60,691 bases of DNA, from positions 1 to 60,691 of IMG/VR virus record IMGVR_UViG_3300009068_000043; one strand, 5' to 3'. The notes below the pieces were generated by a model. The model ran no database searches, was not told the origin of the DNA, and was given only the letters and a program-made list of their open reading frames with translations. Positions 1 to 60,691 of this stretch are shown piece after piece. Position numbers and translations under genes: made by a program. How positions within the stretch are numbered: position 1 is the first letter of the stretch; every line of letters begins with the position of its first letter. The DNA is from a virus.

Positions 1-1135
1 CAGTATTTAAATTACCACCAATTACATTTCCACCGGCAGATAATAGTCCAGCAGTATTTAAATTACCACCAATTACATTTCCAGTTATAGATAATAGTCC
101 AGTGATATATTCGCCTGTGGTTGCAAACACAGCCACATTACTGCTTCCGCCCACACCAATAGAAACATTTCCACCTGAACTTACTATTGTGACATTTGAT
201 GTGCCATTGCTGAGGTTGGACACTGTGGTTGACAGACTAGGAATACTAACTACTCCAGTGCTGCCGTTGATCGAAATAGCACTGTTAGGTGTACCACCAA
301 CGTTTGCACCTATTACCAAGTTGCCATTAGAAGTTTGATTACGAAGGGTCACGTCCGAACCACTGACTGTGACGCGGAAATCAGAATTTTCACCAACTGA
401 CAACCCAGTGTCGTTCAGGATGCCTAGGGTGCCTGTCATGGTTTGGTTGCTAGTTGTGGCCACAAACCCTGACGATGCTATACCGTTAAGGTAAGTGGAA
501 TTGTTGGCTGTGCCTTGGAACAACTGTGCCACGCCAGAAATGGTGCCGGCCATTGTAAGTCCAGGCTGTACTAGTTTGCTACCGGTCCAGCCGCCGCCTG
601 CTGGTGCCACAGCAGGAGTGTATGCAGCATCTTTACTAAAAATACCCACCACTGCATTGGCAACATACATTTCCACAGCCACATGACTTACTGCATTGGT
701 ATCTGTAATGGTTGTGACAATTGCTCCACTTACCCCAGTATTTCCAGTATAAGCTGGACCTACCAATATCCAAGCAGTACCAGTATAAACATTAAGTTGA
801 GAATTCACACTGTCATACCACAAATCCCCAGCTACATTTGAAGTAGATGGAGCAGTTGAGCTAGAAGTGGCCCCTGAGATAACTTTAAAAGTAGCACCAG
901 TGTATACCTTCATGGTATCTGTGGTTTGATCATACCATAGTTGACCTTCCAATGGTGCTGTGGGTGCTGTGGTGTTTGCTCCGTTTTGTAGTAAACGGAT
1001 AATATCATCGTTGATGAACTGTCCGTAACCGGCATAATTTTTACCCACCAGCACCATACTGGAATCAGTATTAATGGTACCGTCGGGTATGGTTGCGAAC
1101 ACAGAACCATTGGTAAGAGTGATTGTATATGACAT
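1..1135 (-). CDS. Tail-fibre-like virion protein, partial (C-terminus lies beyond the left edge)
   Basis: The frame is open from an ATG at 1135 to the edge of the window, so only the first 378 codons are present. The N-terminus (MSYTITLTNGSVF) is followed near residues 33-50 by a conserved GYGQFINDDIIRLLQN segment and then by two short modules containing LWYD (residues 66-69 and 105-108). This arrangement is common in fibre or adhesin proteins of T4-like aquatic phages. The rest is Thr/Ser/Gly/Asn-rich beta sequence. At the edge a 17-residue repeat (GNVIGGNLNTAGLLSAG, 51 bp) begins, so the missing part is probably a repeat shaft. A GGAG Shine-Dalgarno near 1145 and a TAAATA late element at 1160-1165 support the start. 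It is the last gene of the minus-strand baseplate block. Role inferred: receptor-binding or fibre protein; the exact family is not recognised. Confidence 0.85.
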   Translation of the reverse strand, partial: MSYTITLTNGSVFATIPDGTINTDSSMVLVGKNYAGYGQFINDDIIRLLQNGANTTAPTAPLEGQLWYDQTTDTMKVYTGATFKVISGATSSSTAPSTSNVAGDLWYDSVNSQLNVYTGTAWILVGPAYTGNTGVSGAIVTTITDTNAVSHVAVEMYVANAVVGIFSKDAAYTPAVAPAGGGWTGSKLVQPGLTMAGTISGVAQLFQGTANNSTYLNGIASSGFVATTSNQTMTGTLGILNDTGLSVGENSDFRVTVSGSDVTLRNQTSNGNLVIGANVGGTPNSAISINGSTGVVSIPSLSTTVSNLSNGTSNVTIVSSGGNVSIGVGGSSNVAVFATTGEYITGLLSITGNVIGGNLNTAGLLSAGGNVIGGNLNT

Positions 1136-1159
1136 ATTGCTTGCTCCGAATCTTATAGG

Positions 1160-1165
1160 TATTTA
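1160..1165 (-). promoter_or_regulatory. Late-promoter-like TAAATA element
   Basis: Minus-strand TAAATA within GGTAATAAATACC, 24 nt before the fibre start codon, leaving a short leader that contains a GGAG Shine-Dalgarno. It matches the core of T4-type gp55-dependent promoters (TATAAATA) and the same element before other structural genes here. Confidence 0.5.
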
Positions 1166-1187
1166 TTACCTATTAATCTACACATAT

Positions 1188-1799
1188 TTATGCTGTGCTT
1201 AGGTTAGTCAAAGTCTGAATTCGCACAGTATAATCAATCTGTATCTGGCGGTTCAAACTCTTTTGTACTGGATGAAAAATTACATGTGTTAATAATCGTA
1301 GATTTGTTGTATCTCCGTTGACAGCTTTGAGTCCCAGCTCATCAAACACATATTCACCATTGAAATTGGTACTATTATCAAATGCTTGTTGTCCCGGCGG
1401 TTCGCCGTAGTCTAACAAGCAACTCACAAGAATATCTGTATACACTTGCCCTGACGTATGCAATACTGTCAAGTTATTGTTAATTATATCAGTGTCGGCT
1501 GCTGAATTGTCATTTACTACTTTGACAAAGGTCTCATTGTACAGATCTGCATTGGTGCCAGTGGTATTTGGTGGCAAGTAAGTGATCACTCCAGTGGGAT
1601 CAACCGAACTACCACCATTGCCAAATGCCATGGCATAAATCCACCCGCCGCCCTGGGCAAGAGTTCTATAGCTGAGTGTTTGTGCCAGTGCAATACTCAT
1701 GTTTTCATAGTGTATTGCGTTTTTTTTGTCTACAAAAACTTCACCAGATTTTGGATCAAAAATCTTTACAAAGCCTTGTATCTGTACAGGTATCATCAT
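1188..1799 (-). CDS. Hypothetical baseplate-block structural protein, 203 aa
   Basis: The family is not recognised. The protein is soluble-looking, without signal peptide or membrane segment. The N-terminal region (about residues 9-27) has the motif GFVKIFDPKSGEVFVDKKNA, which is echoed in the 48-residue protein encoded just upstream. The remainder is mixed alpha/beta with a conserved-looking centre (LAQGGGWIYAMAFGNGG) and a C-terminal HVIFHPVQKSLNR segment. The start at 1799 is chosen because GGAG lies 8 nt upstream; the second ATG at 1796 is an alternative. The start overlaps the stop of the upstream small gene as ATGA, implying translational coupling. It lies between the giant structural gene and a fibre gene, so it is probably a virion protein, perhaps a fibre attachment or baseplate-rim component. 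That role is inferred from position only. Confidence 0.8.
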   Translation of the reverse strand: MMIPVQIQGFVKIFDPKSGEVFVDKKNAIHYENMSIALAQTLSYRTLAQGGGWIYAMAFGNGGSSVDPTGVITYLPPNTTGTNADLYNETFVKVVNDNSAADTDIINNNLTVLHTSGQVYTDILVSCLLDYGEPPGQQAFDNSTNFNGEYVFDELGLKAVNGDTTNLRLLTHVIFHPVQKSLNRQIQIDYTVRIQTLTNLSTA

Positions 1800-1942
1800 G
1801 CTCGTGTCTCCACAAATACTTGTTTGGTTTGAGGGTCTGAGATTTTTAAAAATCCCAAAATTGCAATGGCGCCGCGCTCATCTGGACGAGCAACGGGTTT
1901 TGGGGCGGGTGTTTGTGGACGAATCTGCTGATTTTGCTGCAT
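1796..1942 (-). CDS. Small 48-aa protein related to the N-terminus of the next gene
   Basis: A short frame begins with ATG at 1942, immediately after the giant gene's stop, and ends in a TGA that overlaps the next start (ATGA). The N-terminal half is Gln/Pro-rich and looks disordered. The C-terminal half (GFLKISDPQTKQVFVETRA) matches the N-terminal motif of the downstream protein (GFVKIFDP...GEVFVDKKNA). A TAAATA element sits 4 nt before the ATG (1947-1952), and there is no Shine-Dalgarno at the expected position. The shared motif, promoter geometry and coupled stop/start all argue for a real gene. Function unknown; the pair may bind the same partner. Confidence 0.7.
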   Translation of the reverse strand: MQQNQQIRPQTPAPKPVARPDERGAIAILGFLKISDPQTKQVFVETRA

Positions 1943-1946
1943 AATT

Positions 1947-1952
1947 TATTTA
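1947..1952 (-). promoter_or_regulatory. Late-promoter-like TAAATA, 4 nt before a start codon
   Basis: Minus-strand TAAATA followed by AATT and the ATG of the 48-aa gene. Transcription started at the usual distance would begin at or inside the start codon, giving a leaderless mRNA. Confidence 0.5.
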
Positions 1953-1954
1953 CC

Positions 1955-4900
1955 TTAATATTCATCTCTGAAGAATCTTGCGGCCAAGGTTTGGGTTACC
2001 TGCAAGGCTTCACCATTGGAAGGTTCACCGTCGGCTGGTTGATACCATCCAAATCCTTGTCGTACCTGGATAGAAACTTCATATCCGTCTGTGGGTGCTG
2101 TGTCAAATGTTATTGTGGCAGGTGCTACAGAATCCACAGTGTATCCAGTATAAACACGGATCCCAGCCACATATACCAAAATAGCTTGTTCAGCAAAATT
2201 CAAGGTAGAATCTACTGTGAATGCACTGAGGTCAATGTTTGGTGCTGTGAATGTTTCTGTGCTGCCATCAGCTAACGTATTGGTGTACACCACACGGTCT
2301 TGATATTCAACAGGAGCAAGGTTATCTCTACCTATGTTATACACAATAGAATCTACTGCATGATTGGTTGCGGCTGTACCTGCTGTGCCACGCAGTAAAC
2401 TACTCACAGTATTGGTATTCAAATCACGCACACGATACATGATCCGTTCACCATTGATGGTTATTGCACCCCAGATGTTGTTTGCTAGATTAGGTTGAGG
2501 CAATGCACCTGCATCAGCCACATAAATTATATCCTGATCAATAAACAATGGTTGAACCAATGTGGTAGTGGTGTTGGGAGTTATTCTATAGGTAGCTTGC
2601 ACATCGCGCATGTCTTGGAAAATACGTAGCTCAAGTCCAGTTACTGGATTAGTTTCAAGAATAACAATAATATCATTCACATCGGGCGCAGTGTCAAAAG
2701 TGACCCCTGCATTCGCACTGTCTCCATAATCAACAGTATACTGATCAGGGGAGATTACAACATTGTTGATAGTAACTTCAACTTCTTCAGAATAGGTTGG
2801 AGCCGCGTATGGTCCAGTGGTACTACCATCACCTGTGTACACAGTGGTCTGTCGTGTGTAAACTCGGAAGTCCATGGTATCAAATTCTGATCCAGGCACT
2901 AGTTCTTGTGGAGCATGGCTTTCGTATGGTCCAACAAACTCACCACCTACCACATTGATATCTGTGGGGCGAATACCCAAGTAAGGATCCAGGAATCTGC
3001 TTTCGTAAATGGTATCCAGGATTCCTGGATCGTAAGTGGGACGACCTTCTGGACCAAAGGCAATGTTATCAAATGGATTTATGTCAAAATTCCCTACATC
3101 AAATCCAGTATTCTGTGAAAAAGTAGGAGCACTGACTTGCACACCTGGGTAAGTTATGCCATCGATCAATAACCCTAGATCTAACCCTGGCTCATTCACT
3201 GTGGGAACATACAATCCCATGGTACGATTTATACCGCTCAAGGTTGCGGCATTCACCAGTAACCAGTATGTAGGATCAAATGTAGCAGATTCTACTGCTG
3301 GAGATCTTGCTGTGATACTAGTGGATGACAAAGACTGAGCAGGTGATACTGTGTATGTTCCAATGCCGCCGGTTCCTGACAAGAGGCCAGTGATTTTGGT
3401 GTCAGTGATTACTCCAGTTCCGGTAAGTATCATACCTGTTACCAGTGCCGGACTACCATTTGGTATACTGGTCACTGACATTACTGAACTTGATATAGAT
3501 GCTGTAATCACAATCGGTGGGCTATCGGCAGTCCATACTCTGTTATCGTAACGAACTTGTGTGCCATTGATGTATGCTACATTTGGTTGCCAATCTAGAA
3601 TGGTTGATACATATTGGTATCTATCATATTTCATTGTGATGTTGAAACTGCGGACCAAGTTGTAGTATTGTGTAACACCGTAATTGGCTGCGGTTGGGTT
3701 TTGATTTTTTCCAACTCCCGGGCCGGCCATTGTGGCCACCAACTGCCCGCCAGTGCCGTTGCCACCACTCAAGGTTATCAGTGCGGTTGTGGTATATCCC
3801 ACTCCGGGATTATCTATTGTTACTCCACTTATATTTCCAGCACTGTTTACAATCACAGTAAGGGCTGCTGGTGTGACACAATCACCAGTGATGGTTGCAA
3901 TAGGAGGAACAGTATATCCTGTTCCTGCATCGGCAATTGCTACCCCTACTACAGACAAGGTATAATTTTGATACCAGAAACTCCAAGGCTGCGACTGCCA
4001 TAATAAATTGTCAGATGCAACATCACTGTCATCGCTCGGTGTGCCGGTGCCTACTGCTGTGCTCACAGTGTAAGGAGTCAGTATTGGACTCACAAATTGA
4101 TTGGGAATTACATCAGTATCGTAAAATGCCGGAACATCAAAGTCAGTTAGTGTACCTTGATAGTCATCTATTCCATTATAGATTAGATTGAATTCACGTA
4201 TCTGCACATGATATGGTTTGACTTCGTTGATGTAATCTAACACAAAGTCTTGATTGTCTCGACGATACGTTTGGAAAGCTACTAGTTCGCGAATTGTGTG
4301 ATCCACATCAATCAACGAGGTCTTTGATAACCAGTTGGGTGCTTCGAACTCACTGAGTGCAAAATTAAACATCAAGATCAATGCACGATTGCGTTCAATC
4401 AACAGCTCATCAACTAAAAGTTCTTGATTGATTGCTTGAATGATTCTTCGAGTTTCGATCACAGGCTCTTGATCAAAGTATTGTGCATCGAACACTTCTA
4501 CATCAAATCCAAAACGTCCCAGTTGATAATCCCATAATTCTGCAGAGATTTTTATAGTACCATCTTGTAATCCCACACGTTGCCAAGTGTTTGTGGCCAC
4601 ACGTAGATATATTTCCCACTTGTTTTGTGAATTGGCAGTGACCCGCACACTAGATCCCACCGGCGCTTGATACACACTCAACTTACTGAGATCACTGTAC
4701 AATGCCACCGTGGCAATAACCAGTTTGCTGGGATTATATCCAGGTAGATACCAATTGATATAGTTCCAATATCTGCGAGTGTCGTAATTTTGAACTCTGA
4801 TCAGAGCCAATGTAGCAAACGTTTTTGATGCTGTGACTTGATAGATTGTCCATAAGCCATTTTGCCTAGAATCACTTGCTACCAAATATAGATATCCCAC

Positions 4901-7900
4901 TGGTACTATGGCAAGATTTTGATAGCTGAGTTCTTCAATGTCGGCTACTCGTTTATTCCAAGCACCAGTGTTTGCTGGTGGCTCAGGTTCTCTGCTGTTT
5001 AACAACACAAAACTTCGAATCTCTGTGATAGGATACTGTGCTAGCACTGAATTAACTCTACCAAAATAATTCTTCAATGCCAAAAACCTATCCTCAAACA
5101 TGCTTTGTCGTGGGCGGAACTGCACCCCATAACGATTGGCAATGCTGAGATTGGTATCAGGTACTACTGCACCATTGGAGTTAATTCCAGAAAGACTATC
5201 TATGAATTTTAGATATAGGTTGTCAGGTAAAAATCCATCAGCACGATCTTGAGGAATCAAACTGTATTGTGTGTGAACATTGTCACTGGTTAATTCTTGA
5301 TCAAACTCAATGCTGAGTATGGTATCTTGGGCCGAGATGTCATTTGTTGCGTTATAAATGCCGGTTGCGCTGGCATTAAGGAACGCCACATACGGAATAC
5401 CCGAACTGCGTGGATCTGCAATGTAAGTGGCAATCCCTGTGGTGCTAAGAGTTTTTCCAACTGCGGTGTTGATGGTAGTGATACCTTTCACCCAGAAATA
5501 ATAGGTTGTGGCAAAAACTCCAATGGAATTTATTCCATTTGTTACATTGTAACTGAACACATCTTTTGGAGTACCAGGGCCGGTATAATTGGCCGGGGGT
5601 ACATCACTGTTGATCCACTGGTATATCTCAACTGTTGATCCTGGGAATATTTGTGCCCAACGACGAGCTGCATAGGTAATGTTGTTTTGATTAGGATCAA
5701 TGAATCGTACACTGTCAGTGTTCCACCAAATCTCACCCACGTGTGGTTCAGCCCAGATTCTTCCAAAATTGTTAACAGGTCCTACATTATACGCAGCAGG
5801 ATCCACAGCACCAGTATAGTTTATGTTTTCCGCAGCGGCACCTAGTATCTTGCCTTGCAGTGGATCAATAAAATCAAAGAATGTAGTTTTTGCACCAGTT
5901 TTTGCACTGTAACTATACACAGAATTGACCAATGCAATGTCAACCACTGGCAGTTGTTCATGTATTACTACCCAGGCAGGAGTAAGAGTGTCGTTGTTGA
6001 ACACTGCCACACGGCCATAATTTAGATCGCTTAATGTGCTATCATCAATGTCACTGCCAGGACTACCCACTAACAATTTGCCATTGGTGTAATTAACTGC
6101 TGTGCCAAACTGATCTAGTTCTCTTACTCGTTGATCATAGATTTGTTGTCCAAATACAAACTTGCCTGGATCAGTCACTGAGTCTGCTGAACTACGCAAA
6201 TAATCATATGTGTATACTACCCCGCTTTGGTATAAAGGACCATTAAACGTGGTAGTGCGGCCGTCAAAGTATGTGGTACCCTGATCAAATGTGTTAGGAC
6301 GATATAAGTTTCCGTTTGGTGCGCCAACTGTCAGTGTCAATGCTGACGTATCAACATTCAACGAAGCACCAAATGCCGCACCTATTGAAGGTGCCGGACT
6401 GGTAATAGTTTGAGTGTAAGCATAGGTATTGAATCCCAAGCGTTGGAACATATTTCCAATCAATCCCGGCAACACAGTAAGTCTATTGGCTGTTTCTGCA
6501 GCCAACACATTCTTCACACTCAGCGTGAGTAATCCAAATGTTGCTGTTCCAAGTAAACCAGTTCTGGCAATTACATTGGCAATGCCAGAAGAGTTAATGT
6601 TGTTGACCAAGCTGGCTACCCAACTACTTTGTTGCCAATAACTGGTATCAGTAATTGCTACTCCCACAGGTACAAGACGAGTAGATCGATATATGCCCAA
6701 ACTGTTTTGAACTATACTATCAATGGGCCAAGACACTGTGTTTACCCATTCAGTTGGTTCGCTCATGATCACTTCTTGATCATTGATTCTGATACTTTGT
6801 CCTGGTTGCAGTCTTGGATTTGGATTTCGACTGGTAGTGGTACCGTATAAACGACTTTGATTTACATTGCGTTGTACGGATCCTGCCTGTGCTAATATAG
6901 AACTATCTTGAGGAGCACCGGTGTACAAGCTGCAACTGTATCGGCATATATCCACAGCAGCACCAAAGTTTGCGCTCAAACTTGGTGTATTGGCTGGGAT
7001 GATCTGTAATAGATTAAATGTGTTTGGTTGTATCTGCAATACATCTCCCACTGCCAACGGTGCCGTCACGGTGACTGTTGCTCCACTTACAGAGAACGTG
7101 CCACCTATGTTGTCTTCAGTGTTGAGCAAGAATGTGTTGTTCAATGCCACAAACGTAGGACTAACTAATACACCACCATCCACTGTGTAAGATGTCTGTG
7201 CTGAGTTGGTGATCACAAAGTTTTGTGCAGAACGATCATATACATAAACTGCACCAGCATTCAATAGATCATTGGTCTGTGCGTTTGGTGTGCCAATCAG
7301 AATTTGACGACCATCAATTGTGCAACTTACACTTTGACCAAATCTACTGTCATCGGGCAATCTAGCAGTGATGCTGGTTGATGCAGTGGTTTGGCCAGGA
7401 GTGACCAAATAAGTACCCACTCCACCAACACCGCTGACCATGGCAGTGATGCGTGTTCCTTGTGCAACATCAGTGCCACTCAGTATCATACCAACTGTCA
7501 ATGCCGGTGATCCAATTGGCACGCTGGTCACTGTCATGGTGCTGTTAGATATATCAGCTGTGAACTGTATGGTAAATTCTAGTGTATCAACAAACGTGTA
7601 ATAACTGATTGCTGTCACTGTTATGGTTGATGCATCAGCAGGTGCAGTGAAAAATATTAAATCTCTTCCGGTGGTACTGTTGTCTGAATTGAACTCAAAA
7701 TCAATATTTGGTCTTTGCCATACGCCATTTACCAAAACACCAAAACTATAAATGTTGACCGCAGTATATAGATAGTCATTCAATGAGAACAATTGAGTTG
7801 TTCCGTCACCTGTGTAATTTACTGATGTTCTACGATTGATTTTTAATATCAAATTGTCCGGCGGTGCGGAATTAAACACCACATTGGTTGATGTTAATGA

Positions 7901-10900
7901 ATAATCTATCCCTTCAGTCAACAGCTGATTGTTCAGTACAACTGTGAGCTGATTGGGGTATTGTGAATCAATCACAACAAAATTGCTATAGTTGTAATTA
8001 ACAGAACTGCCGTCAGTTACATAGGTCGCTGTTTGCAGTTGAACTTCTACTAATCCATAAGCAAAAACTTTGTTGATCCCCGGCGCCCCAACATACATCC
8101 AATGTTCGTCTTGACTTATTACTACACTGTATCCAAACTCAGCTGGATATGCTAGATCCATTGGATCAGGAACTGTGAGCACAACTGAGTTTGAAAAGGT
8201 ATCTGTTTCGGGTACTAGATAAACTGTGGATACATATCCGCGATTATTGTTACTGGCCGGTGCACCCACTGCTTGCCAAGTTTGATTACCAATGCTTACA
8301 GCATGACCGTACCCTACTGTATCCACAGCATTGATTCCAAGACTGGAATTTTCTCCAAACGGGTTGAATACTGTTCGTACATAAGTGTATACTGCACCCT
8401 GACCTACATTGTATGCCGGATTGCCAACCAATGCATATAGATTATTTTTGTTTTGTGCTATACTGTACCCAAATTGACTATTAGTTTCAGAAACAGTGGC
8501 TGTTATTTCAGCGCCGGATGTGAAAACTAATTGTTTTTCCAATACTTGCCAGAGTCCCAATCCATTAGAATCAACCCATACTTTGTTGCCCGGAATCAAA
8601 CTGTTGGCATATGGTAAAGTAATCACATCGCTGGCTTGACTAACCCGTTGTGTTTGCAGCACAAATCCAATACCGTCGCCTGTGGCTGTGATCTGACTGG
8701 CATTAACAAAGCTAAACACAGCAACCAGTTGATTGATACTTGGTATGCGCAATACTGTGTATACTCCGTCAACTTCGTCTGAGAAGAATCGGATTATAAA
8801 CAGTCGGCCTTCGGTGGTAATACTGTGTGACTGAGTGAATGTAAACACACTGGTGCCATCAAGATTTGTAGTAACTGAATCTAAGTATCCTGGCAGTTGA
8901 CTGGTTCTAAAAATTCCCCAGTTGTAGTTGTTGATCTTGGCCGCCCAGATTGTGGTACCTAAATTTATAGAATCAATGTTGGCGCTTAGTTCAGAGGTAT
9001 TTGATATATCAAACACTGTGATATCAACATCATCAAAGTTTACATAACCTGCACTGGGTAATGCTGAATTTTCTATCGGTTGGATGCTGGTGGTTAATAT
9101 ATTAGGACTAGTTATTTTGTAACTGGATTTCCATATGTTGTTCAACAACACTGTTTGTTCAGCCAAACTGGATTCGTTAGGCAGGATAACTTGAATAGTG
9201 CTAGGGTTAGCAGTAAGCAATGCCTCATTGAGTTGCAGTTCGTAAAAACTTCGATTGGCATTGGCACCATATACTCCACGCAATATTGCCCAGTTTTCAT
9301 AAATCTGATATTGTGTTGGGCCATGCCCTATATCAGCAAAAGAAAATATGTCAGTGGCACGTAATGTACCTTTGGTACCTAAGAATTGTTGATACAAGCT
9401 GACTTGACTGGTGCTATCCAATTCCAAATTTACCATGTATTGTCGCGGCTTCCACCCAATCAATGCATAAGAGAACAGGTCCTGACTGAGTTCAAGATTG
9501 GCAGTATAGATATTATAGCTGTTGGCCAACTGATTGCTCTTGTTGGGCAAGTTAGGCAATAATCCTTGTTGTATCAGAGTATAGTTAGAAACTCTCCAGC
9601 GATTGATATCAAATGCTGCTGTTGGTTGTACTATGTCAATTGCACTGTAATAAGTATTTTTCCATTTTACAATCTCGCCGCGAGCATATTTCTTCAATGG
9701 GTTCCACTCTTCCACGTTGTCTTGATTTAATATAAAACCTTGAGCATTCAGTTGCCCGTTCCATTCAGTGGTGGTCCATCCTACCAATCTCACACGACTT
9801 TGTCTTGCACTGGTAATAGGATCGTAGATCAAATCAGCAAAGATACTGACATTATCCAACACAATCATATTCTCATAACTGGTAAACTTGATGTTGAGGA
9901 AGTTTATAGTTTCTGTAGTCAAACTAGAAATAGTGAAAGTATTATCCAGCCGGTCAATTACTAAATCTCTGGCATTGAATGGAGTACGGTCAGCATTCAA
10001 TACCATGTTTTCTGCAGTCTGTACTGCAATGCTGTCCACAATAGCACCTGCACGTTCAACAATTAACTTGGTAGCACCGGGGTTCAAATTAATAATACTG
10101 CCAGTGTCCCATCCTTGATTACTCCAGTACAAGAACTCGCTGACCATTTGATTCCAGTCCAACACATAACCATTCTCCAATGTGTTAAATACCAGGCCTT
10201 GGCTTTGTAGCAATGCACCATAACTCAACAAAAAGTCGGCCAATAATGTTTGATTAGTAAACACATAGCCATAAGGTATCTGTATTACATTGTTGGTATA
10301 AGTCACTGGCACCCGAACTGTGCTGCTGCCTGCTGATATGGTAGCTAGATTACCATTGATCTTGCTTTGTAAAATATTAAAATACGGGTGCGACATATTG
10401 TACCCATACACTGCCCATCCATTAGTAGTGCTTTGTACAATCACACTGGAATAGGTGAGTTGTGCAAAAGGTACATTTTTATAGAATAGCAAATTATAAC
10501 TAGCATCTGGTAGTAACAAGCTGGAGTTCGAGCTGTTGGGACTAGATTTTTCTGTGTAGATCTCAAGTAAATTTTTACCTGTGAACGATGCCATTCTATA
10601 GCACAATCTCACATCAAGATTTTTAAGATCAGCAGTGAGTGCAGTAGTTGAGTTGATTCCGCTTACACGATTAAAATCCACAATCCAATTGATATAACTG
10701 GCCTTGCTGACACCATTGCCGTATACTTCAACCCCATTGGCATCCAGTCGGTAACGATTGTTGTATAGATATTGATCGTAGTCTGTATTGAATCTATAAA
10801 GATCTCTGTCAGCAAACAATGAGAAGAACTCGGCTGGTCGAGTCAACGACAATAATCTCATTATAGCAAACGGATATGCGCTTGAGGTACGCCAGGCATT

Positions 10901-13900
10901 TTCAACTGGGCCATCATCTCCTGCTACCCAACTCTTACGGAAATCATTGCGGTTAAAATTACCTACCACAACTTGTTGTGGACTTAACAATGTGCCTTCA
11001 CTATCTACTGGTATCACTTGTAATAGTTCAGGACGCACATACTCAGGTCGCACATATGGTGCCACTGGATCTCTCACTAGGCCGGCTGCTAGATCTCCCC
11101 ACAGCACCAAGTTGCCACTGGTATACGGAGCAGCACCGTACTGTGTTTCCCACCAAATTGGCCGCTCACTGAATCCCAACAATTCCCAAGGCCGTGTGGC
11201 TGGATAGATAGTATCATAAAAGTAATTGTATATGCCGCGCCAGGCGCCGATAAACAGTGGATTTCTGGTGAGTTTGTTTGATGCTGTGCTGTAATTCCAT
11301 GTGAACTCGTTGGTTGCAATGTAATCTTGTGTTTTGTAATCTAGCTTGTTCCAGCCCACCCAGGTCAAGAAGTCCTGGTTCAGGATATTTTGAATTTCTG
11401 TTAGACTGTAATCTGTGGTGCGGAATTCACCCGGGATAACTTCAGCAGAAGTCAGCGGAACAGGATTGCCATCCAGTTTCAGATTGTTGTAAATTCTTGT
11501 TTCAAATTCCAACAACAATGCATCACGGAAATCACTGAATGCTCTGGTAATAGATCCATCATGCCCACGTATCACAAAGGTGGGTGTTACATAAGTTTCA
11601 TCTAAAAATATCTCAGGTACATACGCTGGGTACAATCCCATTTTGGTAGGAGTGTTGGGAACATAACTACCAAACGTGGCTTCGTATTCTTGAATGGTTA
11701 CCACATCACCCACTGCCACTGGTATTAGAATAGTAATAACAGGTGCATCAGCACTGACAACGTATTCTATATTTTTTGTCAGCAATCGATCATTGAGGTA
11801 TACCAACAATGCTTGATAATTTGCTGAAGTGTAATTGTATACTTGTGTAAGATCAAATACCTGTCCAGTGATAGGTGTGACCGTGGTCTGTAACTGTGTG
11901 TATACAGTACCAGTAGGCAACATGTCAGACCAGTAGAACGGATTTGAACTTGTACGCCCTATGTTGATTTCAGAAAATACTGCATCAAGAATAGCCGGCA
12001 CAGTCATATCAGTGTAGTCACCTTGGGCTGCTGTGTTCAAGAACTGTGCTTTGAATTTTTCGTATTCTCTTGAGTTGTATTCCAACGAAGCAAAAATATC
12101 ATAATCAGGTTTGCGTAAGAAATACCCAGCCAATGTCATTGGAGAGCTTTGTTGTAAAATGCTCAGGCCGTACGGTACAATGTTACCAAGATCTCTGGTG
12201 TTGTTGGCACCATTCACTGCTCCAGTCAAATTCACTAGATTTTGTGCAATGGTGTCATAATGTGTTCGGACAGTACCCAATGTAAAGTATGGGTTATTGC
12301 CATTCAATGGATTGTTTTCTAAGTTGATTGGAACTTGATAGAACCCAACAGCACTTACTTGATCACTGAGTACCAACACTTCAACTATATCACCGAGCAA
12401 TATTTCTGTTGTGGGATAAAATCTAATAATTGTGGTGTTGTCTGTTGTGGTAACTGTGTACTTGCCTGGATCCAGGAATAAGATACTGTAATTTTGAGAG
12501 ATACTGGTAGCGTACACCTTGACACTGGGCACTGCTCCTGTTGGTAAGGCTGCTACATCCAACACCAATGGAGTGGTTGCTGTGATAATTTCTGACAGCA
12601 CAGTTTGTTCCGGGGTGATAGTATATGTCCCCACTCCGCCTGTGCCAGTAAGTAATCCTGTAATTTGTGTGCCTGGTGTCACTCCTTTTCCAGCAAGGCT
12701 TTGCCCTATCAACAGTGATCCATTGGCTGGGCCTTGACTCACTGTCATTGTTGTGCCCGAGATAGAAGCTGTTATAGGTGTGGTAGTGTATGTAAAACTA
12801 AATTGTTGATAAACTTGACTCTTGGTCACTGCTGGTTGCCAGCCAAGTTCGTTCACATACACAGTGCGATTTTCATATTGGCGAACATGACCTATGCTGA
12901 TATTTTCAGTTTGCTGTACATTATCTTTGACATAGATAAATGTATCCACATACAAATTATTATCAAATACAATATCACCTATGTTGTTCAAACTGAGATA
13001 ACGTAATGGGAATCCCAACACTGTGTCTGCTACTGTGCCTGGGCCAACGGCATAGCTGAACAATGGACTACCGCCCACTATGGTACCAAGATTGTTTTTG
13101 GTAGTTGAGAAAGTTGAGCTTGGATATACAGCACGATCGCCTAGACTGTAGCCTTTTTGATTGTATACATCAAACATGGGATTTTGATTAACGGCTGTTT
13201 TACGTTGCGCTTGAATCCACTGTACACCGTCGTAGTAGAAACTAGCACCTTGAAGTGTGTTACCATTTAAACAAACCACACATTGATCTATCAGAGCCTG
13301 TGCGTCATCTGCAGGCACAAGATCAATAACCGGTTGTGGGTAATGCAATGTACTGTCATGCAATTCATCAGATGCAGGACTGATAAAGTTCACCACATAA
13401 ATTTTATCACGCACTTGTGGGTCCGTATCTCGTGCAAAAATAACTCTGTCACCTTGTTGTAGCTCGTACGCCGGAACCCCCTGCTCGAAGACATAGTATT
13501 GGGTTTGTCCATTGACCTCTGATAATGCGTCAGTTTGATAGAGATCAATTATGTTTATTGGCTGTTTGGCTTTGGTACCCATGTTGTACAAACGTGTTCC
13601 GCCACGGAACTCCACGATGGGTCTTTTTGCACGGAAGTTGTTGTTTAATACCGCAGTTGTGTTATTGTAGGTAGCGGCTGCTGTTATCACGTCAATATGG
13701 AACCAACGATTTGATCTGGTCCAGGCATTGAGATCAGGGCTATCCAGTGCTATGGTAATATAGTCAGGATCCAGTGGTTGATTAAGTGTTCCGTCCCAGT
13801 TGCTGGAATCCCAAGGAACAAAATCCCAAGGTATGCTGGCAGTACGTACACTTTCTGGTGTGACATAATCACTCACTAACAAAAGTTGTATTGCAGTGCC

Positions 13901-15229
13901 TACCCCGGCCACAAAGTAGGTCTGGCCCTGATAGCTGGTGGGAACAACATTACCTTCAAATGTGATCTGTAAGTTGTTGGTAAACACTACTCCGTTGGGA
14001 GAAGTATAAGTTTTCTTGCCAAGAATTTCAGTATCCACATTGATAGTTTCAGACAGAGTCTGATCTACCAATCTAATTTGCCCAAAAATATCTGGATTGG
14101 TACCATCTTGATACCATAACAGATCTTGAGTTGCAGTCAACAATGGTATTTGTTCAAAATATCCTGATGCGTTGAGATACCATTGTGTTGTGCTGTATTC
14201 AGTACCAAACATGATAGTAAACTTGTTTAGACTTGATACTGATAATACTGGTAATAATTGTATAGTTTGCCCTGCCCCAGTGGTCACATATTGTATTTGA
14301 TATATGTCAGTGGGAGCTGTGGTATTGTCAAATACAACAGTGCGATTCTGAAGATTAGTTATACCATCTATGCCAGTTGGATAGTTGGCAAAAAATGTTG
14401 ATACTAGAACATTGTTAATTTGATTGTAATCAATGTTGGTGATCAGATCAACTTGGCCAGCGGTGGGAGTAGTTGGAACCAGTGCGAGATTGTAATAGAA
14501 TTGTTGTGCATTTTTATAAGGTACACTAAAAGTAACAGTGCCCGATACAGTTCCGTTGTTGGTTACTCCCAGCACAGTTCTGGAACTGATGTTGGGTGCA
14601 TATGGCAATCTTCCATTCACACCAGGATCTGACTGTATCCAAAAAGCATTAGGTGATTGATTGACTGCAAACTCATAGGTGCCGCCACGCACCAGTGTGA
14701 GTACAGGATTCTCTCCGCCAATGCCAGAGAATTCATAACTGCTATTTGTTCTAGTGACATCAAATGTGGCTGTGGTTGGAATAGCAGTAGCACTTACTCC
14801 CACCTCCTGAGGACCACCAGGCAACCAATAATATTGACTGTAATTTGTAAACTTATCAAAGTTAATAAAAGGATCCCAAGTGTAATAATCACTGGTATAC
14901 AATCTTGAAGAATTATTAGTGAAACCGCCCTGGCGACCAATGGCATCAGTGATACCAGGATATGTCACGGCATCAGAAATGGTATTGGTATCAGGCACCA
15001 GGCTGATCACCCCTGGCTCTAGTTGATAGTTTGATCGTGTGGCAGTGGGTTCAATTACATAGTAATCGTTGGGATTTACTCCAGGGCCCACATGCCGACC
15101 AATAAATCCTTGTGTTTTTTTGAACTGGGGTTCCTGGACCAGTTGATCCAATGTGGCTGATAAAAACTGCTTGTTAGTGCTGGTCTGGAATATTGGTGGT
15201 AGAAAATCTACCGACTTTGTTGTGGCCAT
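1955..15229 (-). CDS. Giant multidomain structural protein, 4424 aa (gp7 position in the baseplate cluster)
   Basis: One uninterrupted 13.3-kb frame, translationally coupled to gp6 (TAATG overlap). In T4 the gene after gp6 is gp7, a 1032-residue wedge protein; whether this is its counterpart is inferred from position only. Visible modules: three copies of a ~68-residue [11 protein letters not shown]...GTGGVGTYT domain (about residues 820-885, 2555-2622, 3905-3976). Seven FG-GAP-type blades span about residues 2245-3075 (FGYSIAQ...LVGNP, FGYSVVI...YVGAPG, FGTAVNY...LVGSPG). Three ChtBD3-like modules end in a W or Y-W signature (about 1838-1882, 2823-2870, 3876-3996), the last split by the third inserted domain. 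There are also several TGDG..TF...VLVNGV-type beta modules. No catalytic motif was seen. A baseplate-anchored, surface-exposed adhesion or scaffold protein is likely. Confidence 0.85.
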
Positions 15230-18200
15230 TAAATTACTCCACTGCCTGGTGCAGTTCTCAAGTTAGTGGAAGTCAATGAAGTGATAACTTCTACCGAGCT
15301 TACTCCGGCACCATTAACAAATATCTCGTTGGGTGCTGAATTTATTTCGTATAAATCTCCAAAATATTTCAATGGATCCAATGGTACCAACACCACGGAA
15401 CTAACAATGCCACCCATATTGCTGTGTACATAAGCTGCTAGTTCAGAGAAATAAAATGTATCTCCAAAATTCCATTTGTCAATGCTGAAATATTCATTTA
15501 GGTTAGCCACCACTAGTGTTTTGATTTCACTATCGCTGGCAGTTGAATTGGCAGCACGTATTACTTTGATAGTGCCACGTAAATTTTCAGCAGCCTTGGG
15601 ACCAAACAATGGTTTAAAGCTGACTGAATTTATTACTATGTTGTCTGATATCATTTTGTAGGCACCAAGTCCTTGATATGACGTACTGAGTTCGTTGATT
15701 GTGGGCACATCAGGTTTGATTACAGTATTTGTAGTATCTCTAATCCAGTTTTGATATGCTGTATAATAGGCCTGTGTGACCACATACAAATCAATGATGT
15801 TGGTGGTTCCTGGGTCAATGCGATCAGTCAGTGGAGCATTATGCCTGTATTGGAAATACATGCCTGAACGTCCTACTCTGGCCAACCATTCTGCTGTGAC
15901 ATCAACTAGACTTTTTGTCCCATTGGTGCTCAATGCCAATTGATAAAATGCACCAATTTGTCCAGCCAAGGGTCCCACTGTTATCACTTGTGAATATGCA
16001 TAAAACATCTGTCCTGTAACATATTCAGCTTTGACTGCCTCAATGTCGTCCATCATGGCATAGTCACTGTTTACCACACCTTGTGCTATTAACAAGTAGC
16101 GTTGTAGATTATCAAAATCCACAGTCTTTTGGAAAAATACATATTTTGTATTTGAATTAACATCTGGTGCCACGATCTCATTGAAGAAATCTGGATCATC
16201 AGTTACTCCATCATTGTTGCGATCTTCATAGCTCACAATCACTTGAAAATCGTCAACCAGGCCGTCAGACTCCACCGGCTGGCCAGTTATCTTGAGATAG
16301 ATGTCGCCAGGTTGTGGACTGTTTGAATCAGGTAAACTGTTGATTTTTAATACATTAATGAAATCGTTAATCACTGTTCCAAGTCTTGGATCATAGATGC
16401 GGTTATTGTTTTCAAAGAAGAATCTAGTTTGTAGTACCGATCCCCAGTTGTAAACCAAGGCACGACTGGTTATGTTGTAGTTTACTCCATCTGTTACAGC
16501 TTGTATCATCCATGAGGCATCTTGATTGGTGCCCGATGTGTTGCCTGCATATTCCAAACTAAACGTTGCATCAACAGCCAAGTTGTTAGATGTGATGAGA
16601 TACCATGTGTATGGTGTACCAGTAATTGACCCAGTGTTGTCATATCCTAGACCAAAATTTCTATACAACAAGATCTGTTGAGTAATTGCAGTGACCAAGC
16701 TAGTGGGGAAAACTGTAATCAACAAGGGGATTACAATTTCTGGTATAGCACCAGTAGGCACAAATACATTCAGCGCCACCGGTCCAATTCCGTCAGCAAA
16801 GTTTCCTTGTCCTTGATTGGTGCCATCGGCATAAATGCTTAACGGGCTGGCCCAGAAATATAAACGTTCGTCGGCCAGGGTGGGTATGCCTAGTTTAAGA
16901 CGATTGGTTGAATCAAAGAAATAGCCCGCAGGTGCTGCAAATTTGATCAAACTACCCACTGTGATAAATTTTGCATTGTTACTGGTAAAAGGACCCACTG
17001 GTGCTGGTCCGAACTGATTTTCAAAATATCCAGTGGTCTCATTGGCCAATGTGGTACTTTGATGCCATGTTAGATTCAACACAGCCAAACTGGGTCTGAG
17101 AAAATTAGCATAATAAAATTGCACAAATGCATTGGTTGACAACAAAGGCTGCATCTGATTGGTAATCACATTGGCTATGTCGTTGTTTGTGAGCCAAGTG
17201 AATAAAAATGTAGGCAGCAGATTTTCTTCCCATATGGCACCGTCGGATGCAAAAATATTTGTTGAACTGTATTTGCCAGTGTTGTCCACCAGATCAAGAT
17301 ATCGACTAGTACCAATACTGGCACGATTTAATGCATAGCTTTTGATAATTGAATTGTATTCAGTAAACGGGAAGTTGGTGTAATCTTCACCATTGACCAT
17401 TCGATTCTGTGTGTAGTATCTGGCAGGAGCACGTTGTTTGATTTCGTCCAGGGTTTCTCTAGCCTGAGCATTACTCACTGGTGTTGTGATACCACAAGTG
17501 AATGTGATAGTTTCTAACTGCCCCGATCTGCTGATGTAGCTGATAGGTAACACAACACTTTGCATCTCTTCAGGATTGATAATGTACTGCAATCCGTTTG
17601 AGGCACGAACATACGCACGGAATAGGCCTGTGGGGATAGCTGAAAATACACCATCGCCAAAGGTCAATGTAATCTGGTCATTGGCCCTGGACGTGACTGA
17701 AAATAAACTGCGTTGATCAGGGGCCAACTGTTCTGCTGCTGCTGCATATACTGATTGTACATACTGCCATTGTTTTGTGACTGTGCCAGTATTGTCCAGC
17801 TGAAATAACCAACGATCTTCATTGTTCACGCCTTCGATATTGATATTCACTGTGCGGTTAGGAATACGTTCAGCTAGGTTAAAATCTTGATTCTGCAACA
17901 CACCTTGTTTGAAATAAAAAAAGTATCCTGTGTTGGCTGCTGCATATCCCAATGAGTCATTGCGAAACAACATGTTAAAAATGCCATTGGGCTGTGGTGC
18001 TGGTTCAAAGATAAATGGTGATGTTTTTGGTGTACCTGCTGATGTGGCATTCACTGCTTCAAACGGCATATTCACACCGTCCACTGTGGCTGTGTAGGGC
18101 AACACTGGCAAAAATCCAGGTACCAAGTTGATTGAATATTCAGATGTGTCCACGCCCACAATGGTTTCGCGATTGCCCGGGCGACCTACTCTTTGTGTAT

Positions 18201-18696
18201 CTACCAAGGCAGAATTCACAATAGCAGTGAATTGCTCTAGCCAATTGAAGTTGGTGGGATCATTCCAGTTGATTGTGACATTGGCTAGATTTATACCATT
18301 GAAATCTGTAACGTTTTCAGTGGTCTGAACAGAAAATACTTTGAGATATCCACTGGCAGCAGTGTTTCGTTTAGGGGTATAGCTTACCAAGTTGGCTAGA
18401 CGAACAACACTATCTCTACGTTCAGCTGTGTCTATGTAATTTTCTCTGGTGTTGAGATCATTACGAAAACTCATGGCCTGACCCATGAATGCTATTACAT
18501 CTAACAGTGCAATAAATTCCGAACTTTCAATGTAATCATTGAACGTTTCTGGATAGTACTGGCGTAGATAATCTACAAAACTTTTGCGTAATGCTTCAAA
18601 GTCGTAACTTTGGAAATCCGCTTCTCTGTAGGTTTGGTAGATGCGTTTCCAATCTTCTACTCCGAATATAACTGTTTGTCTAGTAGTGGTTGCCAT
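15229..18696 (-). CDS. 6: Baseplate wedge subunit gp6
   Basis: T4 gp6-like wedge protein; gp6 forms the inner ring that joins wedges around the baseplate hub. The N-terminal ~110 residues are diagnostic: [20 protein letters not shown], then [20 protein letters not shown] with [20 protein letters not shown], followed by [14 protein letters not shown]. The middle contains the baseplate-J-like region ([10 protein letters not shown]...[25 protein letters not shown]). At 1155 residues it is well above the 660 of T4 gp6; the extra length is mostly in the central and C-terminal beta-rich part. It starts 20 nt after a TAAATA element and is coupled by a one-base TAATG overlap to the giant gene. gp25 lies directly upstream, as in other T4-like genomes. 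Confidence 0.95.
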
Positions 18697-18716
18697 GATC
18701 GTCCGTTGTTATTTGT

Positions 18717-18722
18717 TATTTA
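18717..18722 (-). promoter_or_regulatory. Late-promoter-like TAAATA upstream of gp6
   Basis: Minus-strand TTTAATAAATAAC lies in the 48-nt gap between gp25 and gp6, 20 nt before the gp6 ATG, and matches the late core seen elsewhere in the window. Confidence 0.5.
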
Positions 18723-18744
18723 TTAAATATATAAACGGCTATGT

Positions 18745-19119
18745 TTATACAAAAGTAGCTCTACGTTGTTGCTGATCAAAGAACACACTCAGCAATTGAG
18801 AATCTGTATTAGGAACAAACTGCACTTCGATCTCAATCAACACACCGTTATCTCGTGGAAATAAATTTATATCAGCAATGTATATTCTAGGATCGCCGCC
18901 GGCCACACGTTGCACTTCTCGCAAGATAGCAGCCATAGTGGTTTGATCTTGATTTTCAAACAAGAAATCCCACAATATAGTACCATAGGCAGGGCGGCCG
19001 GGCAATTGGCCTTGCAAAATATTAAATGCATTTAGGAGATCGCGCTTGATTAACTCTTGGTCTACCAAGGTAAACTTCTTGTATTGATTTTGTGTGTTGA
19101 ATCCAATGAATGTAGGCAT
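18745..19119 (-). CDS. 25: Baseplate wedge subunit gp25
   Basis: 124-residue member of the gp25/GPW family, the universal wedge component of contractile tails that contacts the sheath initiator and gp6/gp53. Typical features: DLLNAFNILQGQLPGRPAYG near residues 28-47, with the conserved R-P-A-Y-G-T turn, and a C-terminal DINLFPRDNGVLIEIEVQFV strand pair. Length matches the family (T4 gp25 is 132). There is no Shine-Dalgarno; TAAATA lies 5 nt upstream of the ATG, suggesting its transcript may be leaderless. It is followed by gp6 in the same direction. Confidence 0.95.
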   Translation of the reverse strand: MPTFIGFNTQNQYKKFTLVDQELIKRDLLNAFNILQGQLPGRPAYGTILWDFLFENQDQTTMAAILREVQRVAGGDPRIYIADINLFPRDNGVLIEIEVQFVPNTDSQLLSVFFDQQQRRATFV

Positions 19120-19124
19120 GTTTA

Positions 19125-19130
19125 TATTTA
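19125..19130 (-). promoter_or_regulatory. Late-promoter-like TAAATA, 5 nt before gp25
   Basis: Minus-strand GGATAAATATAAACATG. The spacing from TAAATA to ATG is 5 nt, with no room for a ribosome binding site if transcription starts at the usual distance. Confidence 0.55.
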
Positions 19131-19152
19131 TCCACAGGATTACGGAGCAAAT

Positions 19153-20268
19153 TTACGCAGCAGGTACAAAATTAGGAACAGGTATTTTACTATTGCCAAT
19201 GATGGCCGACACTGCTTGATTTACAGTTTGTCTATTCACTGTGTTTATAACAGCAGTGGGTGTGACAGTGCCTGCTTCAAGTGGGTTACCACCGCCGGCT
19301 AAAAAAGAACTATCAAGCGAAAATACCTGGGCAAATTGTGCAGATTGAGCAAATCCATCTATAACTGATGACACATCCGGTACTGCTCCCAACCCACCAA
19401 TGCCACCACCTGACAACAAGCTGCCTACTCCACTACTGGATAACAAGCTGTTGACGTTACTGCCCAATCCACTGGTTAATGCACCGGTGATACCAGATGC
19501 TCCGGTTGCACTAGATAACCATTTGGTTGCAGTTTCTGAACCAAATTTGGTAGCTACATTCACTAACGGACCTAGTTGTGTTGCTGATTCTAATCCGGTG
19601 ATAGTACCTAGTTGTTTAAGTTGAGCAAAGTTTGTGTTCATTAATCCTTGCTGAACTGACGTTTGCAAACTGCTGCTACTCAGCACTGAAGCTAGATCTG
19701 TGGCTCCCGATTTGCCAGTCCAGCTGGTAGGGCTGGATAGTATGCTGGTAAATTTAGATGGATCCAGGTTGATCTGCTCAGCAAGTCCTGGTTTAATTAA
19801 TCCTGCTGATTGCAGTTGATCAGCATTTAATCCAAATTGCCCCAGCCCTTTGGTATTGGTAATTACATCTGCGGCTTGATTCACTGATGCAGCAGTCTGG
19901 GCCACTAGCCCTTGTATCTGTGCGGAGCCAATGGATCCAATGGCTTGTGATGTTGTTTTGGTATCAACAAAGTTGCTGACAGTGATAGCGTTAGGCACTG
20001 GTAATCCAGTCAAATTTGGCAAATTGATATAATTGCCTATTTGTTTTGTTAGCTTGATTGCTTGAGGACCCAGCTGTGCCAGTGCAGAACTTAGCCCACC
20101 GGCAGCTTGTGTAACTGCATTCACAAGACCGCCCACTGGTAATCCTGTAAGCCCACCTGTGGAAATTTGTTGATCAAATACTGCTTTTGCTTGTGCAAAC
20201 GTAGCAGTGGATGGTCCTTGAATTTCATAAACTTCTCCATTGGGTCCAGTAAATGTAAAATTGCTCAT
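19153..20268 (-). CDS. Hypothetical structural protein of the baseplate hub cluster, 371 aa
   Basis: Not assigned to a known family with confidence. The first 35 residues (FTFTGPNGEVYEIQGPSTAT, FAQAKAVFDQQ) form a small GP-[NT]-G-type domain also found at the ends of other phage virion proteins. The rest is Ala/Gly/Ser/Leu/Gln-rich, low in charge, with predicted amphipathic helices and a Gly-Ser-Leu stretch (about residues 265-310), ending in NFVPAA. It overlaps the gp5-like spike gene by 4 nt (ATGA-type coupling) and precedes gp25. A tail-tip or spike-associated role is possible but rests on position. Confidence 0.75.
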   Translation of the reverse strand: MSNFTFTGPNGEVYEIQGPSTATFAQAKAVFDQQISTGGLTGLPVGGLVNAVTQAAGGLSSALAQLGPQAIKLTKQIGNYINLPNLTGLPVPNAITVSNFVDTKTTSQAIGSIGSAQIQGLVAQTAASVNQAADVITNTKGLGQFGLNADQLQSAGLIKPGLAEQINLDPSKFTSILSSPTSWTGKSGATDLASVLSSSSLQTSVQQGLMNTNFAQLKQLGTITGLESATQLGPLVNVATKFGSETATKWLSSATGASGITGALTSGLGSNVNSLLSSSGVGSLLSGGGIGGLGAVPDVSSVIDGFAQSAQFAQVFSLDSSFLAGGGNPLEAGTVTPTAVINTVNRQTVNQAVSAIIGNSKIPVPNFVPAA

Positions 20269-21779
20269 GATTTTCTTACTATGCTGTAATTAGTTGCAAC
20301 TGGTTTTGCTGCTGGCGGTGGGGAAGGAGAACCAGTGCCACCAAGATTTACATTCACTGCCACACCCTTGTTGTGATATGGATATGGCTCGTGGGTAGGA
20401 GCACGGGTAACAATACTTTCTAAAGAGTTGGGTTTTACTTTCCACCCAGTTGAATTATCAAACACAGTGTCATCCAATGTGGTTTTGGGATACAATCTAG
20501 GTGTCTTGACTGAAGTTGGTGCTGATCCATTGAGATCTATTCTTGATCCTTTGAATCTCAACGAAGCACCAGCAAATGATCCCACCAGTTTGCTTTGCAA
20601 TGCCAGTGCCCCGTCGGCTTTGATACCCACAGTTGCTTGTCCATATAAAACCATCTCGCCTTGACTGGCTATGTTCATGGTGCCTACTGATCCAATGTTG
20701 GTAGCAGCATTGGATTTCATGCTGATATTGCCACCAGCATACATGTTGATATCTTTGTCAGCATGCAAATTGATAGTGCCCTGTGTACGAACATTTACGG
20801 AATTGGTTGAAAATACATCAACTGTACCTTCTTGTCCAAACTCTATCCAGGTCTGTCCATTAGCATGAATAATTTGAAAAAAGTTTTCTGAATCATTCAT
20901 CATGATCTGATGACCTTTGGATGTTCTCAATCTAAACAAGGCATTTTTGTTTTCTAAGTCGCCATCGTCCATTACCAAAGTATGCCCGCCTTTGCGTCCA
21001 ATCACTGTGACATCTTGCGGGTTAATTGCACCTGTACTGAGTTGTTTGCGTATGGTAGCAGGATCTAAGCCACCTTGATAGATCGGTTGTCCTGGCGTAG
21101 ATATTCCATATACTGTGCTTGGACTTTCCCGTTGTGCGTTGGATATGATAGGCCCACGTTCAGGATCTCTATCCAGTCCTTGTTGGAAAAAGATAGCAGC
21201 TTGATAACTGTGAACAGGTTTAGGTTGTTCAAAGAATCGTGGGTTCTGATCAACCTGTTTGTTGGCGCTGTTGATTTCAGTAACTGGCAATTGTGGTGCA
21301 TTGACAAAATATGCGGTCTGAGTTTCGTTTTGGGTGACATATTGATTTTGTGTGGCCGCTCCAATAGCTGGTAGCATATGATTTAAACTGTCATCAATCA
21401 CACTGCCAATGTAATATCCTTTGTCAGGATCACCTTCAACAAAAAAACACATGACCAATATTCCAATGTCCGGGGGAGTAAACCACATGCCATAGCTTTG
21501 TTGATTGCCCGGATATGATCCTGCATCTGCACTGGTGCTGGTTTTTTCTGTCACACCATAAAATGGTGGCAAGTATCTTACCCACCTCCATGTTTCAGGA
21601 TTGGTACTGGGCTGCCCAGTAGCAAATTGTTCGATAAACACTTGGACCCTACCTGTACGGGTGCTGTCAACGTTACTTACAATACGACCAATGAACGGAC
21701 CCATTTCCGCTGGTGTGCTGCCGCGATCAAACTTGAAATTCTTTGTTCTTCCTGCTGCTTGATTAAGATTGTCTGCCAT
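20265..21779 (-). CDS. 5: Baseplate central spike protein (gp5/VgrG-like OB fold plus beta-helix)
   Basis: The N-terminal part holds the gp5-type OB fold (about residues 27-150: GPFIGRIVSNVDSTRTGRVQ, WVRYLPPFYG, then PPDIGILVMCFFVEGDP.KGYYIG). That segment is diagnostic of phage baseplate spike proteins. From about residue 265 the sequence becomes a regular Gly/Asn/Ala beta-strand repeat (HTLVMDDGD, INLHADKDINMYAGGNISM, IGSVGTMNIASQGEMVLYG), the expected triple-stranded beta-helix needle. The T4 gp5 lysozyme domain is absent, so peptidoglycan digestion must come from another protein. AAGGAAC precedes the ATG. The C-terminal ~70 residues are Pro-rich and lie outside the helix. Confidence 0.85.
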   Translation of the reverse strand: MADNLNQAAGRTKNFKFDRGSTPAEMGPFIGRIVSNVDSTRTGRVQVFIEQFATGQPSTNPETWRWVRYLPPFYGVTEKTSTSADAGSYPGNQQSYGMWFTPPDIGILVMCFFVEGDPDKGYYIGSVIDDSLNHMLPAIGAATQNQYVTQNETQTAYFVNAPQLPVTEINSANKQVDQNPRFFEQPKPVHSYQAAIFFQQGLDRDPERGPIISNAQRESPSTVYGISTPGQPIYQGGLDPATIRKQLSTGAINPQDVTVIGRKGGHTLVMDDGDLENKNALFRLRTSKGHQIMMNDSENFFQIIHANGQTWIEFGQEGTVDVFSTNSVNVRTQGTINLHADKDINMYAGGNISMKSNAATNIGSVGTMNIASQGEMVLYGQATVGIKADGALALQSKLVGSFAGASLRFKGSRIDLNGSAPTSVKTPRLYPKTTLDDTVFDNSTGWKVKPNSLESIVTRAPTHEPYPYHNKGVAVNVNLGGTGSPSPPPAAKPVATNYSIVRKS

Positions 21780-21794
21780 TATAAAATAGTTCCT

Positions 21795-23513
21795 TTATCG
21801 GGGTCCGCCTTGATCGTCATTCACAATACCTTGTGTTGGGGTTGGAGCAGCAGTTGGTGATAAATCTAGGCCATCAAACCCAGCGGTGGGATTTCCTCGT
21901 AGAGTAGGTGGCGGTTGAAATTCTGTATTTGACTCTGCACCGTCAATACTAGGAGGTTTTGCCGGCAGTAATTCTGCATTGTTGACAGATGTGATTGAAT
22001 TGGCTGCAATTGATGAAGATACACGGGCTGCATCTGCTGCTTGTGCTGGATCTTGTACATTATTGATACTGGCCACCGAGGCACCAGCCAGCAGTGGAGT
22101 TGTCGGAACTGAGGCAGCGGCTGTGGCCATTGCAGTTTCGCCAGGCTTGCCAGTGACCGTGGTTCGTACCGGTGGATCGGTATTTCTGCCAGTGTCAGCT
22201 TTGGCCACAGTGTTCTTGGCTGGTTGTTGTAACCATGTACCATTTAACTGTTGACTAAATTTACCTTTGCTGAATATGCTTTTAACACTTATGGCTTGAT
22301 ACGATATTGCTTGCTGCGCAATACCGGCCACACCAGCAGTGCGGTTGGCTCCAAAGTTGTTTTGTCCAGGATCCATCAATCCAGTTGTGGGGTTGTAGTC
22401 TGTTGGTTGGTTCCAGGCAAACTCAAAATATGCTGCGCTGGCAGTGGTATTGATGCTGCCATCGGCAAAAAATGGAGATGAACTAAATTGTCCCGGTTGT
22501 ATATTAGTAGGTGGCGGAATCCAAGCCGGATCTCCTAATATATGCAAGGCAATTGTTGAGGTATCTGTAGTGTACAAGTAATCAGCAGCATTTGCACCAG
22601 GTTCAAATGTTTTGCCATCACCACCTTGTGTAGCTTGATTACTAGCTGGCATGTATCTTTTTTTCCATTGCTCTCTGCTGTTGACTTGACTTTGAATGGA
22701 TTCATTACCACGTCTAATAGATACGTCATTGGTCAATGCCTGTGTCCATGCATTGTTATAATTTTGTTCAAACTGCGTTACTTGAGAATTTTGCCCTGTG
22801 AACCAATAGTTATAAACTTTATGTACACCTCTAAAAGATCCATTATCAAAGTATTCGCTCAGTACCGGAACTTGATATGGTGCTATGATGTATGTCATTC
22901 GATATGCAAAGTCGTTTTGCTTGGGGTCATACTCCAGTTGCTCTGCTTGACAAGATATATTAAACCATGCAAAATTTTGTGCAGGTTTTCCGTTGTAATC
23001 CCATTCATTTGTTTTTGAATTCCATATTACTTTTTGTTGATCTGTGATGTAACTGCTATTACGTAACACTGTGTCAATAAACTGTAGTATCTGTTGGCCA
23101 GCAGTGGCCGATCGCTGTCTTACCGTTGGGCTCATGTTTTGTTTTTCACCCAACAGTTTATCAGCAGCAGTGGCCTGTAGAGACCCGCCGGCAAAACTTT
23201 TATCCAATGGGCCCGGTGGCACCACGCTGGCATTGCTCAACAACGGATCAGCAAATTTGATTTCGTATATGTCAGGAATAAATCCTTTAGATTTGGAAAT
23301 GCCTCCCCAAAAAGCATTGAGTGCTGCTATCAACCCAGTCCCTACTTGAGTGGCTCCAGGTTTTGGTGCAGCGTTGGCTTTGGCTGGTGCAAGAGCAGCG
23401 CCAGCTATTGCGGCATCGCCGGGATTGCCGCCGCGTCGTGGTGCCAGAGCGGCTGCGGCTATTGTGGCGTCACCAGGATTGCCACCAAGTCGTGGTGCTG
23501 AGTTAGTTGCCAT
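21795..23513 (-). CDS. Baseplate hub-cluster structural protein, 572 aa, with N-terminal 18-residue repeat
   Basis: Function not recognised by family. The N-terminus carries two and a half copies of an 18-residue repeat (APRLGGNPGDATIAAAAL), an Ala/Gly/Pro linker that is probably disordered. A folded core spans about residues 85-400, with GFIPDIYEIKFADP, WFNISCQAEQLEYDPKQNDF, YRMTYIIAPYQVP and HKVYNYWFTGQNSQVTQFEQ. This core looks conserved and could correspond to a hub protein. The C-terminal ~170 residues are Ala/Pro/Thr-rich. It is packed between the spike gene and another hub-like gene (1-nt gap upstream), so a role in the hub or tube-baseplate junction is inferred. Confidence 0.8.
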   Translation of the reverse strand: MATNSAPRLGGNPGDATIAAAALAPRRGGNPGDAAIAGAALAPAKANAAPKPGATQVGTGLIAALNAFWGGISKSKGFIPDIYEIKFADPLLSNASVVPPGPLDKSFAGGSLQATAADKLLGEKQNMSPTVRQRSATAGQQILQFIDTVLRNSSYITDQQKVIWNSKTNEWDYNGKPAQNFAWFNISCQAEQLEYDPKQNDFAYRMTYIIAPYQVPVLSEYFDNGSFRGVHKVYNYWFTGQNSQVTQFEQNYNNAWTQALTNDVSIRRGNESIQSQVNSREQWKKRYMPASNQATQGGDGKTFEPGANAADYLYTTDTSTIALHILGDPAWIPPPTNIQPGQFSSSPFFADGSINTTASAAYFEFAWNQPTDYNPTTGLMDPGQNNFGANRTAGVAGIAQQAISYQAISVKSIFSKGKFSQQLNGTWLQQPAKNTVAKADTGRNTDPPVRTTVTGKPGETAMATAAASVPTTPLLAGASVASINNVQDPAQAADAARVSSSIAANSITSVNNAELLPAKPPSIDGAESNTEFQPPPTLRGNPTAGFDGLDLSPTAAPTPTQGIVNDDQGGPR

Positions 23514-23514
23514 A

Positions 23515-25140
23515 TTATCCTTCTCCCTGCCCGTTGTTGCCGGCGGCTGCTAACACTGCTTGTGCCCGTTGTGTAGGATCTTGTGTGTTATTACTGCCCG
23601 GCGGCGAGGTTTGTATAGGCACATTGTTTCTAGTTTGGTCTCCAGCTGCTTGGCTGGCTGTTTGTTGTACCACAGTTCCGACCAGAATTTCTTTGACTGT
23701 GGTCCCCTGGAATTGAAAGTTTTGAGGAATACTTCCTCTGTTGGTACTGAACGCAGTGGCGGTTGATGGAACCACGCCCGAAACTCTATACTCAACCAGC
23801 TTGTTAGATACTTTGAATTCAATGTTACTGATATTAAAAGCAATAAATTTTTCCACTGCTGCTTGGCTGTCAGTTACTCCAGTTCTACGGCCAATTGGCT
23901 GTACTAAATTTCCGTCAACGTCGTACCCGTAAAATCTTATCACCATCACATACACGGCAGCAGAGTAAGCTGGATCAACACCAGGTTTGACAATATTTTT
24001 CTTTTTGTACAAGTCAGCTACTGCACGGTACAAGTTATCCAACAAAGTAATACCATTGGGTTCTGTTATGGTAAAGGTAAGATCGCCGAATGTGGCTGCT
24101 CCTCCAGCTGCTGTTGATCCGCCATAGGATAAATTAAATTCAAGATTGTCAATGTAGTAATCCAGTGGAAAAAATGGACTACGCCCATATCCTGCTGTTC
24201 TGGATGTTTGTGCAGTGAGTTGTGGATCAACTGTTTGATTTGGGGCAGCAGGAACTTGATTGTTGATTGGTGCTCCACCACTTTGTACCAGGAGATAATA
24301 TCCTTCAAGATTTCTCTTTGGAGATTTGATCAATTTGTTGTATGTGGCAGGATCTACCAGGTACCAGCTGAGACTGTATGTGTAGCTGGCATAAAAATCC
24401 AAGATGTTGCCTTGCGAGATAATAGCATTGGCTGCTCCGCCGTACAGTTCATCCAGTCTATTTCTCACAGCATTGGTTGCGGGTTGTGCAGCATCTTCAT
24501 CACGAGCACCCACGCCACTTTGTGTGGCATTGTTCACTGGAGCATTGGTGGGTAATGCCCCTTGAGTTTGTAATTGATCAAATTCTGCTCGCTGTCGCGG
24601 GTCCAAGAATGTGTTTGGATCAGGTGTCCCTGATGTTTGTAGTTGTGCTCTTTGATCTGGATCTAAAAATGGAGGATCTGACAACGCACCCGACGGAACC
24701 GGTGACGGTATAGCTTGGCTACTGGCCAATGATATTGTGCCTGCATTAGTCCCAAACTCACTGTTGCTGGTGATTGGTACCGTGGCGTTGGTATCTATGT
24801 TAGGAACTGCTGGCTCTATCCGACCAACAGGTTTTTCTACCAACTGTTGTGCTGCGCCGCTGCTGGTATTGGCATTATCATCACGTGCTCCTTGTGCCAC
24901 GGCTGCAACATCACCGGCACTGCTTGGAGGAGCGTTGGCTTGTGTTTGCAAAGTGGCCTGTTCCCCTTGCAAGGTAACAAGTCTTTGTTGTTGTTGTGCT
25001 AGGTTACGCTGAGCCGAGGCTCTTTGCAATGGCGTAATATTTGGATCTTGTAATCTTTCTTCATACGCACGTACACTGTCTTGAGTATACTCAATATCCA
25101 ATTTCACCCGTAAAAGTTCGCTTTGAATAAATGATGACAT
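23515..25140 (-). CDS. Baseplate hub-cluster structural protein, 541 aa, with N-terminal coiled coil
   Basis: The first ~75 residues form a predicted coiled coil rich in Gln, Leu and Arg (LRVKLDIEYTQDSVRAYEER, LAQQQQRLVTLQGEQATLQ). A Pro/Ala/Thr/Asn-rich linker follows to about residue 230. The folded domain begins at GNILDFYASYTYSLSWYLVD and includes FFPLDYYIDNLEFNLSYGG, FTITEPNGITLLDNLYRAV, VYVMVIRFYGYD and FIAFNISNIEFKVSNKLVEY. This resembles hub or tail-tube-type beta domains, but no named family can be assigned. It ends 1 nt before the 572-aa gene and follows gp53 by 3 nt, so it belongs to the same operon. Confidence 0.8.
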   Translation of the reverse strand: MSSFIQSELLRVKLDIEYTQDSVRAYEERLQDPNITPLQRASAQRNLAQQQQRLVTLQGEQATLQTQANAPPSSAGDVAAVAQGARDDNANTSSGAAQQLVEKPVGRIEPAVPNIDTNATVPITSNSEFGTNAGTISLASSQAIPSPVPSGALSDPPFLDPDQRAQLQTSGTPDPNTFLDPRQRAEFDQLQTQGALPTNAPVNNATQSGVGARDEDAAQPATNAVRNRLDELYGGAANAIISQGNILDFYASYTYSLSWYLVDPATYNKLIKSPKRNLEGYYLLVQSGGAPINNQVPAAPNQTVDPQLTAQTSRTAGYGRSPFFPLDYYIDNLEFNLSYGGSTAAGGAATFGDLTFTITEPNGITLLDNLYRAVADLYKKKNIVKPGVDPAYSAAVYVMVIRFYGYDVDGNLVQPIGRRTGVTDSQAAVEKFIAFNISNIEFKVSNKLVEYRVSGVVPSTATAFSTNRGSIPQNFQFQGTTVKEILVGTVVQQTASQAAGDQTRNNVPIQTSPPGSNNTQDPTQRAQAVLAAAGNNGQGEG

Positions 25141-25143
25141 TGA

Positions 25144-25443
25144 TTAAAATCCTAATACGCCGCGCAGTGTGGTTATTTTGGGTAGATAAATTTGCACCCC
25201 TGCTTTAAAATCCAATGGAGGTGCTGCCAGTGTGTTTGGGTTTCGTTGATAGAACACCCACCAAAGGCTGGCATTATCATACAAGTCCAGGGCCAACAGG
25301 TCAGGTCTATATTGATAAGTTTGATTGATTTGCATCAGCCGATCATCACTTTCTTTGGGTATGGCACGATTGGTCATCACATCCAAGAAAAATTGACTAT
25401 ATCCTGTGGTATAGTAAGCACTGGTTGAATCGTACGTGGCCAT
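25144..25443 (-). CDS. 53: Baseplate wedge subunit gp53
   Basis: Small wedge protein of the gp53 / LysM-like baseplate family, which helps bind wedges to the hub. Diagnostic segment: YQYRPDLLALDLYDNASLWW, followed by VFYQRNPNTL..P..DF.AG..IYLP, where the YRPDLLA, LWWV and N...P residues are conserved in the family. At 99 residues it is shorter than T4 gp53 (196), as is usual for phages with the compact version. Its start overlaps the preceding stop by one base (TAATG), and it is followed by two hub-type genes. Confidence 0.85.
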   Translation of the reverse strand: MATYDSTSAYYTTGYSQFFLDVMTNRAIPKESDDRLMQINQTYQYRPDLLALDLYDNASLWWVFYQRNPNTLAAPPLDFKAGVQIYLPKITTLRGVLGF

Positions 25444-27269
25444 TACCAGAATCCTCCTTTGATCAAGTCACCATTGGCAAAGCTCTTGAGACTGAATATT
25501 TGACTGACTTGTGCGCGAGTTTGCATGGGTATTAGCACCATAGATAAATCAATCTTGGTAGGTACATAGGTTGGTGAATTTTTACCCAGTGTAGGCGGTG
25601 CAAATGGACTTGATATAGCACCTTTGTTGATACCTTGACTAGAGAACAAGTTTTCTAAACGTTTAACAGCGCCGGTGACAGGATTAGTAGGCAAGTCTTG
25701 TCTTGTTCTACGAGTCAACAAGTTGGTACCATTGATGTTGGTACTACCTGCGCGAATGTAATCTACATCGTTGGGCAAGTTATATTGAAAACTTTGAACT
25801 GCACAAGGATGAGCTGAAAACTGATATGTGCCAAGTCCGGTGAGATATACCAATGGTGGTGGTGCACCTCGCTGCGCATCTTGTCCGTAAAACATTTTAG
25901 TCACTGATCGAAAGAAATGTATCACTGCCAATAGATAGTCAGCCTCTGTGGTATCTTGTGCAGTAAATGTGGCAGTGAGGTTTACTGAATCCACACTGCT
26001 ATTTTGATAAAAATATCCTTTATAGTTAGAATGGGTGAGATCGTACGAAGTATAGTTAGCTTTGTATGCCATATCAATCTTGGGCATGTACGGAAATATC
26101 ACTCCGCCAGTCTTGGCTAGTGGTGCTAGTATACCCGGACTAGAAGCATTGTACAAATATTGAGCCCCTTGAGCAAGACTTAGTCGTACACGCCAATCTC
26201 CGTTGTTGACCATTTTGCGTTGAGCATCCAGCACGGCTCCACGTTGTGCCAGTTGAGTTCCTACCACCGCTTGTACATTTTTTTCCTGAAGTCTATTAAA
26301 TTCAGCAGAGGATTCATTTGGAGTGGCATCCAACTCTAATCTAGCCAAACGTGCTGTTTCGGCATCACTTTGTTCCACGTTCTCTGCTGCGTTAGCAGCT
26401 ACTCTAGCATCCACACCTGTGGCATCATCAACAAACGGAAATGGTTGATTTTCTGCTGCGTTAGCAGCTACTCTAGCATCCACACCTGTGGCGTCATCAA
26501 CAAACGGAAATGGTTGATTTTCTGCTGCGTTAGCAGCTACTCTAGCATCCACACCTGTGGCATCATCAACAAACGGAAATGGTTGATTTTCTGCGGCATT
26601 GGCAGCAACTTGCGGATCTATTCCAGTAAATTCATCTACTGCTTGTGCTGCTGCATTTGTGGTAGGTGGAGGAGGTGTTCCGGCACTCACACGTGGATCA
26701 ATCACTGGTTCTGCGGCATTTTCAGCAACCCGAGCGTCTACACCAGTAAACTCATCTACTGCTTGTGCTGCTGCATTTGTGATAGGAGGTGGCGGAGTAC
26801 CAGCAGTCACACGTGGGTCAATAATTGGTGTTGCTGTGGTAGCAGCAACTTGCGCATCTATTCCAGTAAACTCATCTACTGCTTGTGCTGCTGCATTTGT
26901 GGTAGGCGGAGGAGGTGTTCCGGCAGTCACACGTGGGTCAATGATTGGTGTTGCTGTGGTAATTGCTGCGCCCGGATTAGTGACCCCGGTCCCGTTACCA
27001 AATAAACTTGTTGCAGTGGGTATAGTGGTCTGAAGCGGCGGTTGTGCCGGTAGTGCAACACCCGGTTGAGTATAAAGAACTTGTGTCAATCCAGCAATAT
27101 CAATGATTCCGCCTGCACCTGGTATTACTGCACCTGCATTGGAATTTGTTCCGTACCCATATGAAGATGCAGCGTCGCTGACACCGGCCAGTTGGGCAGC
27201 TTGTTCTACCGACAGACCTTGTTGTATCAGTTGATTAAATATCGATGCGTTATCTTTGTTGTATGCCAT
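25443..27269 (-). CDS. Tail/baseplate structural protein, 608 aa, with two internal repeat arrays
   Basis: First gene of the minus-strand baseplate operon. The C-terminal half is a folded domain: YKANYTSYDLTHSNYKGYFY, TFTAQDTTEADYLLAVIHFF, RSVTKMFYGQDAQRGAPPPL and SAHPCAVQSFQYNLPNDVDY. Similar sequences in T4-like aquatic phages belong to baseplate/tube-associated proteins of the gp48/gp54 type, so that is the best guess. The N-terminal half is low-complexity and has two arrays: three 40-residue units (TPIIDPRVTAGTPPPPTTNA...) and three 23-residue units (VDARVAANAAENQPFPFVDD). The N-terminus (FNQLIQQGLSVEQAAQLAGV) resembles a small helical domain. TAGGGA precedes the ATG, with a late element at 27287-27292. 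Confidence 0.85.
   Translation of the reverse strand: MAYNKDNASIFNQLIQQGLSVEQAAQLAGVSDAASSYGYGTNSNAGAVIPGAGGIIDIAGLTQVLYTQPGVALPAQPPLQTTIPTATSLFGNGTGVTNPGAAITTATPIIDPRVTAGTPPPPTTNAAAQAVDEFTGIDAQVAATTATPIIDPRVTAGTPPPPITNAAAQAVDEFTGVDARVAENAAEPVIDPRVSAGTPPPPTTNAAAQAVDEFTGIDPQVAANAAENQPFPFVDDATGVDARVAANAAENQPFPFVDDATGVDARVAANAAENQPFPFVDDATGVDARVAANAAENVEQSDAETARLARLELDATPNESSAEFNRLQEKNVQAVVGTQLAQRGAVLDAQRKMVNNGDWRVRLSLAQGAQYLYNASSPGILAPLAKTGGVIFPYMPKIDMAYKANYTSYDLTHSNYKGYFYQNSSVDSVNLTATFTAQDTTEADYLLAVIHFFRSVTKMFYGQDAQRGAPPPLVYLTGLGTYQFSAHPCAVQSFQYNLPNDVDYIRAGSTNINGTNLLTRRTRQDLPTNPVTGAVKRLENLFSSQGINKGAISSPFAPPTLGKNSPTYVPTKIDLSMVLIPMQTRAQVSQIFSLKSFANGDLIKGGFW
26383..26589 (-). repeat. Tandem repeat, three units of 69 bp, in frame
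   Basis: Three near-identical 69-bp units start at 26383, 26452 and 26521, with a diverged fourth from 26590. The first two differ at a single base seen by eye (GTGGCATCAT versus GTGGCGTCAT). Each encodes 23 residues, so copy number can change without breaking the frame. Confidence 0.9.
26605..26964 (-). repeat. Tandem repeat, three units of 120 bp, in frame
   Basis: Units start at 26605, 26725 and 26845 and encode a 40-residue Pro/Ala/Thr module (PRVTAGTPPPPTTNAAAQAV followed by DEFTGI/V). They are more diverged than the adjacent 69-bp units, so this array is older. Confidence 0.85.
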
Positions 27270-27286
27270 GATAATTCCCTATTCTT

Positions 27287-27292
27287 TATTTA
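27287..27292 (-). promoter_or_regulatory. Late-promoter-like TAAATA for the minus-strand baseplate operon
   Basis: Minus-strand GAGTAAATAAAGAATAGGGA, 17 nt before the ATG of the 608-aa gene. It lies back to back with the sigma70-type promoter at 27324-27351, so the divergent gap separates late from earlier transcription. Confidence 0.55.
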
Positions 27293-27323
27293 CTCAAAAA
27301 ATAAACCGCACAGTTTATAACCG

Positions 27324-27351
27324 TTGACAAACTGGAAAAATATGTTATAAT
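27324..27351 (+). promoter_or_regulatory. Consensus sigma70-type promoter driving gp55
   Basis: TTGACA at 27324-27329, a 16-bp spacer and TATAAT at 27346-27351. Both hexamers are perfect. The start point would be near 27358, giving a ~20-nt leader with a weak AAGGA before the gp55 ATG. Host RNA polymerase could therefore make the late sigma factor. Confidence 0.85.
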
Positions 27352-27378
27352 AAATAATATTTTAAAGGATCCGCACGG

Positions 27379-28278
27379 ATGGCAATCATTACAAGAGCAA
27401 CACCAAAGACTAACTATTTAAATAATCGCGATATTCTCAAGGAAATCCACCTTAGTAAGAAAAATTACTGTGCTTTTAGAGATCCTGTGCTGGATCATCA
27501 ATACGATATCATTCTCCCATCAACAAGCAAAATCAATCAAAAATCCACAGCTGAAGCACGTAGAAATCGAGCAGATCGCATCAAACGTGAAACTGGTGAG
27601 ATCATTGATCCTAAAAAAATCCCCAACACAGACGTGGTCTTTCGCATCATGACCTGGGAACACATACCCATGGCACCAAAAAAGATCACCAAGGCAGCAG
27701 CTAAAAAGCGCAAACTAGAAGAGCTGTTGGAACTGGATGAGCCTGCGGAAGATGATCCGCTAGCAGGATTGATCGACGAACCCATGCTGGATCCCACACA
27801 CATGCGGGTTAATTTTCCTCCATTCTTTCACTATCGTGTGGATGAAAACAAAGAGCCGTATCTAGTGGGCAAGAGTCATTGGCGTGGTGATTTGGAAACT
27901 GGAGAGTTTTCAAAAGATCATGGCGAGATGACTCGAACGCTGGCTCGGATGTTTATGAAACTTTGTGAACGCTATGCCACAAGATCTAACTGGAGAGGAT
28001 ACACCTACAATGAAGAAATGCGCGGACAAGCATTGTTGCAACTCAGCCAAATTGGACTGCAATTTGACGAATCAAAATCGCAGAACCCTTTTGCGTATTA
28101 TACTGCCGCTATCACTAATAGTTTTACTCGCATCCTGAATATTGAAAAAAAGATGCAGAACATCCGCGATGACATCCTGGAGATGAACGGGTTGAATCCT
28201 TCGTGGACTCGACAAAATTCCGGCAAACACAGCATGGAAGCCATGTCCGGTCCGGTTGTGAGCTCGTTTGAAGAGTAG
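27379..28278 (+). CDS. 55: RNA polymerase sigma factor for late transcription, gp55
   Basis: Late sigma factor that directs host RNA polymerase to TATAAATA-type promoters. The C-terminal ~150 residues are diagnostic: MTRTLARMFMKLCERYATRS, NWRGYTYNEEMRGQALLQLS, QIGLQFDESKSQNPFAYYTA and FTRILNIEKKMQNIRDDILE. T4 gp55 has 185 residues; this one has 299, with an N-terminal extension (TNYLNNRDILKEIHLSKKNY, then a basic and an acidic stretch near residues 105-130). The same extension occurs in the cyanophage type of gp55. It is transcribed from the consensus promoter at 27324-27351 and opens the plus-strand block. Its presence fits the TAAATA elements upstream of the structural genes. Confidence 0.93.
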   Translation: MAIITRATPKTNYLNNRDILKEIHLSKKNYCAFRDPVLDHQYDIILPSTSKINQKSTAEARRNRADRIKRETGEIIDPKKIPNTDVVFRIMTWEHIPMAPKKITKAAAKKRKLEELLELDEPAEDDPLAGLIDEPMLDPTHMRVNFPPFFHYRVDENKEPYLVGKSHWRGDLETGEFSKDHGEMTRTLARMFMKLCERYATRSNWRGYTYNEEMRGQALLQLSQIGLQFDESKSQNPFAYYTAAITNSFTRILNIEKKMQNIRDDILEMNGLNPSWTRQNSGKHSMEAMSGPVVSSFEE

Positions 28279-28329
28279 TTTCAAAAAAGCAGCAATCTTC
28301 ATTAACATGCATTTTGGTCTTGACAACAT

Positions 28330-29835
28330 ATGAAAAATATAAGTCCAGGAGAATTAGAATCACACCTCTCTAAGAAATTTAAAGTTCTCAAATTTATAGA
28401 TTTAGCCACAATTGCAGAATCCCCTAGTGAGGCATTTCTGTTGTTTGATCAATTGGCCAAACCTGAATTCAGCCCCGATGAACGTATAGTATTTTATACC
28501 GGCCATGCTGTTGGGCCACGAGCATTGACTTTTCTACAGTATGCTGCTGATGTTTTTGACATCAGTCGATGTTTTGTGTTAGTATGTTGCCCTGTGCCAC
28601 TATCAATTAAAAATCAATACGATATAGAATTTTTTAAGATCTTGGTCGAATCTCATCCATTGGACGATAATCAGGTAATTGATGTCAATACCATGTGTTC
28701 AATGCCATTTTTTAATTTGGAATTTATGAACGACAGCAGTGTCAAACACTGTTGTTTTATACAAGATCAAATTGGATTTGCTGCCGGCTCTGCCGACATG
28801 CACAATCTATTCAATTCAGAAAAATCTACAAAATTAAGAAAACAGTTACTATCAGGCCAACGTCCCGGCGAATGCAATATTTGTTGGAAAAATGAATTTC
28901 AAGGGCTGGGTAGTTTACGACAGTGGCGTAACAAGTTACATAAAAAAGAATTTTTAACCAATTGGATTGATCAGCCCCAGATCAAAAGCATTAGTTTACA
29001 TCCTAGTATCGTGTGTAATTTCAAGTGTAGGATCTGTGGACCATATTCCAGCAGCCTCTGGGTAGACGAAGAATTAAAATATGAAACTGACTTGGCTCGA
29101 CGCGAAAAAATCGTTTACTCTATTGATCAATCCAGGTGGTTTGAGCAAGATTCTCCTGCAGTCACGGGCATTATTGATCTGTGTAGCGAAGTAAAGTATA
29201 TTGATATCTATGGTGGGGAACCACTTCTGCTAAAACAGTTTAGAACCCTATTGCAAAAAAGCATCGAAAGTGGCGCATCTAACACCCAACGATTACATTT
29301 TAATACCAATGTATCTAAGTTTCCGGCCGATCTAATTGAAATGATGCATCATTTTAAAGAGGTGGCTATTTCTTTAAGCATTGACAATATTGGCAAGCAA
29401 TTTGAACTAGAACGGGGCGGAGACTGGAACAATATTGAATATCATGTTGATCAATTTTTGTCCCTGGATCCGGCAATTTTTAAAGTGTCAACTCTAACTA
29501 CTGTGAGCAATCTTAATCTCTTATACCTTGATCAATTAGTTAATTGGGCAGATTCTAAAAATTTAGATCTAACATTTAATATGTTACATTATCCTGAATA
29601 TTTACAATTTGATCGTGTTACCTCACAAATCCGAGACCTAGCGGTTAAACAGTACCAATATCATCCAAACAGTTATCTCAAAAATATTGCACAGAGTTTG
29701 ATAAACAAAGCCCCCGCCGATGTAACCGAATGGGTAGAAAAAATGCAACAGATGGATTATCGTAGAAATCAAAGTATTTTGATAACACATCCAGAACTGG
29801 CCAAGGGCATGGGCTATACAAACAATACCAAATAA
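28330..29835 (+). CDS. Radical SAM protein with an N-terminal SPASM/twitch-like domain
   Basis: Radical SAM enzymes use a [4Fe-4S] cluster and S-adenosylmethionine to start radical chemistry. The cluster motif is CNFKCRIC (C229, C233, C236; CxxxCxxC), followed by a YGGEPLL SAM-contact segment near residue 297. Upstream (about 120-205) lies a permuted twitch-like auxiliary domain: CSMPFFNLEFM, KHCCF, LRKQLLSGQRPGECNICW and GLGSLRQW. This order, auxiliary domain first, is typical of the twitch-type proteins common in aquatic phages. The first ~115 residues are an extra domain without a recognised family. No Shine-Dalgarno is obvious before the ATG and there is a 51-nt gap after gp55. The substrate is unknown. 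Confidence 0.88.
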   Translation: MKNISPGELESHLSKKFKVLKFIDLATIAESPSEAFLLFDQLAKPEFSPDERIVFYTGHAVGPRALTFLQYAADVFDISRCFVLVCCPVPLSIKNQYDIEFFKILVESHPLDDNQVIDVNTMCSMPFFNLEFMNDSSVKHCCFIQDQIGFAAGSADMHNLFNSEKSTKLRKQLLSGQRPGECNICWKNEFQGLGSLRQWRNKLHKKEFLTNWIDQPQIKSISLHPSIVCNFKCRICGPYSSSLWVDEELKYETDLARREKIVYSIDQSRWFEQDSPAVTGIIDLCSEVKYIDIYGGEPLLLKQFRTLLQKSIESGASNTQRLHFNTNVSKFPADLIEMMHHFKEVAISLSIDNIGKQFELERGGDWNNIEYHVDQFLSLDPAIFKVSTLTTVSNLNLLYLDQLVNWADSKNLDLTFNMLHYPEYLQFDRVTSQIRDLAVKQYQYHPNSYLKNIAQSLINKAPADVTEWVEKMQQMDYRRNQSILITHPELAKGMGYTNNTK

Positions 29836-29836
29836 C

Positions 29837-29865
29837 TTGCATTCTGTTATAAAATATAGTATCAT
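29837..29865 (+). promoter_or_regulatory. Sigma70-type promoter placing +1 at the gp47 start codon
   Basis: TTGCAT at 29837-29842, a 17-bp spacer and TATCAT at 29860-29865, then GTACCT and the ATG of gp47. Six nt between the -10 box and the ATG puts the expected transcription start at the A of ATG. No Shine-Dalgarno is present. Confidence 0.65.
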
Positions 29866-29871
29866 GTACCT

Positions 29872-30888
29872 ATGACCAATCTATTCCGCAAAGCAGCTAT
29901 CTTCACAGACATCCATTTTGGCTTAAAAAGCAATAGTGTCACTCACAACGAAGACTGCTTGAACTTTGTAAAGTGGGCTACTACAAAAGCAAAAGAACAA
30001 GGTTGTGAGACCTGTATGTTCCTGGGCGATTGGCATAACAATAGAGCCAGTCTTAACATTGTAACATTAAACTACAGCTTGCGGGCGCTGGAGCATATGA
30101 ATAACAATTTCAGCCAGGTATATTTTATTCCAGGCAATCACGATTTATATTATCGCGACAAACGTGATATCCAAAGTGTTGAATGGGCTAAACATTTACC
30201 CAATGTTGAAATCTGTAATGATTGGGTCACCGTCGGTGATGTTGTGATTGCTCCTTGGCTTGTAGGGGATGACTATAAACGTATACCCAAGCTGAAGGGC
30301 AAATACATGTTTGGGCATTTTGAATTGCCCGGCTATCTCATGAATGCCATGGTTGAAATGCCCGATCACGGTGAAGTACGACGAGAAGACTTCAACAACT
30401 TTGAACATGTATTCACAGGTCACTTTCACAAACGACAAACCAAAAAGAACATCACTTATATTGGCAATTGTTTTCCGCACAATTATGCTGATGCCGGCGA
30501 CGATGACCGTGGGCTTACTATTTTAGAATGGGGTCGGGATCCTGTGTATCATGCCTGGCCCGATCAACCTCGATATCGTGTGCTAGGGCTGGCCAATATC
30601 ATCGACAATGCAGCCGCATTGCTTGCACCTAAAATGCATGTTCGTGTAAACTTAGACATTGAGATTTCATACGAAGAAGCTAACTTTATCAAAGAAACAT
30701 ATATCCGAGATTACAATTTGAGAGAGATGGCATTGATACCCAACAAAAATTCATCAGTGGATACTGATATGGCTCCCGGCGAAGTCAAATTTGAATCAGT
30801 GGATCAGATTGTAACAGATCAAATAACCAATATCGAATCAGAGTTTTACGACAACCGACTGCTGTTGAAAATATATCAAAATCTATGA
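29872..30888 (+). CDS. 47: Recombination endonuclease subunit gp47 (Mre11-like)
   Basis: Nuclease subunit of the gp46/gp47 complex, the phage counterpart of Mre11-Rad50/SbcCD. It processes DNA ends for recombination-dependent replication and host DNA breakdown. Calcineurin-like phosphoesterase motifs are in order: FTDIHFG (D13, H15), FLGDWHNN, PGNHDLYYRD, FGHFE and TGHFHKRQ. Length (338) matches T4 gp47 (339). The C-terminal part contains the region expected to bind gp46. The stop overlaps the gp46 start by 4 nt. Its start codon lies 6 nt after a -10 box, so its own mRNA may be leaderless. Confidence 0.96.
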   Translation: MTNLFRKAAIFTDIHFGLKSNSVTHNEDCLNFVKWATTKAKEQGCETCMFLGDWHNNRASLNIVTLNYSLRALEHMNNNFSQVYFIPGNHDLYYRDKRDIQSVEWAKHLPNVEICNDWVTVGDVVIAPWLVGDDYKRIPKLKGKYMFGHFELPGYLMNAMVEMPDHGEVRREDFNNFEHVFTGHFHKRQTKKNITYIGNCFPHNYADAGDDDRGLTILEWGRDPVYHAWPDQPRYRVLGLANIIDNAAALLAPKMHVRVNLDIEISYEEANFIKETYIRDYNLREMALIPNKNSSVDTDMAPGEVKFESVDQIVTDQITNIESEFYDNRLLLKIYQNL

Positions 30889-32645
30889 TCCATCTACGTG
30901 ATATTACAGTAAAAAACTTTATGAGTGTGGGTAATACCACGCAGGCCATTGACTTTGATCGTAGTGATCTCACACTGGTGCTAGGTGAAAACTTAGACAT
31001 GGGCGGTGATGGCTCTCGCAATGGTACAGGCAAAACCACAATCATCAATGCACTAAGCTATGCATTGTATGGTCAAGCCTTATCAAACATCCGCAAAGAT
31101 AATCTTGTGAACAAGACCAATGCCAAACACATGCTTGTGAGTTTGGACTTTAGTGTCAGCGGGCAGAACTATCGAATTGAACGTGGACGTAAACCCAACA
31201 TTTTAAAATTTTACGTAAATCAAGAAGACAAAAGTTCTGACGATGCTCAAGGCGATTCAAGAGAAACACAAGATGCCATTGAACGTGTGTTGGGAATGAG
31301 TCATGACATGTTTCAACATATCGTTGCACTAAACACATATACTCCGCCGTTCTTGAGTTTGAAGGCCAATGAACAACGCACTATCATCGAACAACTGTTG
31401 GGTATCACACTGTTGAGTGAACGTGCCGATCGTATCAAAGAGCTTAACAAAGCCACCAAAGATTCTATTCAGTCAGAAGAACTACGAATCCGAGCAGTTC
31501 AAGAAGCCAACAAACGAATTGAAGAGCAAATTCAAAGTTTGGAAAAACGTCGCACATTGTGGCTACGTAAACAAACTGAAGATGTGGCTGCATTAACACA
31601 AGGCATCGGTGATCTTGAGCACATTGACATCGAGGCGGAAGTCCAATCACACAGAAATCTTGAGGCATATCATGTGCGTAAGAAAACAGCAGACGATGCA
31701 AATCGGTGGATCAAACAAATCAATGCTGACGACGTAAAATTACAAAAACAATTTGATCAGACCAAGAAAGATCTGAATCAAATTGCCAGTCACAAATGTT
31801 TTGCATGTGGTACAGAGATACACGACAACAGTCTAGATACTGTGAAAGCACAGCGTGAAAAAACTCTGCAAGAATTGGCATTGCAATTGTTGACCAATGA
31901 TACACAACGCATGGAACATCAAGATCGATTATTGAAACTTGATGAGTTAGGCACGGCACCTACAGTTTTTTATGACAACTTAGAACAAGCATTGAATCAC
32001 AAAAATACTGTGAATACCTTACGCAAGGACCTTGCAGCAAGATCATCCGATGCCGATCCGTATGCTGAACAAATTGCAGACATGCAACACCAAGCATTGC
32101 AAGTGGTAAGTTACGATACCCTAAACGAATTTACCAGGGTACAAGAACATCAAGAATTCTTGTTAAAGTTATTGACCAGCAAGGACAGTTTTGTTCGTAA
32201 GAAGATCATTGACCAAAACTTGAGTTATCTCAATGCAAGACTCACATACTATCTTGATCGCATTGGATTACCACATACTGTAAAGTTTCAAAACGATTTA
32301 ACTGTTAGTATTGAAGAGTTGGGGCGTGAATTGGATTTTGATAACTTATCTCGTGGTGAGCGTAATCGACTTATCTTAAGCATGAGCTGGGCATTTAGAG
32401 ATGTGTGGGAAAGTTTATATCGTCCTATCAACATTTTATTTATTGACGAGATGATTGATTCGGGACTTGACACACAAGGTGTAGAGAATGCACTGGCATT
32501 GCTGAAAAAGATGAGTCGAGAACGACAAAAATCAATCTGGTTAGTCAGTCATAGAGATGAATTGACCAGCAGGGTAGAGAATATTCTTAGGGTGGTTAAA
32601 GAGAATGGATTTACCAGTTATAGCACGGACATTGACCTTGCGTGA
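30885..32645 (+). CDS. 46: Recombination endonuclease subunit gp46 (Rad50/SbcC-like ATPase)
   Basis: SMC-like ATPase partner of gp47. Walker A is NGTGKTT (from about residue 46). A coiled-coil arm follows on either side of a zinc hook CFAC (C305, C308). The C-terminal lobe has the ABC signature LSRGERNRL and Walker B INILFIDEMIDSGLD. Length 586 is close to T4 gp46 (560). ATP-driven engagement would gate the gp47 nuclease. The start overlaps gp47 (ATGA). Unusually, the last ~40 nt also encode the start of the following radical SAM gene. Confidence 0.96.
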   Translation: MIHLRDITVKNFMSVGNTTQAIDFDRSDLTLVLGENLDMGGDGSRNGTGKTTIINALSYALYGQALSNIRKDNLVNKTNAKHMLVSLDFSVSGQNYRIERGRKPNILKFYVNQEDKSSDDAQGDSRETQDAIERVLGMSHDMFQHIVALNTYTPPFLSLKANEQRTIIEQLLGITLLSERADRIKELNKATKDSIQSEELRIRAVQEANKRIEEQIQSLEKRRTLWLRKQTEDVAALTQGIGDLEHIDIEAEVQSHRNLEAYHVRKKTADDANRWIKQINADDVKLQKQFDQTKKDLNQIASHKCFACGTEIHDNSLDTVKAQREKTLQELALQLLTNDTQRMEHQDRLLKLDELGTAPTVFYDNLEQALNHKNTVNTLRKDLAARSSDADPYAEQIADMQHQALQVVSYDTLNEFTRVQEHQEFLLKLLTSKDSFVRKKIIDQNLSYLNARLTYYLDRIGLPHTVKFQNDLTVSIEELGRELDFDNLSRGERNRLILSMSWAFRDVWESLYRPINILFIDEMIDSGLDTQGVENALALLKKMSRERQKSIWLVSHRDELTSRVENILRVVKENGFTSYSTDIDLA

Positions 32646-33501
32646 TATAAAAGTCTTACACCTGGAGCCCACAGATGTATGCCAAGCAGCATGCCCTTTG
32701 TGTGCAAGAGAAACTGACAAAAATTTTCGTAAAGATCGTCAGCACCACCTTGACATGTACAAACTAATGCAAGCGTTTGATGCTGATAAAATTGCCAAAT
32801 TAGACAAAATGTTCATGTGCGGCAACTATGGAGATCCTGCTGCTGGCAAGTACACACTGAACATCTATCGTGAATTTAGAAAACTCAACAAAAAAATTGT
32901 GCTAGGCATGAATACCAATGGAGGATTGCAAAATGCTCTATGGTGGAATGAATTAGGACGTATATTTCATCAACCTCAAGACTATGTTGTATTCAGCATA
33001 GATGGGCTTGAAGGCACCAACCATGTTTACAGAAAAAATGTTACCTGGTTGCGAATAATGCAAAACGCACAGTCTTTTATACAAGCAGGAGGATCTGCAC
33101 ACTGGGACATGTTGGTGTACCGGCATAATCAACATCAAGTTGATGAGTGTAAGCAACTTGCTCAATCTATGGGATTTAAATGGTTTCGTGCTAAAGTTAG
33201 TAAACGTGGATTTACAAACAAATTAGAACAACCAATTGGATGGGGTATTCCGTCTATGGTATCCACCACAATTGATTGTCATGCTATTAAAGAGCAAAGC
33301 ACTTATATAGATGCACAAGGAAATATAAGTCCATGCTGCTGGCTTGGTGCAAGACAACAAGATTTTGTTAGAGATTTTACTCAAATACAAAACTCTTGGA
33401 CTAGTTTGCAACCTAATATTGTATGTGTGGATACCTGCGGATCCAAAGATGGCGGATCCAATTTTAGCAATCAATGGCAAAGAGAGGTTGAACTTGTTTG
33501 A
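32605..33501 (+). CDS. Radical SAM/SPASM-like protein, 298 aa (paralogue 1)
   Basis: Radical SAM core with CQAACPLC (C26, C30, C33; CxxxCxxC) very near the N-terminus and an MCGNYGDP segment where other members have a GG-E-P-like motif. The C-terminal region carries auxiliary-cluster cysteines typical of a short SPASM/twitch domain: IDCHAIK, DAQGNISPCCW and CVDTCGSKDGG. It is clearly paralogous to the next gene (shared TNGG, SIDGLE/GIDGLE, HxxYRKNV, AGG.A.W and HNQHQV). The chosen ATG overlaps gp46 by 41 nt. No strong Shine-Dalgarno is present, so coupling to gp46 translation is likely. Substrate unknown; SPASM-type enzymes often modify peptides or proteins. Confidence 0.88.
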   Translation: MDLPVIARTLTLRDIKVLHLEPTDVCQAACPLCARETDKNFRKDRQHHLDMYKLMQAFDADKIAKLDKMFMCGNYGDPAAGKYTLNIYREFRKLNKKIVLGMNTNGGLQNALWWNELGRIFHQPQDYVVFSIDGLEGTNHVYRKNVTWLRIMQNAQSFIQAGGSAHWDMLVYRHNQHQVDECKQLAQSMGFKWFRAKVSKRGFTNKLEQPIGWGIPSMVSTTIDCHAIKEQSTYIDAQGNISPCCWLGARQQDFVRDFTQIQNSWTSLQPNIVCVDTCGSKDGGSNFSNQWQREVELV

Positions 33502-34597
33502 TTTTTCTGTGATTGATGAGTATCAAATTGAAATAACCACATACTGTAATGCGGCCTGTCCACAGTGCCCGAGAAATGATCTTGGTCACGGTATCAATCC
33601 TTACATGCCATTGACCCATCTTGATCGTGTGGTAATTGATCGTGCATTTGATACAGAACTTTGCACACGGTTACGACAAATATTCTTCTGCGGCAGTTAT
33701 GGCGATCCTATCATGCATCCTGATTTTCTGGGCATCTTGCGAGATTTTCGCAGCAAGAATCCCTCACTATGGTTGTATATGCATACCAATGGGGGTGTGC
33801 ATGACCCAGAGTATTGGACAGAGATAGCCCGGATCATGAATGGATATGGACAAATAGATTTTGGAATAGACGGCCTTGAAGATACCTTACATCTATATCG
33901 TAAAAATGTAAAATACAATCAAGTCATAGCCAATGCACAAGCATTCATCAATGCCGGTGGTCGTGCGCAGTGGAACTACATAGTGTTCCAACATAACCAA
34001 CATCAAGTTGAGCAAGCTAAAGAACTAGCAGCTAGCATGAAGTTCCACAACATTCTGATACGTAAGACTGGTAGATTTCTCAATCATGCCTTGATGGAAG
34101 AGATGCAAACATGGCCTATTAAAAACAGTGATCGTGTGTTAGCACCGTCCGACCATCCAGAATATCGCAATGCAAGCATGATGTTTCTGCCCAACTTAAA
34201 AAAACAATATGCATCAGTTAAGGATTATTTTGATACCACCCCAATACGGTGTGATGCTATGATGGGACGCAAAGTAGCTATTAATGCTGAGGGTGTGGTA
34301 TTGCCTTGCAATTTTTTCAATCACAACCTGTATGATGCTAGATTCAGAGACGGCAGTTTGCCTGGTGCCAATCCATTAAGCCAACACAATGGACGCAATC
34401 AGATCACAGACTTTTTGTCAAGATATGGCTTAGATAATCTCAATCTACACAATAACTCATTAGAGGGTGTGTTTGAGAATCCCATGTGGTCGGATCTAGT
34501 AGAGAGCTGGAACAATGAACATAGATTGTTTGAATGTGCAATGACCTGTGGTAGTAAATTTACAAAAGTATGGGATCAAGGAGGATCCAAAATATGA
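33449..34597 (+). CDS. Radical SAM/SPASM-like protein, 382 aa (paralogue 2)
   Basis: CNAACPQC (C33, C37, C40) gives the cluster motif, followed by FCGSYGDPIMHPDFLGILRD, MHTNGGVHDPEYW and DFGIDGLEDTLHLYRKNV. C-terminal auxiliary cysteines lie in IRCDAMMGRKVAINAEGVV, LPCNFF and CAMTCGSK. The reading frame could begin at 33344, but that would add ~35 hydrophobic residues overlapping the upstream gene. The ATG at 33449 places the first cluster cysteine at a family-like distance and is preferred. It is longer than its paralogue by an insertion before the auxiliary cysteines. It overlaps the upstream gene by 53 nt and the downstream dehydrogenase by 4 nt, so this is a tightly coupled set. Confidence 0.86.
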   Translation: MADPILAINGKERLNLFDFSVIDEYQIEITTYCNAACPQCPRNDLGHGINPYMPLTHLDRVVIDRAFDTELCTRLRQIFFCGSYGDPIMHPDFLGILRDFRSKNPSLWLYMHTNGGVHDPEYWTEIARIMNGYGQIDFGIDGLEDTLHLYRKNVKYNQVIANAQAFINAGGRAQWNYIVFQHNQHQVEQAKELAASMKFHNILIRKTGRFLNHALMEEMQTWPIKNSDRVLAPSDHPEYRNASMMFLPNLKKQYASVKDYFDTTPIRCDAMMGRKVAINAEGVVLPCNFFNHNLYDARFRDGSLPGANPLSQHNGRNQITDFLSRYGLDNLNLHNNSLEGVFENPMWSDLVESWNNEHRLFECAMTCGSKFTKVWDQGGSKI

Positions 34598-35178
34598 AAA
34601 TGTTAGTAACCGGCGGTAATAGAGGATTAGGACAGCATCTTGTGGAACAATTTGGTGCAACAAGCATGAGCCGTGCTACAGGAATTGATATTACAAAAGA
34701 TCATCAAAACATTGCTCTAATGAGTTTAGAGTATGATGTGTTTGTGAACAATGCATTTGATGGGCCTCCACAAGAGCCGTGGGCAAATTTTGGACAGACC
34801 CAGGTGTACATGGCAGTATACGATGCATGGCAAGCAGACGGAAAATCTGGATGGATTTTTAACATCGGATCTGTGGGGGAGCAAAGCATAGTGGCACCTG
34901 AACCCAGATGGGAAACATATAGAATTAGCAAGGCAGCATTAAGTCACGCCAGCAGGCAAGGCACTCAGGCATTTAAACAAGATCAAGTGAAATTTCGAAC
35001 AACTTTACTCACATTAGATAGACTAGATACGGAACTTAGCCGTAGTAGACCCACATGGACTGGTAACGGGCAGGCTTTGCATGACATCAGTGACTTTATC
35101 AAGTATACTGTAAATGTCAATGCAAATACCGTGATAGAACAGGCAACTTTTTACATCAACTTTGACTTTAAGGCATAA
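34594..35178 (+). CDS. Short-chain dehydrogenase/reductase-like protein, 194 aa
   Basis: Rossmann-fold oxidoreductase. The N-terminus MKMLVTGGNRGLGQHL holds the SDR nucleotide motif TGxxxGxG. VNNAF corresponds to the NNAG structural motif, IFNIGSVG contains the catalytic Ser, and YRISKAAL provides the YxxxK catalytic pair. So all main SDR residues are present although the protein is shorter than the usual ~250. The start at 34594 follows AAGGAGG (34578-34584), the strongest ribosome binding site of this operon, and overlaps the preceding stop as ATGA. Linked to two radical SAM genes, it may act on the same unknown substrate or precursor. Confidence 0.87.
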   Translation: MKMLVTGGNRGLGQHLVEQFGATSMSRATGIDITKDHQNIALMSLEYDVFVNNAFDGPPQEPWANFGQTQVYMAVYDAWQADGKSGWIFNIGSVGEQSIVAPEPRWETYRISKAALSHASRQGTQAFKQDQVKFRTTLLTLDRLDTELSRSRPTWTGNGQALHDISDFIKYTVNVNANTVIEQATFYINFDFKA

Positions 35179-35204
35179 CTATATGACACAAGTAATACAG
35201 CAAC

Positions 35205-35633
35205 ATGACATGGCTATATCAAAACACCCCAGTGGAGACATTGCCCGAAACATGTGTGGGATTTGTTTACTTGATCACAAATAATCTATCTGGACGCAAA
35301 TACATAGGCAAAAAACTAGCCAAGTTCTCAAAAACAACTTACCGAACAGTCAAACAAAAAAACGGCATCAAAAAGCGGAAAAAGATACACAGCAAAATCG
35401 ATAGCGATTGGCAAGAGTATTATGGGTCAAGCTCAGAATTATCCGCAGACATCCAAAAACTAGGCACCGACAATTTTACCAGAGAAATACTTTACTACTG
35501 TAACAGTAAAAGTGAATGTTCATACGTTGAAGCACGGGAACAGTTCAGTAGACAAGTATTAGAGTCACAAGATTATTACAACGGCCAGATATCTGTAAGG
35601 GTACATGGTCGGCAAATTCTAAACAAAATTTAA
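35205..35633 (+). CDS. GIY-YIG family nuclease, 142 aa
   Basis: A compact GIY-YIG-type domain: GFVYLITNNLSGRKYIGKKL has the two tyrosine motifs in variant form (VYL at 21-23, YIG at 33-35). A basic loop (KQKNGIKKRKKIHSK) follows, then WQEYYGSSSELSADIQKLG, the FTREILYYC strand and a Glu-containing helix (YVEAREQFSRQ). Similar stand-alone proteins in T4-like phages are annotated as endonucleases, possibly homing enzymes. No DNA-binding extension is seen. A TAATAC box lies 6 nt before the ATG without a good -35. It is directly followed by the 437-nt gap with many hairpins, which may be functionally linked. Confidence 0.85.
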   Translation: MTWLYQNTPVETLPETCVGFVYLITNNLSGRKYIGKKLAKFSKTTYRTVKQKNGIKKRKKIHSKIDSDWQEYYGSSSELSADIQKLGTDNFTREILYYCNSKSECSYVEAREQFSRQVLESQDYYNGQISVRVHGRQILNKI

Positions 35634-36070
35634 CAGGCAACTAAACGACTCTGTGTTGAGTGTTTGACTCAACCCCATTGAGGAACGGTGCGATACCCGG
35701 TCTGGACTTGGGCGTCAAAGGCAATTGCTAACTAAAGGCAACAAATGGTTTGGGCTCTGTGAAATAGATACACCCCATGCTCATAGGACTTGGATTTATT
35801 ATCGGGTCACTAGGGTTCCGTTGATATGTGAAGCTAGAGTAAGGGGTACCGGTCAACCGCCTCTGTGTTGGAAACAACAATCTCTTTATAATAAATGACT
35901 GCTGTCACTCAGATGATGCATCAATTCACCGTGCATACGGTGAATTATGACCACAGTATCTAGATGATACTAAGTCAAGCAAACAAAGAAAACAAAAAAA
36001 CATTGATGAGCGCAGCGATATCAATAGACTTGCGTAGCAAGTCTCTAAACAAATGAACGTTTCTGTTTTA
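35634..36070 (+). other. 437-nt gap without coding sequence, rich in perfect hairpins
   Basis: I see no plausible gene on either strand and no tRNA cloverleaf. The gap separates a plus-strand operon end from a minus-strand one. The left half (to ~35880) has the character of a folded RNA. The right half holds four hairpins: AATTCACCG/CGGTGAATT (35923-35946), AGTATC/GATACT (35955-35971), ATTGAT/ATCAAT (36002-36025) and AGACTTGC/GCAAGTCT (36026-36044). None has a proper U-tract, so classic terminators are not shown, although transcripts from both sides must end here. Confidence 0.75.
35649..35880 (+). ncRNA. Candidate structured RNA, class unknown
   Basis: A GC-richer stretch bounded by two copies of the direct repeat CTCTGTGTTG (35649-35658 and 35861-35870). 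Visible elements: hairpin GTTGAGT/ACTCAAC (35655-35673), a possible long-range ACCCG/CGGGT pairing (35695-35699 with 35803-35807), a TTGC/GCAA hairpin, repeated GGACTTGG, and a GNRA-type hairpin GTTG-GAAA-CAAC (35867-35878). Length and structure recall self-splicing introns or large phage RNAs. The conserved group I or II cores, riboswitch signatures, tmRNA and RNase P signatures were looked for by eye and not found. The strand is assumed from the upstream gene. Confidence 0.35.
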
Positions 36071-36247
36071 CTAAAAGAAAGGGAGGCCCGATTTTTTTGT
36101 TGTCTCTAAATTGTCTTTGATTAACTCATTGATAATTTCACGCTCTTGTACACCTAGAGCCATGGCTTGATCATAAGTTAGTCCACCTCGCATGAACCAA
36201 CTCATCTTGATAGCCTCCTGGCGTATGTTTTGACAATCTTTGTCCAT
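36071..36247 (-). CDS. Small hub-associated protein, 58 aa
   Basis: Small protein that in T4-like aquatic phages regularly follows the gp26-type hub gene. Conserved features: IRQEAIKMSWFMRGGLTYD and the C-terminal KDNLETTKKSGLPFF, both recognisable from other T4-like genomes. The frame extends four codons further to a TTG at 36259, but the ATG at 36247 gives the usual short N-terminus and is preferred; no clear Shine-Dalgarno precedes either. Function is not established; a chaperone or assembly role in hub or tail formation is a guess from its constant partner. It lies 38 nt after gp26. Confidence 0.8.
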   Translation of the reverse strand: MDKDCQNIRQEAIKMSWFMRGGLTYDQAMALGVQEREIINELIKDNLETTKKSGLPFF

Positions 36248-36285
36248 ATTGTCGACCAAGGTGCCGATCTCTTCTACACTAGAGG

Positions 36286-37122
36286 TCAGGAGGCGTCGAC
36301 GAAAAAACTTGATAGATCCAGTGTAAACGGTTGTGTATACTGATGGCTACATTCTTTACACACAAGATTTAACGGTTGTACATCACTTTTTTGTTTTAAT
36401 GTAATAACGTAGTCTCTTAATTTATTGAATATCTTGCTGTCACAATTGCGTAGATAGTCTATGATAAATTCAGTTTCAGTTACCATTGCTTGTGGAGTTT
36501 TGATAGCTGCAATACTTTGGGCAATGGTTCTTAACGTAGTTTCATTGACCAACATCATGCTACGATTTAACTGTTCTAATTTTATTTTTTCTTCTGCATC
36601 ACTATTGAGCACCCGCATGGCTTGTTGTTGCTCCATCTGCATTTGATTGTTGTCATTTACAAACTTGTATGGAATAGGTTGGAACCAAAATTCTAAATCT
36701 CCGATATTCATGGAACTATCATAATCTCCAATCTTCAATCCGTCATTGACTGCACGTAAATCAACACTGATCAACTCGTCAACACTGCATGCTGGACAGG
36801 TCACATCAAGATCCATGGCATGCCCGTAGCTGGCAATACGTATGGCCACTAACACAGCGTCAATGTCGGTTGCTGGCATGGCCCATGGATCTCTTATGCT
36901 AGGAACACAGCTTTTGATCACATTTACAGTGGCTGTGCCGTTGAATAGTGCATCTGGAGTTCGATAAGTGATTTCGTCCACACTGGTCATGGGCAACACT
37001 GGTAATTCTCCATTGGGCGGCAAAGTAAGGGTGCCTGGCGGATAAAATTTACCTTTGGATGGCAGTCGGAGATAGATCGCTGGTTGGCGAAAATATTGTG
37101 TTAATGGGTTGTTTGGTAGCAT
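36286..37122 (-). CDS. 26: Baseplate hub assembly protein, gp26-like, with zinc ribbon
   Basis: Typical opening FRQPAIYLRLPSKGKFYPPG, then LPVLPMTSVDEITYRTPDAL, FNGTATVNVIKSCVPSI and DPWAMPATDIDAVLVAIRIA, the family signature in T4-like phages. Two CxxC pairs (C109/C112 in CPAC and C255/C258 in CKEC) would form a zinc ribbon. T4 gp26 is a 208-residue hub assembly factor; this one has 278 residues, matching the longer version annotated in aquatic T4-like phages. GCGAGG precedes the ATG. The divergent 63-nt gap to the tape-measure candidate carries promoters in both directions. Confidence 0.85.
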   Translation of the reverse strand: MLPNNPLTQYFRQPAIYLRLPSKGKFYPPGTLTLPPNGELPVLPMTSVDEITYRTPDALFNGTATVNVIKSCVPSIRDPWAMPATDIDAVLVAIRIASYGHAMDLDVTCPACSVDELISVDLRAVNDGLKIGDYDSSMNIGDLEFWFQPIPYKFVNDNNQMQMEQQQAMRVLNSDAEEKIKLEQLNRSMMLVNETTLRTIAQSIAAIKTPQAMVTETEFIIDYLRNCDSKIFNKLRDYVITLKQKSDVQPLNLVCKECSHQYTQPFTLDLSSFFVDAS

Positions 37123-37134
37123 GTTTTTCCTCGC

Positions 37135-37140
37135 TAAATA
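37135..37140 (+). promoter_or_regulatory. Late-promoter-like TAAATA upstream of the tape-measure candidate
   Basis: GCTAAATATAATTATG in the divergent gap; the TAAATA core is 45 nt before the 37186 ATG, which has its own AAGGA ribosome binding site. Confidence 0.5.
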
Positions 37141-37185
37141 TAATTATGATTAAATTACCACACGGTAAAATTACAAGGACATATT

Positions 37186-39279
37186 ATGGATGATGCCGCA
37201 AAATTATTAGAACAGCAGTTGAACGGTATGCTTGAGAATTTTAGCTTAGGCTTCTCAAAAGCTGCTGGGACAATAGCAGGAGGTGCTGCTGGTCTTACCA
37301 CAGCATTGGCCAATGGCCAACAAGGTGCCAGTGTATTTAATGGTACAATACAATCAGCTGGCCAAGCGTTAACATCACTGCTGGGGCCATTGGGAGCATT
37401 AGGCACAGCATTTGGTAAACTGGGTGAGTTTGCTGGAATGTATCTTATCAAAGCTTCTCAGCAAAGCGATGCATTATTCAAAAGTTTTCAAGATCTCAGT
37501 AGAGTAGGTGGTGCTGGTGCTGAAGGCATGACAGGCGTGTTTAGCAGCATGCAGAAGTTTGGTTTGTCAATGAATCAATTGCCCGAGTTTGGAGCAATGA
37601 TTGCTCAGAACAGTGAAGCATTGGCCAAACTTGGCGGCAGTGTAAGCGAAGGAACCAAGAAGTTTGCAGACGTTGCTGCCGGTATAGAGCAGTCAGGACT
37701 ACAGTCTGAATTTCTACGTATGGGGCTGAGTACCAAAAATATCAACGAAGGCACAGCAAATTATCTAAGAATACAAACATTAACTGGTGCCAGTGCCCAA
37801 AAATCACAAGAAGCACTTACAGCTGGTGCTGCTGAATATATTACGCAACAAGACAAACTCAGCCGACTAACAGGTAAATCAGCAGAATCTTTGGCCAAAG
37901 AAGAAGAAGCACGACTGTCAGATCAACGTTATGCTGCGGTAACTAGAGATCTAGAACAAAAAGCAGCCGCTGCCAGAGCAGCAGGAGACGAAGATGGGGC
38001 CAAAGCAGCCGAAGAGCAAATTAAACAGAATCGTGAGTTAATGGCACAAACACCTGCTGCATTGAAACAAGGTGTGCAGGATTTGATGAGTGGATTTGTA
38101 AACAGTCCAGAAGCTAAAAAAATGTATACTTCATTGCCCGAGATGTCTCAGTCAATTCTCAGTCAGAATTACAAAGCCAGCGAGGTACTGACCAAAGGTG
38201 CTACTGAAGCCAGCGGCGCACTTAATAGAAATTCTGGATTAGCCAAAGCAGGCATAAGCAATTCAGTAAATGCAGATTATGCAGGAATGATTGCTCTCGA
38301 AGCTAAAAATCGACAAAAAACTGCATCAGAAAATGAGGCCGATGCTAAAAAAGCACAAGATGATTTAAGATCTGGTAAAAATTTAGATATCAACAATCAA
38401 GTGGCACTGCGACAAGCACAAACAGCAACTACCATTGCCATGGACAATCTTGTGAATTACGGTGTAAGTCCGGTGACTGCTAAATTATTAGAGTTAGCCG
38501 GTGGAATTGAAAAAGTAATTACAAAGTTACCTGAAACTGGCGAAAAAACATCAATTAAAGAAAGACCCAATCAACCTGGTTCAGGACGAGGTGTAAACAC
38601 TCCATCTGTTGCTGGATACGGTACAAATTTTAAAACTGCGGAAGCTGAAGCGTTTATAAAAAATTCTGTAAGCAAGGCATCTAAAGCTATAGGAAACCTA
38701 GGACAACGAGACCTTACTCCGCAGGAACAGGTGGATAGGGCCAAACCAAATAGTGAACCAGTCAATCGTCGCGACACTCGTTATACACCAAAACTAACGG
38801 ATGAAGACAAACAAAAATTAGTAGATAAGGTAAATCCCAAACCAGCACCAGCAGTACAAGCTGCCACTCCAGCAGCAGCACCACAAGCTAAACCAGCACC
38901 GCCTGCTCCACAAGCTAAACCAGCAGAGGTAGCACCGCAAGCCAAACCAGCAGCGCCACAACCTAAACCAGCACCAGTTGCACCCACTTCGGGCTATATC
39001 AGAATTAGCCCTCCGGATCAATTTGCTAGACCTGACCAATCATTAGCTGGACCTAAAACAACGTATCGTACAACACTGGATAATTCTCGACCAGATACCG
39101 AACGTGAAACAAAAACAAATACTGGATCTAATAACGAAACCAATCCAGAACTGACTCAAGGCATTATGGAATTGGCCAAAAACATAGGGTTGCAAACAGC
39201 TAGCACAAACGAACTAGTGGATCTCATGCGTAGAAGTGTTAATACCCAAGGCAAGATACTGCAACAGTCTAGGAATTAA
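37186..39279 (+). CDS. Putative tail tape-measure protein, 697 aa
   Basis: Called from composition and position. It has long Ala/Gln/Lys/Glu-rich helical stretches (about residues 215-300 and 370-400) and hydrophobic Gly/Ala/Leu segments near the N-terminus (TIAGGAAGLTTALA, ALTSLLGPLGALGTAFGKLG). A Pro/Ala/Lys-rich low-complexity hinge (PAPAVQAATPAAAPQAKPAP, residues ~550-605) precedes a short C-terminal helix. It sits next to the gp26-like hub gene and is the only long helical protein among the tail genes. T4's tape measure (gp29) is about 590 residues, so the size is reasonable. ACAAGGACATATT gives a fair ribosome binding site. Alternative: an internal virion or hub protein. Confidence 0.65.
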   Translation: MDDAAKLLEQQLNGMLENFSLGFSKAAGTIAGGAAGLTTALANGQQGASVFNGTIQSAGQALTSLLGPLGALGTAFGKLGEFAGMYLIKASQQSDALFKSFQDLSRVGGAGAEGMTGVFSSMQKFGLSMNQLPEFGAMIAQNSEALAKLGGSVSEGTKKFADVAAGIEQSGLQSEFLRMGLSTKNINEGTANYLRIQTLTGASAQKSQEALTAGAAEYITQQDKLSRLTGKSAESLAKEEEARLSDQRYAAVTRDLEQKAAAARAAGDEDGAKAAEEQIKQNRELMAQTPAALKQGVQDLMSGFVNSPEAKKMYTSLPEMSQSILSQNYKASEVLTKGATEASGALNRNSGLAKAGISNSVNADYAGMIALEAKNRQKTASENEADAKKAQDDLRSGKNLDINNQVALRQAQTATTIAMDNLVNYGVSPVTAKLLELAGGIEKVITKLPETGEKTSIKERPNQPGSGRGVNTPSVAGYGTNFKTAEAEAFIKNSVSKASKAIGNLGQRDLTPQEQVDRAKPNSEPVNRRDTRYTPKLTDEDKQKLVDKVNPKPAPAVQAATPAAAPQAKPAPPAPQAKPAEVAPQAKPAAPQPKPAPVAPTSGYIRISPPDQFARPDQSLAGPKTTYRTTLDNSRPDTERETKTNTGSNNETNPELTQGIMELAKNIGLQTASTNELVDLMRRSVNTQGKILQQSRN

Positions 39280-39282
39280 CAA

Positions 39283-39288
39283 TAAATA
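39283..39288 (+). promoter_or_regulatory. Late-promoter-like TAAATA, 7 nt before the portal gene
   Basis: AATAAATAACACACTATG. The element lies wholly inside the 16-nt gap between the tape-measure candidate and gp20, leaving essentially no 5' leader and no Shine-Dalgarno. Confidence 0.55.
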
Positions 39289-39295
39289 ACACACT

Positions 39296-41110
39296 ATGGC
39301 AGAACCAAACAAAGGCACCGGGTGGAAAAAATACTTCAAAGTCGCAGATTTATCTGGACAAATGAGCCCAATTGCGGGTGGTAGAGATCAGGGATTACCG
39401 GGATATCCTAAAAATGATGGCCGTCGCAGCAATCAAGCAGAGTCTGATTTTAGTTTCAGAAACTATGCCAGTAGATTGCCCGAAGTATATTCGGGACACC
39501 CTAACCGTATTGAACGTTATAATCAATATGAAAACATGGATGCCGATTCGGAAGTTAATGCATGTTTAGATATCATATCTGAATTCTCTACACAGCTGAA
39601 TGAACAAAACGACACACCGTTTGATATAACATACAATGATGATCCTACAGATCACGAAGTTGAAATCATACGCAAACAGATGCAGCAGTGGGTCAAGCTG
39701 AACAAACTTGATCAGCGTATTTTTAAACTGTTCCGTAACACTATCAAGTACGGCGATCAGGTATTTGTACGTGATCCAGAAACATTTGAAATGTACTGGG
39801 TGGACATGAGCAAAGTGGTTCGAGTTATTGTTAATGAAAATGAAGGCAAACGTCCTGAACAATACATCATACGTGATATCAACCCTAACTTTCAAAACTT
39901 GACTGTGGCCGCCAAAACCACAACAGACTTCATGGTCAACCCAAGTTCAGGCGGAGCAGGCGGTATTGGTGGTAGCATGCAAGGTGGTGGATACACTGCA
40001 CCCAGTTCAGCCATGAGTGGAGTAAGCAGATTCAACCGAGCTGTGAACGAAACTTGTATTGATGCTAAACATGTGGTTCACATGAGTTTAAACGAAGGGT
40101 TAGATACATTCTGGCCTTTTGGTAAAAGTATCTTGGAAAACATTTTTAAAGTTTTCAAGCAAAAAGAATTGCTTGAAGATGCCATGTTGATCTATCGAGT
40201 ACAACGTGCCCCTGAGCGACGAATGTTCAAGATTGATGTGGGCAACATGCCCAGCCACATGGCCATGGCATTTGTGGAACGTGTGAAGAATGAAATGCAT
40301 CAACGTCGTATTCCTACATATGGTGGCGGCGGGCAGAACATCATGGATTCAAGTTATAATCCGCTCAGTATCAACGAAGACTTTTTCTTTCCAGTAGGTG
40401 CAGACGGCCGAGGCAGTTCAGTAGAAATGTTGCAAGGTGGTCAAAATCTCGGAGAAATTGACGACTTGAAGTATTTTAACAACAAAATGGCTCGTGGTCT
40501 ACGTGTGCCATCAAGCTATTTGCCTACCGGACCGGACGATTCAGACCGTACCATGCAGGATGGCAAAGTAGGAACAGCATTGATTCAAGAGTACAGATTC
40601 AATCAATATTGTGAAAGACTGCAAGCATTGATCATGCAAAAACTTGATGATGAATTCAAAATGTTCTTGCGTTGGAGAGGGTTTAATATTGATGCTGGCC
40701 TGTTCCAGATCAAGTTTAACCCACCGCAAAACTTTGCCAGCTATCGTCAAGCTGAACTAGACACTTCACGTATCACAGCATTTACCAGTTTAGAAGCATT
40801 GCCTTACATGAGCAAGAGATTCTTGCTGGAACGTTTCTTAGGGTTGACCGAAGACGAAATTCAAACCAATTCCAAGCTCTGGAAAGAAGAACGCAGCAAG
40901 CCTGAGATAGAAACATCACAAGGACAGGATCTACGTAGTGTGGGTATTACTCCAGCAGGGTTGGAGAGTGATGTTGCAATGGGTCAAGAGATGTCAAATC
41001 TAACCCCAGCTGGACAAGAAGGCATGCCAGCTGCTCCGGGCGGTACAATTGGCAACACGCCGGCAGCACAACCACCAGGCGCCGGTGCTCCAATTCCGGG
41101 TGCTGCATAA
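39296..41110 (+). CDS. 20: Portal vertex protein gp20
   Basis: T4-type portal that forms the dodecameric DNA gate and nucleates prohead assembly. Conserved blocks: RIERYNQYENMDADSEVNAC, LDIISEFSTQ, RNTIKYGDQVFVRDPETFEM, WPFGKSILENIFKVFKQKEL and LEDAMLIYRVQRAPERRMFK. Further blocks are VGNMP, FFFPVG.DGRGSSVE.L.GG, LGEIDDLKYFNNKM and ALRVP-like GLRVPSSYL. Length 604 compares with 524 in T4; a Gly/Ser-rich loop near residues 215-240 and a Pro/Ala/Gly-rich C-terminal tail account for the excess. A TAAATA box lies 7 nt upstream. The capsid genes follow in the conserved order 20-(small)-scaffold-21-22-23. Confidence 0.97.
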   Translation: MAEPNKGTGWKKYFKVADLSGQMSPIAGGRDQGLPGYPKNDGRRSNQAESDFSFRNYASRLPEVYSGHPNRIERYNQYENMDADSEVNACLDIISEFSTQLNEQNDTPFDITYNDDPTDHEVEIIRKQMQQWVKLNKLDQRIFKLFRNTIKYGDQVFVRDPETFEMYWVDMSKVVRVIVNENEGKRPEQYIIRDINPNFQNLTVAAKTTTDFMVNPSSGGAGGIGGSMQGGGYTAPSSAMSGVSRFNRAVNETCIDAKHVVHMSLNEGLDTFWPFGKSILENIFKVFKQKELLEDAMLIYRVQRAPERRMFKIDVGNMPSHMAMAFVERVKNEMHQRRIPTYGGGGQNIMDSSYNPLSINEDFFFPVGADGRGSSVEMLQGGQNLGEIDDLKYFNNKMARGLRVPSSYLPTGPDDSDRTMQDGKVGTALIQEYRFNQYCERLQALIMQKLDDEFKMFLRWRGFNIDAGLFQIKFNPPQNFASYRQAELDTSRITAFTSLEALPYMSKRFLLERFLGLTEDEIQTNSKLWKEERSKPEIETSQGQDLRSVGITPAGLESDVAMGQEMSNLTPAGQEGMPAAPGGTIGNTPAAQPPGAGAPIPGAA

Positions 41111-41113
41111 ATA
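41108..41113 (+). promoter_or_regulatory. Late-promoter-like TAAATA, 4 nt before a start codon
   Basis: GCATAAATATATCATG; the core overlaps the portal stop codon and ends 4 nt before the ATG of the 72-aa gene. Confidence 0.5.
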
Positions 41114-41117
41114 TATC

Positions 41118-41336
41118 ATGATCCTCAATGAGCTTTACGAACGTAGTCCCAGTGCATATCAAGATGTAGCCGCTGATAACACTCAGCCTCACCTTGGGCA
41201 ATTGCGCAAGACCAAGCTCACACTAATGCAATTGAATAAATTGCGAAAAATGAATGATACTAGGACATTTGAGTACAATGAAAAGCTAAAAGACATTAGA
41301 ACTCAATATGCTCCACCGGCTGCTCCTCCGGCGTAA
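41118..41336 (+). CDS. Small conserved protein between portal and scaffold genes, 72 aa
   Basis: The frame is open further upstream inside gp20, but the ATG at 41118 is preferred because it follows the portal stop and a TAAATA box. The protein begins MILNELYERSPSAYQDVAAD and has a basic helical middle (LRKTKLTLMQLNKLRKMND) and a Pro/Ala-rich tail (YAPPAAPPA). T4 carries the small prohead core genes 67 and 68 at this place, so a core or internal head role is possible from position. Sequence homology to them cannot be seen by eye. Similar small proteins occupy this slot in other T4-like aquatic phages. Confidence 0.75.
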   Translation: MILNELYERSPSAYQDVAADNTQPHLGQLRKTKLTLMQLNKLRKMNDTRTFEYNEKLKDIRTQYAPPAAPPA

Positions 41337-41395
41337 CATTTTTGTCTTAATTGATAAAAAACCAGCCATAACTGGCATATTTTTCTTTTAATTTG

Positions 41396-41401
41396 TAAAT
41401 A
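41396..41401 (+). promoter_or_regulatory. Late-promoter-like TAAATA for the capsid operon
   Basis: TTTGTAAATATAG, 57 nt before the scaffold-type gene. Transcription would begin just after it, so the folded leader at 41401-41450 would form the mRNA 5' end. Confidence 0.5.
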
Positions 41402-41450
41402 TAGATATACATTTTGCCGGGGTGGCAAAGTTAACGAATATCTATAGGAG
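41401..41450 (+). promoter_or_regulatory. Folded 5' leader of the capsid operon with exposed Shine-Dalgarno
   Basis: Outer stem ATAGATAT (41401-41408) pairs with ATATCTAT (41438-41445); an inner hairpin TTTGCC/GGCAAA (41413-41429) has a GGGGT loop. AGGAG (41446-41450) follows the outer stem at once, 8 nt before the ATG. The fold could protect the mRNA end or set ribosome access. Confidence 0.55.
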
Positions 41451-41458
41451 CCAGTTAA

Positions 41459-42304
41459 ATGAGTAAAAATCAGTTTGAAAAGTTGATTGAATATGTTATC
41501 AACGACGAAGATGCCAAAGCCAAAGAACTTTTCCATCAAATCGTAGTATCTAAGAGTCGTCAGATCTATGAGAATATCATGCAAGAGGACGAATTAGAAG
41601 AAGACAATGCCATGGGTGAAGAGCCGCCAGATACTGACGGTAATCCTCCAATGGAAGAAGGCGACGACATGATGGGCGGAAGTGCAACCGGCAAAATGAT
41701 CGATGAATTGGAAGCCGAAGAAAATGGCATGATGGAAACCGACGACGATGCTGAGTTTGATGACGAAGCAGAGTCAGACGGTGAAGATCTCACTCACGAC
41801 ATGGAACAAGATCATGACGAAATGGGCGGAGATGAAGCTGCTACAAAAGGCGATGTGATGGATCTGGCTGACAAGTTGGACGAACTCATGGCTGAATTTG
41901 AGCACATGATGGGCAACGGTGAACCCGATGCAGACAACATGGGCGACGGCATGGACGACATGGAAATTGATGCAGATGAATTTGAAACAGAAGGCATGAT
42001 GGAAAACATCACGCTTAAAGCTGCTCCAAAACCAGTGACTTCTGAACCAGCTGGAACCAACACCAAGTCTATCACTGCATTTAACAGTGGACAAGCGGGT
42101 ATGGAAGGCCGTCCTGTTCGAGCAGGTCAAAATGAAGGTGGACACCACGATACCGCTGCTTACAAAAACACCACAAAAGATCTAATTGGTAAAGTTGGTA
42201 ACTCACCTGCTCAAGCCACGCAAGATTTGAAGCCTGCTGCCAAGCCACACTTGGGTCAAGCTGCCGGTGTAAACACACGCACACCATTTCCACGTGGCAA
42301 GTAA
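41459..42304 (+). CDS. Acidic prohead core/scaffold-like protein, 281 aa
   Basis: A short ordered N-terminus (FEKLIEYVINDEDAKAKELF, HQIVVSKSRQIYENIM) is followed by a very acidic, Met-rich region of about 150 residues made of Asp/Glu/Met/Gly (GDDMMGGS, DMEQDHDEMGGD). A Thr/Gln/Gly/Lys-rich tail ends in NTRTPFPRGK. The composition resembles T4-type prohead core proteins (gp67 is also small and acidic) that are degraded by the gp21 protease. It is placed between portal and protease genes, as expected for a core protein. No enzymatic motif is seen. TAGGAG gives a good ribosome binding site and the leader is folded. Confidence 0.8.
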   Translation: MSKNQFEKLIEYVINDEDAKAKELFHQIVVSKSRQIYENIMQEDELEEDNAMGEEPPDTDGNPPMEEGDDMMGGSATGKMIDELEAEENGMMETDDDAEFDDEAESDGEDLTHDMEQDHDEMGGDEAATKGDVMDLADKLDELMAEFEHMMGNGEPDADNMGDGMDDMEIDADEFETEGMMENITLKAAPKPVTSEPAGTNTKSITAFNSGQAGMEGRPVRAGQNEGGHHDTAAYKNTTKDLIGKVGNSPAQATQDLKPAAKPHLGQAAGVNTRTPFPRGK

Positions 42305-42310
42305 TCAGCA

Positions 42311-42952
42311 ATGAAATACTTACAGGAACATCTAAACTTCAACCAAGCCAAGATTCGCGTCTTGGTTGAAGATGGTCCTGACGGCGCAGGAAAGACATTG
42401 TACATGGAAGGTATATGTATCGAAGGCGGAGTAAAGAACGCCAACGAACGTGTGTATCCCGTAAATGAAATTGGTAAAGCAGTTCACAGTATCAATGAAC
42501 AACTGCGCGAAGGTTATTCGGTGCTGGGTGAAGTAGATCACCCTGAAGATTTAAAAATCAACTTAGACAGAGTCAGTCATTGCATTGAAAAAATGTGGAT
42601 GGATGGCCCTGCTGGTTACGGTAAGTTAAAAATATTACCTACACCTATGGGACAACTGGTTAAGACCATGTTGGATTCGGGTGTGAAACTCGGAGTTTCG
42701 AGCCGTGGTTCCGGTAACGTGAACGAAGGCAACGGACATGTCAGTGACTTTGAAATAGTCACTGTGGATATTGTTGCTCAGCCCAGTGCCCCGCATGCAT
42801 ATCCTCGTGCAATTTATGAAGGACTTCGAAATATGAAGTACGGTCATAAAGTGTTAGAGATTGCCAAGGACGCAGGTCAGAACAGCAAGGTACAGAGATT
42901 TTTGCGTGAGGAAGTAAAACGCCTTATCAAAGATCTCAAAATTAAGGAGTAA
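42311..42952 (+). CDS. 21: Prohead core protease gp21
   Basis: Serine protease that matures the prohead by cutting scaffold and capsid proteins. Family features: YMEGICIEGGVKNANERVYP near the N-terminus, the catalytic His in LGEVDHPED (H77), and the catalytic Ser in GVKLGVSSRGSG (S131 likely, in the herpesvirus-protease-like fold). SDFEIVTVDIVAQPSAP follows the active site. Length 213 matches T4 gp21 (212). It starts 6 nt after the core gene and is followed 3 nt later by gp22. Confidence 0.96.
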   Translation: MKYLQEHLNFNQAKIRVLVEDGPDGAGKTLYMEGICIEGGVKNANERVYPVNEIGKAVHSINEQLREGYSVLGEVDHPEDLKINLDRVSHCIEKMWMDGPAGYGKLKILPTPMGQLVKTMLDSGVKLGVSSRGSGNVNEGNGHVSDFEIVTVDIVAQPSAPHAYPRAIYEGLRNMKYGHKVLEIAKDAGQNSKVQRFLREEVKRLIKDLKIKE

Positions 42953-42955
42953 AGC

Positions 42956-44053
42956 ATGCTAGATGCAATCAAACCATTGCTAGATAGCGGCCTGATCAAC
43001 GAAGACGTCAGTCGAGAACTCAACGAAGCTTGGGAATCTAAACTGACAGAAGCACGTGAACAGGTTAGAGTAGAACTACGTGAAGAGTTTGCTCAACGCT
43101 ACGAGCACGATAAGACAGTGATGGTTGAAGCCTTAGACAAGATGATGACAGAAAGTCTCACCGGTGAACTTGAAGAGTTTGCCCAAGAGAAAGCTGCCCT
43201 GCGTGAAGATCGCGTGAAGTTTCAAACCAAGATGAAAGAAAGTGCTGTGAAGTTTAACAATTTCATGGTAACAAAATTATCTGAAGAAATCAGCGAACTT
43301 CGTAAGGACCGCAAGCAGCACAATGAAGGACTAGAAAAACTAGAACACTTCATGGTGCATGCGTTGGCTCGTGAGATCCAAGAATTTGCCCAAGACAAAC
43401 GTGATGTAGTGGAAACTAAAGTACGTTTGGTGCGTGAAGCACGTGGCAAATTGGAAAATCTCAAAGCACGTTTCGTAAAAGAAAGTGCTGAAAAAATGAG
43501 TCAAGCTGTTAGTTATCATTTGAAGGCTGAACTCAGCCAGTTGCATGAAGACATCCAAGTTGCTCGTGAGAACAATTTTGGTCGTCGTATCTTTGAAGCG
43601 TATGCTGCTGAATTTGGTGCTACTCATCTCAATGAGAAAGCCGAAGTTCGCAAGTTGCAAAACATCATCGCTGCCAGAGAACATCAACTATCTGAAGCCA
43701 TTAAACTCAGCAGGAAAGCAAAAGTTCTTGTTGAGTCCAAGGAACGTGAAATACGTGTGATCCGTGAATCCAATGTGCGTCAAAACACCATGGACGATTT
43801 GCTATCTCCTCTCAACGAAGAGAAGCGCGAAGTCATGCGTAATTTACTCGAAAGTGTACAGACTCCCCGTCTGAAAAATGCTTTTGAAAAGTATCTACCA
43901 GCCGTATTAGCTGATGGCAAGTCTGTGAAAGCCCGCCAGGTGATCTCAGAAAATGTGTCAGAAGTCACTGGTAATAAAACTGCTCTGCGTCAAGACGACG
44001 ACACCGCTGACAACAGCAATGTTATCGCTATTAAGCGTCTGGCAGGGCTTTAA
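42956..44053 (+). CDS. 22: Major prohead scaffold protein gp22
   Basis: Nearly all-helical, highly charged protein with long coiled coils (residues ~25-290, e.g. LTEAREQVRVELREEFAQRY, LARAIQEF-like ALAREIQEFAQDKRDV). It begins MLDAIKPLLDSGLINEDVSR, the conserved gp22 N-terminus. The C-terminal region SPLNEEKREVMRNLLESVQT, FEKYLPAVL is also typical. It forms the inner core around which gp23 assembles and is then digested by gp21. The length of 365 exceeds T4 gp22 (269). GGAG precedes its start; gp23 follows 20 nt downstream with AAGGAG. Confidence 0.94.
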   Translation: MLDAIKPLLDSGLINEDVSRELNEAWESKLTEAREQVRVELREEFAQRYEHDKTVMVEALDKMMTESLTGELEEFAQEKAALREDRVKFQTKMKESAVKFNNFMVTKLSEEISELRKDRKQHNEGLEKLEHFMVHALAREIQEFAQDKRDVVETKVRLVREARGKLENLKARFVKESAEKMSQAVSYHLKAELSQLHEDIQVARENNFGRRIFEAYAAEFGATHLNEKAEVRKLQNIIAAREHQLSEAIKLSRKAKVLVESKEREIRVIRESNVRQNTMDDLLSPLNEEKREVMRNLLESVQTPRLKNAFEKYLPAVLADGKSVKARQVISENVSEVTGNKTALRQDDDTADNSNVIAIKRLAGL

Positions 44054-44073
44054 TTTAAACTAAGGAGACTTAA

Positions 44074-45285
44074 ATGTCACAACAACTATTAGAAGGCCGC
44101 TGGGATGAAACCAAGGAAGCCCTTCTTGAAGGCCTAAAAGGCAGCAAGCGTAACAACATGAACGTGATCCTAGAGAACACACGCAAGTATTTGAAAGAAA
44201 ATGCCAGCGGCGGTTCTACAGGTTCTGGCAACATTGCCACACTAAACCGTGTGATTTTGCCAGTTATCCGTCGTGTTATGCCAACCGTTATTGCTAACGA
44301 ATTGGTTGGCGTTCAGCCTATGACTGGACCTGTTGGTCAGATCCACACCCTGCGTGTGCGTTATGCCAACACAATGAACGACACCAGCACTGCTAATACC
44401 AGTACTGCTGCCGGCCAAGAAGCATTGAGCCCATTCTTGATTGCTCAGGCATATTCTTCAGCAAGCAGCGTGTCAGCTGGTATTGTTGATCCAACACAAA
44501 CTATCTACAGTGGTGCTAATACATCAGTGCTTGAAGGCAGCGGCGGTCGTCAGATCTCTGTGCAAATCTTGAAGCAGGCTGTGGAAGCTAAGACTCGTAA
44601 GTTGCAAGCCCGTTGGACTTTTGAAGCTGCTCAGGACGCACAAGCCATGCATGGTATCGACGTAGAAGCCGAAATCATGGCAGCTTTGGCCCAGGAGATT
44701 ACAGCTGAAATTGACCAGGAAATCTTGTTGAGCTTGCGCTCACTGGCCACAACTGAGTACACATACAACCAAGCTACTGTGTCTGGTACAGCCACATTCG
44801 TTGGTGACGAACACGCCGCTTTGGCAGTTCTGATCAATCGTGTTGCTAACTTGATCGCCCAACGCACACGTCGTGGCGCTGGTAACTATGCTGTGGTTAG
44901 CTCTGCTAGCTTGACAGTTCTGCAAAGTGCTACAACCAGCGCATTTGCACGTACAACAGAAGGCACTTTCGAAGCACCTACAAACACCAAGTTTGTTGGT
45001 ACTCTGAACGGCGCAATGCGTGTGTTTGTTGATAGCTATGCTAGCGACACTACACCTGTATTGGTTGGCTACAAAGGTAGTTCAGAAGCTGATGCTCCTG
45101 CATTCTACTGCCCTTACATCCCCTTGATGAGCTCAGGTGTTGTATTGGACCCAACAACATTCGAACCAGTGGTTTCGTTCATGACTCGTTATGGTTTCAT
45201 TGAATTGACCAACACTGCAAGTTCGTTCGGCAATGCGGGCGATTATGTCGGGGAGATAGCAGTCTCGAATTTGAGCTTCAGCTAA
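44074..45285 (+). CDS. 23: Major capsid protein gp23
   Basis: HK97-fold shell protein. Conserved blocks: LNRVILPVIRRVMPTVIANE, LVGVQPMTGPVGQIHTLRVR, KTRKLQARWTFEAAQDAQAM, HGIDVEAEIMAALAQEITAE and DQEILLSL. The C-terminal YVPLM-like YIPLMSSGVVLDP and FMTRYG.IEL follow. Length 403 is shorter than T4 gp23 (521), as in many T4-like aquatic phages. The gp21 protease prefers L/I-x-E; candidate propeptide cleavage sites are after E34 (ILE) and E42 (LKE), just before the conserved body. AAGGAG gives a strong ribosome binding site, and codon choice looks more uniform than in neighbouring genes. A rho-independent terminator follows. Confidence 0.97.
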   Translation: MSQQLLEGRWDETKEALLEGLKGSKRNNMNVILENTRKYLKENASGGSTGSGNIATLNRVILPVIRRVMPTVIANELVGVQPMTGPVGQIHTLRVRYANTMNDTSTANTSTAAGQEALSPFLIAQAYSSASSVSAGIVDPTQTIYSGANTSVLEGSGGRQISVQILKQAVEAKTRKLQARWTFEAAQDAQAMHGIDVEAEIMAALAQEITAEIDQEILLSLRSLATTEYTYNQATVSGTATFVGDEHAALAVLINRVANLIAQRTRRGAGNYAVVSSASLTVLQSATTSAFARTTEGTFEAPTNTKFVGTLNGAMRVFVDSYASDTTPVLVGYKGSSEADAPAFYCPYIPLMSSGVVLDPTTFEPVVSFMTRYGFIELTNTASSFGNAGDYVGEIAVSNLSFS

Positions 45286-45310
45286 TCTTCGATTGGTATT
45301 TTACCAACTC

Positions 45311-45336
45311 AAAAAAGGACCTTATGGTCCTTTTTT
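45311..45336 (+). terminator. Rho-independent terminator after the major capsid gene
   Basis: AAAAAAGGACC-TTAT-GGTCCTTTTTT: a perfect stem with a tetraloop and a U-tract, 26 nt after the gp23 stop. It ends the capsid operon. Confidence 0.92.
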
Positions 45337-45337
45337 G

Positions 45338-45366
45338 TTGATTTTTCTTTCTGTAAATGTTATTAT
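45338..45366 (+). promoter_or_regulatory. Sigma70-type promoter behind the capsid terminator
   Basis: TTGATT at 45338-45343, a 17-bp spacer and TATTAT at 45361-45366. It would give the homing endonuclease gene expression independent of the late capsid operon. A TAAATA element follows at 45387-45392. Confidence 0.5.
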
Positions 45367-45386
45367 GTGATATTGCTGCATCTAAC

Positions 45387-45392
45387 TAAATA
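45387..45392 (+). promoter_or_regulatory. Late-promoter-like TAAATA, 8 nt before the homing endonuclease
   Basis: ACTAAATAACAACAATATG; no Shine-Dalgarno lies between the element and the ATG. Confidence 0.45.
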
Positions 45393-45400
45393 ACAACAAT

Positions 45401-46150
45401 ATGAAACCTTATACATATCTAATCAAACATCGACCTTCCGGCAAAGTCTACTATGGATACCGTTCGGCTAACCGAGTAGATCCTGTAGACGATCTGTGGA
45501 AATACTATTTCACAAGTAGTCCGGGTGTTCAGAAACTAATAGAAGAAACAGGCGTAGACAGTTTTGATACAGAAGTACGCCGGGTATTTGAGACAAAAGA
45601 GCAAGCAAGCGACTGGGAAACAAGAGTTCTTAGTCGTTGTAAAGTATTAAAAGATGATCGTTGGCTCAATCAAAATGTAGCGGGATACATAGTTCCTACA
45701 GAAGAAAGTCGAAAAAAGATTAGTGATTACCACAAAGACAAACCCAAGAGCGAAGAACATAAACAAAATTTAAGCGACTCACAAAAAGGTAGCAAGCGTC
45801 CGTGGTCTAAGCAAAATCTACCAAAAGACAACAAAGGTAAAAATAATGGCATGTATGGAAAGTCTCATTCAGAAGAGTCTAAGAAAAAAATTGGAGAAAA
45901 AAATAGAATACACATGCAAGGTGATAACAATCCAATGAAAAAAGTAGAGTGGACAGAAGAACGCAAAGAACATATGCGACAGATTCGTGCTAAAAGACAA
46001 CCTTGGACAGAAGAACAAAAAAAAGCAGTAGCTCAGAAGTTAACCGGACTAAAGCGACCAAAACTCTACTGTGCTCACTGTGACAGACACATAGCTCAAG
46101 GCTGGTTTCACAGACACGGTGATCACTGCTCAAGCATAAATACCCTGTAA
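45401..46150 (+). CDS. GIY-YIG homing endonuclease with NUMOD3 repeats and a zinc-finger tail, 249 aa
   Basis: Free-standing homing endonuclease of the Seg/I-Tev type. The GIY-YIG domain occupies residues 1-95 (YTYLIKHRPSGKVYYGYRSA holds the YLI and YYG motifs). NUMOD3-type DNA-binding repeats follow: SEESRKKISDYHKDKPK-like units at about 105-125 and 125-145, NNGMYGKSHSEESKKKIGEK, and GDNNPMKK..WTEERKEHMR. The C-terminus has a possible zinc finger CAHCDRHIAQGWFHRHGDHC. It sits directly after the major capsid gene terminator, a typical invasion site for homing genes near conserved targets. It has its own promoter elements and is not part of an intron. Confidence 0.9.
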   Translation: MKPYTYLIKHRPSGKVYYGYRSANRVDPVDDLWKYYFTSSPGVQKLIEETGVDSFDTEVRRVFETKEQASDWETRVLSRCKVLKDDRWLNQNVAGYIVPTEESRKKISDYHKDKPKSEEHKQNLSDSQKGSKRPWSKQNLPKDNKGKNNGMYGKSHSEESKKKIGEKNRIHMQGDNNPMKKVEWTEERKEHMRQIRAKRQPWTEEQKKAVAQKLTGLKRPKLYCAHCDRHIAQGWFHRHGDHCSSINTL

Positions 46151-46180
46151 GCAACAACCTCGGGATGGGAAGTGGCATCA

Positions 46181-46202
46181 AAGCATCGCAAGATGCTTTT
46201 TT
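46181..46202 (+). terminator. Rho-independent terminator after the homing endonuclease
   Basis: AAGCATC-GCAA-GATGCTT followed by TTTT. It lies 30 nt after the endonuclease stop and upstream of the true LamG gene start, which rules out the earlier in-frame ATG at 46165. Confidence 0.85.
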
Positions 46203-46211
46203 GTTGACTGC

Positions 46212-46217
46212 TAAATA
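46212..46217 (+). promoter_or_regulatory. Late-promoter-like TAAATA, 4 nt before the LamG-like gene
   Basis: CTGCTAAATACTGCATGG, between the terminator and the ATG; there is no space for a ribosome binding site. Confidence 0.5.
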
Positions 46218-46221
46218 CTGC

Positions 46222-46941
46222 ATGGCAATACAAATTGGATCAGGAATAAGCATTGGTGGAGGGATTCTCATAGGATCAGCCCCAGCAGGACCTGAGTTGG
46301 TGTATAATCTAAATGCAGCCAACTACAGTGCGTTACCGGTGAATGGATCAGTGGTGTCAGGTTCGGGTGGTTACACTGTGACCGTGGCCAACCCTGACAG
46401 TACCATGACATGGAATGCTAGTAATGACGGTGTATTCAACATGACCACTGTGTCAGGTTCTACCAATGATTACATCTATGGCGGGCCAAATTATGTGTCA
46501 GGTCAAAGTTATACAGTTTTCATGGTATATCAGTTAGATCCAGCAGTGGCCGGTCGATTGCTGAACACACAAGATGAAAGCAGTAAAGACTGGTTGATGG
46601 GTGCTTACAGTGGCTATCCCAACACATTCTACCCTAACTTTGCAGTAAACTTGCCGTCGTCGGGTGCCGACACTGTGTGGCATTTTGGCTGGGCCACATG
46701 GGATGATACAACCAGCACAGGGCAACTTTGGATAGCAACAAATACTCAACCAACTACCTATGCATATTCTGAAACCAGTGGGTCAGGTGGTGGATTTAAC
46801 CAGTTGAGATTGTTCAGCAGAGCCGGTGGCAGTGAAGTACAAACTGGCAATATAGGATTAATACAAGTGTATGATGGAGTGATCTCTCTTGCAAAGATAC
46901 AAGCATTGTACAATCAATTCAAAACCAGATTTGGATATTGA
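46222..46941 (+). CDS. LamG/concanavalin-like virion protein, 239 aa
   Basis: The ATG at 46222 is used; a longer reading from 46165 would run through a terminator hairpin. After a Gly/Ile-rich N-terminus (IQIGSGISIGGGILIGSAPA) comes a jelly-roll-like domain. It contains LVYNLNAANYSALPVNGSV, the strands FNMTTVSGSTNDYIYGGPNY and SYTVFMVYQL, then DESSKDWLMGAYSG, WHFGWATWDDTTSTGQLWI, and NIGLIQVYDGVISLAKIQAL near the end. This pattern (YDGVIS..KIQALYN) is typical of LamG/concanavalin-like domains that bind carbohydrate. No Shine-Dalgarno; TAAATA lies 4 nt upstream. With the fibre gene downstream, a decoration or receptor-binding role is likely. Confidence 0.82.
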   Translation: MAIQIGSGISIGGGILIGSAPAGPELVYNLNAANYSALPVNGSVVSGSGGYTVTVANPDSTMTWNASNDGVFNMTTVSGSTNDYIYGGPNYVSGQSYTVFMVYQLDPAVAGRLLNTQDESSKDWLMGAYSGYPNTFYPNFAVNLPSSGADTVWHFGWATWDDTTSTGQLWIATNTQPTTYAYSETSGSGGGFNQLRLFSRAGGSEVQTGNIGLIQVYDGVISLAKIQALYNQFKTRFGY

Positions 46942-46951
46942 TCAAGCCCGG

Positions 46952-46957
46952 TAAATA
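46952..46957 (+). promoter_or_regulatory. Late-promoter-like TAAATA for the YadA-repeat fibre
   Basis: CCCGGTAAATATACC, 19 nt before the ATG, with AAAGGGA (46962-46968) between them. This leader does contain a ribosome binding site, unlike several neighbours. Confidence 0.5.
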
Positions 46958-46976
46958 TACCAAAGGGACTTGAACT

Positions 46977-49900
46977 ATGGCTATTATTAAAACTCCAGTA
47001 GTGGGTGTTTCACCCTACGACACAACTGCTACTGCACCTATTGTGTTGCGAGCCGATGCAAATGGCAACACAGTATTGGCCAATCCGCCTGTTGCTGCTG
47101 CTGCCGCTGCTGCTGATATTGCTGCAACCAATGCCAATAGTAATGTGTATGTGACTGGTCAAGAAGCGTTAAACAGATTGATTACCACCAACAGCAGTGG
47201 TGTATTTGCAGGTGCCAATGTCACTATCAATCTTGAAGAACAGAATTTTACCACCACCAATCAGGTCACATCAAACACAAACTATCCGTCAGGCAATATC
47301 GGAGAGATACAATTCAATTCAGGTTCCAACAGTTTTGCCAGCAATGCCTATTTCACTTATGCTGACAGCAATATCATAACACCGGGCATTCGCACTGATG
47401 GTTATTTTTATGCCAATGGCACACCATTCACCAGTGGTGGTAATGCGGCAATTGGTAATTTTGTATTCACAGGCGACACAATGTCTATTGCTCATGTCAA
47501 TAGTGCATTAAACATCAAGGGCAACAGCACCGGCAATAATGAAAATTATATCATTATCAATCCAACCAGCGTTGACATCTATGCTTTCAACACCAGCCCT
47601 TACAGCTACGCAGAACTTTATTTAGAGAATAGCAATACTGAAACGCCATATGCTCAGATTATTGTAGATGGAAATTCAACACCTCAACAAACTTGGACCT
47701 TTGACCACAATGGTAATCTCACTGCTCCAGGAAATATTTCTGCTATCAATTTAATAATCAACAGCATTCGCAGTGATGATTCAAGTTTTGTCACAATTGA
47801 AGATGGATTGAATGTTACCTCGGGGTTGATATCTGCTCCAGGAAGTATGTCACTCACTGCTGGTGCTAATACTTGGACCTTGTACGCCAATGGCACCACA
47901 CAGTTTCCTGCTAATGTCATACAGGCACCAGCAGGCAGCCCAATAACCGTTAGAACTACCAACGGCAATACCTATTCTAGACTTGCAGCGGGTGATACCT
48001 TTGCCCAAATTGGATTACAAAATGACACTACTGGTGCATATCAGGCCTGGGCATATGTTGAAACTGACATGGCCAATGTCAATACACCGTCTGCTGTGAT
48101 TATTCTCAAACCCGGTGACACTGGCACCGAAGTGCGTTGGAACTTTGATGCTACTGGTGATATGACTGCTCCGGGCAACATTTCAGCTGTGAATCTTGTG
48201 ATCAACAGCATTCGCAGTGATGATTCTACTTTTGTCACAATTGAAGATGGCTTGAATGTTAATGGAGAAATTTCAGCAACCGGTAACATCACAGGCAATT
48301 ACTTTATTGGTAACGGCTCACAGTTGACTGGCATAATAGCCAACACCGGCAATGTGACCTTCAGAGACGAGATAGTGATAGGCACGGGCACAAGCAATCT
48401 CATTAGTGGATTGTATCTTGCACCCAGCAGTTCCAGCGCAAATGCCAATATGTACTTGCGAGTGCGGGGCAATATCAATGACGAACCCACTCACATACAT
48501 TTTGATACCGGCAACAATGCATACTACAATCAGTTCATCGGCGATGACAACAAATATATACAACTGGCCAACACAGGCAATATTATTATCAACAGCAATG
48601 ATGGTGTGGGCAACTCGGCACAATGGACCTTTGGATCAGCTGGTAAGATCATATTGCCCCAAGGGGCCTCACTGAACGATACCTCAGGTGATAGTGTGGC
48701 ATTTGGATACCGTGCTGGTACCAGTCAAGCCCAACACGCTGTGGCCATTGGTGCCTATGCCGGTAATCTATATCAAGGCGAAGATTCCATTGCCATTGGT
48801 TACCAAGCTGGATATCACGATCAACAGCGCGGTGTGGCCATTGGATATCAAGCTGGTGTTGGTGGAACATTGTACCGAAGTGTAAGCGATGCTCAAGGCG
48901 GATCAGGTCCGGTTACAACTTATTCACCGTCGGCGCCGCCCAATCCCAGCAGATTGTATGTGGCCAGCACAGCCAACATTGTGACCAACCAACGAGTATT
49001 TGGCAACAACATTCAGGCCAACACATTGGTAACAGCCGTATACTCCGGCGAAGACCGAGTTGATATCACTCCGAACTACACAGCAACCATGACTGACGGC
49101 GACCCACTAACATTTGTTGGTGTTGTGATCGGCATCAACGACGCCAGCAACATAATATACCCAATGCGAGTCACTGGGACTAACATTCCTACCAACACAT
49201 TTGTGCAGAGCACAGGATGCAGCGTTGTGACATTGAGTCAGTATCCCACAGCACCGTTGACCGATGGTGCCAGTCTTGTATTCAACATAGGACAAGGTGC
49301 ATATGCCACAGCCGTTGGTTATCGAGCAGGACAAACTTTTCAAGCTGATGGGGCAGTGGCCATTGGTTATTCGGCTGGTCTACAGAATCAAAGCACAAGA
49401 GCAGTGGCCGTTGGTCAGTTTGCTGGTTATAGCAATCAAAGTGCCAATGCGGTGGCTGTGGGCACCAATGCTGGTGAGTTCACTCAAGCTGTGAATGCTG
49501 TGGCCGTGGGCTACAAGGCTGGTTACTCCACACAAGGTTCCCGTGCAGTGGCCATTGGCGAAGATGCTGGTTTTCAAACTCAAGGTGAAGATGCTGTGGC
49601 AGTGGGACAAAAAGCTGGTTTTCAAACTCAAGGCCGCTGGGCTGTGGCCATTGGTAACTCAGCCGGACGCAGCGGTCAACGTGATAAGGCCGTGTCCATT
49701 GGTTACGGTACTGGTGCAGTCAGTCAACAGGATTGGGCAGTGGCCATTGGTGCCAATGCAGCTTCGTACAACCAAGGATACGATGCTGTGGCCATTGGTG
49801 AACTGGCTGGCAATACCTCACAAGGTAACAATTCCATTGCGATTGGTTATCTGTCTGGTTATGACACACAAGGTGCCAACTCAATAGCCATTGGCGCCAT

Positions 49901-50093
49901 GGCAGGCCAAAGTGTTCAAGGCAACAACTCAATCATATTGAATGCCACCGGTGTAGGTCTAAACGCAGCCACAGCCAATACATTCACAGTTAAACCTGTG
50001 CGTGGTGATAGCACAGCCAATTTGACCGGTGCAGGCTTTAAAACAGTTTACTATAATTCAAGCACTGGCGAGTTTGCTTACAGCACCGATTAA
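46977..50093 (+). CDS. Tail-fibre/adhesin with YadA-like head repeats, 1038 aa
   Basis: The N-terminus MAIIKTPVVGVSPYDTTATA is followed by beta-rich fibre sequence with an internal duplication (NSIRSDDSSFVTIEDGLNV at about residues 262 and 414) and the fibre motif NYFIGNGSQLTGI. From about residue 570 come 17-18 copies of a 16-residue repeat (AVAIGYSAGLQNQSTR) that matches the left-handed beta-roll head repeats of YadA-type trimeric adhesins. The array is interrupted after the fourth copy by a ~140-residue insertion. It ends with a C-terminal cap (FTVKPVRGDS...YYNSSTGEFAY). AAAGGGA precedes the ATG. Likely trimeric and surface-exposed on the tail. Confidence 0.88.
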   Translation: MAIIKTPVVGVSPYDTTATAPIVLRADANGNTVLANPPVAAAAAAADIAATNANSNVYVTGQEALNRLITTNSSGVFAGANVTINLEEQNFTTTNQVTSNTNYPSGNIGEIQFNSGSNSFASNAYFTYADSNIITPGIRTDGYFYANGTPFTSGGNAAIGNFVFTGDTMSIAHVNSALNIKGNSTGNNENYIIINPTSVDIYAFNTSPYSYAELYLENSNTETPYAQIIVDGNSTPQQTWTFDHNGNLTAPGNISAINLIINSIRSDDSSFVTIEDGLNVTSGLISAPGSMSLTAGANTWTLYANGTTQFPANVIQAPAGSPITVRTTNGNTYSRLAAGDTFAQIGLQNDTTGAYQAWAYVETDMANVNTPSAVIILKPGDTGTEVRWNFDATGDMTAPGNISAVNLVINSIRSDDSTFVTIEDGLNVNGEISATGNITGNYFIGNGSQLTGIIANTGNVTFRDEIVIGTGTSNLISGLYLAPSSSSANANMYLRVRGNINDEPTHIHFDTGNNAYYNQFIGDDNKYIQLANTGNIIINSNDGVGNSAQWTFGSAGKIILPQGASLNDTSGDSVAFGYRAGTSQAQHAVAIGAYAGNLYQGEDSIAIGYQAGYHDQQRGVAIGYQAGVGGTLYRSVSDAQGGSGPVTTYSPSAPPNPSRLYVASTANIVTNQRVFGNNIQANTLVTAVYSGEDRVDITPNYTATMTDGDPLTFVGVVIGINDASNIIYPMRVTGTNIPTNTFVQSTGCSVVTLSQYPTAPLTDGASLVFNIGQGAYATAVGYRAGQTFQADGAVAIGYSAGLQNQSTRAVAVGQFAGYSNQSANAVAVGTNAGEFTQAVNAVAVGYKAGYSTQGSRAVAIGEDAGFQTQGEDAVAVGQKAGFQTQGRWAVAIGNSAGRSGQRDKAVSIGYGTGAVSQQDWAVAIGANAASYNQGYDAVAIGELAGNTSQGNNSIAIGYLSGYDTQGANSIAIGAMAGQSVQGNNSIILNATGVGLNAATANTFTVKPVRGDSTANLTGAGFKTVYYNSSTGEFAYSTD
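48688..49940 (+). repeat. 48-bp (16-residue) YadA-like repeat array with an insertion
   Basis: About 17-18 in-frame units of the type (A/S)(V/I)A(I/V)G..AG......; four units, then a ~140-codon unrelated insertion (about 48860-49300), then 13-14 more. DNA copies share GTGGCC(A/G)TTGG at each unit start. Confidence 0.85.
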
Positions 50094-50101
50094 AGATAAA
50101 T

Positions 50102-50130
50102 TTGACATTGCCTGGTGATTTCTCTATAAT
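50102..50130 (+). promoter_or_regulatory. Consensus sigma70 promoter placing +1 at the glycosyltransferase ATG
   Basis: TTGACA at 50102-50107, a 17-bp spacer and TATAAT at 50125-50130, both perfect; then TACTAC and ATG. The expected start point coincides with the A of ATG at 50137. No Shine-Dalgarno. It would drive the 50137-53465 operon. Confidence 0.85.
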
Positions 50131-50136
50131 TACTAC

Positions 50137-51066
50137 ATGTCCTTGTATGCCGTCACCACCTATTTCAATTCAGCCAAGTATCAAACCAAATTAAACAATT
50201 ATCGATTGTTTCGTAAACATCTGACTGTGCCACTGATCACTGTGGAACTCAGCTTTGATGGTGAGTTTGAACTTGTGCCCACAGATGCTGATGTCATGGT
50301 ACAACTTCATGGTGGCGCTGTGCTGTGGCAAAAAGAACGGCTGCTGAACGTTGCACTACAACACTTGCCCGAAGACTGTGATACTGTGGCCTGGATTGAT
50401 AATGACGTGCTGTTTGACAGCGATTCATGGGTGACACAAGCGCAACAACAACTCAAAAAATACCAAATGGTGCAGTTGTTTTCTCGCAGTGTGGATCTCA
50501 AGCCTGGTGAAACAGACATCTCAGCTGAACCCGAATACTATGCACAAGGACTCATAGCTCGTATTGAATCCAATGGTATGAGTGCGTTGGAAAGACAAAG
50601 CAAATACAGTTGGGGGCATCCACGACGTGAAGTCATGCCTGGCTTGGCCTGGTGCATACGCAGAGATACTATAGATCAACATGGATTTTATGATGCCATG
50701 ATCATGGGTGCTGCTGATCGCATGTTCTTGCATGCTGCATATGGCAAAATTTCTCAGGTGCCCACCACAGTTCCTATGACCCAGTCACACTTTGCACACT
50801 ACCTGAAGTGGGCTAGCCCATTCTACACCACAGTGCAAGGCAGCGTAGGTTACATTGATCATACCGCATATCATCTCTGGCACGGTGACATACCTAATCG
50901 ACGCTATTGGGATCGTCATGATGCTGTGGTCAAACTGGGATTTGACCCTGTGACAGACATCAAACACGGTGATAACGGTGCCTGGCAGTGGGCCAGCCGT
51001 CGACCTGAATTAGAACATTACTGCATTGACTACTTCCAACAACGCCTGGAGGATGGCCATGCTTGA
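50137..51066 (+). CDS. Glycosyltransferase-like protein, GT-A type, 309 aa
   Basis: The N-terminus MSLYAVTTYFNSAKYQTKLN has the opening strand and substrate loop of family-2-like glycosyltransferases. The acidic metal/nucleotide-sugar motif is in CDTVAWIDNDVLFDSDSW (D-x-D within DND, about residue 87). GHPRREVMPGLAWCIRRDTI and DAMIMGAADRMFLHAAYG resemble the acceptor-side region. The C-terminus (AYHLWHGDIPNRRYWDRHD) is aromatic and His-rich. It is the first gene of a three-gene operon behind a perfect promoter and overlaps the ATP-grasp gene by 8 nt. The substrate is unknown; candidates are a virion protein, the host envelope or DNA. Confidence 0.83.
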   Translation: MSLYAVTTYFNSAKYQTKLNNYRLFRKHLTVPLITVELSFDGEFELVPTDADVMVQLHGGAVLWQKERLLNVALQHLPEDCDTVAWIDNDVLFDSDSWVTQAQQQLKKYQMVQLFSRSVDLKPGETDISAEPEYYAQGLIARIESNGMSALERQSKYSWGHPRREVMPGLAWCIRRDTIDQHGFYDAMIMGAADRMFLHAAYGKISQVPTTVPMTQSHFAHYLKWASPFYTTVQGSVGYIDHTAYHLWHGDIPNRRYWDRHDAVVKLGFDPVTDIKHGDNGAWQWASRRPELEHYCIDYFQQRLEDGHA

Positions 51067-52825
51067 ACTTGGAACGGTTTATTCGGCCTGCGAAGGCAGT
51101 GCTTTGGGGGTACTGGGGCCCATGGCTGTGATGGACATTATTGCTCATGTGCCTGATCAATTTGATCAGGGTATGATGGATGCGGACCTAGATCGTGTGT
51201 TGGGATTTGTGAGTCAGATTCACACCAACGATGTTGAATTACAACTGCTGCATCGCGGCATTGGATTGGCTTGTTTTGTACAAGGCATGAATCGTGTGGT
51301 GGTATCCAATCAATATCAAGTGATCGCAGCTAAAAAGTTAGAATCGGGTGCGGTGTGTTTTCGTGTGGCAGTGAGTGTGACCAATCCCGACGCCACAGCC
51401 ACAGCATTTAAATTTGCCAATGACATCATTGACTTGTATTCACAACCAGCACCGCATGACATAGAGCCTTTGGTAGCCTGGGCAGCAGACCAACTTGATC
51501 GTTATGGGCTGCCGGGGCAAAACCAAGGATTCTTGTTGACCTTGTGTATGAAACGTGCTATGCCCGTGAATCAAATATGGCCGGGCACACACATGGTGGG
51601 CACTGGCAAGTATTCACAGCGAATCAGTAGCACAATGACTCAACGCACATCAGCACAGGCTGTGCTGTATGCCAAAAACAAAATTGCCACAGCTGAACTG
51701 CTGAACTTGGCAGGATTACCGGGCAGTGAACACAAAAGAGTTGCCACCTGGGAACAAACTGTCAAGGCTGCTGAAGAATATGGTTATCCTGTGGTGATCA
51801 AACCTTATGACCGTGACAATGGTCAGGGTGTGTATGCTGGTATCACCACAGTGACAGACTTGCAATATGCCTACACAGAAGTCACAAAGATTGTGCCACA
51901 ATTCCTAGTAGAACGACACTTTGAAGGGGTGGGCCACAGAATTACCATTGTGGATCAAAACATAATCACCGTGACCAAAAAACTGCCAGCTACCCTAACT
52001 GGAGATGGGGTCAGTACCGTGCAACAATTGATCGACGCACAGCAAGGGCCCTCACGATACATCAAACGTCCTGAAGGTGGGGAACCATTTATCTTGATAG
52101 GATCCGCTGTGCCAGCCATGACAGTGGATGACGAAGTGCTGGGCATGCTTACACAACAGTCGCACACACTACACACTGTGCCTGCCGGAGACGAAAAATT
52201 ACTACTACGACGACGAAACAATGCCAGTGCAGGTGGTGTCACTCGTGCCATTGACAAAACCACTGTGCATCCGGACAATCAAGAACTGTGTTTGCGTGCT
52301 GCACGTATCATGGACTTGGACATTGCTGGCATTGATTTGTTGATTCCGGACATCACACAAAGTTGGTTAGAAACTGGCGCATTAATTTGCGAAGTAAATG
52401 CTGTGCCACAGGTGGGATACAATCATGGTATCACACAAATAGTAGATCACATTTTTCAAACTGGTGTGCGTGTGCCTGTACATATGGTCATAGTTGAATC
52501 TTGGAATCGAAGTGATTTACATCTTGCACACGAATTGGCTGCGATCACCAGCAGCAATGCATTCAGTACCAGCACGGGTATCTGGATCAATCACAAGTGC
52601 ATGAGCAGACCTTTTGATAATGGCTTTGCCGCAGCTAGGGCAGTGATATTTGACCAACAAGTTGAATCTGCGGTGTGCATAATGACCAAAACCGAAGTTG
52701 CGGAACTGGGATTGCCGTTGGATCAGTTTGATCAAATCCTGATAGAAAACCCCGATGATGTTGTGAACTGGGTCTCTCCGCACAGCAAGAATATCAAACC
52801 TTTGAAAGTGAATAGAAATGAATAA
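51059..52825 (+). CDS. Cyanophycin-synthetase-like ATP-grasp ligase with truncated Mur-ligase domain, 588 aa
   Basis: Start: of two close ATGs, 51059 is correctly spaced (6 nt) from GGAGG. The N-terminal ~200 residues resemble the CphA N-domain, ending with GTGKYSQRISSTMTQRTSAQ. The ATP-grasp domain (about 205-455) has YPVVIKPYDRDNGQGVYAG (K248, G255-G257), FLVERHFEGVGHRITIVDQ, KKLPATLTGDG, LRRRNNASAGG (from R384), LDIAGIDLL and CEVNAVP (E445, N447). In CphA a Mur-ligase domain follows and adds Arg to poly-Asp; here only ~120 residues remain, and its P-loop (GTNGKT) is replaced by ESWNRSD (480-486). So only the ATP-grasp centre should be active, forming amide bonds from carboxylates. The substrate is unknown. 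It is coupled to neighbours by 8-nt overlaps on both sides. Confidence 0.88.
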   Translation: MLELGTVYSACEGSALGVLGPMAVMDIIAHVPDQFDQGMMDADLDRVLGFVSQIHTNDVELQLLHRGIGLACFVQGMNRVVVSNQYQVIAAKKLESGAVCFRVAVSVTNPDATATAFKFANDIIDLYSQPAPHDIEPLVAWAADQLDRYGLPGQNQGFLLTLCMKRAMPVNQIWPGTHMVGTGKYSQRISSTMTQRTSAQAVLYAKNKIATAELLNLAGLPGSEHKRVATWEQTVKAAEEYGYPVVIKPYDRDNGQGVYAGITTVTDLQYAYTEVTKIVPQFLVERHFEGVGHRITIVDQNIITVTKKLPATLTGDGVSTVQQLIDAQQGPSRYIKRPEGGEPFILIGSAVPAMTVDDEVLGMLTQQSHTLHTVPAGDEKLLLRRRNNASAGGVTRAIDKTTVHPDNQELCLRAARIMDLDIAGIDLLIPDITQSWLETGALICEVNAVPQVGYNHGITQIVDHIFQTGVRVPVHMVIVESWNRSDLHLAHELAAITSSNAFSTSTGIWINHKCMSRPFDNGFAAARAVIFDQQVESAVCIMTKTEVAELGLPLDQFDQILIENPDDVVNWVSPHSKNIKPLKVNRNE

Positions 52826-53465
52826 TATTTGGCTAGAACAAATTGTAGCAAATCCTGAACTCATGAGCATGGGACATGGTCAACAAGCCAAGGACAAAAA
52901 CCTAGGCATGGGCTGGATGTATTATGCTCTGGCACGTATGTATCGCCCTGCCACAGTGATGTGTATTGGATCCTGGCGTGGGTTTGTGCCTATGATGTTT
53001 GCTCGTGGTATACAGGACAATGCACAAGCTGGTACAGTACACTTTGTTGATCCTGGCATGGTAGACGATCATTGGCAATCACCCGAGAGTGTGAGTGAAT
53101 GGTTTGATCACTACGATGTCAACAATATCACACACCACAAGAAAACCACACAAGAGTTTGTGGAGACCAATGTATATCGCAATTTACAAAACATCGACAT
53201 CTTGTTTGTAGATGGGTATCATTCAGCTGAACAAGCACAGTATGACCATGAAGCTTTTGTTAGCAAACTCAGTACCAACAGCATTGTGTTATTTCATGAC
53301 AGTATGAGTAGAAATGCTTCTAAAATTTATGGTGCAGATCGTGTGTACAATTATTCAGTATGCGATTATATTGATCAGTTACGTAGCCGCCCCAACATGC
53401 AAATCATGGACTTTCCGTTTGAAAACGGTGTTACATTAGTTCGCCATCAAATTCCTGGTGTTTAG
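52818..53465 (+). CDS. SAM-dependent methyltransferase-like protein, 215 aa
   Basis: Class I methyltransferase fold of the Methyltransf_24-like kind: VMCIGSWRGFVPMMFARGI in the SAM-binding motif I position, GTVHFVDPGM as the acidic strand 2, IDILFVDGYHSAEQAQYDHE as motif IV, and SIVLFHDS as strand 5. The His-Asp residues in HxxEQ..YD and FHDS are typical of this family. Enzymes of the type often act on sugars, acyl chains or small carriers. It is the third gene of the glycosyltransferase/ATP-grasp operon (ATG inside the previous stop). Its own stop overlaps by two bases the stop of the convergent glycosyltransferase gene, leaving no space for a terminator. Confidence 0.82.
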   Translation: MNNIWLEQIVANPELMSMGHGQQAKDKNLGMGWMYYALARMYRPATVMCIGSWRGFVPMMFARGIQDNAQAGTVHFVDPGMVDDHWQSPESVSEWFDHYDVNNITHHKKTTQEFVETNVYRNLQNIDILFVDGYHSAEQAQYDHEAFVSKLSTNSIVLFHDSMSRNASKIYGADRVYNYSVCDYIDQLRSRPNMQIMDFPFENGVTLVRHQIPGV

Positions 53466-54613
53466 ATCTTAAAAAAGCCCAGGAATTTGTGCATACGGTT
53501 GATCACTGAGTCCCAGTCGCCCATTTTGGGTTGCCGATACAGTCTGGCACTGGGATACCAAGGTGAATCTTCACGCTGTAGTAACCAGCGCCAACAATTG
53601 CCATAAGCATTGAGTGGAATCCAAACAGGACGACCCATGGCTCCAGCCAAGTGTGCATTGGCAGTATCTACTGATATCACAAGATCCAAGTGATGCATGA
53701 GTCCTGCGGTGTCACTAAAATCTTTAATTGTTCCTGGATAACACTCACCACCAGCGGCCGTGATAGCAGCAGATTCTTCTTCAGACGAATCCACAGTTAG
53801 ATTGATCCATTGATGTTCAGGATTGCGACGTATAAGATCAGTTATTTTTTCTATAGGTATGGCTTTGTGATTGTGTATCCAAGAATCTTCACGGCCTCTC
53901 CAGCAAACACCAATCCTCATGCGTTTCTTAACACCTAATCTACTGGTCCATTCTTTCACTTTTTCAGGAGTGGCTGCAATATATTGCAATTGATGTGTGA
54001 TTGTTTCTAATCGCAGCCCAATCACTCGAGGGATACTCATCATAGAAATCCAATAGTCGTATTCACCAAGATCTTCCCCAGGTGCATAGACACCGATGAT
54101 GTGTCCAGCAGGGGATGGAAACAGTGTTTTAACACCGGGACTCAATATCAATTTTATCTTTGCACCAGCTGATAACAGATTGGCAGAAAATCTCAAGAAC
54201 TGAATTTGATCCCCTAATCCTTGTTCCCCTACCAGTAATATAGTTTTGTCTTTGAGATCTTGCCCAGTCCATTCAGGTTTTGGTAATTTTGGTTTGACAC
54301 CAGCCATGTGCTCGTAACGCCAGCGAGCTTCGTAATACTGCCATCCTTTTTCGTAATCACCGGTGATCAAGTATGCCACAGCTAAATTAAACTCGGTTGT
54401 AACGTTTGACGGATCAATATCGTGTGCAGCGTGTAGGAAAGGAATGGCACGGTCCGGGTAACCCATCTCTCTCAACACATTGCCATAGTTGTTAAATGCA
54501 GCACAATTATTGAAGTCTTGTCCAAACATCTCGGCATAGCATTTTAATGCCAGTTCAGGTTGGTGATTTGCGCGATGTTGATTGCCTTGTTCTAGTAGTT
54601 GGTCGATGTTCAT
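53462..54613 (-). CDS. TPR-containing glycosyltransferase, GT9/GT41-like, 383 aa
   Basis: The N-terminal ~105 residues contain two to three tetratricopeptide repeats (LALKCYAEMFGQDFNNCAAF, NNYGNVLREMGYPDRAIPFL, NLAVAYLITGDYEKGWQYYE). The remainder is a GT-B glycosyltransferase domain: TILLVGEQGLGDQIQFLRF near residue 124, RIGVCWRGRE, then VISVDTANAHLAGAMGRPVW and CWRWLLQREDSPWYPSARLY. This architecture is frequent in bacterial and phage protein glycosyltransferases. The frame is open to 54664, but the ATG at 54613 (MNIDQLLEQGNQHRANHQ) follows a TAAATA box by 5 nt and is chosen. It is the only minus-strand gene in this part. Confidence 0.87.
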   Translation of the reverse strand: MNIDQLLEQGNQHRANHQPELALKCYAEMFGQDFNNCAAFNNYGNVLREMGYPDRAIPFLHAAHDIDPSNVTTEFNLAVAYLITGDYEKGWQYYEARWRYEHMAGVKPKLPKPEWTGQDLKDKTILLVGEQGLGDQIQFLRFSANLLSAGAKIKLILSPGVKTLFPSPAGHIIGVYAPGEDLGEYDYWISMMSIPRVIGLRLETITHQLQYIAATPEKVKEWTSRLGVKKRMRIGVCWRGREDSWIHNHKAIPIEKITDLIRRNPEHQWINLTVDSSEEESAAITAAGGECYPGTIKDFSDTAGLMHHLDLVISVDTANAHLAGAMGRPVWIPLNAYGNCWRWLLQREDSPWYPSARLYRQPKMGDWDSVINRMHKFLGFFKI

Positions 54614-54618
54614 ACGGA

Positions 54619-54624
54619 TATTTA
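54619..54624 (-). promoter_or_regulatory. Late-promoter-like TAAATA, 5 nt before the TPR glycosyltransferase
   Basis: Minus-strand ATTAAATATCCGTATG. It has the same spacing as the gp25 element and decides the choice of start codon. Confidence 0.5.
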
Positions 54625-54663
54625 ATAGTACCTGGCATGCCATCAAAAATAAGTGATTGTCCA

Positions 54664-54757
54664 TAAATAAGTGCTGTACGCAATACTGCGTCTTATGCGG
54701 TTACCCTGCCGCGTAGCGACTAGAACTCGCATCGGACTTCTTTAAGGAGAAAAAATC
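54664..54757 (+). promoter_or_regulatory. Late element and folded leader of the 54758 virion gene
   Basis: TAAATA at 54664-54669, then a leader of ~85 nt with hairpins ACGCA/TGCGT (54678-54691) and GCGG/CCGC (54697-54712), and AAGGAG shortly before the ATG. The long, structured leader contrasts with the leaderless genes nearby. Confidence 0.5.
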
Positions 54758-55585
54758 ATGGGTCGTCCATTAAAAATACAAAAATACAGTTTAAATACTG
54801 GCATCAATAGCCCTGGCGATGATGTACCAGTGGATCTTGCCTATCCACCATTCAGCGCACTTGATGTGCCTGTTTACAATGCACCTGTACAGACATTGAA
54901 TGCAGCGCAGTTCTTGGGTGTGGTCGGTGGATCACCAACTACCAGCCAACCTAGTGCCACATACCCCGAAGTAGCAGCACTGGTAAACATTCTATTAGCA
55001 GATGGTACTACTACTGAGGCTATTGCTAATCAATACACCGGTCGTATCATACGCCAAAAAGGTAGCCACAAATATCTAGTTGCATACACATATGCAACTA
55101 CCGCTGATACAGGTTTCATTGTTGGTCAAGCATATCAGATTGCTGTTCTTGGAACAACCAACTGGCAATCAGTGGGCACCGGCACAGGCACAGTGGCACC
55201 TGGTGATATTTTCACTGCCACAGCATCCGATGGTGGTGGCAACGGAACTGCATACCCAGTTGGCGTGTGCGTGTTGACCAATGATACCACACCAGGTGCG
55301 GGTCTCATGGCAATTGGTTACGAATCTGGTGACAGTGCAGCAGCCACAGCCAGTAACCTTAAAAACAAGTGGGTGCGCGACTGGACTGGAACTACTGGAG
55401 ACTATAGCGATGCCAACCTTGGCGAAGTTACTTACACCAGCGAATTTTACTATGTTGCCAACTTCTTCACAGACGAAGGTGGAGTTGCTCAGTCTGGATT
55501 GGATGTGGCTACTGCTACAGAATCAGTTGCTGCGGCACCAGATGGCTATGTGCCACTGGCAGTTATCAACAACGTTACTTCTTAA
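54758..55585 (+). CDS. Virion structural protein with an inserted beta domain, 275 aa
   Basis: The opening MGRPLKIQKYSL and the segment YTGRIIRQKGSHKYLVA are shared with structural proteins of T4-like aquatic phages. The C-terminal part (VRDWTGTTGDY, EVTYTSEFYYVANFFTDEGG) continues the same fold. Between residues ~119 and 168 a separate module (FIVGQAYQIAVLGTTNW...GDIFTATA) interrupts it; this small domain occurs in many unrelated phage virion proteins. AAGGAG lies 8 nt before the ATG, and a strong terminator follows. Such an isolated transcription unit with strong signals suggests an abundant virion component, but its location in the particle is unknown. Confidence 0.83.
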   Translation: MGRPLKIQKYSLNTGINSPGDDVPVDLAYPPFSALDVPVYNAPVQTLNAAQFLGVVGGSPTTSQPSATYPEVAALVNILLADGTTTEAIANQYTGRIIRQKGSHKYLVAYTYATTADTGFIVGQAYQIAVLGTTNWQSVGTGTGTVAPGDIFTATASDGGGNGTAYPVGVCVLTNDTTPGAGLMAIGYESGDSAAATASNLKNKWVRDWTGTTGDYSDANLGEVTYTSEFYYVANFFTDEGGVAQSGLDVATATESVAAAPDGYVPLAVINNVTS

Positions 55586-55601
55586 TATTTAGGAACTCAC
55601 A

Positions 55602-55633
55602 ATCCTCTCAGCTACATACTGGGAGGATTTTTT
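55602..55633 (+). terminator. Terminator hairpin that also contains the next gene's Shine-Dalgarno
   Basis: ATCCTCTCAG (55602-55611) pairs with CTGGGAGGAT (one T-G pair), followed by TTTTTT. The 3' arm includes GGGAGG, 8 nt before the ATG at 55634, so read-through transcripts carry a sequestered ribosome binding site. Confidence 0.85.
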
Positions 55634-56221
55634 ATGACCATAGCATTTGTATTGGGAAATGGGCAAAGTCGAATTGCCATTGATTTACAAAAATGTAAAT
55701 TGTTAGGTGCAATCTACGGCTGTAATGGACTATACAGAGACTTTGAACCCGACTGTCTTGTGGCTACAGATCGCCCTATCTCAGAAGCTATTCAGCGTTC
55801 AGGGTACGCAAAGAATCACAGATTTTACACAAGAAAACCATTGCTGGACTTGGGTGCACAGATGGTTCCTAAAAAATATCACGGCAATAGTTCAGGACCT
55901 ATTGCATGTGCCATTGCTGCATTGGATGGGCATGATCGTATCTATCTATTGGGGTATGATATGGGTCCAAGTCAGTCAATGAGATTTAATAATGTCTACG
56001 CTGGTACTGAGTTTTACAAAAGTGCAGATGCCGCACCCACATACACTGGAAATTGGATACGACAAGTAGCAGGGATAGCTGTAGATTTTCCAAAAACTAA
56101 ATTTATCCGTGTGTGCGGCCCTACCACAGCCGAAATAAAAGAACTCAAAAACATTGAAAATTTTCAACACATAGATATAAAAACATTCTTATATCGAACT
56201 GATACCAACAGTGACCTGTAA
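55634..56221 (+). CDS. Rossmann-like phage protein of the DUF115/GNG-S type, 195 aa
   Basis: The N-terminus FVLGNGQSRIAIDLQKCKLL forms a GNGxSR nucleotide-type loop, followed by GAIYGCNGLYRDFEPDCLVA, TDRPISEAI, HGNSSGPIACAIAALDGHDR and IYLLGYDMGPS. This resembles DUF115/MAF-type proteins, some of which act in sugar modification, and similar unannotated proteins in aquatic phages. The active site is not known. The start lies directly behind the terminator U-tract and uses GGGAGG from the terminator stem. The gene is followed by a hairpin and the collagen-like fibre gene. A role in modifying the neighbouring fibres is possible but unproven. Confidence 0.72.
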   Translation: MTIAFVLGNGQSRIAIDLQKCKLLGAIYGCNGLYRDFEPDCLVATDRPISEAIQRSGYAKNHRFYTRKPLLDLGAQMVPKKYHGNSSGPIACAIAALDGHDRIYLLGYDMGPSQSMRFNNVYAGTEFYKSADAAPTYTGNWIRQVAGIAVDFPKTKFIRVCGPTTAEIKELKNIENFQHIDIKTFLYRTDTNSDL

Positions 56222-56230
56222 TCCCTTCTT

Positions 56231-56265
56231 TGTAGAGTCTGGTAAATACAATCAGAGACTCTACA
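56231..56265 (+). promoter_or_regulatory. Perfect 10-bp inverted repeat with TAAATA in its loop, before the collagen-like fibre
   Basis: TGTAGAGTCT (56231-56240) and AGACTCTACA (56256-56265) flank GGTAAATACAATCAG. The 3' arm ends one base before the ATG at 56267. It could terminate the upstream gene, act as an operator around the late element, or fold at the mRNA start. Confidence 0.6.
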
Positions 56266-56266
56266 A

Positions 56267-59200
56267 ATGACACAATACACCATTGATATTGGCGCAGTGC
56301 CCGATGACGGACAAGGTGATCCGTTACGCACTGCGTTTAGTTACGTAAATCAAAACTTTAATCAAGTTTTTGCTGCGGGCCCAGTGCTGAGCAATGTAAC
56401 TATTGCTAATAATACTATTCGCACCACTAACAACAACGGTAACTTGATATTGTCTCCCAATGGTATTGGCAAAGTACAATTAACCAATACAATTATTCCT
56501 AGTTTTGACAATGTATATGATATAGGTAGCCCGACCCTGCGGTGGAACTCAATCTATGTGGGCACTGGCGGGCTAAATGTACCAAGTATCAGTGTCACTG
56601 GTAATATCACCGCTGATTATTTTATTGGTAACGGTAGTTTACTCACTGGTATACCGGTGTCAAATTCAACTACCATTAGCAATGGTACCAGCTCAATATC
56701 AGCAGCAATTGCAGATGGAAATATTACAGTTTCTATCAATAATATAGCTAATACCACAGTATTCACAGATCAAGGATTAACCACTGATTCAATAATCTCA
56801 ATAGGTAATATCTCCAGTGGTGGATTGATATCTGGGCTAAGGGTGTCAGCAACAGGCAATGTCACAGCCAACAATGGCATGTTTACCACCATTGTAAACA
56901 CAGCCAGCTATACCGGTGGATTGTTAAGTGTCACAAGTAATGTCACCGCTAACAATGGTATGTTTACCACCATTGTAAATACAGCTAGTTATACTGGTGG
57001 ATTGTTAAGTGTCACCGGAAATGTTACTGCCAACAATGGTATGTTTACAAACATTGTAAACGTAGCCAGCTTCACTGGTAGATTAGTAAGTGTAACAGGC
57101 AACGTCACTGCCAACAATGGCATGTTTACTACCATTGTAAACACAGCCAGTTATACTGGTGGATTGTTAAGTGTCACCGGCAATGTTACAGCCAACAATG
57201 GTATGTTTACCACCATTGTAAACACAGCCAGCTATACCGGTGGATTGTTAAGTGTAACGGGCAATGTCACTGCTAATAATGGCATGTTTACCACTATTGT
57301 AAACACAGCTAGTTATACAGGTGGGTTGATTTCAGTAACCGGCAACGTCACAGCCAACAATGGTATGTTTACAAACATTGTAAATGTAGCCAGCCACACT
57401 GGTGGATTGGTAAGTGTAACAGGAAACGTTACTGCCAACAACGGTATGTTTACAAACATTGTAAACACAGCCAGTTATACAGGTGGATCAATTTCAGTAA
57501 CGGGCAATGCTACTGCTAACAATGGCATGTTTACAACGATTGTAAACACAGCTAGTTATACTGGCGGATCAATTTCAGTAACCGGGAACGTTGCCGGTAA
57601 TTATTTTATTGGCAATGGTAGGTACCTCACCGGATTAGGATCAGCAGGAAATATAGTCAGTACCGTTGATAACTTTACTGGAAACGGCACACAAGTCAAT
57701 TTTGTTCTTAGCACCACGCCCAGCAATGTAAATCTAACTTGGGTTAATATTAATGGTGTGGATCAACTTCGTACCAATTACAGTTTGGTTGGCAATACTA
57801 TTACATTTCCTAGCCCACCAGCAGGTAACACAGCTATTGAAATTACTACTCTCAGTGGTGGTGGAGCACAAGGTGCCCAGGGTACACAAGCTGCACAAGG
57901 CACAACTGGTACTCAAGGTGCACAAGGATTTGGCAGTCAAGGTGCTCAAGCAGCACAAGGTATCCAAGGAGCTCAAGGTGCACAAGGATTTGGCAGTCAA
58001 GGCAGTCAAGGTGTACAAGGGCGGCAAGGCGTGCAATCAGCACAAGGTACTGATGGTAGTCAAGGCACTCAAGGCGTAGAAGGAATTGGTAGTCAGGGCA
58101 GTCAAGGTGTACAAGGACGTCAAGGTACTCAAGGAATTGGTACGCAAGGCACTGATGGTAGTCAAGGTGCACAAGGATTTGGCAGTCAAGGTACTCAAGG
58201 TGTACAAGGACGGCAAGGTGTACAGGGCGTACAAGGAATTGGCAGTCAAGGTATAACAGGTAGTCAAGGTACTCAAGGGATTGGCACGCAAGGCACAACA
58301 GGTAGTCAAGGTTCTCAGGCAGCACAAGGCACCATTGGCGTGCAAGGCACAACCGGCATTCAGGGTACAGAAGGTATTGGCACACAAGGCATAATTGGTA
58401 CTCAAGGTGTACAAGGACGGCAAGGTGTTCAGGGTGTACAAGGCGTACAAGCCGCACAAGGTAGTCAGGGTGTACAAGGACTTGGAAGTCAAGGCTCTCA
58501 AGGTGTACAAGGGCGGCAAGGTGTTCAAGGTGTACAAGGACTCGGAAGTCAAGGTGCACAAGGCCTTGGCAGTCAAGGCGCCCAAGGTACACAAGCAGCG
58601 CAAGGAACAGCTGGTGGTCAAGGCACTCAAGGCGTAGAAGCTGCACAAGGTGTTCAAGGCATACAAGGCGCACAAGGAATTGGCAGAACCGGCATACAAG
58701 GTGCCCAGGGTGTGCAAGGAATTGCCATTCAAGGTGCCCAGGGTGTACAAGGGGTACAGGGCATTGAAGGAACCGGCAGTCAAGGAACACAAGCCGCACA
58801 AGGCACAACTGGCAGTCAAGGCTCTCAAGGCACTCAGGGCGTTGGCATTCAAGGCACACAAGGCTCTCAAGGTACACAGGCTGCACAAGGTACTGATGGC
58901 AGTCAAGGTGTACAAGGTGTTGAAGGATTGCAAGGCACACAAGGAGTGCAAGGCGTGCAAGCCGCACAAGGCACAACCGGTACTCAAGGATCGCAAGGCA
59001 CTCAGGGAGTTGGCATTCAAGGCACACAAGGCTCTCAAGGTACACAAGCCGCACAAGGTACTGATGGTAGTCAAGGATTGCAGGGCACTCAGGGTGTTGG
59101 CATTCAAGGCACACAAGGCTCTCAAGGTACACAAGCCGCACAAGGTACTGATGGTAGTCAAGGCGCACAAGGTGTTGCCGGTGCTCAAGGTGTTCAAGGT

Positions 59201-60691
59201 ATTGAAGGCAGTCAAGGTGTACAAGGTGTTATTGGATCACAAGGTGTTCAAGGCGTTGATGGTGCACAAGGTACACAAGCTGCACAAGGTACTGATGGCA
59301 GTCAAGGCGCACAAGGCCTTGGCAGTCAAGGCACTCAAGGTGTTGAAGGAATTGGCAGTCAAGGTGCACAGGGCACTCAAGCCTCACAAGGTACAACTGG
59401 TAGTCAAGGAGCTCAAGGTATTGAAGGAATTGGCAGTCAAGGCGCACAAGGTACACAAGCCGCACAAGGTACTCAGGGCGTTCAGGGCGTACAAGGTATA
59501 GACGGCGCATTTGCCGGACAAGGTGTACAAGGCGTGCAAGGAGCTCAAGGATTTGGCAGTCAGGGTATACAAGGTGCTCAAGGTGTACAAGGACTAGACG
59601 GTGCATTTGCCGGACAAGGTGTTCAAGGCGTAAACGGCGCATTTGCTGGACAAGGCGTCACCGGTGCGACCGGTGTGCAAGGTGCGCTTGGATTAGGCTA
59701 CGCAGGATTAACTTCTCCAACTAGTCACCCCATTGTTAGTTCTGGTATGCTCCAGTTTGAATGTACTCTCGGTACTGATAGAACAGCATTTACTGTTGGG
59801 CAACGAGTTAGAGTTTTTAACACACCCTCACCATCCAATTTCATGGAAGGTACAATTACAGCATTTTTTACTGCTTCATTGCAATTAACTGTTACCAACT
59901 TTGGTGGCAGCGGAACATACAGTGCCTGGACTTTTGTAGCAGCAGGCATACAGGGAGCAACCGGTGCACAAGCCGCACAAGGTACTGATGGTAGTCAAGG
60001 CGTTCAAGGGGTAGACGGCGCATTTGCTGGACAAGGTGTTCAAGGCGTACAAGGCGTACAAGCTGCACAAGGCACTGATGGTAGTCAAGGTGTTCAAGGT
60101 GTTGAAGGTGTTCAAGGCACCCAAGGCGTACAAGCTGCACAAGGCACAACTGGTAGTCAAGGTGTTCAAGGCGCACAAGGTGTACAAGGAACTCAAGGCG
60201 CCCAAGGTACTCAAGGTGTGCAAGGTGTTCAAGGTACTCAAGGAGTTCAGGGTGTACAAGGTTTAGACGGCGCATTTGCCGGACAAGGTGTACAAGGTGT
60301 ACAAGGTGTACAAGGACGACAAGGTGTTCAGGGTGTACAAGGTTTAGACGGCGCATTTGCCGGTCAAGGAGTACAAGGTGTACAAGGCGTGCAAGGTGTT
60401 CAAGGCGTTTATGGCGTTCAAGGTACTCAAGGTGTGCAAGGTGTACAAGGGTTAGACGGCGCATTTGCCGGACAAGGTGTTCAAGGTGTACAAGGTGTAG
60501 AAGGATCTCAAGGCGTACAAGGTATAGACGGATCACAAGGCGTTCAAGGGGTTGAAGGCAGTCAAGGTACTCAAGGCGTACAAGGAATCGGCAGTCAAGG
60601 TGCACAAGGCGTGCAAGGAATTGGCAGTCAAGGTACTCAAGGTGTTGATGGTTCTCAAGGTGTACAAGGTGTGCAAGGAATTGGCAGTCAA
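56267..60691 (+). CDS. Collagen-like tail fibre, partial (1475 codons, runs off the right edge)
   Basis: The frame starts [20 protein letters not shown] and stays open to the last base. Residues ~1-190 are a fibre N-terminus ([33 protein letters not shown]). Nine exact-length 27-residue repeats ([20 protein letters not shown]...) follow at ~194-436, then a second [13 protein letters not shown] motif and a small domain with [20 protein letters not shown]. From ~residue 530 to the edge the sequence is collagen-like Gly-X-Y in which Y is overwhelmingly Gln ([12 protein letters not shown]). It is broken by GIGSQ, G(L/V)DGAFAGQG and one ~80-residue globular insert (about 59695-59950). Likely a trimeric fibre shaft. 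No Shine-Dalgarno; the start lies just after an inverted repeat. Confidence 0.9.
56846..57574 (+). repeat. Nine tandem 81-bp repeats, in frame
   Basis: Units start with the codons for S(V/A)[12 protein letters not shown]. All nine are exactly 27 codons. Two subtypes alternate ([12 protein letters not shown] and [10 protein letters not shown]), pointing to duplication of multi-unit blocks. Confidence 0.93.
57861..60691 (+). repeat. Collagen-like G-X-Q triplet array
   Basis: Several hundred CAA/CAG-containing triplets (GGN NNN CAA) encoding Gly-X-Gln, running to the window end with a ~255-bp non-repeat insert at about 59695-59950. Confidence 0.92.

Follow-up and report, generated by a model that had tools for sequence, protein, structure and literature searches.

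An excess of radical SAM (rSAM) genes in T4-like phages is already known in kind, and the cassette described here is a variant of it. Campylobacter phages CP220 and CPt10 encode 11 and 12 rSAM proteins, respectively, and carry an interchangeable five-gene module; the authors of that work proposed that such modules are interchangeable and non-essential (PMC2853527). A further T4-like genome, TARA_ERS488813_N000010, contains 12 rSAM genes (PMC5332604). Since 2010, phages with a dozen or more rSAM genes have stood out as a curiosity to which no reaction is assigned. For an rSAM enzyme that works with a reductase, AprD4 and its NADPH reductase AprD3 provide the precedent (PMC5461906). Large relatives of the phage discussed below are also rich in these genes. 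Of 14 relative contigs above 120 kb in length, 12 have 11 to 19 PF04055 genes each and the remaining two have 8 and 7; this set was reached through the cassette or segE and is no random draw. For comparison, T4 has 1, PA5oct has 0, and Phosso and Atu_ph07 have 4 each.

The stretch analyzed here (the window) comes from a T4-like phage; as a virus record of 60,691 bases it is itself a fragment of a genome. The genes gp55, rSAM1, gp47, gp46, rSAM2, rSAM3, SDR, and segE all read in the same direction (Table 1), and the open reading frames of an earlier note on this DNA, three rSAM genes with gp47/gp46 and then an SDR, are present as it described them. That note saw the rSAM genes as wrapped around gp46 and gp47. 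Their position is as stated, but it reflects slots for insertions within a conserved gp55-gp47-gp46 order and demonstrates no link to recombination. In PA5oct, gp55, gp47, and gp46 are contiguous, and PA5oct-type jumbo phages share 49.6% identity with the window in gp46. Overlaps of 41, 53, and 4 nt had also been reported, and these hold with ATG starts, although the first two depend on the choice of start. The TTG alternatives agree with where homologues begin and would shrink these two overlaps to about 8 nt; given this uncertainty over start codons, neither of the two was retained as an argument for translational coupling. A strong AGGAGG lies upstream of the SDR start. The PHROG label of segE, "NAD synthetase," was rejected in favor of GIY-YIG on the basis of PF19835.

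Table 1. Genes of the rSAM locus and its landmarks, with positions in the window
Feature	Coordinates	Strand	Match or remark
gp55 late sigma factor, upstream landmark	27379..28278	+	phrog_12791, E 1.5e-77
Inserted segment with rSAM1 (28330-29835), N-terminal-twitch radical SAM protein, 501 aa	28280..29871	+	NF033640
gp47 (SbcD-like), landmark	29872..30888	+	phrog_100, E 5.4e-60
gp46 (SbcC-like), left edge of cargo slot	30885..32645	+	phrog_77, E 3.4e-97
rSAM2, family A, radical SAM with predicted C-terminal Twitch domain	32605..33501	+	TTG alternative 32638
rSAM3, family B, radical SAM with predicted C-terminal Twitch domain	33449..34597	+	TTG alternative 33494
Short SDR, 194 aa, family B partner	34594..35178	+	PF00106, TGGNRGLG, S93, Y109, K113
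segE-like GIY-YIG gene, right edge of cargo slot	35205..35633	+	PF19835, 115.4 bits

The interval between gp46 and segE is a cargo slot for interchangeable rSAM genes in large freshwater T4-like phages, and in the window it is filled by a family A gene (rSAM2) and the pair of a family B gene (rSAM3) and the SDR. A comparison of 148 distinct loci shows a conserved gene order, gp55-gp47-gp46-[cargo]-segE, with variable cargo; the relatives are metagenomic records, possibly fragments, and their open reading frames were called mechanically. Because these loci had been reached through the rSAMs or the SDR, sampling was repeated with gp46 and segE as bait, blind to the rSAMs, which gave 107 distinct gp46 alleles. 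In 27 of the 107 the slot is empty (a gp46-segE gap of less than 120 nt); the other 80 have it filled, with a recognized rSAM in no fewer than 67 of them. Among the same alleles, families B and C are mutually exclusive, with 0 joint occurrences (0/52, p 0.0007), and a B12-type rSAM is associated with a 171-aa protein (16/1/7/83, p 9e-13); with related alleles such as these, Fisher p-values overstate independence and are indicative only. Divergent alleles are swapped within the slot, as seen against locus L005, where nucleotide identity is 63% for rSAM2 and 86% for rSAM3.

The rSAM1 gene lies outside this slot. Its product scores 252.7 bits against NF033640 (N_Twi_rSAM; curated cut-off 170) and is a member of that family, so the earlier description as a permuted twitch protein was accurate, while its PF04055 score of 22.2 bits is under the cut-off of 29.5. 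The CxxxCxxC motif starts at residue 229, and relative to the NF033640 family there is an additional N-terminal stretch of ~119 aa. A phage with ~94% identical flanks (L084/L004/L165) has 11 nt in place of the inserted segment, so rSAM1 is an exact 1.6-kb indel that separates the stop codon of gp55 from the start codon of gp47. IMG/VR contains a single close relative of rSAM1; its relatives of rSAM3, rSAM2, and the SDR number about 184, 199, and 131. The three rSAMs thus do not form one system: rSAM1 is separate, a polymorphic insertion, and the gp46-segE slot is a cargo site independent of it. The rSAM cassette of the slot is not a chance arrangement, given the roughly 180 to 200 IMG/VR relatives of rSAM2 and rSAM3 and their low dN/dS, which where computable lies between 0.05 and 0.14 in rSAM3 and the SDR and reaches at most 0.2 in rSAM2. 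INPHARED contained no close relative of the cassette.

All three rSAM proteins keep CxxxCxxC, as had been noted before, and so belong to the radical SAM superfamily; the motif starts at residue 26 in rSAM2 and 33 in rSAM3. Against PF04055 (cut-off 29.5), rSAM3 scores above the threshold at 39.4 bits and rSAM2 is borderline at 28.1 bits (29.7 in another run). The cysteines of rSAM2 are 26/30/33, 72, and 225/244/274/278, those of rSAM3 33/37/40, 81, and 268/287/363/367, and both proteins carry CGxxGDP at the place of the GGEP found in many rSAM proteins, rSAM1 included. The C-terminal auxiliary cysteines reported earlier in the two paralogues form CX13GX4C and CX3C, and the label "SPASM-like" attached to them has to be replaced. 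A SPASM domain has seven cysteines in the pattern CX9-15GX4C-gap-CX2CX5CX3C-gap-C, whereas a Twitch domain combines CX9-15GX4C with a terminal cysteine pair for one auxiliary cluster (PMC6231123). CX9-15GX4C is present in 25/25 members of family B, 29/30 of family A, and 17/19 of family C, and CX3C lies near the C-terminus of every aligned member of the three families. Since the SPASM block CX2CX5CX3C occurs in 0 of these 74 aligned proteins, rSAM2 and rSAM3, with four auxiliary cysteines, are assigned as Twitch proteins with one predicted auxiliary cluster. In the subfamily-model scan no characterized family model matched either protein above its cut-off, and TIGR04317, for the tungsten-cofactor rSAM maturase, gave 56.5 and 59.6 bits against a curated cut-off of 380. 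A PDB sequence search with profiles A1 and A2 returned nothing at E 0.01; at E 10 the only matches were unrelated proteasome and DEAD-ringer chains, which were rejected. The earlier note was right that sequence alone does not settle function.

Within the cassette, rSAM3 and the SDR belong together. Scored on a 202-aa form, the SDR reaches 27.0 bits against PF00106 (cut-off 26.6), and it is a classical SDR with TGxxxGxG, NNA, and Ser-Tyr-Lys conserved (alignment A4). The Ser-Tyr-Lys residues are invariant in 20/20 phage copies paired with family B and are kept in the cellular B-paired copies. Families A, B, and C split in the rSAM tree with 97 to 100% support, and for every family B member of this rSAM-anchored tree the SDR follows the rSAM gene or is fused to it in frame. 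Fusion into a single protein of 564 to 595 aa is found in ten loci. Family C proteins, of ~340 aa, are usually without an SDR in phages. Among the 107 gp46 alleles, 19 have both B and the SDR, 1 has B alone, 2 have the SDR alone, and 85 have neither (Fisher p 8e-18, indicative only as above), and the three discordant cases come from partial or weak matches of 30 to 36 bits. Family B and the SDR are thus an obligate coupled pair, a conclusion we hold with high confidence. The two paralogous rSAMs and following SDR of the earlier note are borne out, as is co-occurrence in related phages, on which it had made its reading depend.

The pairing extends to cells. An exact-word genome scan with family B found no relative, but the SDR profile did reach relatives, including a Bacteriovoracales MAG (phylum Bdellovibrionota; L382/L410) with a full family-B homologue (E 5.5e-135) two genes from its SDR. 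Further cellular B-SDR pairs are present in L407, L414, L422, and L426, cellular C-SDR pairs in L419, L433, L441, L442, L447, and L448, and a Litoricola genome (L384) has an SDR-rSAM pair close to NeuB. An order-wide SDR search around Litoricola came back empty at a threshold at which the seed genome itself gave no match. A Lysobacteraceae bin (L383) was dropped, as no rSAM stands beside its weak SDR match. In a profile search, family-B-like genes were found in 29 of 369 genomes of Bdellovibrionota. Of 75 A/B/C-like genes in this phylum, 40 have an N_Twi rSAM within three genes, 25 a MoaA-like rSAM, 19 an SDR, and 8 a B12-type rSAM. A quick tree makes the Bacteriovoracales B-SDR gene the sister of the phage B clade and unites the phage C clade with cellular C genes, all of which have an SDR nearby, both with support of 100. 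From these groupings, SDR pairing occurs on both the phage and the cell sides in two rSAM lineages. The catalytic Tyr is lost in the SDR of several cellular C-SDR pairs, and for this reason the SDR of the cellular family-C lineage may have another role. Sugar genes adjoin some of these loci: a B-like gene in L405 neighbors a UDP-glucose/GDP-mannose dehydrogenase and a GT2, and a GT2 lies near the C-SDR pair of L419, besides the NeuB of L384. Ribosomal-protein genes read downstream of the L405 cluster indicate that it is chromosomal.

The predicted model of family B (pLDDT 87.7) has as its nearest folds SuiB (Z 19.1), BlsE (Z 18.6, 3.8 Å, 267 aligned), SkfB (Z 18.4), MoaA, and anSME (Z about 17.6), followed by DesII (Z 17.4, 3.9 Å, 283 aligned) and BtrN (Z 15.9, 3.3 Å, 224 residues), the last without a sequence-level match. 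Of these, BlsE, DesII, and BtrN act on sugars or cyclitols, and SuiB, SkfB, and anSME are peptide maturases. For the family A model, BlsE is nominally first (Z 15.8, 3.7 Å, 240) and tied with SkfB, SuiB, and MoaA. Such modeled folds cannot by themselves choose between a peptide and a sugar substrate. For reaction, substrate, and use, we infer a modular tailoring cassette in which rSAM3 would oxidize or dehydrate a sugar-like alcohol and the SDR would reduce the resulting ketone, a reading to which we give nearly even chances. The 5'-deoxyadenosyl radical of rSAM3 would abstract hydrogen at an alcohol carbon in the substrate, and the Twitch [4Fe-4S] cluster would accept an electron, leaving a ketone directly or after dehydration. 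Reduction by the SDR with NAD(P)H would then give net epimerization or deoxygenation, like that of AprD4/AprD3. The obligate reductase partner is consistent with a radical step ending in a carbonyl, as in that system, and rSAM2 might introduce an additional or a different modification. The product would most likely decorate a glycan or NDP-sugar of the phage or host. A small polyol or sugar is favored as substrate because rSAM2 and rSAM3 have no RRE, PqqD was absent from ten relatives, the cassette has no space for a precursor, and some cellular clusters have sugar-gene neighbors; the sugar-like substrate in itself we regard as a little short of an even bet. Against it, the glycan context is confined to some of the cellular clusters, phage family C is mostly without an SDR whereas its cellular relatives have one, and peptide maturases fit the B fold as well as sugar enzymes do.

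This last point leads to the foremost alternative, in which rSAM2 and rSAM3 would make radical-derived changes to a RiPP or to some other peptide or protein, of the virion or the host, and the SDR would reduce a side-chain carbonyl. Peptides are the substrates of most characterized SPASM/Twitch enzymes, SuiB and SkfB rank with the best structural matches of the B model, and the Bdellovibrionota clusters place rSAMs of several families side by side, as do some RiPP loci. However, rSAM2 and rSAM3 begin near the rSAM fold and lack an RRE, the alignment to SuiB starting at its residue 98 with the RRE region unmatched, and PqqD was found in 0 of ten relatives. Nor does a precursor gene fit inside the cassette, where genes overlap or abut and the SDR-segE gap is 26 nt, although one may lie elsewhere. 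Peptide modification, one of the roles entertained earlier, is therefore less likely than before, and we consider it unlikely overall. A second alternative, which we judge improbable, is opportunistic cargo at a site flanked by a homing endonuclease, with AMG effects on host metabolism and no common substrate. The GIY-YIG gene at the slot border, the mosaic contents and swapped divergent alleles, and the proposal that CP220 modules are interchangeable and non-essential (PMC2853527) all agree with it, but strict B-SDR pairing, the B/C exclusion (0/52), and strong purifying selection point to a defined function. Synthesis or modification of a nucleotide or DNA base, as a hypermodification against restriction, is more improbable still: the cassette sits among replication and recombination genes, FolE-, QueD-, and YhhQ-like genes were read in one relative (G001), and 3/10 relatives have weak QueC-like matches, but the thymidylate-synthase homologue (PF00303) expected of hmdUMP-based thymidine hypermodification was found in 0 of ten possibly incomplete relatives with controls positive, a quarter of otherwise similar phages have an empty slot, unexpected for a genome-wide base modification, and rSAM-SDR pairs also occur in bacterial chromosomes.

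Returning to the oxidation and re-reduction of a sugar-like alcohol, a broader and doubtful extension is that the Twitch rSAM-SDR unit would act by radical oxidation and NAD(P)H re-reduction on a surface-glycan sugar, would be common to mega-phages and predatory Bdellovibrionota, and would let phages remodel their own or host glycans. With its natural fusions and chromosomal counterparts, the strict pairing offers a two-protein system small enough to test, from which the product of rSAM-rich phages might be learned. The combination of Fe-S radical chemistry and a dehydrogenase in a single polypeptide would also be useful for enzymology.

Several known systems can be set beside the cassette. 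The rSAM clusters of Bdellovibrionota likewise bring together families A, B, and C, N_Twi, and B12-type rSAMs with a short SDR, but they are chromosomal and larger and include glycosyltransferases and membrane proteins. AprD4/AprD3, which carries out the C3' deoxygenation of apramycin, likewise joins a radical SAM enzyme to an NAD(P)H reductase as its obligate partner, and by analogy a similar working of rSAM3 and the SDR is possible, although NF033070 (AprD4) is absent from the matches of rSAM2 and rSAM3 at E 0.1 or better. BtrN, a Twitch rSAM dehydrogenase, resembles rSAM3 in its comparable cysteine layout and in its one Twitch cluster, which for rSAM3 is predicted, but is 13% identical and has no fused SDR. 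TARA_ERS488813_N000010 is also T4-like and rSAM-rich, but it was discussed for its Fe-S assembly genes, and cassette structure and an SDR were not described (PMC5332604). In CP220/CPt10, the module lies in another genomic place and SDR pairing or fusion was not described (PMC2853527), and rSAM3 is only 24% identical across 48% of its length. Nevertheless, these phages share with the present ones a T4-like genome, tandem rSAMs swapped as a block, a genome-wide rSAM excess, and an amidinotransferase near the module (PMC2853527), with amidinotransferase-like genes in the cassette loci too.

The Cys of the CGxxG[DE]P motif, which occupies the place of the SAM-binding GGEP motif, is invariant across the three related radical SAM families A, B, and C (alignments A1-A3), and may have an active-site role. 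The catalytic Tyr is lost, with Trp or Met instead, in the short dehydrogenases paired with family C in cellular loci L433, L442, L447, and L448. Between gp46 and family B, several phage relatives (L024, L189, L050, and others) carry a radical SAM protein of ~500 residues, one copy of which has a weak B12-binding match, and its near-constant partner is a ~171-residue protein with no Pfam match.

Further genes lie elsewhere (table). The window cluster at 50137-56221, which also holds uncharacterised genes, is possibly a further tailoring region. In the large relative G001, a second array, of the N-terminal-twitch family (N_Twi), has around it genes that, by reading, are of AMP-ligase-like, NodU-like carbamoyltransferase, SGNH, and amidinotransferase-like type, and matching arrays are present in other large relatives. 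The TctC-type receptor genes hint at a possible Burkholderiales-like host.

Coordinates of arrays and accessory genes
Feature	Record	Positions	Remark
Tandem radical SAM array	Pelagibacter phage Mosig, MT647606.1	60990-71305	
Tandem radical SAM array	Vibrio phage K566, OZ196521.1	161548-165950	
Tandem N_Twi radical SAM array, ~5 genes	G001 (L219/L220)	318496-327069	second array
RimK-like ATP-grasp	window	51026-52825	
Methyltransferase	window	52818-53465	
TPR/glycosyltransferase-9 protein	window	53462-54664	minus strand
Periplasmic TctC-type receptor	G001	314810-315730	by reading
Periplasmic TctC-type receptor	locus L203	3876-4808	by reading

Tandem radical SAM arrays are also found in phage isolates, and that of Mosig is accompanied by nitroreductases, an ArnB-like aminotransferase, and a carbamoyltransferase.

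Follow-up and report, generated by a model that had tools for sequence, protein, structure and literature searches.

A short CphA-like ATP-grasp ligase in a three-gene phage cassette beside tail-fibre genes

The window we analyzed, a 60,691-nucleotide stretch of DNA from a large tailed phage, contains a three-gene cassette whose middle gene encodes a short relative of CphA-type enzymes, which make the bacterial storage polymer cyanophycin. The explanation we favor overall, with a probability of roughly 0.55, is that this is an active ligase of a short clade that came from bacteria, working in an amide-linked tailoring cassette beside tail-fibre genes. We are highly confident in placing the protein in the short clade as an amide-forming ATP-grasp ligase, and we give about even odds to the cassette performing glycan, fibre, or surface tailoring.

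The cassette and its neighbourhood

Three plus-strand open reading frames, joined by two 8-nt overlaps, make up the cassette: a putative glycosyltransferase-like gene encoding 309 amino acids (gene 1; 50137-51066), the 588-amino acid ligase gene (51059-52825), and a gene for a 215-amino acid SAM methyltransferase (52818-53465). This order is identical in all contigs that reach these genes. A motif scan placed a perfect sigma-70-type promoter, TTGACA-N17-TATAAT, directly ahead of them (50102-50130, plus strand), confirming an earlier sequence-only reading of overlapping genes behind a perfect promoter. It is one of two such sites in the whole window, where 0.09 would be expected by chance, and its hexamers are kept in relatives L002-L006; in L005 they are unchanged despite a different spacer and a different upstream gene. 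Because the -10 box ends 6 nt ahead of the ATG at 50137, the operon transcript is predicted to be leaderless. The T4-type late promoter TATAAATA had no exact match in the window.

The glycosyltransferase label previously given to gene 1 is putative: a D-x-D motif (Asp88-Asn-Asp90) within a conserved W-I-D-x-D-V and a conserved C-terminal H-x-W-H-G suggest a GT-A enzyme, but profile searches of Pfam, NCBIfam, PHROG, and PDB returned no match, and the AlphaFold model was poor (pLDDT 44). Members of the gene 1 family also occur in many other phages, there without the other cassette genes. The methyltransferase matched Pfam PF13578 (Methyltransf_24) at 59.4 bits, above the gathering score of 26.3 bits, and was seen in IMG/VR exclusively in contigs that carry the ligase (7/7).

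Directly upstream of the cassette is a gene for a 1038-amino acid tail-fibre/spike-like protein with YadA-head-like repeats (46977-50093, plus strand). A convergent gene on the other side encodes a 400-amino acid TPR and GT9-like protein (53462-54664, minus strand), a neighbour found in some relatives only (L002, L014/L015, and L214), and further along lies a gene for a 195-amino acid protein weakly similar to a phage alpha-2,3-sialyltransferase family (55634-56221, plus strand). Tail-fibre genes flank the cassette even in relatives where its orientation differs. These neighbours, together with the glycosyltransferase-like and methyltransferase partners, support the tailoring-operon context proposed earlier; however, a position beside fibre genes is no proof of action on fibres, and a sigma-70 promoter is also what a cassette expressed early and aimed at the host might have. 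In L005 the cassette region contains an outer-membrane porin gene, a GT4 gene, and a phosphoesterase gene. Elsewhere in the window, at least 15 kb from the cassette, are three radical SAM genes.

Architecture and active site of the ligase

The ligase consists of an N domain (residues about 1-170), an ATP-grasp G domain (about 171-470), and a remnant of the Mur-ligase (M) domain (about 471-575; 52472-52783, plus strand). NCBIfam CphA models, 862-871 positions long, matched residues 100-558 with an E value of about 1e-77; against the equivalog TIGR02068 the protein scored 251 bits, below the 850-bit cut-off. Its PDB matches likewise reached the level of CphA. Its AlphaFold model (pLDDT 87) was aligned by Foldseek over the whole length to CphA1 and CphA2, the closest whole-length structure being CphA2 7ta5 (TM 0.74/0.74 over 600 columns) and the next CphA1. 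The CphA fold was thus matched throughout, and the CphA order of N domain and ATP-grasp read from the letters is borne out. GshF/GshAB, N-acetylglutaminylglutamine synthetase, and RimK share the ATP-grasp fold, but their matches were weaker, covering the ATP-grasp part alone at far lower scores.

The M-domain remnant corresponds to the first ~100 residues of that domain (hhalign probability 96% over 100 columns). The GTNGKT P-loop, the E-x-x-R-G-G motif, and the catalytic Glu are missing, and the protein is about 280 residues shorter than CphA1 at its C-terminus. A Mur P-loop was found in 0/4 phage proteins versus 22/22 full-length enzymes. The proposals that the Mur half is cut with its P-loop replaced, and that a single ligase active site remains, both hold; the second ATP site is gone. 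A primer-making hydrolase in the N domain was ruled out because HxxEH is missing.

We compared active-site residues in an alignment over the tree rows, with CphA1 numbering and roles from PMC9427784; all codons below are on the plus strand. The Mg-ATP residues Lys208 (51680-51682), Lys248, Asp426, and Glu445 correspond to CphA1 Lys220 (ATP phosphate), Lys261, Asp431, and Glu450, and Asn447 is also kept, as is Arg294 (51938-51940), the equivalent of the acyl-phosphate/carboxylate Arg309. Codons 426-452 (52334-52414) include the Mg-binding Asp426, Glu445, and Asn447, followed by Pro450 and Gln451, where P-Q-x-G replaces the P-G-x-R of CphA1. The residues by which CphA1 reads cyanophycin and Asp are changed: His267 to Asn254, Glu215 to Leu203, and Arg458 to Gly453, with His267 and Arg458 present in 24/24 CphA1 rows of the tree set. 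Gly456 and His460 are replaced as well; Arg323 to Lys308 is a conservative change. Asn254, which takes the place of the catalytic His in the ATP-grasp P-loop KPYDRDNGQG (K248-G257; 51800-51829), is phage-specific among the sequences compared. The earlier statement that the binding residues are present is therefore right about the Mg-ATP set and the acyl-phosphate Arg and wrong about the equivalents of Glu215, His267, and Arg458. Given this combination, a substrate other than cyanophycin's is probable, and the protein is probably an amide-bond ligase acting on it. A poly-acid product (poly-Asp or cyanophycin), as once suggested, is disfavored by the loss of the Asp- and cyanophycin-reading residues; the enzyme may instead decorate a sugar or peptide with an amino acid or amine.

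A bacterial short clade and the origin of the phage gene

Bacterial relatives were found by a genome-wide pattern scan with mixed CphA/phage G-domain peptides, and the figures given here are among the matches listed; the same kind of scan with N-domain peptides gave no matches. Short CphA-like ligases, about 600-790 residues long, occur in Alphaproteobacteria and Burkholderiales (L018, L019, L020, L025, L159, and others). They share with the phage protein the loss of the Mur site, a P-loop without the catalytic His, P-Q in place of P-G-x-R, and a motif of the type SW(L/I)ETGALICEVN-x-P-Q, which belongs to the signature SW-ETGALICEVN-x-P-Q/S/T. One Caenimonas genome encodes six short paralogues and one longer CphA-like protein. 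We found no paper on this clade in the literature searched.

A tree of G domains nested the phage proteins (clade support 100/100) inside the short clade, separate from CphA1 and CphA2, with the alphaproteobacterial L019 protein as sister (100/92) and then the Caenimonas paralogue L159 (99/94). Since the phage gene nests in a bacterial clade with the same loss, loss of the Mur site predates the phage. It is neither a phage event nor unusual, as had been supposed: CphA2, also a cyanophycin synthetase, is likewise known to work with one active site (PMC10206079, PMC9262961).

The L019 genome, that of the ligase's closest bacterial relative among the matches listed, also encodes a single homologue of the methyltransferase (49% identity), 5 kb from the ligase; GT2, NTP_transf_5, GT-like, and PqqD genes lie with it within 6 kb. 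Methyltransferase homologues were present in 4/754 genomes, two of which also have a short ligase, one at a distance of 118 kb, so that L019 is the only one of the 754 with the two genes in proximity. Unlike the phage cassette, the bacterial neighbourhoods vary: other members lie close to GT2, GT1, GT25, sulfotransferase, P450, or methyltransferase genes, neighbours recur in small groups only (GT2, P450, and phosphodiesterase in three to four genomes listed), and several members apparently stand alone (e.g., L172 and L173).

Possible roles of the cassette

Under the favored explanation, an ancestor of the phage clade would have acquired the ligase from the bacterial short clade, already without the Mur site. 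The enzyme would convert one carboxylate to an acyl phosphate and couple an amine to it, in a pairing that probably differs from cyanophycin's, so that a single type of amide bond forms. Less securely, its action together with that of the methyltransferase and the transferase-like protein may tailor the tail fibre or host surface, on a glycan or on some glycosylated or peptide portion, and thereby alter adsorption or recognition. A more specific version, which we offer tentatively and at less than even odds, is that the bacterial CphA relatives left polymer storage for amide tailoring and that the phage took both ligase and methyltransferase, adding an amide-linked amino acid or amine to fibre or host-surface glycans.

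A host-side form of the same explanation, somewhat unlikely in our judgment, takes as target the host envelope, whether LPS, capsule, or porin surface, rather than the virion; the cassette would act on it early and block superinfection. The perfect host-type promoter kept in relatives fits this, as do the porin, GT4, and phosphoesterase genes of L005 and the interpretation of cyanophage glycan clusters as host-envelope modification against superinfection (PMC7824862); gene order, however, links the cassette to fibre genes, and the cassette has no membrane or export component.

We also think it unlikely that the product of the ligase, instead of a modified glycan or fibre, is a free small molecule or peptide (a dipeptide, modified metabolite, or RiPP-like product) or a modified host protein, although some bacterial members whose gene contexts resemble those of specialised metabolism may work in this way. 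Its bacterial relatives do have P450, AMP-ligase, radical SAM, PqqD, and TonB-receptor genes nearby, the window has its own, if distant, radical SAM genes, and for other jumbo phages protein modification by R2K family ATP-grasp peptide ligases has been proposed (PMC7824862). Neither a precursor peptide nor an export gene was recognized adjoining the phage cassette, though, and the immediate neighbours in relatives are tail-fibre and transferase-like genes.

Very improbable is a phage CphA2 that repolymerizes beta-Asp-Arg or makes or remodels cyanophycin, storing or mobilizing host nitrogen. CphA2 (7ta5, 8fxh/8fxi) resembles the ligase in its single ATP-grasp active site, its N-G-truncated-M architecture, and the best whole-length structural match. 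Yet a joint clade with CphA2, and with it CphA2 membership, was rejected (AU p = 0.008, with CphA2 represented by G-domain stretches from printed alignments, not whole proteins), and the family profile scored CphA1 (264-307 bits) above CphA2 (200-212 bits). CphA2 is acidic at CphA1 position 215, where the Arg side chain is read, and has P-G-x-x-M-H, versus Leu203 and P-Q-V-G-Y-N in the phage protein; the missing acidic residue argues against beta-Asp-Arg polymerization. No cyanophycinase-like gene was recognized nearby. CphA1 (7lg5, 7lgm, 7lgn, 7wac/7wae) shares the N domain, the Mg-ATP residues, the acyl-phosphate Arg, and the start of the M domain, but is about 870-930 residues long, with the Mur site and HxxEH that the phage ligase lacks.

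The shorter C-terminus might imply that a full-length CphA is decaying here or was cut by a frame error or during assembly, but full-length relatives and purifying selection practically exclude these readings: the ligase occurs on eight other virus contigs (53-100% identity; complete except one broken by a contig end) with the same length, stop, and next-gene overlap wherever its end is reached, dN/dS among close relatives is 0.09-0.12 (0.11-0.15 for the C-terminal remnant), the frame has no internal stops, and bacterial relatives terminate in the same region.

In the open-access literature searched, no precedent turned up for a cyanophycin synthetase of phages, for gene clusters with CphA-like ligases, or in work on ATP-grasp enzymes with glucuronic acid amides and on virion glycosylation. 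Amide tailoring of fibre or host-surface glycans, if true, would be a kind of viral surface modification without description there. Within the CphA fold there is thus a sizeable branch of single-site enzymes (Alphaproteobacteria and Burkholderiales, among the matches listed) that is apparently unfit for cyanophycin synthesis, and automatic annotation may well label its ligases cyanophycin synthetase. The phage ligase and its two fixed partners form a compact three-gene system whose substrate and target could be identified directly via expression and mass spectrometry.

The ligase and its residual Mur half

The second gene of the cassette (51059-52825, plus strand) encodes a 588-residue protein that matches the NCBIfam models of the cyanophycin synthetase CphA over residues 100-558 (E ~1e-77), with scores of 251-261 bits that fall below the cut-offs of 850-877. 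Its PDB matches were, in order, CphA1, CphA2 (7ta5, 8fxh) and GshF. An AlphaFold model was built from a 30-row alignment (mean pLDDT 87); in Foldseek, the lowest E-values belonged to CphA1 entries, and the top whole-length fit was CphA2 7ta5 (TM 0.74 both ways). The sequence-only reading had described a residual Mur-ligase half, and this description held: hhalign paired the final ~100 residues with the beginning of the M domain in CphA1 (96% probability over 100 columns). The Mur P-loop of CphA1 aligns to ESWNRSD and its M-domain catalytic Glu to CIMTKTE of the phage ligase.

The gene is present in eight other virus contigs and is full length in relatives down to 53% identity, except in L006, where the contig end cuts it. 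Together with low dN/dS (0.09-0.12 across the full gene and 0.11-0.15 in its C-terminal remnant), these homologues rule out an artefact. The contig L001 carries an identical ligase and may be the same virus.

To interpret individual positions, we used the functional roles of TeCphA1 residues (PMC9427784). Lys220, Lys261, Arg309, Asp431, Glu450 and Asn452 (CphA1 numbering) are conserved across all groups, and the phages retain Asn394, Ser396 and a basic residue at 323. His267, Gly456, Arg458 and His460 each occur in 24/24 CphA1 rows; the phage ligases and a clade of short bacterial CphA-like ligases lack His267 and Arg458: position 267 holds Asn, Gly, Arg or Gln, and Gln predominates at 456 and Gly at 458. 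The acidic residue seen at position 215 in 21/24 CphA1 rows, and also in CphA2, gives way to Leu/Ile in phages. The primer-making motif of the N domain, HxxEH (PMC9262961), was not found in the N domains of phage and short-clade ligases. Retention of the Mg-ATP/Arg residues alongside changed substrate-site residues suggests that the chemistry of CphA1 (acyl phosphate formation, then amine attack) would act on a different substrate.

Bacterial relatives and origin

Matches listed in a genome scan were mostly full-length CphA1, with at least four short proteins among them bearing phage-type signatures (L018, L019, L020 and L025; 598-698 aa). Profile searches covering the classes to which L019 and L020 belong (385 and 369 genomes) turned up further short ligases. 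Caenimonas sp. SL110 (several contigs) encodes six, as well as one longer CphA-like protein of 878 residues with no recognisable Mur P-loop.

In a tree of 79 G-domain rows, the phage ligases formed a single clade (support 100/100) within the short clade, with L019 as sister (100/92) and the bacterial ligase L159 next (99/94). This nesting argues that loss of the Mur site most likely predates acquisition of the gene by the phage. CphA2 was placed elsewhere, among other short proteins, and a constrained tree uniting it with the phage ligases was rejected (AU p 0.0085).

Cassette, promoter and partner genes

The 60,691-base virus record encodes a T4-type Gp23 capsid protein that most resembles its counterparts in jumbo phages (~64% identity), for example Vibrio phage 2.275.O and PA5oct. 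Adjoining this capsid gene is a GIY-YIG/NUMOD3 homing-endonuclease gene (45401-46150), whose copies are 32-53% identical among relatives versus ~92% for the ligase. The record also contains three radical-SAM-type genes (28330-29835, 32605-33501 and 33344-34597): one twitch-domain protein scores above the NCBIfam cut-off for NF033640 (252.7 bits versus 170), and an adjacent pair, followed by an SDR-like gene, resembles tungsten-cofactor radical SAM maturases, below cut-off.

The cassette (50137-51066, 51059-52825 and 52818-53465), with 8-nt overlaps at both junctions, lies downstream of a gene (46977-50093) for a fibre-like protein of 1038 residues that has YadA-head-like repeats. A perfect promoter, TTGACA-N17-TATAAT (50102-50130), precedes the first gene; two perfect sites occur in the window versus 0.09 expected, the other being TTGACA-N16-TATAAT (27324-27351), 5' of a gene at 27379. 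Both cassette hexamers are kept in the relatives L002-L006, and in L005 despite a different spacer and upstream gene. Given this host-type promoter, we lean towards transcription of the cassette by host RNA polymerase, and a leaderless message is predicted because 6 nt separate the -10 box from the ATG. L005, a 148-kb contig, also carries a Gram-negative porin (474-1625; PF13609, E 5e-37) directly 5' of its fibre gene, which may replace or mask a host receptor; downstream of its cassette are a BPL_N-type glutamine-amidotransferase-like gene (10378-11196), a calcineurin-type phosphoesterase (11104-11976) and a GT4 (12010-13008).

The methyltransferase (PF13578, 59 bits) was found in IMG/VR on ligase contigs only (7/7, within reach of the pattern search) and is rare in bacteria (4/754 genomes). 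The L019 genome, source of the closest bacterial ligase relative, has a single copy, 49% identical to the phage's and ~5 kb from the ligase; between them lie genes for a GT2, a nucleotidyltransferase, a TOD1/MUCI70 GT-like protein and a PqqD protein. From this one case, it is reasonable to suppose that ligase and methyltransferase were captured together. Motifs alone suggest that the first gene encodes a glycosyltransferase; its protein family matched none of the described families with which it was compared. Of the 48 virus contigs that encode a member, 39 lie outside this phage clade and carry neither ligase nor methyltransferase in the DNA examined. The gene stands alone in many phages (IMG/VR L217-L255), and a member in Xanthomonas phage XaC1 (OR258281, 102910-103848) is annotated as hypothetical.

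Proposed function

We read the protein as an ATP-grasp amide ligase and assign this reading a probability of roughly 0.9. We see about an even chance that it would tailor a glycan or glycosylated part of the fibre or host surface. Tailoring is favoured by the fibre-gene neighbourhood in relatives, the transferase-like and methyltransferase partners, the TPR-GT9 and sialyltransferase-like genes nearby in several, and the GT, MT and sulfotransferase genes that bacterial relatives adjoin, but the tentative label of the first gene and the mixed contexts of the bacterial short ligases count against it. Loss of the Mur half is not itself new, since CphA2 is a known single-site CphA relative (PMC10206079); judged by the literature that could be searched, the novelty lies in a separate short clade whose substrate residues have changed and in the presence of one of its ligases inside a phage cassette.
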